DNA of 33,694 nucleotides from a virus. Location of the stretch: IMG/VR virus record IMGVR_UViG_3300027749_000314, positions 1-33,694 of that record. One strand, written 5' to 3'. Below the pieces are notes generated by a model that was not told where the DNA came from, made no database searches, and worked only from the letters and a program-made list of their open reading frames with translations. Position 1 is the first letter of the stretch. Each line of letters opens with the position of its first letter. Both the position numbers and the translations under genes were made by a program. Of this stretch, positions 1 to 33,694 are shown one piece after another.

Positions 1-3000
1 AGAACGGAACATTCTGTTGAACATATGCAGTTAAATAATAATCGTTGTCATCATTTGAAATATATCCACGATTCAAATTAAATTGCTTTATTTGATTTCG
101 GCTGACATTTTCATCAATAGTTGAAGAATATTGGTTAGAAGACTGTACAGTTGCAGCAATATTATCTTTAGTATCAATATCACCCACATTTATATTAACT
201 TCGCTGAGTGTCGGTGGACGCAATTGAAGTCTGGGTCTTTCCAATAACGAAGGTTCAATCAGAACACCAGTTAAAAGTTTCGTTCTTGCCGGCACAACAT
301 TTCGTATAGAATCAAATGTAGAATTATCAACGTAGTTTTTATACAACGTCATAAATTCTTGATATAAAACAGGTTCGCCATTATATTGATAATAATTTTG
401 ACTCAAAGATTTCAAATCTTTATATGAAGATTGATAAATGTTACCTGGATCTGCAACCGAGTTCATAACATTATAGTCTCCCAAGAAATTGATGATATCA
501 TCGTCTTTCACCTTGAACGGAGAAATAAATACTCCAATTAAATTTGAATCTGGCGAAAATACATCAACATTTTGAGAAACAGTTTGCACGGGTGAAGGTG
601 CCGATGTCAATATTTGTTCTACTTTGCGGATTTTGTTATTTTTCAACTTATTGGGACCATAATGGGAAACCAATATAGATTGTACGACATCCACTTCTTC
701 AAACTGATATGGATACGTAGACTGAGAATAAAAGGTACATGCATTAGATTGTGTAACGTTATTATTGACAAAATTATAACCGCTTCCAGTCAAAGTGGAC
801 TGTCCGATGGGTAAATGTGGCAATATTGGAACTATACTTGATGATGCCAAATTAATAGGATAATCAAAATTGTATCTAAAAACAAGATCGTTCCAAGTAT
901 TAGTGACATCATTGTTTCCATAGAAATTGTAGTTTCTTGAATATTCGGAGAAATATTCATTGGAAATTGGATTTTGTATTAAATTAATTTTATCCAACAA
1001 TCCGGTGAAATTCTTGTTTGATGTGGGAAAATTTCCAAAATATAAATATCCGTCTTGTGAAAATGCTTGATTGTATGTTTTGGTTAAAACTACACTTGAA
1101 GAATGGTTGAACACTTCACGGTCTCCATCATATGACTTGACAACCAAATCATATTGCGTAGGAATATAATCTTCGGTTGAATTTGTATCAAGAAATGATG
1201 AAGTTGAATTTCTTCTTAACAATACGTTATAAAAATTGTCACCGTTAAATATAGGGACATTTTCTATTTTCATTGACTTATCTTGTATATTGAAAATTAT
1301 ATCACCATAATTATCAACTTTGGATTTTAACAAAGAGAGATTCCAAGAAGTATCTTTTGTTACTAAATTTATTCTTTGATTTTGGACATAACTCTTTTCT
1401 GTTTTGAAAGTAAATTCCAGAGACTTTGCAGACGACGTATATGGAAATTTTACATATTCCGTGCCAGATTGGTATTTGGTAAAATAATACTTTGCGTCAT
1501 ATACATAACTGGTTTTGTTGTTTTTGAATATATCGTTTCCTCCGAATTCACGGATAGTTAAAATGTTTAATGGAACACCATAACAAGATAACAACAAATT
1601 GATACACTCTTCAGTGCCTTTTGTTTTATAAATCTGGGGCAAATTATCTAAAATTCGCTTCCAAATAATTTCGTTCTTGTTTTTTGTTGAAACGATGGAT
1701 GAATCCGATGCGTAAGTTAAGAGTGTACTTTTATTGGCAAAATCAGTTGATGTGTCCCAACCGAAAGTCTTTAACATATAGTAAACCAAGTCGGGGAGAT
1801 AATCGTTGCTTGATGTAGATCTGTTTAAAATGGGGAAAGATTTTATATATTGATATATATTATCAAAATGGTGACCTACCATTGACAAGAACAATAGATA
1901 ATCATTATTATCTTCATTCAACTTCAAATATTCCGGTGTGTTATTTACCAAACTATCAATGTTTTGAATGTCATAATTTTCTGCGTCAATAATATAGTTG
2001 TGATAATTAGAATTAGTATCAGACAACGATCCTTGTATCAATGATTGATTGGTATACAGATACGATTCATATCCATCAAACGAATTTTGAATTGAAAGTG
2101 TGTTATTTTGTAGAGATTGAATATCAGATGAATATGACGCGGAAATTATTGTATTACTAGATGTTGCCAACGCCGATAAAGTTTGAATCTGAATATTGGT
2201 GCTGTTTATAGATTCAAGTTTGTTCTTAAATACTTTAATTCTAATAGCAGCAGACGAAAATATTACAAAGTTTTCAAATTTGCTATAATCAATGTTTAAA
2301 TTTTTTAACTTATCAATTATATTAATTTGTGACAGTGTAGTATCAGATAAACCTTGGTCCAGTGAATCAATATTATTATAACTGTATTTGTTTGCATTAT
2401 TGATTTTTACGGAGAAATCTGGTCCGCCGATTTTATGTTGAGGAACCGTCTTCAAAGGCATCAAAATAACATTTTGAACAATTGGAGTTATACTGATGTT
2501 TGAAATCCAACATTTGGACTTTACTGCATAATCAAATGACAATGGACTATCAAGTTTGACTAGTAATTCTATATGTTTTGATTCACTTTCATTTTGAGAC
2601 GAAAATGAATGATCAATGAATTTAACTACCAAACCACTTCCAAAGTTTAATGAGTTTTTGTAATATGAATAGAACTTATTTAAAAATGCGTTTTCAATCA
2701 CACGTAATACCGACTGTACAAAATTATCATATACGATTGTAGAAACAATTTGTAAATTGTTTGTAAGATCCACATTAAAAATGTTAATTATAGCAAGTTC
2801 ATTTAAATACTCTTTTTGAACTATGTATTTAATTTGTTGATTGAGTTCTTGAAAACTCACTATGTTTTTTGAATATGTATACAACCAGTATTTGATATAA
2901 TTTTTGATACCAAACAAATTTTTGATTGTGGTATTATTAAATAAATCCAACTGAAGTTTCTGTGTTCCATCGTAAATTGAGTTTATGAATGATATAGCAT

Positions 3001-3685
3001 CTACATCGGATTTAAATCCAAATGCATTTTTAAAATTTACAATATCTGATGGATTTGACTGTGAATATGATTTGTAATTATTTTCACAATTAAAATTTTC
3101 AAGGGACGTAACTATTAATTCAACTACGTCTTCTATCAACACCAACTTTCTACAAAATGCTTCATAATGAAGATTTTCAAAAAAAACATTTTTGTCAGTA
3201 GATTGTTTTTGAAAAGTTGGAATCAACTTCAATTCTTTTCTTGAAGGAGAAATGTCTGATATTATCAATTGATAATTTTGACTACCTGCCACCGTTCTTG
3301 TAAAATTATATGATGTGATATGTTGTCCATCAAAAACATTTGATGCGGATAAATCTGAACCAATATCTATCAAAAGATTATTTTGATAATTAATATAATT
3401 GGTTTTGACTTTGCGATAATTATAAGTAAATTGGTTTTTATCTACGTCCTTATAAATTCCGACTTGAGATAGATATTGAACGTCTGGATTTTTGTATACC
3501 CAACCATTTTGTTCTCCAATTGTGTTAAAATAAGAAAATTCAACAATATCTCTATCAGACTTACCGAAGAAAATATCCGAGTTATTTGTATTCTGATTGT
3601 AATTATTTACATCATCCGCACTAAAATATGAAGCAGTATTAAAACTACTTGTGAATGTGCTTACCAATGGATATGGAAAATTCAT
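1..3685 (-). CDS. Large tail/baseplate structural protein, C-terminus cut by window edge
   Basis: An open minus-strand frame runs from an ATG at 3683-3685 off the left edge of the window, giving at least 1228 residues with no stop. It starts MNFPYPLVSTFTSSFN. The long N-terminal half is Asn/Ser/Tyr-rich. About two thirds along is the segment LDNLPQIYKTKGTEECINLL followed by CYGVP. This LP-x-KTKGT...CYG block resembles a motif I associate with large phage tail or baseplate proteins; I could not check this against a database. A beta-rich stretch after it (SLEFTFKTEKS ... FYNVLLRRNS) resembles a LamG/concanavalin-like fold. It follows 3 nt after the neighbouring gene in a tight same-strand block with gp6 and gp25 homologues, so a structural tail role is likely. 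Exact function is inferred from context. Confidence 0.8.
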   Translation of the reverse strand, partial: MNFPYPLVSTFTSSFNTASYFSADDVNNYNQNTNNSDIFFGKSDRDIVEFSYFNTIGEQNGWVYKNPDVQYLSQVGIYKDVDKNQFTYNYRKVKTNYINYQNNLLIDIGSDLSASNVFDGQHITSYNFTRTVAGSQNYQLIISDISPSRKELKLIPTFQKQSTDKNVFFENLHYEAFCRKLVLIEDVVELIVTSLENFNCENNYKSYSQSNPSDIVNFKNAFGFKSDVDAISFINSIYDGTQKLQLDLFNNTTIKNLFGIKNYIKYWLYTYSKNIVSFQELNQQIKYIVQKEYLNELAIINIFNVDLTNNLQIVSTIVYDNFVQSVLRVIENAFLNKFYSYYKNSLNFGSGLVVKFIDHSFSSQNESESKHIELLVKLDSPLSFDYAVKSKCWISNISITPIVQNVILMPLKTVPQHKIGGPDFSVKINNANKYSYNNIDSLDQGLSDTTLSQINIIDKLKNLNIDYSKFENFVIFSSAAIRIKVFKNKLESINSTNIQIQTLSALATSSNTIISASYSSDIQSLQNNTLSIQNSFDGYESYLYTNQSLIQGSLSDTNSNYHNYIIDAENYDIQNIDSLVNNTPEYLKLNEDNNDYLLFLSMVGHHFDNIYQYIKSFPILNRSTSSNDYLPDLVYYMLKTFGWDTSTDFANKSTLLTYASDSSIVSTKNKNEIIWKRILDNLPQIYKTKGTEECINLLLSCYGVPLNILTIREFGGNDIFKNNKTSYVYDAKYYFTKYQSGTEYVKFPYTSSAKSLEFTFKTEKSYVQNQRINLVTKDTSWNLSLLKSKVDNYGDIIFNIQDKSMKIENVPIFNGDNFYNVLLRRNSTSSFLDTNSTEDYIPTQYDLVVKSYDGDREVFNHSSSVVLTKTYNQAFSQDGYLYFGNFPTSNKNFTGLLDKINLIQNPISNEYFSEYSRNYNFYGNNDVTNTWNDLVFRYNFDYPINLASSSIVPILPHLPIGQSTLTGSGYNFVNNNVTQSNACTFYSQSTYPYQFEEVDVVQSILVSHYGPNKLKNNKIRKVEQILTSAPSPVQTVSQNVDVFSPDSNLIGVFISPFKVKDDDIINFLGDYNVMNSVADPGNIYQSSYKDLKSLSQNYYQYNGEPVLYQEFMTLYKNYVDNSTFDSIRNVVPARTKLLTGVLIEPSLLERPRLQLRPPTLSEVNINVGDIDTKDNIAATVQSSNQYSSTIDENVSRNQIKQFNLNRGYISNDDNDYYLTAYVQQNVPF

Positions 3686-3688
3686 AAA

Positions 3689-4087
3689 TTATGATGGAGG
3701 AGTCAATTTTGCAACAATGTTGTTTAGTTTAGTATTTGCATCATCTCGTTCAGCCTTCAATTGTTGTATAGTATATTCAAGTTCGGCAATAACTTCTAAT
3801 GGAACGGAACTAATACTTGCTGCCAATACGGACTCAACGTAGTTATTGGAAGTATTTACATTGGTATTTATAGGATTGGCTAACACAGGAATAAATTCAT
3901 CAAATTTTACAGAAGGAAGAAGAGATTCAATTTTATTGACATCATAATTGAAATCATATAATCCCACTTTCAAATATTGAGTAGAAAAGCTAGGATTGTT
4001 TTCGTCCACGACAAAATTTCCAAAAGTATCTAATTGATATTGATATATTCCGTTATGAATGAAGTTGTTTATTTGTTCTTGATACAT
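3689..4087 (-). CDS. Hypothetical protein with C-terminal coiled coil
   Basis: This encodes 132 residues starting MYQEQINNFIHNGIYQYQLD. The last third (about 95-125, EVIAELEYTIQQLKAERDDA) is a heptad-patterned helix likely to form a coiled coil. It sits 3 nt upstream of the giant tail protein and 2 nt downstream of the DNRLRE-type protein, so it belongs to the tail operon. It could be a trimerisation or connector factor for one of its neighbours, but no family is recognised. The start codon follows an AT-rich leader with no Shine-Dalgarno sequence. Confidence 0.7.
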   Translation of the reverse strand: MYQEQINNFIHNGIYQYQLDTFGNFVVDENNPSFSTQYLKVGLYDFNYDVNKIESLLPSVKFDEFIPVLANPINTNVNTSNNYVESVLAASISSVPLEVIAELEYTIQQLKAERDDANTKLNNIVAKLTPPS

Positions 4088-4089
4088 AA

Positions 4090-6492
4090 TTATCTTGTTA
4101 TAGTAAATATATTGCCGTTATCAAAAATCTTAACTTCTCCGTTGATTGTTGTTTTTATAAGTAATCTATAATATCTAGAAACTGGCAAAGTTGTTGTATC
4201 AAGATTGAAATAATGAACCGAACCGTCACAACTCAACTTAGTATAATCATCAAAATCAACCACCATGTTTTCACTTTCGTTGTCTTTGATGGCGTAATAT
4301 GTATTTGTGGACAATAAACTTGAACTCAAATATTGACTTTGTTGGGTACCTTTAACAAAATTCTTGAGAGGAGACTTTTCTCTTGCAAATAGATTGATTC
4401 TTACCAAAGAACCAAATTTATATTCTCTACTGAGATTTTTTACTACTACTGTATATGGATTGTATCCACCAAGAGGAACCATGCTCCCAGAGTTATATAC
4501 ACTGTCGTCCCAAGATACATCCAAATATGGAGAATAGATGGTATTGGTTTCTTTGCTAAAGAACTTGATTGTTCCATTGACATTATCAATTCCAGACAAT
4601 TCAAGAGAAGTCATCAAAATCACACCTTCATTTGGTACACATCCACATAACCATCCTTTAACAATATTGGTAACATCCACATTGATATCAGACGTTGTAT
4701 AACTAAATGCTTGGGATGATAACAAAGAACTTCCCGTAGATAATGTGGAACAGAACTTGGATGCAAATGATTGCGTCAAAGATGATGCTACACTTGCCGA
4801 AGTGGAAATTTGTAAATTATAAATGTCTTGATTGAAATATGATATCAAACTTGATGAAAAACCTTGAAGAACACTTGATGAGAATGTCGCATTCAATAAA
4901 TTATTATAACTTGATATGATAGAAGCAGATTCACTTGAACTTATATAACTCAAGAATTGTTGATTAAACAAATCTGCAGACAAACTTGCAGATTGATTGG
5001 TTGGATTACATGCACATCCACTTGAACTATACCAATAACTTGCTGAAAGTTGATTTGCTAAACTTGAAGAAAATGAGGTATATGCGCTGTAAACATACGA
5101 AGATGATACACTAGAAGATACACTTGCGGTTACTAAGTTATTGATTCTATTATACAAATCAGAATATATAGTAGATGGTGCGACACTACTTGAAAGTGAA
5201 CGGATGTATTGATATGATTGAGATGTATATGTTACTAATGACGCAGAATTCATCAATATTGTTTGTATACTTGATGACAAACTATTTAAGAACAAAATAC
5301 TTGACGTATATTCTGTTTGATACACAGAGCTTGATACATTAATTGATGCAAGTGAACTTGAAATACTTGCTGATGTATTTGTATAAGTAGTCGTTGCAAA
5401 CGAATTAATAAAATTGTATGATTGTAACGAATTTGAACTTGACAACTGCGAACTTGATAATATCAATATCAAACTTGACGATAAGAAACCGGAAAAACTA
5501 GAAGTCAAACTTGTTTGGAGACTTGATGAATATTGAGTTTCAAATGTAGGAGTAGAACTTGATGTATTAAAGAATAAAGTTTTAACACTTGATGTTGGTT
5601 GAATAAATGAAGTGGGAACACTATAATACCATGTTCCCCCTTGATTTGAAAATGAACCTGTCGCAAAACTTTGAGTTAGAAAATAGTTATGTGTGGTAGA
5701 ATAGGAATTGTTTGAACCTGTTCCGTACCAGTAAGATGCATCAGTTCCTGCATCATTTGTATAATTCCAACTAACTCCAATAGAATCTCCACCGGTTGAA
5801 TACCGACCGATGCCCATATTCCAACTTTGACTCACTGGAAATGCGTAAATTGTATAATCGGTTGGAACCTCATGGGTTTCAGTTGATTTCAACTTCAGAT
5901 AAAATTTTATATTATCCGTTGTAATGTTTCCGGTCGCAAGTGAGGATGAAAGACTTGAAAGATCAAATTTTATCAATATTCTACTCAACTCCGGAGTATT
6001 ATAGTAAGTATAATATGGTTCATATACATTCATTGTGCCAGATACAACCCCCGTTAAACTTCCATTGAATGATGCCAATGATCCAGATGCATATGAAAAT
6101 GTTCCATTAAATGATCCTGTCAAACTTCCGGTTACAAATCCACTAACATTTCCACTAAATCCACTTAGAGTAGATCCTGTAGTTGGTGTCCCGTTGTAAG
6201 AACCAGATACTCTGCCATTGAAATTAGAAGAAGTAAATGTGGAAGAACCCGAAATATAAAATTGAGCAGAGGTATCGCTTCCACTTAGATATCCGTAGAA
6301 AGATCCACTATAGTTTTGTATTGAAGATGCATATGTTCCACTTACAGGTACATTTGTATACAAATTCAAGAGTTTATTCAATTGGGGAATTGATTTTAAT
6401 TCTAAAATTTCATCAATACCAAGATTTTTATTAACATAACCTTTTTCATTGGTTATGTATGAGTCTTTTAATGGATATATAAATGTGTGCAT
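4090..6492 (-). CDS. Ser-rich virion surface protein with DNRLRE-like domain split by a long insert
   Basis: The product is 800 residues long. Residues 50-155 are Gly/Ser repeats of the type GSFxGxxSG. Residues about 165-260 (SRILIKFDLSSL, KFYLKLKSTETHEVPTDYTI, SQSWNMG, VSWNYTN) match the first half of a DNRLRE domain, a beta-sandwich found in bacterial and phage surface proteins. Residues about 602-660 (DINVDVTNIVKGWLCGC, NEGVILMTS, YLDVSWDD) match its second half. Between them is a roughly 300-residue Ser-rich, helix-prone region with many SSSL/SSSV motifs. The C-terminal 130 residues are another beta-rich module. Its place between gp6 and the giant tail protein indicates a tail-fibre or baseplate adhesin. 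The domain call is by motif reading, not by profile search. Confidence 0.75.
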   Translation of the reverse strand: MHTFIYPLKDSYITNEKGYVNKNLGIDEILELKSIPQLNKLLNLYTNVPVSGTYASSIQNYSGSFYGYLSGSDTSAQFYISGSSTFTSSNFNGRVSGSYNGTPTTGSTLSGFSGNVSGFVTGSLTGSFNGTFSYASGSLASFNGSLTGVVSGTMNVYEPYYTYYNTPELSRILIKFDLSSLSSSLATGNITTDNIKFYLKLKSTETHEVPTDYTIYAFPVSQSWNMGIGRYSTGGDSIGVSWNYTNDAGTDASYWYGTGSNNSYSTTHNYFLTQSFATGSFSNQGGTWYYSVPTSFIQPTSSVKTLFFNTSSSTPTFETQYSSSLQTSLTSSFSGFLSSSLILILSSSQLSSSNSLQSYNFINSFATTTYTNTSASISSSLASINVSSSVYQTEYTSSILFLNSLSSSIQTILMNSASLVTYTSQSYQYIRSLSSSVAPSTIYSDLYNRINNLVTASVSSSVSSSYVYSAYTSFSSSLANQLSASYWYSSSGCACNPTNQSASLSADLFNQQFLSYISSSESASIISSYNNLLNATFSSSVLQGFSSSLISYFNQDIYNLQISTSASVASSLTQSFASKFCSTLSTGSSLLSSQAFSYTTSDINVDVTNIVKGWLCGCVPNEGVILMTSLELSGIDNVNGTIKFFSKETNTIYSPYLDVSWDDSVYNSGSMVPLGGYNPYTVVVKNLSREYKFGSLVRINLFAREKSPLKNFVKGTQQSQYLSSSLLSTNTYYAIKDNESENMVVDFDDYTKLSCDGSVHYFNLDTTTLPVSRYYRLLIKTTINGEVKIFDNGNIFTITR

Positions 6493-6493
6493 A

Positions 6494-8473
6494 TTACAAT
6501 ACGCTTCCTTGAATGTCTACGGTTGGGAATTTAACCTCAAAAACACATGGATCCAAAGATGGATAAATGATATTATTTTTTGTAGCACCTGTTATGTCAT
6601 ATTGATACGGAGAGTAGTTTCCATTGACAGATGTAAGATTCATAATTTCTAAACTTGCAACAGATTGCACTCCATCAACTTTTGCAATTTCCAATTGAAG
6701 TTGACTTAAATTTATTGGTTGTGAGAACCCCCATTTATCAATATAAAAAAAGTCTTGAACGGTTTGATTACATTGATCCAACACGTCTTTCTTATTATAA
6801 TTGTTATAAGTTACAATTTTAAATTTGACTCCTATATTGATAATGTATCCGTCAATCAAATTGATACCGTCTGTCAACATTCTATATTTTGAAAGATATT
6901 GTTTGATATTATATGTCAATGCGGCATTTATCGGAGTTAAATTTTTATTTGAATCATATCCAAGAACATATAGATTCACTGAGAATGGATTGCTAATATC
7001 ATAATTTATTTTTCTAAAATAATTTTCAACTGCATTGGTTGTAGCAGTTGCATTATTGTTATAATCAACATATCCACTTACGTCTTTTTTTAATCCAAAG
7101 TTCAAATCTGCATCGGATTTCACAAATGATTTTGCAATGCTTCCGAATTGCGATGGCATTCCGAATGTTCTTACAACATAATCATCTTTGGTTACCGCTC
7201 TGTTTTGAGAAGCAAAAGTTGCTATAGCATTCTGACGAATTTCTTCTACCGTTTCTTGATCTGCTCCTCCAGTTGCAGCAATAAAATTGTTGGCTTTTAA
7301 AGTTTGTTTGATTGTATTAAACAAATTTTGTTGAGATGGATTCAAAGAACTTGCGTCATTCAATAATTGATATGAATTTATTCTTACTATTTCATTTACA
7401 TTACAATTGGATGTTAGTCCACCGCCGACAACATATGTTATTGTTAATGTGGTATTAGACGGAGCCGTACCATATGAATTGGTTTTCAAAAAATTACTAC
7501 TATCAAGAGATAAATCAATGTTTCTGATATTCGCTAATCCAATTCCAACTACACCTGCTGTAGGATATATGATTTGATCACCAACATTGTCGGTGTTTGC
7601 ACCGAATTCCAAATATGTCGTATTACCAGCAGTAATATTTCTTGTAAACTTACGTGATGTCATTAACGACTTCATTATCTTGGGAACTTCAGTTTTATAA
7701 ACATAAAAAGTTCCATCGTTCGTTTCGTTATTGTCTACCTCAGTAAAAATTACTTCTTGTGCCAAATATTCAACTTCATGCCACTTATTATTATTACTAT
7801 CACGAATATCTATTATTTCCAAAACATTGGTTTCGTCAAATTCAATATGAAAAAATGGAGTCGCTGCACCAACCGATACAGTCTTTGTAACCAATTTACC
7901 GGAGAATGCATCTGCGGTTTTTCTGAGAAGGAAAAATTGAGGAACTCCGAGTGCATCTCTTGAATATACCGATACATCTCTAGGAGAAAATGAAGTATCA
8001 ACAGAAAAATCAACGGGTTCAGCAATCAAAAAGTTTTGTCCAGATGTATTCTCCAATTGCATATATTGTTGAATGGATAGACAATATGATTCGTCGGGAA
8101 TATAATTACCATCAACATTCGTCTTTGATGGAACTAATTGAAACAATTCAATATGAGTAGTTGCTGCTTTTGCTGCGTAAGGTTTATATCCCAGATATTT
8201 AGCCAACGTCAAAACATTCTTACGTTCCTCTGCATATGGAAGAAGACTTTCTTTGAATTGATAATCTATATAGTAAGAAAGAACATCACCAACATATGCG
8301 GCCTGTTCAATAAACATTGTGCCAGGTGACGCATCGCTGAAATCTTGATAACTAGTTGGATAATAACTCTTGGCAAAATCAATCAAACCTTGTTTGAATG
8401 AATTAAAATCCCGATTAAGGTACTTAACGTCCTTATTCTGAGGTTGAAATGATTTTTGTATTGTATTTGCCAT
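6494..8473 (-). CDS. 6: Baseplate wedge protein, T4 gp6-like (baseplate J family)
   Basis: The product is 659 residues long. The N-terminus has the typical gp6 signature: VKYLNRDFNSFKQGLIDFAK, DFSDASPGTMFIEQAAYVGD, then VLSYYIDYQFKESLLPYAEE. The C-terminal part (DGINLIDGYIINIGVKFKI ... VQDFFYIDKWGFSQPINLSQLQLEIAKVDGV) fits the J-like/gp6 C-terminal domain. In T4, gp6 dimers form the core of the wedge and the iris that opens during sheath contraction. The gene lies directly downstream of the gp25 homologue with a 3-nt gap, the same neighbourhood as in many T4-like phages. Length is close to T4 gp6. Confidence 0.93.
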   Translation of the reverse strand: MANTIQKSFQPQNKDVKYLNRDFNSFKQGLIDFAKSYYPTSYQDFSDASPGTMFIEQAAYVGDVLSYYIDYQFKESLLPYAEERKNVLTLAKYLGYKPYAAKAATTHIELFQLVPSKTNVDGNYIPDESYCLSIQQYMQLENTSGQNFLIAEPVDFSVDTSFSPRDVSVYSRDALGVPQFFLLRKTADAFSGKLVTKTVSVGAATPFFHIEFDETNVLEIIDIRDSNNNKWHEVEYLAQEVIFTEVDNNETNDGTFYVYKTEVPKIMKSLMTSRKFTRNITAGNTTYLEFGANTDNVGDQIIYPTAGVVGIGLANIRNIDLSLDSSNFLKTNSYGTAPSNTTLTITYVVGGGLTSNCNVNEIVRINSYQLLNDASSLNPSQQNLFNTIKQTLKANNFIAATGGADQETVEEIRQNAIATFASQNRAVTKDDYVVRTFGMPSQFGSIAKSFVKSDADLNFGLKKDVSGYVDYNNNATATTNAVENYFRKINYDISNPFSVNLYVLGYDSNKNLTPINAALTYNIKQYLSKYRMLTDGINLIDGYIINIGVKFKIVTYNNYNKKDVLDQCNQTVQDFFYIDKWGFSQPINLSQLQLEIAKVDGVQSVASLEIMNLTSVNGNYSPYQYDITGATKNNIIYPSLDPCVFEVKFPTVDIQGSVL

Positions 8474-8476
8474 ACT

Positions 8477-8926
8477 TTATATGTTATTCGTTGTAGTAAA
8501 CGAAAAGCTACTTGTTTGGTTATTAAATGTAAATTGTATACTTATTCTAACTATATAATTATTAGCATCCTCTGCTTTTTGTGCAGATGAAATGTCCAAA
8601 AATATATTATTTACAAACACATTTGGAAACCAAGTTTGTATATCTTCCCGAATTACATTTTGAAGAATCGTATCAAATCCATCAATGTTTTGTTCAAACA
8701 AGTAATTATATAGTCTTGTTCCAAATTGGGGATTAAAACGTCTTTCGGATGGTCTCGTTTTGAAAAAATTTAATAAATTTGATCTTATTTGTGTGAGGGA
8801 ATCATATGACTGTGCAAAATATCCATTATTGCCCTTCTGTAAAGGCAGAGTCAATCCAATAGTAGATGGTAGTTTCAAACCAATACTATTTGACAATTTT
8901 GGTAACAGTGTAGGTTTGGAAGCCAT
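8477..8926 (-). CDS. 25: Baseplate wedge protein gp25-like (GPW/gp25 family)
   Basis: The product is 149 residues long. It contains the family pattern: NGYFAQSYDSLTQIRSNLLN followed by FFKTRPSERRFNPQFGTRLY and NYLFEQNIDGFDTILQNVIR. In T4 and other contractile systems gp25 joins the wedge to the first sheath ring and nucleates sheath contraction. The C-terminal strand segment (YIVRISIQFTFNNQ) is typical. The start at 8926 is preceded by AATAATATATATGG with no Shine-Dalgarno sequence. It is adjacent to gp6, which supports the assignment. Confidence 0.92.
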   Translation of the reverse strand: MASKPTLLPKLSNSIGLKLPSTIGLTLPLQKGNNGYFAQSYDSLTQIRSNLLNFFKTRPSERRFNPQFGTRLYNYLFEQNIDGFDTILQNVIREDIQTWFPNVFVNNIFLDISSAQKAEDANNYIVRISIQFTFNNQTSSFSFTTTNNI

Positions 8927-8931
8927 ATATA

Positions 8932-9459
8932 TTATTCGGTTTGAACTAATTCACTTTTAAGATTGCCTTGTTTTTTCTTTCTATCTACCGCTTTCATCAA
9001 TGATCTGAAATCACGGGTCATTACACCCAATACTTTTGCTTGTTCTTCATTTACAGGAGTAGGTGTGGGGGGAACTATTACCGATTCATCGCCACTGACC
9101 CAATTGGTTGGATTGTTAATGAACTGTTGAGATAACGCACCGGTTGACATCGGAGACGTTAATGAAACATAAGATCCTTCTCTTGGAACTCCACCAACAG
9201 TTTCGTTCAGTACCTGATTCAATATATCATTGTTAGTGTATCTTTTAATTGGACGTTTCTCGTCCGTTTTGACTGCAACTGGTTGTTTCTTTACTACAGT
9301 TGTGACCGGCGGCATTTCTAGGTGAGCATCCAAGACATGGGATTCTGACTTGTGAGATAAAATCTCCGTCAAAATTTGTGTAATCATCAATGGCAATGAT
9401 TTCTCTAACTCTTCTTGAACTACCGACTGTATTAATAATTTGAATTCACTTGTTTTCAT
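8932..9459 (-). CDS. Hypothetical baseplate-region protein
   Basis: The product is 175 residues long. The N-terminus (MKTSEFKLLIQSVVQEELEK ... ILTEIL) looks helical. The middle contains a Pro/Thr-rich linker (about 135-145) and the C-terminus is basic (KAVDRKKKQGNLKSELV). I recognise no family. It lies 5 nt upstream of gp25 and downstream of the spike genes, so it is expressed with the baseplate. The motif NDILNQVLNET is in the middle of the protein. It may be an assembly factor or minor baseplate protein; this is inference from position only. Confidence 0.7.
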   Translation of the reverse strand: MKTSEFKLLIQSVVQEELEKSLPLMITQILTEILSHKSESHVLDAHLEMPPVTTVVKKQPVAVKTDEKRPIKRYTNNDILNQVLNETVGGVPREGSYVSLTSPMSTGALSQQFINNPTNWVSGDESVIVPPTPTPVNEEQAKVLGVMTRDFRSLMKAVDRKKKQGNLKSELVQTE

Positions 9460-9526
9460 ATACTATATAATTATCAAACTGGTTTTAAATAAAATGACAA
9501 TATTACTAACTAATTCTTCTATATTT

Positions 9527-10078
9527 CTATTGAGAACACTTTGCACAAAAATATGGAGGTTTTGGAACATTGGGTAGGTTTGCTAGTAATTGAGTAAGAT
9601 TTGGTATTTTTGGTGGTTCTCCTAACCAAGCCTTGACTTTAATATCAATCGGTAGTGGATTTATAGAATCCATAGTAGGAACCTTCGGAATTGAAACTTG
9701 TGACAACGATGGAACTTTCAAACTTGGCAAATTAGAAATATTTGGCAAATTTGGCACAGTAGGAACATTGGGTAATGTAGGCAAACTGGGAATGGGTGGT
9801 ATAAATTGAGACGCTCTATCGGTAAGATCTTTTACAGTAGGTAATCCCAATTGGGGAATTGGTATTGAGGAAGGTATCGGTAACGTTTTCAGTGAATTAA
9901 GTGAATACTTTGCACAATCTATGTCCGGTTTTTCAAATTTTAAACCAGAAACGCGTTTGTTTGGAAGTGTATTTGTAATATTTGTAGATGTATTAGTTAT
10001 TAAATTATTATCGTTATTGGAAACTCCGCTAAGCGGATTTTGAACATCTATAGATGGAGGTTGTGGTAAAGATATCAT
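9527..10078 (-). CDS. Pro-rich low-complexity baseplate-region protein
   Basis: The product is 183 residues long and dominated by repeats such as LPTLPNVPTVPNLPNISNLP and PSLKVPSLSQVSIPKVPTM. The C-terminus has a CAKC pair. The start overlaps the stop of the upstream gp5-like gene by 4 nt (ATGA), so translational coupling is likely. Its coupling to the spike gene suggests it may sit with the hub or spike tip. No known family is recognised. The Pro-every-third-residue pattern would favour an extended, possibly fibrous chain. Confidence 0.7.
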   Translation of the reverse strand: MISLPQPPSIDVQNPLSGVSNNDNNLITNTSTNITNTLPNKRVSGLKFEKPDIDCAKYSLNSLKTLPIPSSIPIPQLGLPTVKDLTDRASQFIPPIPSLPTLPNVPTVPNLPNISNLPSLKVPSLSQVSIPKVPTMDSINPLPIDIKVKAWLGEPPKIPNLTQLLANLPNVPKPPYFCAKCSQ

Positions 10079-11868
10079 ATATTTTGAGTTGGATTTGATC
10101 CTCTACTTTTACCAGAATAACCCCCAGGAACTCCATCTCCATTAAAAGTATTTATTTTAGTTTTCAATGACGGTCCCGCGTATTTGCCAGGTGCGTATCC
10201 GCCGCCCGTCACAAATACTCTTTTACTTAAAATTTTCTCCAAAGAATCTCGTAAAGCTGCTAAACTTTCTTGTTGTAAAGATATTTGAGTTTGATATGGA
10301 TCGGCATTTAATGTATTGGTTGGATCTGCACTTACAGTATTTATTGGATCCGATGTATTTCCAATTGAAACTGGTCCCAAATCAGTTCCGCCGACGCCTG
10401 TCACAATATTAGTTCCGCCGCCACCAACACTTGTTATTCCACTTCCTACACCTACTCCGACATACAAAGGAACGGGAGCAACTGCAGGTGGATTGATGTG
10501 AACATGTGGATGTGCATGTATATGTGGATGTGGATGAATATGATCATGTCCATGAATATGATTCAAGATCCAATCACACAAATCATATAACCAATCAACC
10601 GTTGTTTGTCCGAGTACTACTGGTTCGTGTGTTTCATCATATTCCCCCAAATAAATTGCTGGACTATTTAATACCGTCTTTGTATTGGATGTAATTACAA
10701 TTTGATCCTGTGCATCTACGGTATATTCACTGTCAGTAACAATTCCATATCGTTTTTTACTAAAATGGAGAGTTTCTTCTGCTTTACTACTAAATACTAA
10801 ACGGTCACTGTTTATTACAATTTGATCTCCAGTGAGTTTTGGAAATTTGAAAGTGGAACATCCAGTCGGAGAAAATGCGGAGATTTCCGATTTTCCTTCT
10901 TGAAATATTGTCTTTTTTATTGTAGGAGTGAATTGCGATTCTGTTAATCCGGATGTAATATGAATTGATGATCCGTCATTGTTGATATCTTCTGAAACAA
11001 ATCCACCTGCATTCTTTTCTGATATATCCAATTTTATTGGTCGTTGACGGTTTCTAAATAGAATCATTGGATTTCCCCCGCCAGTTATTGAATCGGGAAA
11101 TTTTGGATTTTTTAATTTATCTTTATTTACATAATCTTTGTATTGAGGCGAACTTTGATCGTTTTGACGATTTGAATCATATGCAGAGAATCTTATGCTT
11201 TGTCCAAATCTACTTTCAATTACAGAATCACCCTCATATTTTTTTATGGATCTTATATTATTGTTTGACCAAAAATATCTTCCCATTACACCGACATTAT
11301 CTACATTTTTGTATTTTTTTGAAACAGTATAAGAAAGTGGTCCTTGATACGGAGTCGTTTTGTCGGAATTTGAAACTTCAATTTCCCTATTTCCAGAATT
11401 TAATCCAGAAATTTTTTCCTTCCTAAAGTCTGCGTTGTTATTTAACAATCCCTTTATATTTAATTTTCTAGAATAATACAATGTATTAAAGTAATTTACT
11501 AAAATTACCGTTTCATTTACAAGGGGATATTCTACTATTCCAGTATTTTCCAAAGGAATTGCCCATGTCAATTTCTCTTTGTCTGCACCTTGTTGTGATA
11601 TCAACGGACGAACCAATACACGTCCTATCCATGTAAAATTTTTATCTGTTTGCAATGCGGGGTTGCCTGAAACGTCATCTGGCCAATCTGTCGGATTTAT
11701 CGCCGGATAATTATTTGGAGATTTAAAAATTGGATGTGAGTCGTCAAGAATAATATCAAGAACAATACCTGGTTCCATTTCATAAAAATCCGACTCCGTA
11801 TGTGTTCCCGAATAAGTGGAACTGTTCAGTTGGGAATATGAATTTCCAATTTTGTTGGTTCTATACAT
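10075..11868 (-). CDS. 5: Baseplate hub/central spike protein, gp5-like, with (His-X)11 tract
   Basis: The product is 597 residues long. Residues about 75-135 (NFTWIGRVLVRPL ... LTWAIPLENTGIVEYPLVNE, TVILVNYF) look like the OB-fold of gp5/gpV-type spikes. Residues about 345-410 carry short beta repeats (GDQIVINSDRLVFSSKAEE, DQIVITSNTKTVLNSPAIYL) typical of the triple-stranded beta-helix. Then DWLYDLCDWILN is followed by 11 His residues at every second position from 437 to 457. A Gly-rich tail and a Gly/Ser-rich C-terminus follow. No lysozyme domain is visible between the OB fold and the helix, unlike T4 gp5. The gene is 4 nt overlapped by the Pro-rich gene. The assignment rests on motif order and position upstream of gp25 and gp6. 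Confidence 0.8.
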   Translation of the reverse strand: MYRTNKIGNSYSQLNSSTYSGTHTESDFYEMEPGIVLDIILDDSHPIFKSPNNYPAINPTDWPDDVSGNPALQTDKNFTWIGRVLVRPLISQQGADKEKLTWAIPLENTGIVEYPLVNETVILVNYFNTLYYSRKLNIKGLLNNNADFRKEKISGLNSGNREIEVSNSDKTTPYQGPLSYTVSKKYKNVDNVGVMGRYFWSNNNIRSIKKYEGDSVIESRFGQSIRFSAYDSNRQNDQSSPQYKDYVNKDKLKNPKFPDSITGGGNPMILFRNRQRPIKLDISEKNAGGFVSEDINNDGSSIHITSGLTESQFTPTIKKTIFQEGKSEISAFSPTGCSTFKFPKLTGDQIVINSDRLVFSSKAEETLHFSKKRYGIVTDSEYTVDAQDQIVITSNTKTVLNSPAIYLGEYDETHEPVVLGQTTVDWLYDLCDWILNHIHGHDHIHPHPHIHAHPHVHINPPAVAPVPLYVGVGVGSGITSVGGGGTNIVTGVGGTDLGPVSIGNTSDPINTVSADPTNTLNADPYQTQISLQQESLAALRDSLEKILSKRVFVTGGGYAPGKYAGPSLKTKINTFNGDGVPGGYSGKSRGSNPTQNI

Positions 11869-11869
11869 A

Positions 11870-12241
11870 TTATTGTTTGACTATTTGAATTGGGGAATTC
11901 AATTCTTTGGTAATCTTCTCTGCCTGTTCCATGAGCTGTTTTCGTTCATCATCACTTAGTGCAAAACCTCCCCCATTTTCATCGGGAGAGGCGTTACTTG
12001 AAACAATTCTCTGAACGATGGCAGCAAGTTTTATTAGTTGTTCGTCGTTTCTTACACCGACATCCAAATAATCTTTAATCATCGGAACTATCACCATCGC
12101 ATCATTTGCGGATTTGATCATTCCTCTCAAATCTGATATTAATATATCAATTTGATTGCGTTTATCTTCGGAATTTACAACAATATCCTTCAACACCGAA
12201 GAATATTTTTTACCTTTAAAAAGTTCAAAATCTAAATCCAT
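11870..12241 (-). CDS. Conserved small T4-like phage protein, function unknown
   Basis: The product is 123 residues long, starting MDLDFELFKGKKYSSVLKDI. It is helical and acidic, with LISDLRGMIKSANDAMVIVP followed by MIKDYLDVGVRNDEQLIKLA. I recall similar small proteins near the late-sigma and baseplate genes of marine T4-like phages, where they lack an assigned role. It lies 1 nt upstream of the spike gene and 33 nt downstream of the gp55-like gene. No catalytic motif is apparent. Confidence 0.75.
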   Translation of the reverse strand: MDLDFELFKGKKYSSVLKDIVVNSEDKRNQIDILISDLRGMIKSANDAMVIVPMIKDYLDVGVRNDEQLIKLAAIVQRIVSSNASPDENGGGFALSDDERKQLMEQAEKITKELNSPIQIVKQ

Positions 12242-12274
12242 ATATCTATATATATGAAACCGAGTATGTTTTTG

Positions 12275-13213
12275 TTAATATGTTTCTGGCCTCAGATTGC
12301 CACGATTCAGATATGATTTAACTATAACAGATTGATACTGTTTCATTTTATTGATAACCTTAGTAATCTGTTGTGTCTTACAGGACGAAATCTCTCTAAT
12401 ATTTAGATATAAAGATTTTTTATTAAATGATTCTATGCGGTTCCCGTTTCGGAATAATTCAATTACTGCATTTGCAATATTAAGATCTCTTTCTTTTGTA
12501 AAGATTTTAGTAACATTCTTTTCCCAATATTCAAGCATTAATTTCATAAATTCCGACAATTCAATATTTTTGTGATACGAATCTTCTGATTGTAAACATA
12601 TCGTGGTTTCATCTGGAGTTTCGGAAATACTTATATGTTGGTTAAATCTCTTATAATTGCCGTTATTATGAAGAATCAGATAATTTTTTGCCACTATACT
12701 GAAATAACTAAATGCCTTTCCTTTACCTTCTTCAAACTTGTGCATGTTTGCTACTAAATGTGCAACAGTTTCCTTTTTTATTTCGGATGGACTGTTATCA
12801 AAATATATAAACTTGAATGTATTAAAAATGTTTTCTACCAATTTATCAAATGCATATCTAATACCATCGTTATATATATCATTGCGAATTTCTTGACTTT
12901 CTTCTTTATTGTATAAAATAATATTTCGTTCTGTTTCTTCCGTGAAATACATTTTATTAGTAGAAGTTTTTTTAGTCTTTTTAGACTCAACTTCTTCTGG
13001 AACAATTATAATTGGTTTTTCTGTAAGATCAATCTTTTTAGACTTGTCCAATTTAAATTTATTTTTTGTCTTTTCTTTTGAGACGACTTTTTTCTTTTTC
13101 AAAATTCCGACCCCATTAAATTTTGGAGAACGTTTCCGTTTAGTTGGCATTTTCGGACTTTTGACCGGCGAGTTAGTAACTTTTAATTGTTTTTTATTTT
13201 TTCTTTTTTTCAT
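12275..13213 (-). CDS. 55: Late-transcription sigma factor, gp55-like (probable)
   Basis: The product is 312 residues long. The first 90 residues are a Lys-rich, low-complexity extension. The core contains a sigma region 2-like segment: IRYAFDKLVENIFNTFKFIY ... EIKKETVAHLVANMHKFEEG then KGKAFSYFSIVAKNYLILHN. The KAFSYFSIVAKN pattern is typical of phage sigma factors where host sigma factors have an A.....A...I....L.. helix. In T4, gp55 with gp33 and the gp45 clamp directs RNA polymerase to late promoters. It sits upstream of the tail block it could activate. The stop region overlaps the start of nothing downstream; its own start overlaps the upstream membrane protein stop by 4 nt. The Lys-rich arm is unusual. 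Confidence 0.65.
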   Translation of the reverse strand: MKKRKNKKQLKVTNSPVKSPKMPTKRKRSPKFNGVGILKKKKVVSKEKTKNKFKLDKSKKIDLTEKPIIIVPEEVESKKTKKTSTNKMYFTEETERNIILYNKEESQEIRNDIYNDGIRYAFDKLVENIFNTFKFIYFDNSPSEIKKETVAHLVANMHKFEEGKGKAFSYFSIVAKNYLILHNNGNYKRFNQHISISETPDETTICLQSEDSYHKNIELSEFMKLMLEYWEKNVTKIFTKERDLNIANAVIELFRNGNRIESFNKKSLYLNIREISSCKTQQITKVINKMKQYQSVIVKSYLNRGNLRPETY

Positions 13214-13473
13214 TCAATCCTTTTGTTGAGTTTTTCAATCAACTTTACAATTTCCAAAAACACAAAACCTACGTCATCATCCTTCTGAAACATTTGTTTG
13301 TCATCTACTTCTTTTAAACTGTTATGCGTAACGTTTACATCATTGCGAAATTCCAATATCCACTTCTCCAAGGTGTCTATTTTTCCAAAATTACGATCCA
13401 GTGACATACCTAGATATAAATTAATACAAATTGATATTGTCAATATAACACTTAATATAACTAATATTAGCAT
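13210..13473 (-). CDS. Small membrane-anchored hypothetical protein
   Basis: The product is 87 residues long. Residues 1-23 (MLILVILSVILTISICINLY) form a strong transmembrane segment with the rest probably cytoplasmic. The remainder is a hydrophilic helix (LEKWILEFRNDV ... FLEIVKLIEKLNKRI) that may form a coiled coil. It is translationally coupled to the gp55-like gene by a 4-nt overlap. No family is recognised. Confidence 0.7.
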   Translation of the reverse strand: MLILVILSVILTISICINLYLGMSLDRNFGKIDTLEKWILEFRNDVNVTHNSLKEVDDKQMFQKDDDVGFVFLEIVKLIEKLNKRIE

Positions 13474-13480
13474 AGTTTAT

Positions 13481-13615
13481 TTATTCCTCTTCATCATTGT
13501 TGTCTTCAAGATAATCATCTAAGTATAGAATTGCTTCATCAACCAATTCCCAGTCTTCTAATTTTTGAGACTGCTTTAATAATTTAATAACTTCTTTAAT
13601 GTCAGTTTGTTCCAT
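13481..13615 (-). CDS. Small acidic protein, 44 aa
   Basis: This short minus-strand frame encodes 44 residues starting MEQTDIKEVIKLLKQSQKLE, with WELVDEAILYLDDYLED and a terminal EEE. It is strongly acidic and helical. It is placed 7 nt upstream of the membrane-anchored gene in the same operon and begins after an ATATATGG context like its neighbours. Small acidic proteins of this pattern occur in T4-like phages, but their role is unknown to me. It is below the usual length cut-off but has coherent coding and spacing. Confidence 0.65.
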   Translation of the reverse strand: MEQTDIKEVIKLLKQSQKLEDWELVDEAILYLDDYLEDNNDEEE

Positions 13616-13696
13616 ATATATAATTTTAACTGATATCTAAATATAGTATATAAATTTGAAACATCAATTAAAAAGTGTAAATTGTTTAATTTTAAT

Positions 13697-14671
13697 TTAA
13701 AAACTAAAAAATCCAGTTTTATGTTGCGGGGATTGAACTTCTCTAATTACTTCTTTTTCAACTATTTTTTCAACGGGAACTTCTTTAATTATCTCCTTAA
13801 AAATAATTTCTTTTTGGACTTCTTCGGTCGCTTCTTTTTTTGCATCTTCAACAATTTTATCCACACTTTCAGTTTCCTTTATCACAGTGTCTGGTGTCAA
13901 TGTTGTATTATATGCTAACAACAAACACACAGCTAAAGGGTCAAATACCGATATAATAACAATAATAAACCACTTTACCACTTTGTTAATTTCTACCCCA
14001 AATTCATCAGCAACAAATTTGAAAGTTTGAACATCTTTCTTGCTTCCACTTTGTATTTTTAACTCCGATATATGTTTATCAAATGATTGAAGTTCATCAA
14101 TACTTTTTTGAATTTTTTGATTTTCATTTTCAATGTCATGTTGACTTTGTTCGATGAAATCTGAAGTTTGTTGTTGTATTTGACGTAATTGAATTGGATT
14201 TCTCGCAATTAAACTATTTGTCATACTTTCATTCAAACGAGACTCTTGACTATTACGTAATACTGTTATATTTTCAATTCGTTTTTTTGATGTTTGAATT
14301 TTATCTTGTGAATATTTCTTTTGATCCTCAATACTTGTAATCATGTCTTGAGTTATTTTGTTCTCTATAGAAGATTGTTGATATGCACCTGTTAAATATC
14401 CAAATATTCCCAAGCTGGTTATAATCATCAAAACAATTACCGATGTTATTAAATAAGACTTGAGGAGGAATGTAGATTTATTCCAATATCTATATAAAAA
14501 ACTTGTAGCAACCAACTTTCCAATTTCCAGTGAACTTGCCATTGTCATTGCTGCAATTGAAGATCCACTAAACAACATTCCAATGCCAAGAATACTAAAA
14601 AATCCAGAACAACATGCGATGAATAATGAAGACAATCCAACTATTCTTTCAAAAGAAATTATTTTTTTCAT
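13697..14671 (-). CDS. Multi-pass membrane protein with long coiled coil
   Basis: The product is 324 residues long. The N-terminal 95 residues contain three hydrophobic segments (LSSLFIACCSGFFSILGIGM, GSSIAAMTMASSLEIG, SYLITSVIVLMIITSLGIFG). Residues about 105-205 are a long Gln/Ile/Glu-rich coiled coil. A fourth hydrophobic segment (VVKWFIIVIISVFDPLAVCL) follows, then a charged tail with repeats KEIIKEVPVEKIVEKEVI. Proteins of this layout are seen in large marine phages without known function. It may act at the host membrane, for example in spanning, signalling or lysis control; this is speculation. The gene is separated from the fibre genes by a terminator at 14693-14727. Confidence 0.7.
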   Translation of the reverse strand: MKKIISFERIVGLSSLFIACCSGFFSILGIGMLFSGSSIAAMTMASSLEIGKLVATSFLYRYWNKSTFLLKSYLITSVIVLMIITSLGIFGYLTGAYQQSSIENKITQDMITSIEDQKKYSQDKIQTSKKRIENITVLRNSQESRLNESMTNSLIARNPIQLRQIQQQTSDFIEQSQHDIENENQKIQKSIDELQSFDKHISELKIQSGSKKDVQTFKFVADEFGVEINKVVKWFIIVIISVFDPLAVCLLLAYNTTLTPDTVIKETESVDKIVEDAKKEATEEVQKEIIFKEIIKEVPVEKIVEKEVIREVQSPQHKTGFFSF

Positions 14672-14692
14672 ATGTTATATATATTGCCAAAT

Positions 14693-14727
14693 AAAAAACC
14701 CCCATCTTTATAATAAGAGAGGGTTTG
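14693..14727 (-). terminator. Intrinsic terminator after the fibre operon
   Basis: On the minus strand the arms AACCC and GGGTT plus inner pairs TCTT/AAGA enclose a short AT loop, and the hairpin is followed by a T-run. It lies about 50 nt after the stop of the 409-aa fibre gene, so it ends the fibre/PhoH transcript. Confidence 0.75.
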
Positions 14728-14773
14728 TAACAATTTATTTATGTAACTTTACTTTATCTCAACTTTTTTTAAA

Positions 14774-16003
14774 TTAACACTTCAATGGTAATGTTGTTGG
14801 TGGAATGGCATCCAATGAACCAGATGCTACTCCGGTTATTGCGACGAAAGAAAATACAGTGTTGTTTATGTATGTGGTCGGATCCACAGTTGCCCAGCTA
14901 CCATAGTCACCACTTCCTTGGCTTTGTATTCCGAACACGATAACTTCTGCCACCGTTGATGAACATCCATTTGCCCAACAAGAAATCATCACATTGTTAT
15001 CGGTGATATAATTATTAACCATAGTGGTTAAATCAGTAGGTATGGTTGATATATCGTCCGTAAGATCTGGATTGGTTAGATTTGTCAATGGCGATGAATC
15101 GCATTTTGTATATACATAATTGTCTGGCAAAACTGGATCGGTATAATTTATGCTAAAAACTAAACTCTGAGGCGATGTGTTTTGAGTCAAATTTATACTG
15201 TTTATGTTATGCCAGTTTAATGGTACTATTGTAAAATTTGATATAGAAGTCCCTTTTACCACGAAAGTTGCGTATGCAAATGCTTCTCCGTTTGATAAAT
15301 TTTGACTATATGTTGATAGAAAAGAATACTGAGAAGATGTGGCAAAACTAGCACTCACAGACGATGATGCATAACTACTAGAAATGGCTTTGGTCATAGT
15401 AGTTGTATTTGGATACAACAATTGTGATGAAAAGTCTGCGAACGCGGATTTGTCACTGTACAACGAATGATATATCGTACCATTATTCGCGGAATAATTT
15501 ATATAATTTGACTTTTCAGATACACTGGCAGTAACAGATCCAGTGGATATAATTGACGAATCTGCATTGCTAGCGGGCGAATTTACAACGGTAGATGATG
15601 CGGTTATTGCATATAAAGATGAGTTTGCAAAAGAACTTGTGGCAGCATATGTTGATAATGAAGAGTTGAACGAAAAGCTAGAAGAATCTGCAAATGAAGA
15701 TGTTCCATTGTTAATTGAGTAGATGAGTTGATTTGTTGTTGACGCCATACTTGATGTTATGGAGACGGATGCAGAATCAACCGACCCAGAAAATATTCCA
15801 TAAAAACTTCCAAGAAACGAACCGGTATAAAAAGATGATGTTATGTTTGAAGCACTAAGAAAATATTTTTTATATTCGCCGACAGTGATCGTTTTTGTTT
15901 CTGGTAAATTACCACTGCCGCTTAACTGAGTAACTAACAGCAAATCAGAATCAACTATCTGTGCAGCAGTCAAATTTTTGAGTTGTGTTATTTGATATGG
16001 CAT
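14774..16003 (-). CDS. Ser-rich tail fibre-like protein A
   Basis: The product is 409 residues long. It begins with an adaptor-like block (ITQLKNLTAAQIVDSDLLLV ... ETKTITVGEYKKYFLSASNI) followed by TGSFLGSFYGIFSGSVDSAS and long Ser/Ala/Tyr repeats (SSYASSSVSASFATSSQYSF). The C-terminal 150 residues are a beta-rich domain with SCWANGCSSTVAEVIVFGIQ that may bind the host. The adaptor block is shared with the next two genes, so the three are paralogous fibres. Repeats of the SASYAxS type are common in phage fibres and virion adhesins. Its receptor is unknown. Confidence 0.75.
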   Translation of the reverse strand: MPYQITQLKNLTAAQIVDSDLLLVTQLSGSGNLPETKTITVGEYKKYFLSASNITSSFYTGSFLGSFYGIFSGSVDSASVSITSSMASTTNQLIYSINNGTSSFADSSSFSFNSSLSTYAATSSFANSSLYAITASSTVVNSPASNADSSIISTGSVTASVSEKSNYINYSANNGTIYHSLYSDKSAFADFSSQLLYPNTTTMTKAISSSYASSSVSASFATSSQYSFLSTYSQNLSNGEAFAYATFVVKGTSISNFTIVPLNWHNINSINLTQNTSPQSLVFSINYTDPVLPDNYVYTKCDSSPLTNLTNPDLTDDISTIPTDLTTMVNNYITDNNVMISCWANGCSSTVAEVIVFGIQSQGSGDYGSWATVDPTTYINNTVFSFVAITGVASGSLDAIPPTTLPLKC

Positions 16004-16009
16004 ATATTT

Positions 16010-17194
16010 TTATGATAAACGAGCACATCCTAACAATGTTGAATTATTACTAACAGATGTTCCCGGTGCATTGAGTGGATAGTTTACGTTACTAGAAGGT
16101 GCATAAACAACGACAGATACATTCGCACCATTTAAAGATGACCATATCCCCTGTGGTAATTTGGTAGGATCTTTTGGCGCCGTCGTATATATGTTTCCAA
16201 ACTTAAATAATACGCCGAATCCTGTATTTTTTATTGGAAATGCGTATGATCTATTAAAATAAAACATCTTTCCAACGTAAGATGAATTCGGAAATGCAGA
16301 TATATAAAAATCACACACGACAGATGGATATATTGATGAACTTAATGGAGTATAAAAACTAGATGTAAATACCACCGCATATGGTGATTCAGCACCAACT
16401 CCGATTCCTGGAGATTGTATATTTTTCCATTCATTTACTACAAAACTTGCGGTGGTGCTGTAGTATATATCAAAATTAATATAAGAAAACACCACCGAGT
16501 CAGAATTTAAAGTAAACTGAGAAGTGTTGCTGTTTTGTACATTGTAGATATACTGAGAAGAAGATGCGTTATTGGCAATAGATGCGCTTATTGAATATGA
16601 CGATGTAGACGAGTTTAAGTATGAAAGATTTTCAACAAATGAAGCCGTCGGAGAAAATTCTGAAAGTATTGATCTATATACTTTACCGTTATCGGTTCCA
16701 TTATAAATCAAATAGTCTGTTGCATTTGCATAACTAGAACTCAATGAATATGAAGATGTGGTCGCATTTGATGCACTCAATATCAAATATACCGGAGTAT
16801 AACTTGATGTGGTACATACACTGCTTGTTTGGACATACGAAGCCGACGTGGCATTAGAAGATATAACATTATTATTAGAATATGTTGATGATATTGAATA
16901 CGACGAAGTGTTGTTGTTTGGATAATTTAAATATTGAGCAGTATTTGAGTATGAAGCGTTTCTAGATATGGATGAAGAATTTGCGGTTCCAGATAACCCA
17001 CCGACAAAACTACCAGTATATGATCCGGTCAATAAAGAGTTTATTATATTGGAAGACGACAATATATATGATTCAAGATCAATAACCAAAGCATTTTTCG
17101 TTTCTATGCTTTGAATATTATTATTTTGAACAATCAATAGATCGTTGTCTACAATTGTTGTGCTATCCAGCTTATTTAATGAATCTAGTGACAT
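16010..17194 (-). CDS. Ser-rich tail fibre-like protein B
   Basis: The product is 394 residues long. Its N-terminal block (LNKLDSTTIVDNDLLIVQNN ... IETKNALVIDLESYILSSSN) and the TGSYTGSFVGGLSGTANSSS repeat are paralogous to the flanking fibre genes. A Ser/Tyr/Ala repeat body follows (SSSYANATDYLIYNGTDNGK). The final 180 residues form a distinct beta-rich head (VVFTSSFYTPLSSSIYPSVV, NVSVVVYAPSSNVNYPLNAP). The gap to the previous gene is 7 nt and to the next 6 nt, so they are co-transcribed. Divergent heads on similar shafts suggest different receptors. Confidence 0.75.
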   Translation of the reverse strand: MSLDSLNKLDSTTIVDNDLLIVQNNNIQSIETKNALVIDLESYILSSSNIINSLLTGSYTGSFVGGLSGTANSSSISRNASYSNTAQYLNYPNNNTSSYSISSTYSNNNVISSNATSASYVQTSSVCTTSSYTPVYLILSASNATTSSYSLSSSYANATDYLIYNGTDNGKVYRSILSEFSPTASFVENLSYLNSSTSSYSISASIANNASSSQYIYNVQNSNTSQFTLNSDSVVFSYINFDIYYSTTASFVVNEWKNIQSPGIGVGAESPYAVVFTSSFYTPLSSSIYPSVVCDFYISAFPNSSYVGKMFYFNRSYAFPIKNTGFGVLFKFGNIYTTAPKDPTKLPQGIWSSLNGANVSVVVYAPSSNVNYPLNAPGTSVSNNSTLLGCARLS

Positions 17195-17201
17195 TTTATA
17201 A

Positions 17202-19682
17202 TTATCTTGTTATTGGAATATATATGTTAAGAGATGCGGATCCTCCCAATAAATATTGATTTCCATTTACCATACCAATCGCATTATAATTGACACCATC
17301 AATTATTGGGGTAGGATTCGCTATATACTTTTGGTTCGGAATGTATAGGTTATACATAATATTTGCGGATGCGGATACGCTACAACTACCAATCGCAACA
17401 AATTGAGAATAAGTAGAATTTTGATTATTCACATATATGGAATTCAATGATGAAGTATCAATATCTGGGGCCGCAAATTTTAAATAGCTAGAACTCCAAT
17501 TCCAATAACTTGCAGTTGTATCATATGGAGCATTTGGAATAGCTGTATATAAAATTGCGCTACGGGTATTGTTATCCGATCCACACGCAAAAATTAATTT
17601 GTTAAAACTATCATAAGCAACCGATGTCAAGTTTTTAACATATGCGACGGTTGATATTAATGGAGAGATTGAACCAGACGATAGATAATCAACTCTATAC
17701 CAATTTTGACCCGAATTGTTTGTATATAGAACCACACCATTTGTTCCAACTGCCACTGCACCATTGGTTCCTGAAATGTTTGTCACCGCATTAAGGTTTG
17801 TGCTTGTTATTGAGACCGGTGTTGAACTTGCTGATATACCATAAATAGCAGAACCAGTAATAGCGGGAATTGAATTGGACATTATACTGGGTAAAGTATA
17901 TATTGGCAATGATCCAGTATAAACATTGTTTGGTGCAAAAGAAATACTTTGACTAGAAATCAAAATATACGCACTACCAGTCAGTTGTGTTGCCCCCACG
18001 AAATAGTTGCTTGATGAAAATGTAAACGGTGAAACTGTCCAAGATGGTTTATTAGAAGATTCTAGAGTTGTCGCAGATATATAAGATGCTGATTGAGGCA
18101 TCAATAGAGTGTATATATTATTTACACTGTCATATCCTATATTCGTTATGTTTGAACTAGTAAATGGATTATAACATGTTGTTTCAGTTATGGTATATCC
18201 GCTTGGTAAAGATGCAATTTTATTTGTATTGTCGTTTGGATTTTGCAACAATAATAAGTTAAAATTGCTAGAAGTATTTGATGCAATATCTGTTATTACA
18301 CCGTATGATGAAGAGTTTGCAAGTGGGAAGTTTGTAATTACATTGTTGCTTGGAATCAATGTATTCGTTATTCTAGGAATATAACTCGATGAGACTCTTT
18401 GTTGAGCTATTGTATCCGGTGGACCAAATGCAAGTAAATCTTGAGTATTACCATATACAATGGCAGAAATAGAAGAACCATTCAAAAGATTCTTCCATCT
18501 ACTTGACATAAAATAATTATAATAATCTCCACTTGACCAACCTACATCAAATATTGAAATTTTTATTATATATCCGTCTATGCCACATGGAAATGCGCTT
18601 ACATACCAAGTAGGCTCTAATGCCCACCCATTACTAGAAAATGAAACTGAATTATCATCCGGTCTTGGAAGATTTGTAGTAGTAAGATGCCATGTAGACG
18701 ACACAGTTGTATTCAACAGACCAATATTAGTCTGTGGATTTGAATAATAAGGGTGAGTTTTAAACTTCACATAAAAACTGATTGAATATGGATTTCTAGA
18801 TGTGTTGTCTGAAAATTGATCCGTATCGTATTTTGTCACATCCGATTTATTTTTTACAAACGAAGGCAAATCGGTAGTGATATTAGACACATTGTGCCAG
18901 CTAGTTGGATTTATGATTACGTGTTCACTACTACCGCTATCAACTACGCTAATATAAAATTCTACTGCTGATATTACTCTTGATACTGCCGATTGGGCAT
19001 ATGTTGAAAAATTAGAAAAACTGGATGTCAGCACATAACTTGATGTCAATGCCTGTTGGGCAAAACTAGATGATATTGAATATGCAACAACTGTACTATC
19101 TGGATTAATAATATTTCCGCCCACACTTGTTCTGTTTGCTTTTTCCGAAAAACTGCTGGTTGTAACAGTTCCATTGTCCTGTCCATAGTAGTTTATAAAA
19201 GATGACGTATTTGAATTAGCGCTCTTTATAGAATAAGTGGATTGGTTAGATTGCAGTGCTTGTACTGTGTCATATGTCAAAGAATATTGTGACAACATTG
19301 CCACGGATGCCGAAACGGCAAACGACGATGATATTGCATATGAAGAACTTAATGAATTAGATGAGTTGCTAGATGTTATCGATAAAGATGCAGTTCCATT
19401 GTTAATTCCATTAAAAATTAAATGGCTAGAACTCAACGATGTATCTGCTTGCGTAGAATATGAGGCGGTATCTGCTGTTCCAATCAAATGTCCATAGAAA
19501 CTGCCGGTAAAAGACCCAGTAGTTAGTATGTTTGTCTTATTAACTAAATGTTGAACAAATTCAGATGTGGCTATATTTTTTGTTTCTTTATCACTTATAT
19601 CAGTTACTAGAAACAAATCGCTTCCGGACAATGTTGTACTATTTAGACTATTAAGTTGTGCAATTGTTTGTATACTACCCAT
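17202..19682 (-). CDS. Ser-rich tail fibre-like protein C with BNR-like repeats
   Basis: The product is 826 residues long. The N-terminus (IAQLNSLNSTTLSGSDLFLV ... ETKNIATSEFVQHLVNKTNI) and GSFTGSFYGHLIGTADTASY repeat match the two other fibres. A Ser-rich shaft fills about residues 80-240. The C-terminal half contains segments such as AVAVGTNGVVLYTNNSGQNW, SVAYDSFNKLIFACGSDNNT and SQFVAIGSCSVSASANI, which resemble BNR/sialidase-type beta-propeller repeats. A propeller head could bind glycans. Whether it has enzyme activity cannot be seen. It is the first gene after PhoH in transcription order. Confidence 0.75.
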   Translation of the reverse strand: MGSIQTIAQLNSLNSTTLSGSDLFLVTDISDKETKNIATSEFVQHLVNKTNILTTGSFTGSFYGHLIGTADTASYSTQADTSLSSSHLIFNGINNGTASLSITSSNSSNSLSSSYAISSSFAVSASVAMLSQYSLTYDTVQALQSNQSTYSIKSANSNTSSFINYYGQDNGTVTTSSFSEKANRTSVGGNIINPDSTVVAYSISSSFAQQALTSSYVLTSSFSNFSTYAQSAVSRVISAVEFYISVVDSGSSEHVIINPTSWHNVSNITTDLPSFVKNKSDVTKYDTDQFSDNTSRNPYSISFYVKFKTHPYYSNPQTNIGLLNTTVSSTWHLTTTNLPRPDDNSVSFSSNGWALEPTWYVSAFPCGIDGYIIKISIFDVGWSSGDYYNYFMSSRWKNLLNGSSISAIVYGNTQDLLAFGPPDTIAQQRVSSSYIPRITNTLIPSNNVITNFPLANSSSYGVITDIASNTSSNFNLLLLQNPNDNTNKIASLPSGYTITETTCYNPFTSSNITNIGYDSVNNIYTLLMPQSASYISATTLESSNKPSWTVSPFTFSSSNYFVGATQLTGSAYILISSQSISFAPNNVYTGSLPIYTLPSIMSNSIPAITGSAIYGISASSTPVSITSTNLNAVTNISGTNGAVAVGTNGVVLYTNNSGQNWYRVDYLSSGSISPLISTVAYVKNLTSVAYDSFNKLIFACGSDNNTRSAILYTAIPNAPYDTTASYWNWSSSYLKFAAPDIDTSSLNSIYVNNQNSTYSQFVAIGSCSVSASANIMYNLYIPNQKYIANPTPIIDGVNYNAIGMVNGNQYLLGGSASLNIYIPITR

Positions 19683-19709
19683 AAAATGTATATATTCAAT
19701 AAATATACA

Positions 19710-20471
19710 CTATGTCATTTTTTTGATTTTTTTAATGATATATTTTACAAGTCCTGATCTTACTATATCGTCTTCGGTAAACTTAAATACATGGATACCT
19801 TGATTTCTACTTTCCTCATCATCAAATACATTCATAACCTTAGTAAATCCGCTTTTTATACCAATATCGCTTTGATCCGGATCACCCAGAATGAACACTC
19901 TACTAAACTCACCTGTTCTAGTTAATAGTGTAATGATTTCTTTTTGAGTCATATTTTGAGCCTCATCTGCTACAATAGCTTTAGCGTTCCAGTTCAATCC
20001 TCTCAAAAATCCAAGTGGAATACTGTCAATACGTTGCTCTTTTTCCAAAAGGTCAACCTGTCCTTTAGGCAATAATTCTGACAGTTTTTCCAACAATGGT
20101 TGAATATATGGTGCCATTTTTTCACTGGCTTCACCTGGTAAAAATCCAAGTTTACTATCAGAACTTTCAACTGCACTTCTTAAATACAATAAGTCACTAA
20201 TCTTTTTTAAATTTAATAATTTCAAAACTGCATAAATACTGATATATGTTTTACTTGTTCCCGCAGGCCCACTGACAAATATTAATTTTGTATTTTTGTC
20301 TAACGCGATGTCTATAAATTGTTTTTGTTTTTCGTTTAATTCTCTTTCAAAAATATTGAGTTCAATTTTTAATTTTGATCGTTGGTATATCTTCGGACTT
20401 GTATCTTGAGTTTCATTTGAGGAGTTATCTAATCCAGCTCTGTTTTGTTTTAATTGTTTGTTTTTTTTCAT
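19710..20471 (-). CDS. phoH: PhoH-like P-loop ATPase
   Basis: The product is 253 residues long. Walker A is SGPAGTSKT (G68 to T75), Walker B is AIVADEAQN (D169, E170), and ILGDPDQSDI and SGFTKVMNVF fit PhoH family motifs. The first 35 residues are a polar extension absent from short PhoH proteins. PhoH is widespread in marine and T4-like phages; its role is unproven but a nucleotide-dependent RNA function has been proposed. The gene starts 46 nt inside the end of the upstream gene, so translational coupling is possible. It lies between the fibre genes and small hypotheticals. Confidence 0.9.
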   Translation of the reverse strand: MKKNKQLKQNRAGLDNSSNETQDTSPKIYQRSKLKIELNIFERELNEKQKQFIDIALDKNTKLIFVSGPAGTSKTYISIYAVLKLLNLKKISDLLYLRSAVESSDSKLGFLPGEASEKMAPYIQPLLEKLSELLPKGQVDLLEKEQRIDSIPLGFLRGLNWNAKAIVADEAQNMTQKEIITLLTRTGEFSRVFILGDPDQSDIGIKSGFTKVMNVFDDEESRNQGIHVFKFTEDDIVRSGLVKYIIKKIKKMT

Positions 20472-20820
20472 GGGCTGTTTTTTTATTTAATGTATTGATT
20501 AACTTCGTTTCTACACTCTTAACTCTTGTACATAACTCATATTTTTCTGTTTCTATATAGTAGTTATATACATTTTCAAGATTCTCTTTGAAATTTTCCA
20601 ATGGTAATGTGATTACAAAATCAGAATTTTTAAAGGAGAATACTTCAATGAAACTCAATTTCTTTTCAAGTGCGTATTCAATTGAAGATACGACCCGTTC
20701 CGTCATTTGAACTTTATTATTTTCTATGAAATTTTTCATTTCAAGAAAATCTGACGGTAAAACGTAATTTTTATATGTGAATGCTTTTTTAGGCATACCC
20801 ATATAAATATCAAACTCCAT
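20425..20820 (-). CDS. Hypothetical protein upstream of phoH
   Basis: The product is 131 residues long from an ATG at 20820 (MEFDIYMGMPKKAFTYKNYV). A longer frame to 20844 would start inside the terminator hairpin at 20831-20867 with a poly-Phe stretch, so the internal start is preferred. The body is helical (EMKNFIENNKVQMTERVVSS, ENVYNYYIETEKYELCTRVK) and the C-terminus is Lys-rich. It overlaps phoH by 46 nt in another frame. No family recognised. Confidence 0.65.
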   Translation of the reverse strand: MEFDIYMGMPKKAFTYKNYVLPSDFLEMKNFIENNKVQMTERVVSSIEYALEKKLSFIEVFSFKNSDFVITLPLENFKENLENVYNYYIETEKYELCTRVKSVETKLINTLNKKTAHEKKQTIKTKQSWIR

Positions 20821-20830
20821 CTGAAAAAAG

Positions 20831-20867
20831 AAAAAAAGCGACATTAAAAATTAATTAATGTCGCTTT
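20831..20867 (-). terminator. Intrinsic terminator, 13-bp perfect stem
   Basis: Arms AAAGCGACATTAA (20835-20847) and TTAATGTCGCTTT (20855-20867) are perfect complements with a 7-nt loop. On the minus strand the hairpin is followed by at least seven T residues. It separates the small-gene operon (20892-22302) from the phoH unit. Confidence 0.85.
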
Positions 20868-20891
20868 AATTATTAACAAAAATGTTACAAT

Positions 20892-21092
20892 TTATTTAGA
20901 TTTCTTAATTTCTGTTTTTTGAACTTCCGGTTTACTAAGACGATGTAGTGATCTTTTAGCAGTATATTTCCAACTTCTTCGGGTTCGTTCACTTGACAAT
21001 TCAAATGTCTTTGACTTAGACAATAGTACATTTACTTCATCAACAGACTCTGACTCGTCAATTTGTTGTCGCAATCCAAATGGTTTATTCAT
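20892..21092 (-). CDS. Small basic hypothetical protein, 66 aa
   Basis: It starts MNKPFGLRQQIDESESVDEV and contains SSERTRRSWKYTAKRSLHRL, a basic helix. Similar short proteins with an RRSWKxTAKR motif are familiar from T4-like marine phages but are uncharacterised. It lies 7 nt after the next upstream gene and directly before the terminator at 20831-20867. Confidence 0.65.
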   Translation of the reverse strand: MNKPFGLRQQIDESESVDEVNVLLSKSKTFELSSERTRRSWKYTAKRSLHRLSKPEVQKTEIKKSK

Positions 21093-21099
21093 AATTTAT

Positions 21100-21324
21100 T
21101 TAAATATGGTGTTTCTTTTCGTCAAACTCCGAAATTTCAATCTTTGTTCCATCTGGCCAACGTGAAACAATTTTCCTCCAATGCTCAAACTCCAGTTTTG
21201 CTAGTTCTTTGCTTTCATATTCCGATTCACTGACACGTAAACCGCTACGTGTCACAACATACTTCTTTGGAAACGCGGTTTCAACACTGCTAACACTATT
21301 AGTCTTAACTTTTTTATCAGACAT
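21100..21324 (-). CDS. Small hypothetical protein, 74 aa
   Basis: The product is charged, with KKYVVTRSGLRVSESEYESK and EFEHWRKIVSRWPDGTKIEI. No catalytic motif or membrane segment is seen. It is in the same minus-strand run as its neighbours, 7 nt from the following gene. No family recognised. Confidence 0.6.
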   Translation of the reverse strand: MSDKKVKTNSVSSVETAFPKKYVVTRSGLRVSESEYESKELAKLEFEHWRKIVSRWPDGTKIEISEFDEKKHHI

Positions 21325-21385
21325 ATTTTTTATCTGTTAATAATTTACATTTGGTTTTATATGAAACATAATACATGATAACCAG

Positions 21386-21643
21386 TCATATATTAAAATT
21401 ATTCTTAAGAAAATTGTTTAAATCTTTTACCTTACCACTATCCAAGATTAACATATCAGTATATGGATGTCCATTTATTATAATGTGAAATGTCCACCTC
21501 AATCTATCTCGAATAGACATTTTTTTCCCATCAAATCCTCTTTCAAACATACTAATATAAAGGGAATCGTCTTCATCGTCTTTTTCTAACAACAGTGCGT
21601 GAGAATGACAATCACATACAATAAATTTTTTATTCTTCTCCAT
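21386..21643 (-). CDS. Conserved small phage protein, 85 aa
   Basis: It contains KFIVCDCHSHALLLEKDDED, SLYISMFERGFDGKK and SIRDRLRWTFHIIINGHPYT. The CxCHSHAL...ERG....RLRW arrangement is one I recall as recurring in large marine phages with no function assigned. The start overlaps the end of the upstream gene by 14 nt. The CDCHSH cluster could bind a metal, which is conjecture. Confidence 0.65.
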   Translation of the reverse strand: MEKNKKFIVCDCHSHALLLEKDDEDDSLYISMFERGFDGKKMSIRDRLRWTFHIIINGHPYTDMLILDSGKVKDLNNFLKNNFNI

Positions 21644-22073
21644 ATATTTTACATTTATCTTTTTTTGTTGGATGAATTGCTACACTACCATAATAAAATG
21701 ATTGAACTTGATCATACGTTTGATTATAAACTTTAATTCCGCCATGCGGATAGTTTTTACTGCCTAATATGATATACTTTATAAAATATATTTTATAAAA
21801 CGAAGGATACTTGGCAACCATAACTCTACAACCTCGTTCGGTTATTGTAGTGATTCGTTTATCAATTGGAATATTTCTGAAAAATACATGTTCTATATTG
21901 GAACCACTATTAATAATCCGATATTCTTTTTGAAAGAAAGATTCGTCTACATCTTCTTTTTCTTCTAGTTTAGATAATTTTTTCGATTTCTCTTTCAAAG
22001 AAAAGCTCGTTTTTTGTCCGAGCTTTTCTTTGATGATGTCTTTAAACCCATCTTTTGATTTCTTTTTTGACAT
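21630..22073 (-). CDS. Hypothetical protein, 147 aa
   Basis: The first 45 residues are Lys-rich (MSKKKSKDGFKDIIKEKLGQ) and contain, at DNA level, a 14-bp perfect inverted repeat. The rest looks folded (YRIINSGSNIEHVFFRNIPI, RVMVAKYPSFYKIYFIKYII). No family recognised. A TTGACT-16-TATAGG promoter-like site ends only 5 nt upstream of the ATG, which would make a leaderless or near-leaderless transcript. Confidence 0.65.
   Translation of the reverse strand: MSKKKSKDGFKDIIKEKLGQKTSFSLKEKSKKLSKLEEKEDVDESFFQKEYRIINSGSNIEHVFFRNIPIDKRITTITERGCRVMVAKYPSFYKIYFIKYIILGSKNYPHGGIKVYNQTYDQVQSFYYGSVAIHPTKKDKCKIYGEE
21996..22032. repeat. 14-bp perfect inverted repeat inside a CDS
   Basis: Arms CAAAGAAAAGCTCG (21996-22009) and CGAGCTTTTCTTTG (22019-22032) are perfect complements separated by 9 nt. 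The hairpin lies in codons for about residues 14-27 of the 147-aa protein. It could stall ribosomes or act as an early terminator or a protein binding site. Confidence 0.7.
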
Positions 22074-22078
22074 AACAT

Positions 22079-22106
22079 CCTATAGACTATTACAGTTTAT
22101 AGTCAA
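22079..22106 (-). promoter_or_regulatory. Sigma70-type promoter candidate
   Basis: On the minus strand TTGACT (22101-22106) and TATAGG (22079-22084) are separated by exactly 16 nt, the same geometry as other promoters in this window. The spacer forms the inverted repeat GACTAT...ATAGTC. The closeness to the ATG at 22073 reduces confidence. Confidence 0.4.
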
Positions 22107-22113
22107 TATAATG

Positions 22114-22302
22114 TCATGGTGATTTAATTGATGTTCCAACTGATTCTGCTTCTTCCACAATTGCTTTAATTTCACTTTCAAGTTCTTTTATTTTTTCTTT
22201 GTAACCTGATGCGATATCACGAAAATCTTTTTTGGTGAAAATTAACTTTTCAGTGAGTTCGTAAACTTTCTTTTGTGCGTCTGTTTTTGATATTATAGCC
22301 AT
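22114..22302 (-). CDS. Small coiled-coil hypothetical protein, 62 aa
   Basis: The sequence MAIISKTDAQKKVYELTEKL ... YKEKIKELESEIKAIVEEAE is almost entirely amphipathic helix with heptads. It is the first gene of the small-gene run downstream of the tmRNA terminator. No family recognised. Confidence 0.6.
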   Translation of the reverse strand: MAIISKTDAQKKVYELTEKLIFTKKDFRDIASGYKEKIKELESEIKAIVEEAESVGTSIKSP

Positions 22303-22351
22303 AATTTTATATAACCGTTCTAAGGATAAGTATTGTTTTCAAAATTAAAAA

Positions 22352-22386
22352 GAAATGTTGTCCGACACAAAATCGGACAACATTTC
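22352..22386 (-). terminator. Intrinsic terminator of the tmRNA
   Basis: Arms GAAATGTTGTCCGA (22352-22365) and TCGGACAACATTTC (22373-22386) are perfect complements with a 7-nt loop, followed on the minus strand by TTTTTAATTTT. It begins 3 nt after the tmRNA CCA end. Confidence 0.88.
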
Positions 22387-22389
22387 AAA

Positions 22390-22778
22390 TGGTGGACGTA
22401 AAGGGAGTTGAACCCTTGTCTTTAATATAAATCTACAATCGGACTACATGTTTATTCATTTTGAATTTTTAGAAGCATCAAATAAAAAATGACCAAAAAT
22501 TAATGCTCTTAAGATTTAAGATAGTTTAAATTAATCACACAAATCAAATGATCAACCGATCCTGATGGTTTTCATCCAATACAATTATCAGACATCATTG
22601 TATTGAATGTACAGCCTTATTAGGCTGCGATTGCTACCTGCGCATCCCGTGATACGAAGTCATAGCTAATTACATTATCTTCAGTAGTTAATGTTTTGAT
22701 AGATACTTAAAGAGGCCAACTATCATCCTCCACATGCCCAATCGTATCAACATATTAAATCGATACCAGTATACGCCC
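22390..22778 (-). ncRNA. ssrA: tmRNA (one-piece, encoded CCA)
   Basis: The 5' end GGGCGTA pairs with 3' TACGTCC (22393-22400 region) to form the acceptor stem, and the 3' end is A-CCA. The T arm is AAGGG-TTCAACT-CCCTT, and the 5' side carries ACTGGTATCGA, close to the tmRNA D-like consensus ACTGG-TTCGA. The reading frame at 22623-22682 encodes the tag EDNVISYDFVSRDAQVAIAA followed by TAA TAA; the exact resume codon could be one or two codons upstream. Length is 389 nt, usual for tmRNA. With SmpB it rescues stalled ribosomes and tags the peptide for proteolysis. It lies downstream of tRNA-Met and the 39-aa gene, probably co-transcribed from the promoter at 23103-23130. Confidence 0.93.
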
Positions 22779-22800
22779 GTAAATTTTAAAAGAACAAAAT

Positions 22801-22876
22801 TGGTAGCTATGACAGGAATCAAACCTGTATATTCCATCTTATGAGGATGGCGCATCAATCATTCTGCCACATAGCC
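22801..22876 (-). tRNA. tRNA-Met (CAT) or Ile2
   Basis: Acceptor GGCTATG/CATAGCT, anticodon arm CCATC-CTCATAA-GATGG (anticodon CAT), T arm ACAGG-TTTGATT-CCTGT, discriminator A and encoded CCA. The anticodon stem lacks the three G-C pairs of initiator tRNA. Lysidine-modified Ile2 cannot be excluded. Confidence 0.85.
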
Positions 22877-22962
22877 ATTTATTGAATTTTACACACTTTA
22901 ACTATATGTGCGTCGTACTAATAAATAGTATCTAGATATAGTTTTTCGTGATTAAAGTTGAA

Positions 22963-23082
22963 TTATTTTCTACGTCTTTTTACAGAAGATCCATGTACAT
23001 GAGTAGAAGCGATTCTTACAGTCTTTCCACTCTTAGTTTTACGTGTGTGAGTTTTTCGATAATGAGATGTTCTATTTGCCAT
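22963..23082 (-). CDS. Very basic 39-aa protein
   Basis: The frame encodes MANRTSHYRKTHTRKTKSGK followed by TVRIASTHVHGSSVKRRRK. It is rich in Arg, Lys and His and could bind RNA or DNA, in the style of a small ribosomal protein. It begins about 20 nt downstream of a good promoter (23103-23130) and precedes tRNA-Met and the tmRNA, so an association with translation is conceivable. No homologue is recognised. Confidence 0.65.
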   Translation of the reverse strand: MANRTSHYRKTHTRKTKSGKTVRIASTHVHGSSVKRRRK

Positions 23083-23102
23083 AGGTTTTATTTGATATAC
23101 TT

Positions 23103-23130
23103 AATATACCACCTATATTTTTAAAGTCAA
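23103..23130 (-). promoter_or_regulatory. Sigma70-type promoter with extended -10
   Basis: On the minus strand TTGACT (23125-23130), a 16-nt spacer and TATATT (23103-23108) preceded by TGG. It immediately follows the terminator of the beta-barrel gene and drives the 39-aa gene, tRNA-Met and tmRNA. Confidence 0.75.
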
Positions 23131-23131
23131 C

Positions 23132-23162
23132 AAAAAACCCACCGAATTTTGTTCGGTGGGTT
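23132..23162 (-). terminator. Intrinsic terminator of the beta-barrel gene
   Basis: Minus-strand hairpin AACCCACCGAA ... TTCGGTGGGTT followed by TTTTTT. It lies 18 nt after the stop of the 23180-23926 gene. Confidence 0.9.
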
Positions 23163-23179
23163 AAATAAATCTCAACTTT

Positions 23180-23926
23180 TTAGAATTTCAAGCTCACACC
23201 AGCATAATATTGCACAGTTCCGTTGTAAGAGAATTGTTTGGTAACAACATTGTTATCAACATATTCAACCCCAACAAACGGAGACAACTTGTTGTATACA
23301 GTAACACTAAGCTTGCCACCCCCCTTGAGAGTTTGATATCCTTGGAAATAAGTAGTTTCAACATATGGAGTTACTGATACAGTAGACCATGTGTTCAACT
23401 TGTGTGAAAATTGACGATATGCACCTACTGTCAATCCGCCATTAGACAATTGGGGAACCTTAGTTGTTCCAAAATTAAAATGATCTACATCATAATTATA
23501 ACGAACATATGGAACTGCTATATAAGACAATACTGAAAGTTTGTCAAGAGCAAGTCCAACACCCACAGTATTACGACTTACAGATCCAGCAGAGTAATAA
23601 TCACTCCCCGCATCAACCGTGAATGCGAGTTGTTTAGAAACTTCTATAGTCTTGAAAAGATCGCCTTCAAATGAATTGAATTTGGCACCCGCAGTAAGCG
23701 CAGACAACTTCAAATCAACGTATTTGAACGGAGTAATGAGTTCTACCTGTCCATAGGCAGAAGCCGGACTCAACTTAACACCATACACATCAAATGACGA
23801 CTTGTATCCGCCCTCAACAGAAACACTTGGCTTATCGGTTGGAAATACAGATTCCAATGATGCTGCATTAGCACTTACAAAGACGAATGCCAAAGCGGTT
23901 AATATTTTATTAGTTACTTTATTCAT
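23180..23926 (-). CDS. Outer-membrane beta-barrel protein with signal peptide
   Basis: From the ATG at 23926 the product is 248 residues with a Sec signal peptide (MNKVTNKILTALAFVFVSANA, cleavage after ANA). An upstream in-frame ATG at 23938 would add MYKY; the internal start is preferred because it gives a clean signal peptide and the common ATATATG context. The mature part alternates polar and hydrophobic residues (SVEGGYKSSFDVYGVKLSPA, VELITPFKYVDLKLSALTAG, VQYYAGVSLKF) and ends in Phe, the signature recognised by the BAM machinery. Host outer-membrane insertion is therefore likely. Possible jobs are exclusion of other phages, a porin or a decoy receptor. It has its own promoter region and terminator. 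Confidence 0.85.
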   Translation of the reverse strand: MNKVTNKILTALAFVFVSANAASLESVFPTDKPSVSVEGGYKSSFDVYGVKLSPASAYGQVELITPFKYVDLKLSALTAGAKFNSFEGDLFKTIEVSKQLAFTVDAGSDYYSAGSVSRNTVGVGLALDKLSVLSYIAVPYVRYNYDVDHFNFGTTKVPQLSNGGLTVGAYRQFSHKLNTWSTVSVTPYVETTYFQGYQTLKGGGKLSVTVYNKLSPFVGVEYVDNNVVTKQFSYNGTVQYYAGVSLKF

Positions 23927-23950
23927 ATATTTATACATTTTACTTTTATT

Positions 23951-24018
23951 TTCTACACCATGTAGAATTGTCTTTTATATAATAACCTACCTATGAGAAA
24001 ATCACAAGTTATTATATA
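23951..24018. promoter_or_regulatory. Inverted repeats around the beta-barrel promoter
   Basis: An 11-bp perfect inverted repeat TATATAATAAC (23976-23986) and GTTATTATATA (24008-24018) flanks a minus-strand promoter candidate, TTGTGA-17-TATTAT, whose -10 (23979-23984) is in the left arm. A second hairpin TTCTACA-CCA-TGTAGAA (23951-23967) is in the leader. This is a likely operator or leader regulatory element. Confidence 0.5.
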
Positions 24019-24133
24019 ATTCAATATACATATATTATTAGAAATTATAAAAATGATTTTATTTGTTGGGGAGATTAGAAGAAGAGGTCACAAAAATGTC
24101 ATCATTTCAATTTTATAAAAATACTTATTATAT

Positions 24134-24568
24134 ATGAACAAACACATTATATCAAATTTACCTGAACATGTTGTTGCGAATTTACAAGAAGATATTAAAA
24201 AAGGTAAACCTGCCGTTGCTCGTAGTCCACATTGGGAAACGATTCGTAGACACCACATAAAAAATAACCCAGATTGCGCAGCATGTGGTAATTTAGATAA
24301 TGTTCAAGTTCATCACATTCGTCCATTTCATTTGTTTCCGGAATTAGAATTGGAACCAAGTAATTTTATTACATTGTGTGAAAATGATCCGGATGGCAAA
24401 AATACTGTTATTGAAAATCACCATTTACACTTGGGACACAATGGCAATTTTCATAACAATAATGATAAAGTTTTGAATGATGTAGACGGTTATAGAATAA
24501 ATCAATCCAAATTAGGAAAACTTGAAGGTTATGATATGACAAACCTCAAGAAAATCCTAAATGGTTAA
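24134..24568 (+). CDS. HNH endonuclease
   Basis: The product is 144 residues long. It has a zinc-knuckle pair C48-x2-C51, the H60-H61 of VHHIRPFHLFP, N77 in PSNFITLC and a later HHLHLGHNGNFH segment, fitting the HNH fold. HNH nucleases in phages act as homing endonucleases or in packaging. It is one of only two plus-strand genes here, and its stop overlaps the tyrosinase stop convergently by 3 nt. As a free-standing homing-type enzyme it might have brought in the adjacent cargo, which is inference. No obvious promoter is seen; the start follows ATTATATATG. Confidence 0.88.
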   Translation: MNKHIISNLPEHVVANLQEDIKKGKPAVARSPHWETIRRHHIKNNPDCAACGNLDNVQVHHIRPFHLFPELELEPSNFITLCENDPDGKNTVIENHHLHLGHNGNFHNNNDKVLNDVDGYRINQSKLGKLEGYDMTNLKKILNG

Positions 24569-26097
24569 GTTATTACCGAGAGTTTTAAAGTTTTAATATC
24601 AATTTGTAATGATTTATTTGTAATTAACAATAACTCTATGTCATTGGAATTTCCAATAATAGATGACAATTTATCATTTACTCCTATCGGACTATAAAGC
24701 GGCATTACAAATGAATGTGAAATATTCACATTACGATCTTTGTTTCTGCCATCCATTGTATTGAATCGTCCTATATACTCGTATTGATTTTTCTGCAATT
24801 GAGGATTACTTATATACACCCTTATATTAAATTTATCAGTATATTCAATCGGTCCCGTGACAATTTCTAATACAGTTAATTTTGGATTCAATAATAATAT
24901 CTTTTCCAATTGACTACGATTTAGTTTAATTGTAACTGTCTTATCCAATTTTTTATTAATTGGAATTTCTACACTTGTTACTATACTCGGAGCGGTTTGT
25001 AAAATATAACTCGTTGATCTTCCAACTGGATCGTCACTCGGTCTTTGATATGTTACATTTGTCATCTTGGTAACAATATCTTTAACACTCACTGTAACGG
25101 GACTGCCGTCAATATCTGTATATGTATATTCTTGTTTGCCCCACGGTCCATTTGGATCAGGTTGTCGTTGACGATACAATGACCAAATTCTATCAATATT
25201 TGCGTGATGCATAAAGAAAATGGGATCATTTGCAGCATAACGCAAAGTTCCCATATTTCTATTATTACCATATCGTGTACCTACCCAATCATGGCCGTCA
25301 TTGTGTGGACCCTGTTCCAATAAACCTTGACCAGTTGATTTATCTGTAATTGGTTTGCCACCAAACATTTCAAATGGCGCAGACAACATCGCATTTACAT
25401 AAGGATGACTCATATACCATTTGGTCTCAACAATATGTTGCTTTGAATCTCTACTTTTTTCATTCTTCGGATCCATTTGATATTTTGAAATTGTTGGACC
25501 TCTATTACCATCATACAATGCTAAATTATCAAATCCAAGATTGTCTGCATTCACCATATCTTCTTGCGTCAAATCATATCCAAACAACGGACTTGATAAT
25601 TTTTTTGCAATACGGTCTTTGGTATTTGGTATTTCTTGATGATTGCTCCAATCCCAATATGGATACGCAATCGGTTCGCCGGTATAACCAAATTGAGTTT
25701 TTAAAATATTGTCAAGAATTCGTTCAAGAAAATAAATATAACCACGATGCCAAGGAAGAAAATGCCAACTCCAATGAACTTGACTCATTGTAATACCAGC
25801 ATCAGTACAATGATATGCGTGTAATTTAGCATAACTTTCCCATTGCAATGTACTATTTAATGCGATCTTTCCACGCATATATCCAACCGCACGACATAAA
25901 TTTTTCAATTCGTCATCAGTTAAATCATAAAAACTTTTACGAATTCTCCGAGGTTCATTGGTCGGATCAAATCGTTTGATTGACTTGATTCCACAATTTG
26001 CATCTTCTTTGGGAGACGACGCATTGACATTAAGACCTATTGTACTTGCTACAATACTAGTGGATAGAAAATTTCTTCGGGATATACTCATAAACAT
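24565..26097 (-). CDS. Tat-type tyrosinase / polyphenol oxidase
   Basis: The product is 510 residues long. The N-terminus carries a twin-arginine signal (SRRNFLSTSIVASTIGLN). The CuA ligands are H93, H108 and H117 (QVHWSWHFLPWHR), with C97 placed for the Cys-His thioether bond of plant-type catechol oxidases. The CuB ligands are H265 and H269 (GPHNDGHDW) and H298 (NDPIFFMHHANIDRIW). C-terminal parts (QEYTYTDIDGSPVTVSVKDI; DKFNIRVYISN) resemble the DWL and KFDV domains of plant-type polyphenol oxidase. Such enzymes use O2 to hydroxylate phenols or oxidise catechols to quinones, leading to melanin-like polymers. The gene has its own promoter at 26133-26160. A complete, apparently functional enzyme of this type in a phage is unusual. 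The start could also be M3. Confidence 0.93.
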   Translation of the reverse strand: MFMSISRRNFLSTSIVASTIGLNVNASSPKEDANCGIKSIKRFDPTNEPRRIRKSFYDLTDDELKNLCRAVGYMRGKIALNSTLQWESYAKLHAYHCTDAGITMSQVHWSWHFLPWHRGYIYFLERILDNILKTQFGYTGEPIAYPYWDWSNHQEIPNTKDRIAKKLSSPLFGYDLTQEDMVNADNLGFDNLALYDGNRGPTISKYQMDPKNEKSRDSKQHIVETKWYMSHPYVNAMLSAPFEMFGGKPITDKSTGQGLLEQGPHNDGHDWVGTRYGNNRNMGTLRYAANDPIFFMHHANIDRIWSLYRQRQPDPNGPWGKQEYTYTDIDGSPVTVSVKDIVTKMTNVTYQRPSDDPVGRSTSYILQTAPSIVTSVEIPINKKLDKTVTIKLNRSQLEKILLLNPKLTVLEIVTGPIEYTDKFNIRVYISNPQLQKNQYEYIGRFNTMDGRNKDRNVNISHSFVMPLYSPIGVNDKLSSIIGNSNDIELLLITNKSLQIDIKTLKLSVIT

Positions 26098-26132
26098 TTT
26101 CTTATAAGTATCAGAAAAAAGTTTTTAGTATA

Positions 26133-26160
26133 ATTTTAAATTGATAGTTAACGATGTCAA
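26133..26160 (-). promoter_or_regulatory. Promoter of the tyrosinase gene
   Basis: On the minus strand TTGACA (26155-26160, full consensus), a 16-nt spacer and TAAAAT (26133-26138). The start of transcription would be about 30 nt upstream of the tyrosinase start. Confidence 0.7.
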
Positions 26161-26189
26161 TGATCCATCGTTCTAATTTTATACTAACG

Positions 26190-26245
26190 GACTATAGTCA
26201 ACGACCCCTAGGCTAAAGCCGAAGGGGTTTCCTTCCTCCCCCAAA
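26190..26245. repeat. Hairpin resembling an IS200/IS605 end, with GACTATAGTC palindrome
   Basis: A 10-bp palindrome GACTATAGTC (26190-26199) is followed by a hairpin with outer stem ACCCCT/AGGGGT (26204-26228) and inner stem GGC-TAAA-GCC, then TTCCTTCCTCCCCC. The GGCTAAAGCC core after CAACG is reminiscent of right ends of IS200/IS605 elements. No transposase or TnpB is nearby, so it could be a remnant or an unrelated hairpin such as a weak terminator. Confidence 0.35.
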
Positions 26246-26330
26246 AGATGAAAATTCTAAGGATTTCACGGCGGGCTAATTAGACCCAATGACAATATTT
26301 TAATTTTATCTTCCGTTCCACATTTTAAAC

Positions 26331-26375
26331 TCCTTAACCAAAGGGAATCGAACCCCAGAGATGTGTCTATCTAAG
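26331..26375 (-). pseudogene. tRNA 3'-half remnant
   Basis: On the minus strand a T-arm-like segment TGGGG-TTCGATT-CCCTT is preceded by an imperfect stem-loop AGAT-AGACAC-ATCT, but no D arm, acceptor stem or CCA can be found. It looks like a decayed tRNA in the gap between the tyrosinase promoter and the next gene. Confidence 0.35.
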
Positions 26376-26390
26376 AATTAAAATCAATTA

Positions 26391-27002
26391 TTAAAATTCA
26401 AACTTAATTTGAGTTACGGCTACATCCGCATGTGACCAAGGATTGCTTTTGGAATCTTCCTTGTAATAATAAGTGCTTCCTTTAATTTTTGGAGTGATTT
26501 GCCAATCAACGCCAGCATAAATTCTGTTTTTTACAAAACCCATAGAATGAATTGTATCATAAAACGATTCGTCGGCAATAAATGGATTGATTTTGAATCG
26601 TGTCCACTTCCAAGGAGTATTATATTTTGGAAACACGTTCAATTGATATGTTGAAGCAGTCGGACTGGTGTTAAGACCAATTTCAATTCGGGTTCTCAAA
26701 TTAATTTTTCCCCAATTGGTGCTCTCTGGATATTTTAGATTGAAACCTTCAATGAACATGTTTTGATCATTGAATCCTTTACCCTTGTTTTGTAAAATAA
26801 AACGATAATCAGTAAACACATCAACATTTTGATTCAAAAGATATTTGTATTGTATATCAGTGTGTTCATAAAAAAGAGGGGTTGCTTGATTTTTAGCACG
26901 AAATTCCTCTTCAAGAGTAAATACAGATTTATCTCTCCAAGAATCTGCGTTAATCATTGAGGTTGCACATAGTAGTGACAATAACACGTTTAGTTTTTTC
27001 AT
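26391..27002 (-). CDS. Second outer-membrane beta-barrel (DUF2490-like)
   Basis: The product is 203 residues long with a signal peptide (MKKLNVLLSLLCATSMINA, cleavage near NA/DS). The mature sequence shows amphipathic strands (FYEHTDIQYKYLLNQNVDVF, GKINLRTRIEIGLN, WTRFKINPFIADESFYDTIH, GVDWQITPKIKGSTYYYKED) and ends in IKFEF with a terminal Phe. The WTRFKINPFIADESFYD segment resembles the DUF2490 family of small barrels. It lies downstream of the Cys-Thr-Arg tRNA cluster and probably shares the promoter at 27310-27337. Together with the other barrel it brackets the tyrosinase. Confidence 0.8.
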   Translation of the reverse strand: MKKLNVLLSLLCATSMINADSWRDKSVFTLEEEFRAKNQATPLFYEHTDIQYKYLLNQNVDVFTDYRFILQNKGKGFNDQNMFIEGFNLKYPESTNWGKINLRTRIEIGLNTSPTASTYQLNVFPKYNTPWKWTRFKINPFIADESFYDTIHSMGFVKNRIYAGVDWQITPKIKGSTYYYKEDSKSNPWSHADVAVTQIKFEF

Positions 27003-27034
27003 TTTTTATACTTGTATCATTACTGATACAAAAA

Positions 27035-27122
27035 TGGAGTACTGTGTAGGAATCGAACCTACGGCGTGGTTTCCCACTTCGGTTTTGCAGACCGCCGCCT
27101 TACCACTCGGCGTCAACAGCAC
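27035..27122 (-). tRNA. tRNA-Cys (GCA) with long variable arm
   Basis: Acceptor GTGCTGT/ACAGTAC, discriminator T (a Cys identity element) and CCA. Anticodon loop CTGCAAA gives GCA. T arm GTAGG-TTCGATT-CCTAC. Between the anticodon and T stems is about 16 nt with a hairpin GTGG-GAAA-CCAC, a class II-like variable arm that normal tRNA-Cys lacks. Confidence 0.85.
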
Positions 27123-27132
27123 ATATTAAAAT

Positions 27133-27207
27133 TGGAGCCTCATGACAGACTTACACTGTCCTCTTCACATTACGAATCTGACACATCGTTATCTATGTTT
27201 ATGAGGC
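27133..27207 (-). tRNA. tRNA-Thr (CGT), somewhat degenerate
   Basis: Acceptor GCCTCAT/ATGAGGC, discriminator T and CCA; T arm GACAG-TGTAAGT-CTGTC; D-stem ACAT/ATGT. Loop TTCGTAA gives CGT. The anticodon stem has one G-G mismatch and the D loop lacks the usual GG, so the isotype call is tentative. Confidence 0.65.
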
Positions 27208-27213
27208 AAAATT

Positions 27214-27289
27214 TGGTGGGCATACTTGGACTTGAACCAAGATTTCCAGTTTCGAAGACTGGCACTCTATCCAATTGAGTTACACGCCC
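27214..27289 (-). tRNA. tRNA-Arg (TCG)
   Basis: Acceptor GGGCGTG/TATGCCC, D arm ACTC-AATTGGATA-GAGT, anticodon arm CCAGT-CTTCGAA-ACTGG (TCG), T arm CTTGG-TTCAAGT-CCAAG, discriminator A, CCA. Confidence 0.93.
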
Positions 27290-27309
27290 GTTGTTAACTA
27301 ACTTTATAT

Positions 27310-27337
27310 ATCCTATCACACTTTCTTGAATCGTCAA
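27310..27337 (-). promoter_or_regulatory. Promoter of the Arg-Thr-Cys tRNA unit
   Basis: On the minus strand TTGACG (27332-27337), a 16-nt spacer ending in TGA, and TAGGAT (27310-27315). It begins about 20 nt upstream of tRNA-Arg and may also serve the second beta-barrel gene. Confidence 0.75.
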
Positions 27338-27343
27338 CAAAAA

Positions 27344-27814
27344 TTATTTCAGTGGAATATATAGATCGCCAGTTAAACCTTTTTCACTTAAATAACTGGC
27401 ATCACTAATTGCAAGAGGACTTTTGATGTATCCATATCGCTTGCTCAATATTTTACGCAATTCTGTACCAGCTAGTTGTATCAAATCTAATTGAACTTGT
27501 CCTTTACTGGTGTTAATTTTACCGGCAAGTCCAGTGGGCAACACGTTTTCATACTGTTTATACAGTCTAATTATATCATCGTAATGTGACAATTCCAAAC
27601 CCGGCTCTTTTAATTTAGTAGTTATTATTTGTTTACCAAAATGTTTAGCAATTTCTATATTAGATGTATGATTTGCTCCCAATGTAGCCACTAACTTGTC
27701 ACCTGGCTTGATGCTATTGATACCTAATCCCACATTACCATATGCGGGATCAACACCTCTGTATACAGTCAACCCAGGTTGTACTTCGTTCAACAAATCT
27801 TTTAATAATATCAT
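27344..27814 (-). CDS. Putative ADP-ribosyltransferase-like protein with capsid-targeting N-terminus
   Basis: From the ATG at 27814 the product is 156 residues starting MILLKDLLNEVQPG. An upstream ATG at 27841 would overlap the previous gene and break the shared N-terminal pattern, so the internal start is chosen. LTVYRG holds a candidate catalytic Arg; NHTSNIEIAKHFG resembles the STS-x-A-x-F strand of R-S-E type ADP-ribosyltransferases. The C-terminal Glu motif is not clear (YLSEKG is one candidate). T4 Alt is a packaged, injected ADP-ribosyltransferase, which would fit the LLNE leader. Family assignment is moderate at best; it may be an unrelated small domain. Same operon as the DUF5872-like gene. 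Confidence 0.5.
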   Translation of the reverse strand: MILLKDLLNEVQPGLTVYRGVDPAYGNVGLGINSIKPGDKLVATLGANHTSNIEIAKHFGKQIITTKLKEPGLELSHYDDIIRLYKQYENVLPTGLAGKINTSKGQVQLDLIQLAGTELRKILSKRYGYIKSPLAISDASYLSEKGLTGDLYIPLK

Positions 27815-27831
27815 ATATGCAGTATTATTAA

Positions 27832-28278
27832 TTATTCCCAATTACGACAACTCCAAAATCTTGCTTTTGTTTTTGGTCCTGGATTGGTATCACAATGATG
27901 TCTTGCTCTAAAACTTTTACGTCTCGCCGGATTACTCTTCTTGATCCTCATGTTGGGATCACCAAAATTTACCTTCTTGATATTACCAGTAGCAGGATTT
28001 TTTACATAAACTTTAAACTTTTTTACGTCTCCTCGCATCGGTTTGTTCAATGGAACTGTTCTACCATGATATTCGGATTCATCCAAGGTGTCACTTTGTT
28101 CTTTGACATAATTTAGAAGTTCTATCATGTCAGTCTTAGACTCAAGAGTAATTTCTTCTTGTTCTTTCATGACACAATTTGGCACCATTCTTTGGCCTTT
28201 TTTCTTCATACCAACTTGTTTGTAACTGTCCCAACACGCCTCTTCAATCTCATTTAGAAGTTCTTTTAATTTAATCAT
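27832..28278 (-). CDS. Capsid-targeting leader, CWxxYKQVGMK motif and ARRKSFRARH domain
   Basis: From the ATG at 28278 (after TTTATAAATATG) the product is 148 residues. A longer frame adds 18 residues that lack the pattern of its paralogue, so the internal start is used. It has MIKLKELLNEIEEACWDSYK then QVGMKKKGQRMVPNCV, shared with the 31872-32756 gene. The C-terminus (VYVKNPATGNIKKVNFGDPN ... NPARRKSFRARHHCDTN ... ARFWSCRNWE) matches a domain I recall from large phages and giant viruses (DUF5872-like). The LLNE end is like a T4 gp21 cleavage site, so it may be a packaged internal protein. Confidence 0.7.
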   Translation of the reverse strand: MIKLKELLNEIEEACWDSYKQVGMKKKGQRMVPNCVMKEQEEITLESKTDMIELLNYVKEQSDTLDESEYHGRTVPLNKPMRGDVKKFKVYVKNPATGNIKKVNFGDPNMRIKKSNPARRKSFRARHHCDTNPGPKTKARFWSCRNWE

Positions 28279-28281
28279 ATT
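28230..28281 (-). repeat. 52-bp exact direct repeat, copy 1
   Basis: The bases at 28230-28281 are identical to 32708-32759. They cover the start codon and the first 16 codons (MIKLKELLNEIEEACW) of two different genes. Identity then drops, so this is a movable 5' coding module or gene-conversion tract. Confidence 0.9.
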
Positions 28282-28398
28282 TATAAATATAGAACCAAAG
28301 TACAATCTTACAAGAAATCGGTAGGTCTTCAAGATGACTATAACTTATAGTCAATCATATGTAAATATTCTCCGAAGATTTTGACAAAAACTATTATT

Positions 28399-28707
28399 TT
28401 AGTTACTTACAATCGGAACACTTGAATAAATATTTCTTTCTGTTTGTGCGCGTATCATTTCAAAATATTTAACCATATGCTGAATCATATCATTAGCCAT
28501 AGGCTCTACCCAATCAATCGGTTTATAGTCAGTTGCACTTACTCCTGCATGTATTGGTTTAATATTACCAGATTCAAATTGTTTTTGTAAAAACACAATC
28601 AATTCTTGTTTTAGTTTTTCTTTTTGTTGTATAACAAAAATTTCATTCAATTGATTTGATATCGCCAAGTTACGATGTTTAATAAAAGTTTCTTCAAAAA
28701 GATTCAT
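28399..28707 (-). CDS. Hypothetical protein, 102 aa
   Basis: It starts MNLFEETFIKHRNLAISNQL with NEIF. The sequence is helical and ends NDMIQHMVKYFEMIRAQTER. LNE-I at residues 20-23 is a weaker version of the LLNE site seen in neighbours. It is preceded by a promoter at 28761-28788. No family recognised. Confidence 0.65.
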   Translation of the reverse strand: MNLFEETFIKHRNLAISNQLNEIFVIQQKEKLKQELIVFLQKQFESGNIKPIHAGVSATDYKPIDWVEPMANDMIQHMVKYFEMIRAQTERNIYSSVPIVSN

Positions 28708-28760
28708 ATGTTATAAATAGATATATTATAGGAAAAGTATATATTTATTTGGTGCTGGTT

Positions 28761-28788
28761 TATCTAGCAATTCGTTCTCCTTAGTCAA
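28761..28788 (-). promoter_or_regulatory. Promoter candidate for the 102-aa gene
   Basis: On the minus strand TTGACT (28783-28788), a 16-nt spacer ending in TGC and TAGATA (28761-28766). It lies about 50 nt upstream of the start codon. The -10 is the weakest part. Confidence 0.5.
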
Positions 28789-28840
28789 GGACTTACACAC
28801 TCTTACACATAGAATGTCGTTTTAAAAATGTGAAATTACT

Positions 28841-29257
28841 TCACAGATTATCTGGTTCATCGTAATCATTATCGCGTTGATCACGCTTATCGTCGGCGTA
28901 CCGTTCTGCCTCATAATCATCTGCATCCGACATCGCATCCGAAATCGCATCCGAAATCTCTTTCTCTAGTTGTTTCAATTCAGAATCGGACACGTCAATT
29001 TCTTTACCGGTAGAATCTTTTACGCTTTCAATATCAATCGTTGCTTCTTCATCTGGCTCCAATTGAAGACCCGTTCCACGTTCTCGTGCACCACGGGATG
29101 CTGGAGATGCCGTGTATGTTACAGTAAGATCAACATCCGACTCAGCACCAGTTTTAGGATTGGTGAGTGTCATTCTTGTCTTAAGAACGCTTTCATTCAG
29201 ATTTTTTCTGAGTTTAAACATGTTGTCGCCGATATTTTCAAAAAGTTTTTTTTTCAT
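28841..29257 (-). CDS. Acidic conserved phage protein, 138 aa
   Basis: It contains MFKLRKNLNESVLKTRMTL (an LNE site) and NPKTGAESDVDLTVTY, ERGTGLQLEPDEEATIDIES. The C-terminus is extremely acidic (SDAISDAMSDADDYEAERYA). I recall similar sequences as conserved, uncharacterised proteins of marine T4-like phages. The first 11 residues may be dispensable because an ATG lies at M12 (29224). It is divergently placed from the plus-strand gene at 29351. Confidence 0.65.
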   Translation of the reverse strand: MKKKLFENIGDNMFKLRKNLNESVLKTRMTLTNPKTGAESDVDLTVTYTASPASRGARERGTGLQLEPDEEATIDIESVKDSTGKEIDVSDSELKQLEKEISDAISDAMSDADDYEAERYADDKRDQRDNDYDEPDNL

Positions 29258-29350
29258 AATGTGATAATCCGTTACAAATAAATATCAATCATAATTATAT
29301 TATAACATAAAATTGTTATATTTTATTAATACAATTTTATATTTATAATC

Positions 29351-29761
29351 ATGACCATAAGAAATTTATACGAAGCATACGCACGCAAACAAAAACAACC
29401 AATCAACGAAGCAGATTTTCAAAAATTCCAAAGAAAAATTGGATCTGCACTCAACAAAGTGGGAAAGGGAATCGGTTCATCTGATATTTCAAAGTTTGGA
29501 CAAAAAATGTCAATGAATCAACTACAATATAATGTGGGTGCCAAATTAGATAAAAAATTTAATACTCAAGGATATCAACAACGAAAATCCGTTGTGGGAA
29601 AATATTCTAATTCAAAACGAGTTGTTGATAATTTGAAAAAGTTAATAAAAATTTGGAATGCTACGATGGATAAAAAATACAACGTCGTCAACCCAATGGA
29701 CATAGATAATTTTAACAAAGATTTAGAAAAGTTGATAGAAAAATATATCACCAAGTTATAA
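29351..29761 (+). CDS. Basic hypothetical protein with T4 capsid-targeting-like N-terminus
   Basis: The product is 136 residues starting MTIRNLYEAYARKQKQPINE then ADFQKF. Two candidate LxE/IxE sites (LYE, INE) in the first 20 residues resemble those of T4 internal proteins. The rest is Lys/Asn-rich and helical (RVVDNLKKLIKIWNATM). A basic DNA-associated internal head protein is a reasonable guess. It is on the plus strand, opposite to most genes here. Confidence 0.6.
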   Translation: MTIRNLYEAYARKQKQPINEADFQKFQRKIGSALNKVGKGIGSSDISKFGQKMSMNQLQYNVGAKLDKKFNTQGYQQRKSVVGKYSNSKRVVDNLKKLIKIWNATMDKKYNVVNPMDIDNFNKDLEKLIEKYITKL

Positions 29762-29806
29762 TTGTGTCAGTGACTTACGGTGTGTCCGTATGTCAACACG
29801 AAAATT

Positions 29807-29885
29807 TGGTGGATCAGATGGGAGTCGAACCCACATTTATCCAATTATGCACCTATCGCTTAGAAGGCGTGGCCAATACTGATCC
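29807..29885 (-). tRNA. Non-canonical tRNA; anticodon uncertain (TCT Arg possible)
   Basis: Acceptor GGATCAG/CTGATCC, discriminator A, CCA and T arm GTGGG-TTCGACT-CCCAT are clear. A loop CTTCTAA flanked by a 3-bp CGC/GCG stem would give TCT. The D-loop-like motif AATTGGATA falls between this loop and the T arm, not before it, so the central part does not fold as a normal cloverleaf. Confidence 0.6.
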
Positions 29886-29895
29886 GTGTTAAAAT

Positions 29896-29969
29896 TGGTT
29901 GTCTCTGACGGTAACGCTCCGTCGTCACACAATTATCAGTTGTGGGCTTTACTCTTAAGCTAAGAGACA
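29896..29969 (-). tRNA. tRNA-Ile (GAT)
   Basis: Acceptor TGTCTCT/AGAGACA, D arm GCTT-AAGAGTA-AAGC, anticodon arm CACAA-CTGATAA-TTGTG (GAT), T stem GACGG/CCGTC with loop AGCGTTA, discriminator A, CCA. D loop and T loop are weakly canonical. Confidence 0.8.
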
Positions 29970-29976
29970 ATTGAAA

Positions 29977-30055
29977 TGGCGAGGGTAGCCGGATTTGAAC
30001 CGAGCAAGTCTGCACAGTGACAGTGTGCGATGTTAACCAGTTACACCATACCCCC
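29977..30055 (-). tRNA. tRNA-Asp (GTC)
   Basis: Acceptor GGGGGTA/TACCCTC, D arm GTGT-AACTGGTTA-ACAT, anticodon arm GCACA-CTGTCAC-TGTGC (GTC), T loop TTCAAAT, discriminator G as expected for Asp, CCA. Confidence 0.88.
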
Positions 30056-30096
30056 ATAAATTGGATTTTTGAAAGGATTTCACGATAAAATGTGTT

Positions 30097-30171
30097 CTAC
30101 ATTCGTTAAGGAGTCGCACCTTAAATCTCCCGCTTTCAACGGCGGGCGTTCTTCTCTTAAACTACATTCGT
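30097..30171 (-). pseudogene. tRNA-like element with identical, non-pairing ends
   Basis: A D arm (GTTT/GAAC), anticodon-like stem CCCGC/GCGGG with an 8-nt loop CGTTGAAA and a T arm TAAGG-TGCGACT-CCTTA are present. The two acceptor positions carry the same sequence ACGAATG, which cannot pair, and no CCA follows. A 10-bp direct repeat (30097-30106 and 30162-30171) brackets it. It is probably not a functional tRNA. Confidence 0.5.
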
Positions 30172-30246
30172 ATCTATCTTCAAGGAAAAAGTATCAGAAG
30201 CGATCCAATACAAACCTTCTTGACTAGCTTTGTCAAATAACTAAAT

Positions 30247-30324
30247 TGGTGGATGTGGTGGGATTTGAACCCACAACCTTTCGGGTAAGAACCGAATACT
30301 CTAATCCAGTTGAGTTACACATCC
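30247..30324 (-). tRNA. tRNA-Lys (CTT)
   Basis: Acceptor GGATGTG/CACATCC, D arm ACTC-AACTGGATTA-GAGT, anticodon arm TTCGG-TTCTTAC-CCGAA (CTT), T arm GTGGG-TTCAAAT-CCCAC, discriminator A, CCA. Confidence 0.92.
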
Positions 30325-30359
30325 ATTAAAAATTGTATCTACTGTTGTCAACGAACTAT

Positions 30360-30400
30360 AAACATCTTACCACACATTCGTCATACGTCAACAACTTTTT
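30360..30400 (-). repeat. 41-bp exact direct repeat with promoter, copy 1
   Basis: Identical to 31353-31393. It encodes KVVDV-stop of the glycosyltransferase-like gene and contains TTGACG-16-TAAGAT. Confidence 0.9.
30364..30391 (-). promoter_or_regulatory. Promoter of tRNA cluster 2
   Basis: On the minus strand TTGACG (30386-30391), a 16-nt spacer ending in TGG and TAAGAT (30364-30369). It overlaps the stop codon of the upstream gene and faces tRNA-Lys, Asp and Ile. Confidence 0.75.
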
Positions 30401-31283
30401 CTAACTTCTTCAAAATTTCTTCACATCTGTTTTTATAAGAATTATATTTTATAGCAATTTGCTGCGATTTAATCGCCAGGTTTTGTGCCTCGTCAAAATG
30501 ATGTATGTAATAGTCAATAGCATCTAACCAATTTTTATCATCTACATAAGGAACGACATCGTCAAAAATATTTTTAACATAAACATGATCACATATCTGA
30601 AAATTTCCGCTGGTAGCTATATCAAATACTCTACCATTTAATTCAATCCTAGAATAACAATCATCATCAGTTTCAATCTTTTGATTTTTATAATGAAAAT
30701 TTAAATTAACCTTCGTAGAATTATATACAACATTCAAATCTTTATATCGCACATTAGGAAAATTATCAAATCCACCATATATACCTCTATAATTTTTATT
30801 CATCACACTATACAAGTATCCGTCTTTATCACGATTTCCATGCGCAAACGTTCCAAAAAAACTAACATCATATATTTTCTCACAATCTAATTTGTAAAAT
30901 AAATTAGGATATGAACCCAACGATATACAATGTAACTTTATACCAATTGTATCCATTAATTTAGACAAATATGTATTTTGTACACATAAATTAAACCACA
31001 AATCAACATATTGTTTTAGTTTAACATAATAAGAATTAAATTCCCAACATAATATGCAAATTTTACTCTCGGGAAATTTTTTCTTATATAAAATTATATC
31101 ACTGATTCTATCCTCAGAACATCCATGTACTATCATCACATCACAAAATCCATCTATGTCACATATTCTTCGGTCATAACAAGATATTTTAGTAACACTA
31201 TGATTCAATTCACCAAATCCATATAACCATCCATTGCCAGTAGGAACAATATGTGCAAACTCTTCATAAACAATTATTTTCAT
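30381..31283 (-). CDS. Glycosyltransferase-like protein (CgeB/GT1 type)
   Basis: The product is 300 residues long. NGWLYGFGELN near the N-terminus, YDVSFFGTFAHGNRD in the middle and SRIELNGRVFDIATSGNFQI followed by CDHVYV match the C-terminal Rossmann domain pattern of CgeB-like (glyco_trans_1_2) enzymes, where NxRxFDxxasGgf is conserved. An E after VPYVDD-K is seen further on. Likely it transfers a sugar, perhaps to DNA, a virion protein or host glycan; the acceptor is unknown. Its last residues KVVDV lie in the 41-bp repeat, and its promoter is the other repeat copy. Confidence 0.75.
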   Translation of the reverse strand: MKIIVYEEFAHIVPTGNGWLYGFGELNHSVTKISCYDRRICDIDGFCDVMIVHGCSEDRISDIILYKKKFPESKICILCWEFNSYYVKLKQYVDLWFNLCVQNTYLSKLMDTIGIKLHCISLGSYPNLFYKLDCEKIYDVSFFGTFAHGNRDKDGYLYSVMNKNYRGIYGGFDNFPNVRYKDLNVVYNSTKVNLNFHYKNQKIETDDDCYSRIELNGRVFDIATSGNFQICDHVYVKNIFDDVVPYVDDKNWLDAIDYYIHHFDEAQNLAIKSQQIAIKYNSYKNRCEEILKKLEKVVDV

Positions 31284-31352
31284 AACATTTATAAATATAA
31301 AACTTTGAGGATTTCACGGAGATAATTACTTCCAAACGACATTATTTTTAAG

Positions 31353-31393
31353 AAACATCTTACCACACATTCGTCATACGTCAACAACTTTTT
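31353..31393 (-). repeat. 41-bp exact direct repeat with promoter, copy 2
   Basis: Identical to 30360-30400. It encodes KVVDV-stop of the 133-aa gene and carries the same promoter. Confidence 0.9.
31357..31384 (-). promoter_or_regulatory. Promoter of the glycosyltransferase-like gene
   Basis: On the minus strand TTGACG (31379-31384), a 16-nt spacer ending in TGG and TAAGAT (31357-31362), about 70 nt upstream of the ATG at 31283. Confidence 0.7.
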
Positions 31394-31775
31394 TCAAAAC
31401 CGCTTCCATCACTTTTCTGCTTCTTTTTGATGGTGACGGATACATGAAAGATCGTGTTTTGCCTGCAACATACGGCGGTGTTTTACCAACACTCGTATAC
31501 TGCGATGCTGTTATGTCAATGATCACGCCGCCTTGACTTTGCAACCACCAATGACTCACGTTGTTTTCATCTTTTGCTTGAAATGGCTTGAACGTATCGG
31601 TCAATGAAAATTTATTCATCAAACAATACAACGCCTCGGTAGCAACATAACAATGTCCATACATAGGATTATTTGCATTTGTTTGCCGATACTCGGGTTT
31701 CAACAATTTTGGATGCAAACAATTTGTTATTGCAGCAATAAGTTTTGGTACCGTTGGAACTGTATTTTTCATCAT
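31374..31775 (-). CDS. Putative Cys/His/Asp hydrolase-like protein, 133 aa
   Basis: It contains GHCYVATEALYCLMNKFSLT, then SHWWLQSQGGVIIDITASQY and YPSPSKRSRKVMEAVL. A Cys at the start of a helix, a later His and an Asp in a strand recall papain/transglutaminase-type catalytic triads (C...H...D), and I recall phage proteins with the GHCYVASEA...HW...DLTA pattern. The activity is untested. Its C-terminal KVVDV is encoded by the 41-bp repeat. Confidence 0.6.
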   Translation of the reverse strand: MMKNTVPTVPKLIAAITNCLHPKLLKPEYRQTNANNPMYGHCYVATEALYCLMNKFSLTDTFKPFQAKDENNVSHWWLQSQGGVIIDITASQYTSVGKTPPYVAGKTRSFMYPSPSKRSRKVMEAVLKKVVDV

Positions 31776-31871
31776 ATGTTTCTAAATCATTCACCGCTCC
31801 GTGACACCACGATTCTATAGATATACTCCGATTCATCCATGTTAAACTTGGGCGATTACTACTAAAATTGT

Positions 31872-32756
31872 TTACATTGTTTTTTTAAAAAATTTTTGAT
31901 TTGTGTCGTCAATATATACAACATAATCAATTTTAGATGGTGCGTTTTTCTTTAACCATTTTAATATATGTTTTCCAATTCCTTTTTTTCTATAATTTGA
32001 AAAAACATACAACATCATCGTCCAGTTATTTTTTTTATTTCCTTTTACAACGTCAGTGGTTATAAACCCAACTCCCCATCCAATTATTTTATCGTTAATT
32101 GATGCTGATAAAATTTTTGTCGTTGCAGAATTTTGATGTTGCAAAAACATTTTGTACATTAAACCTTTATTTCTAAAAGAACAATTATAAAGTTGACGTT
32201 TAATTACAGGAGATAAATTTTTATCTGTAAGTACAAAATATTTAATATCTTGTTCACTTTCAACATCATATTCTTCTATATTGTCGTCATCTTCTAAAGC
32301 TTCGCCTAAAACGTCTTGAAATTCAGGCGGTAATTTTTTAATGTTTACTAATTTAGCAGGAATTGTTTCTGATCCATTTTGAATTGCTTTATTAGCTCTA
32401 TGATTACCATCTAAAATATATTTATAATTTCCACTGTCATCTACAACTATAATAATAGGATATTTTATATCGGCGTTATTTACTCTATCTGGTTCTATAC
32501 CACCACTCCGTGGTGTCAGAGATATTTTTTCAACTTTTTCAATTGGAGCTTGTACAACAGGATAATTTTTTATAACATCTAAAAGCTGTTGTAATGTTAT
32601 TTTTTTACCGTTATCTTCCCAAGAAGTATCTTCTAAACCTTCTTTTTTAACACAATTTGGTACCGGTTCTCCGTCTTTTAACTTCATACCAACTTGTTTA
32701 TATTTAACCCAACACGCCTCTTCAATCTCATTTAGAAGTTCTTTTAATTTAATCAT
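31872..32756 (-). CDS. ParB-like plus GNAT acetyltransferase fusion with capsid-targeting N-terminus
   Basis: The product is 294 residues long. Residues 1-36 (MIKLKELLNEIEEACWVKYK then QVGMKLKDG, VPNCV) match the 27832-28278 protein. Residues about 85-145 (YPIIIVVDDSGNYKYILDGN then HRANKAIQNGSETIPAKLV) resemble a ParB/sulfiredoxin-like nuclease or NTPase domain. The C-terminal part (ILSASINDKIIGWGVGF ... LYVFSNYRKKGIGKHILKWL) has the acetyl-CoA binding pattern R/Q-x-x-G-x-G/A of GNAT enzymes (RKKGIG). An acetyltransferase packaged in the head could modify host targets on entry, as T4 Alt does by ADP-ribosylation; this is inference. A promoter-like TTGTGA-16-CATAAT lies upstream. Confidence 0.7.
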   Translation of the reverse strand: MIKLKELLNEIEEACWVKYKQVGMKLKDGEPVPNCVKKEGLEDTSWEDNGKKITLQQLLDVIKNYPVVQAPIEKVEKISLTPRSGGIEPDRVNNADIKYPIIIVVDDSGNYKYILDGNHRANKAIQNGSETIPAKLVNIKKLPPEFQDVLGEALEDDDNIEEYDVESEQDIKYFVLTDKNLSPVIKRQLYNCSFRNKGLMYKMFLQHQNSATTKILSASINDKIIGWGVGFITTDVVKGNKKNNWTMMLYVFSNYRKKGIGKHILKWLKKNAPSKIDYVVYIDDTNQKFFKKTM

Positions 32757-32759
32757 ATT
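32708..32759 (-). repeat. 52-bp exact direct repeat, copy 2
   Basis: Identical to 28230-28281; encodes the first 16 residues of the ParB/GNAT fusion. Confidence 0.9.
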
Positions 32760-32808
32760 CTATATATATTATGATGATTCATAATCCCGTCACAATGTTA
32801 AGATAAAA

Positions 32809-32883
32809 TGGTGGCTCAGGTCAGACTTGAACTGACAACACGAAGTTCTTCAGACTTCTGCTCTACATTGGAGCTACTGAGCC
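32809..32883 (-). tRNA. tRNA-Phe (GAA)
   Basis: Acceptor GGCTCAG/CTGAGCC, D arm GCTC-CAATGTA-GAGC, anticodon arm GAAGT-CTGAAGA-ACTTC (GAA), T arm GTCAG-TTCAAGT-CTGAC, discriminator A, CCA. Confidence 0.92.
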
Positions 32884-32894
32884 ATTAAAGTAAT

Positions 32895-32972
32895 TGACAG
32901 ATTAAAGGATTTGAACCTTTTCGGAACAGCATCACTGCGCCTTTACCACGCCATGTACACTAGCACCTGTCA
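32895..32972 (-). tRNA. tRNA-like element, 8-bp acceptor, no CCA
   Basis: Ends TGACAGGT and ATCTGTCA form 8 pairs, and the T arm AAAGG-TTCAAAT-CCTTT is good. The D and anticodon arms cannot be assigned; only CAG-TGATG-CTG is seen. No CCA is encoded. It may be a decayed or unusual tRNA. Confidence 0.5.
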
Positions 32973-32976
32973 AAAG

Positions 32977-33084
32977 TGATCTGTGTGGTTGGATTTGCAC
33001 CAACGGCCCTAAGCTCCATCTGCCCTTTTGCGGTGTCTTTTACCATCATAGCAGTGCTTTGATCTACTACTGAACTACACACAG
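32977..33084 (-). tRNA. 108-nt tRNA-like element with expanded centre
   Basis: Acceptor CTGTGTG/CACACAG, D-arm-like GTTC-AGTAGTA-GATC and T arm GTTGG-TGCAAAT-CCAAC are recognisable. About 55 nt between D and T arms is far more than normal and holds a hairpin GGT-AAAAGAC-ACC. The 3' end is A-TCA, not CCA. An insertion or intron-like segment is possible; the anticodon is not assignable. Confidence 0.5.
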
Positions 33085-33091
33085 ATTAAAT

Positions 33092-33176
33092 TGGTGGGAG
33101 CAGTAGGACTCGAACCTACGAAGGCGTGAACCGAGACGTTTACAGCGTCTTGCACTTGCCGCTATGCGATACTCCC
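33092..33176 (-). tRNA. tRNA-Tyr (GTA)
   Basis: Acceptor GGGAGTA/TGCTCCC, anticodon arm AGACG-CTGTAAA-CGTCT (GTA), long variable arm as expected for bacterial Tyr, T arm GTAGG-TTCGAGT-CCTAC, discriminator A, CCA. Confidence 0.92.
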
Positions 33177-33185
33177 ATTAAAATT

Positions 33186-33240
33186 GTCAGATAGATAAAA
33201 CTTTATCTTTCGAGAAGTTTAGCGGTTTAACCTATCTGTT
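33186..33240 (-). pseudogene. Short tRNA-like hairpin element
   Basis: Terminal arms CAGATAG and CTATCTG pair over 7 bp around about 40 nt containing AGATA/TATCT and GTTA-like stems. No canonical T loop, anticodon or CCA. It lies between two tRNA-Tyr copies and looks like a shrunken tRNA. Confidence 0.3.
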
Positions 33241-33257
33241 CGTTATTACACGAAATT

Positions 33258-33344
33258 TGGTGGGATATATAGGTAATGCTCCTATCCAGCCCGGAGGCTT
33301 CGGTTTTACAGACCGAACTGCGTCTTTAGCAGAAATACTATCCC
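33258..33344 (-). tRNA. Second tRNA-Tyr-like (GTA), degenerate loops
   Basis: Acceptor GGGATAG/ATATCCC (one mismatch), anticodon arm TCGGT-CTGTAAA-ACCGA (GTA), variable arm GCC-TCCG-GGC, discriminator A, CCA. The T loop AGCATTA and the D loop lack the conserved TTC and GG, so tertiary contacts would be weak. Confidence 0.65.
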
Positions 33345-33352
33345 ATTAAAAA

Positions 33353-33443
33353 TGGCTGGGGACAGAGGGTTTGAACCTCCATACGGACAAGCCGATTACA
33401 CGACATTAACAGTGTCGCCTCTTACCAATTAGAGTAATCCCCA
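33353..33443 (-). tRNA. tRNA with GTT anticodon (Asn) and long variable arm
   Basis: Acceptor TGGGGAT/GTCCCCA, D arm CTCT-AATTGGTA-AGAG, anticodon arm CGACA-CTGTTAA-TGTCG (GTT), T arm GGAGG-TTCAAAC-CCTCT, discriminator G, CCA. About 20 nt with a CGG-CTTGT-CCG hairpin lies between the anticodon and T stems, unlike normal tRNA-Asn. G73 with a long arm is also a Ser feature. Confidence 0.8.
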
Positions 33444-33478
33444 ATTAAACTATTTATCTCATTTATATTAGTGGAAAT

Positions 33479-33554
33479 TGGAGCACATGGTGAGATTTGA
33501 ACTCACGACAGCAAGTTTGGAAAACTCGCACTCTACCAACTGAGTTACATGTGC
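33479..33554 (-). tRNA. tRNA-Gly (TCC)
   Basis: Acceptor GCACATG/CATGTGC, D arm ACTC-AGTTGGTA-GAGT, anticodon loop TTTCCAA (TCC), T arm GTGAG-TTCAAAT-CTCAC, discriminator T as for Gly, CCA. Confidence 0.92.
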
Positions 33555-33565
33555 ATTTGTTAAAT

Positions 33566-33643
33566 TGGCATCCGCCGAAAGAATCGAACTTTCCCACTGG
33601 CTTTTGGAGGGCCGGTCGCCTAATCCTTGGAACATGGGCGGAT
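33566..33643 (-). tRNA. tRNA-Trp (CCA), imperfect anticodon stem
   Basis: Acceptor ATCCGCC/GGCGGAT, T arm GAAAG-TTCGATT-CTTTC, discriminator G as for Trp, CCA. Loop CTCCAAA gives CCA. The anticodon stem has two mismatches. Confidence 0.75.
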
Positions 33644-33651
33644 ATTGAAAT

Positions 33652-33694
33652 TGGTGGTCCGGTAGGGAGTTGAACCCTAAACTCAACATTCGTA
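33652..33694 (-). tRNA. tRNA, 3' part only (cut by window edge)
   Basis: T arm TAGGG-TTCAACT-CCCTA, acceptor strand CCGGACC, discriminator A and CCA are visible; the anticodon is outside the window. Confidence 0.8.

Follow-up and report, generated by a model that had tools for sequence, protein, structure and literature searches.

The 33,694-nt viral stretch analyzed here (hereafter the window) is one of at least 20 phage contigs that encode a tyrosinase, the kind of copper enzyme that browns cut fruit. The gene family is intact and selectively maintained in these phages, carries a complete catalytic signature, and represents a genuine and apparently undescribed family of phage tyrosinases. 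Tyrosinases hold a di-copper site with which they catalyze the oxygen-dependent o-hydroxylation and oxidation of phenols, and type-3 copper oxidases of this kind have been described in bacteria, fungi, plants, and animals. Judging from the sequence, we consider it probable (roughly 0.8) that the phage gene product is a Tat-exported and probably latent type-3 copper phenol or catechol oxidase that would act in the periplasm or after lysis.

The tyrosinase gene of the window is free of internal stops, its boundaries are exact (Table 1), and its initial annotation as a complete tyrosinase held: a Pfam profile search matched residues 85–310 of the protein to PF00264 (Tyrosinase; E = 4.5e-35, 122 bits against a cut-off of 22.6), relatives scoring 120–125 bits against the same profile, while PHROG returned no match to the window protein. 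Residue 3 of the window protein aligns with the Met of its relatives, so that translation may in fact begin at the second ATG.

Table 1 Features of the window (PPO, polyphenol oxidase; vsTyr, Verrucomicrobium spinosum tyrosinase; A4, family alignment).
Feature	Position	Strand	Remarks
Baseplate wedge genes, gp6-like (6494-8473) and gp25-like (8477-8926)	6494..8926	-	Phage hallmark genes
PhoH-like phage gene	19710..20471	-	Anchors phage context
tmRNA	22390..22778	-	Rfam RF00023, 109.9 bits
Exported beta-barrel-like protein (TorF/Gcw_chp-related)	23180..23938	-	Companion conserved in 7 sampled phage groups
HNH endonuclease gene	24134..24568	+	Convergent with tyrosinase gene, 4-nt overlap
Tyrosinase/polyphenol-oxidase-like type-3 copper protein	24565..26097	-	510 aa; 508 aa from second ATG (26091)
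C-terminal domain, predicted beta-rich jelly-roll, like the inhibitory domain of latent PPOs	24568..25062	-	Fold comparison
CuB motif E261, H265-N266, H269-D270, L285, H297-H298	25192..25317	-	Invariant in A4; read against vsTyr and plant PPO
CuA motif H93-x3-C97-x10-H108-x8-H117	25747..25821	-	Invariant in A4
Twin-arginine (Tat) signal region MFMSISRRNFLSTSIVASTIGLNVNA	26020..26097	-	xRRx[FL][LIFV] motif
Promoter-like TTGACA-16-TAAAAT, 11/12 consensus	26160-26133	-	At chance level in AT-rich region
Exported DUF2490 protein (PF10677)	26391..27002	-	Upstream of tyrosinase gene

The six copper-ligand histidines (H93, H108, H117, H265, H269, and H298) and a thioether-type Cys four residues after HisA1 (Cys97), all described as intact in the first-pass annotation, are indeed invariant across the family alignment A4 (14 full-length rows, one of them a Verrucomicrobia protein). 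The same is true for E261 and for N266 at HisB1+1, and the 'seventh' His, H297, which adjoins H298, is likewise invariant in A4. HMMER aligned the segments VH...WHR (with H108 and H117) and HHxNxDR to copper-binding motifs of solved hemocyanins. L285 occupies what we take to be the gatekeeper position, i.e., 13 residues before HisB3 as in the spacing of plant catechol oxidase. By its spacing, E261 corresponds to the waterkeeper of vsTyr, Glu254, which is located four residues before HisB1 (PMC10526336), and N266, by the same comparison, to the first activity controller position. A waterkeeper Glu combined with Asn at HisB1+1 has been associated with monophenolase activity, even if activity controllers alone do not settle the activity (PMC5562730), and Asp at HisB2+1 conferred tyramine (monophenol) activity on a plant PPO (PMC11608171). 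The HisB2+1 residue of the window protein is Asp (D270), and the E261/N266/D270 set suggests monophenolase competence. Assignment to the class of type-3 copper phenol oxidases is a strong prediction.

At its N terminus, the window protein carries the motif SRRNFL with a hydrophobic stretch after the RR, and the xRRx[FL][LIFV] pattern recurred in 15/15 family members read, in agreement with the twin-arginine signal noted initially. By this motif the protein would be a Tat substrate, with export itself predicted from the RR pair. The consensus promoter proposed upstream of the gene fared less well: the site exists, but 23 such sites were observed in the region as compared to 22.0 ± 5.5 in shuffled sequences, and because the count equals that of the shuffles, the site is not evidence for a promoter.

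An intact C-terminal part had also been claimed. This stood for a complete domain of ~165 aa with a predicted jelly-roll fold, but not for the families PPO1_DWL and PPO1_KFDV, for which neither the whole protein (to E = 10) nor its C-terminal part alone (to E = 1) gave a Pfam match. A search of PDB sequences with a C-terminal profile returned chance-level matches only, and hhalign aligned the domain weakly to bacterial C-terminal domains (E = 0.0058, probability 6%); mean column identity in the family is 68% in the catalytic core versus 41% in the C-terminal part. AlphaFold2 models based on 11 full-length and 16 core sequences were poor (pLDDT 44.9 and 41.4), put the copper-site helices in place at this low confidence (pLDDT 45 and 41), and were better in residues 370–510 (blocks of 48–88). 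When the low-confidence whole-chain model was searched with Foldseek, a latent aurone synthase came out on top (E = 4e-12), the leading matches comprising latent aurone synthases, tomato PPO, and Ralstonia tyrosinase. As whole-chain matches rest on low-confidence models, the fold evidence used here is that from the C-terminal part, along with the ranking of PPOs. Foldseek matched the isolated C-terminal domain of apple PPO (6elt; E = 3.4e-5), and VIA-align superimposed the phage domain on the apple domain 6elv with Z = 8.5 and an rmsd of 3.8 over 122 residues, a score that unrelated jelly-rolls tie. Because other jelly-rolls score equally, the assignment is one of fold, not of common descent. 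In fold and gene layout, the predicted architecture is thus that of a latent PPO, although the C-terminal domain has no Pfam match.

Beyond the window, relatives 46–72% identical to its protein, most of them full length, are encoded on 19 further IMG/VR contigs, extending the gene to other phage genomes. They were retrieved in four pattern scans of 2.9 million viral contigs, each with its own query, the matches of which converged (saturating). The 20 contigs include near-copies, leaving ~14 distinct sequences, and two of them measure 297 kb and 109 kb. No match to the window tyrosinase was found among 50,697 isolate-phage records, and probing the same records with a bacterial tyrosinase likewise gave none. 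The sensitivity of this search was adequate, since a plasmid search of the same kind caught Streptomyces and Rhizobium enzymes at ~25% identity. Nor did the literature yield a paper on a phage tyrosinase, those joining tyrosinase and virus terms being irrelevant, which agrees with the initial view that such an enzyme had gone undescribed.

The GC content of the tyrosinase gene tracks that of its own genome, from 33% to 57% across phages, and pairwise dN/dS values range from 0.08 to 0.21 (NG86), being rough for distant pairs, where dS is near saturation. Maximum-likelihood analysis placed the phage proteins together with one Verrucomicrobia MAG protein in a single group (100/99), parted by a long branch from other cellular tyrosinases, whose identity to the window protein over long alignments is 20–30%. 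With outgroup branches this long, the Verrucomicrobia protein may sit inside or outside the phage group. This protein (L015; ~50% identity) has the RR motif and the same signature, and its contig, VHCG01000074, looks bacterial (GC 63%; no phage gene recognized). It was the only close cellular relative found; the 84,980 genomes were scanned with two exact peptide patterns, by which more distant cellular relatives may be missed. Verrucomicrobia as a general source was rejected, as just 1/289 Verrucomicrobiota genomes had a close relative and an order-level sample added one weak match. A supposed cellular copy in Fonsibacter (L016/L041; JALRAW010000008.1, bases 7127-7955) was discarded as a chimera: at the end of this contig, an argC-like Fonsibacter chromosomal region is joined to a phage tyrosinase-gene fragment, the neighbors of which are identical in places to phage G001.

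The phage had been called T4-like, which applies in the wide sense: the baseplate genes of the window and the gp23 of its relatives point to the T4 superfamily, but gp23, as well as terminase, is absent from the 33.7-kb window itself. On both the 109-kb and the 297-kb relative, T4-type gp23 and terminase share the contig with the tyrosinase. The gp6-like protein of the window is closest to those of Microcystis phage Mel-JY01, LR756508 (a 484-kb uncultured phage), and Flavobacterium phages immuto (38–41%), as is the gp23 of the 297-kb contig (55–59%); that of the 109-kb contig is of the Pelagibacter HTVC008M/Synechococcus myovirus type (60–62%). The order PhoH, tmRNA, exported barrel, opposite-strand intervening ORF, and tyrosinase is common to the window, L002, and L010, another gene occupying the place of the HNH endonuclease in the latter two. 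Genes that adjoin the tyrosinase or lie in its vicinity in relatives specify an endonuclease, ribonucleotide reductase, a RuvC-like resolvase, and a tail-fiber attachment/RNA ligase protein. No caddie gene was recognized beside the tyrosinase.

Several further features of these genomes were recorded in passing. The window and G001, G003–G007, and G009 have a one-piece tmRNA with unusually long tags (20–27 aa, e.g., AEDNVISYNFTSRDAVALAA and AKRNLAKTSFLSVSRKSEVAVA); the tag of the window, whose tmRNA copy was missed by ARAGORN, appears to begin with Thr, not Ala. Reading the host from these tags was given up, long phage tags such as AEDNVISYNFTSRDAVALAA being unlike the Verrucomicrobiota ANEEFALAA type. 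ARAGORN detected at least ten tRNA genes and Rfam twelve, scattered singly or in small groups over the cargo region of the window (22801-33554), with no single cluster. Eleven proteins of differing length share a MIKLK[DE][LI]LxE-like start, 0 being expected in shuffles; they occur in the window (27832-28332, 31872-32756 (-), and 27344-27841 (-)) and also in L004, L008, L009, and L063, and a 135-nt direct repeat underlies two of them. The start looks like the T4-type capsid-targeting signal on internal head proteins. Finally, the window ORF 21630-22073 (-) gave a weak protein-glutamine glutaminase match (E = 4.6e-4; 19.5 bits against a cut-off of 250).

Two readings would deny that these are phage-encoded oxidases. 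The first-pass annotation had itself raised the possibility of host DNA, i.e., of a bacterial tyrosinase gene misjoined to a phage contig. Mis-joining does happen, as in the truly chimeric Fonsibacter contig with its fragment of the phage gene, and bacterial-looking VHCG01000074 has a 50%-identical gene. Yet 20 contigs carry the tyrosinase, some with synteny around the gene in common, and phage hallmark genes reside on the same contigs; moreover, gene composition matches each phage genome, and close cellular relatives are nearly absent, leaving no obvious donor. Because phage genes surround the tyrosinase in independent assemblies, a chimera is very unlikely, and we give it almost no weight. 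The protein might instead be a hemocyanin-like oxygen binder, an otherwise non-catalytic type-3 copper protein, or a copper/oxygen scavenger, and molluscan hemocyanins do top the whole-chain PDB scores. These scores, however, add up several repeated domains: among the alignments shown, single domains of plant PPOs reach ~110 bits, whereas no hemocyanin stretch exceeds 36. The invariant waterkeeper Glu and the Asn at HisB1+1 likewise speak against such a role, to which we assign a small probability.

The phenol oxidase that we favor would be synthesized in the cytoplasm and then, going by its RR motif, pass through the Tat pore of the host, a Tat system and a periplasm being assumed for the latter. 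Two coppers would be loaded on the six histidines, and the position of Cys97 suggests that a plant-type thioether with His108 may form. C-terminal domains of this enzyme family block the active site until they are cleaved. The C-terminal jelly-roll would cover the site of the phage enzyme, which would probably be latent until cleavage and might be activated in the periplasm or on lysis. Once active, it is predicted to hydroxylate and/or oxidize mono- and diphenols to o-quinones, either in the periplasm or in the lysate. If true, extracytoplasmic copper chemistry would be within the reach of large phages (up to 297 kb) during infection, and the family offers a compact, testable set of enzymes from a distinct tyrosinase clade, the closest cellular source of which is nearly absent from the searched genomes.

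As to purpose, our own ranking places an action on environmental phenolics on behalf of the host, by conversion or detoxification, about level with quinone cross-linking of the envelope, and both ahead of oxygen or copper handling; roles in melanin formation, deterrence of grazers, or damage to competing phages are speculation. Each of the two leading proposals concerns the purpose of the favored enzyme and does not posit a different one. That the gene is an ordinary auxiliary metabolic gene, by which dissolved algal or humic phenolics are converted or detoxified and the infected host is kept productive, is possible if somewhat doubtful. Phenolic acids and catechols are tyrosinase substrates (PMC9454253), and the adjoining porin-like barrel could admit small aromatics; on the other hand, tyrosinase yields toxic quinones instead of ring-cleavage products, and no other aromatic-degradation gene was recognized in the window. 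With still more reserve, we entertain that the enzyme acts on the envelope, periplasmic quinones cross-linking proteins or amine-bearing polymers such that superinfection is blocked or lysis altered, with the barrels as part of the same cargo. The Tat motif fits this proposal, as does the exported TorF-like barrel, which is present in seven sampled phage groups and is separated from the tyrosinase by 0.6–5.1 kb in six of them and by 27 kb in the remaining one; the window copy ends in a C-terminal Phe and is distantly TorF/Gcw_chp-like. So does the exported DUF2490 protein adjoining the tyrosinase, the gene for which is present in the window only and absent from all related contigs compared. 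Against it, the barrel was not found in G010, G011, G012, G013, L060, and L062, most of which are fragments, and PADLOC gave no match, by which a defense-system reading was dropped. Isolate phages contained no match to the barrel protein. Its proximity to the tyrosinase suggests envelope cargo, the alternative being shared synteny of related phages. The most elaborate version of the proposal appears unlikely to us: a dedicated phage clade of Tat-exported enzymes, present in at least two T4-superfamily lineages with different hosts, that quinone-modify the envelope of the infected cell for superinfection exclusion or lysate hardening, with the close cellular copy being phage-derived.

Compared with known enzymes, the predicted phage oxidase shares its di-copper motifs with Streptomyces MelC2 (NF047834; E = 7.7e-15) but falls outside that family, scoring 54.8 bits against the NCBIfam equivalog cut-off of 450. 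The Ralstonia (7xio) and Hahella (8b74) tyrosinases also have a C-terminal domain but are cellular bacterial genes; residues 48–510 of the low-confidence model matched the fold of 7xio with Z = 8.7, an rmsd of 5.5 over 289 residues, and 18% identity. L015 differs from the phage proteins in its high-GC bacterial contig and an extra C-terminal extension. The latent plant PPOs, namely Coreopsis aurone synthase (4z11/4z14), the walnut enzyme JrTYR (5ce9), and apple MdPPO1 (6els/6elt/6elv), belong to the same core fold family and, at ~25% identity, resemble the phage enzyme in the waterkeeper Glu and the C-terminal jelly-roll domain. Their Cys also lies four residues after HisA1, with a Cys-to-HisA2 loop longer than that of the phage enzyme. 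In contrast, the plant enzymes have Phe in place of Leu at the gatekeeper position, chloroplast instead of Tat targeting, and PPO1_DWL/KFDV domains that are unmatched in the phage protein. The tyrosinase of V. spinosum (8bbq) is a weaker sequence match (E = 3.6e-16) than the plant PPOs and differs in forming its thioether from a Cys-x-His motif, as opposed to a Cys at HisA1+4, and in having Asn, not Asp, at HisB2+1. Still, it resembles the phage enzyme in its Tat signal and C-terminal extension and, within the core, in the gatekeeper Leu, the Glu waterkeeper at HisB1-4, and the Asn at HisB1+1 (PMC10526336).
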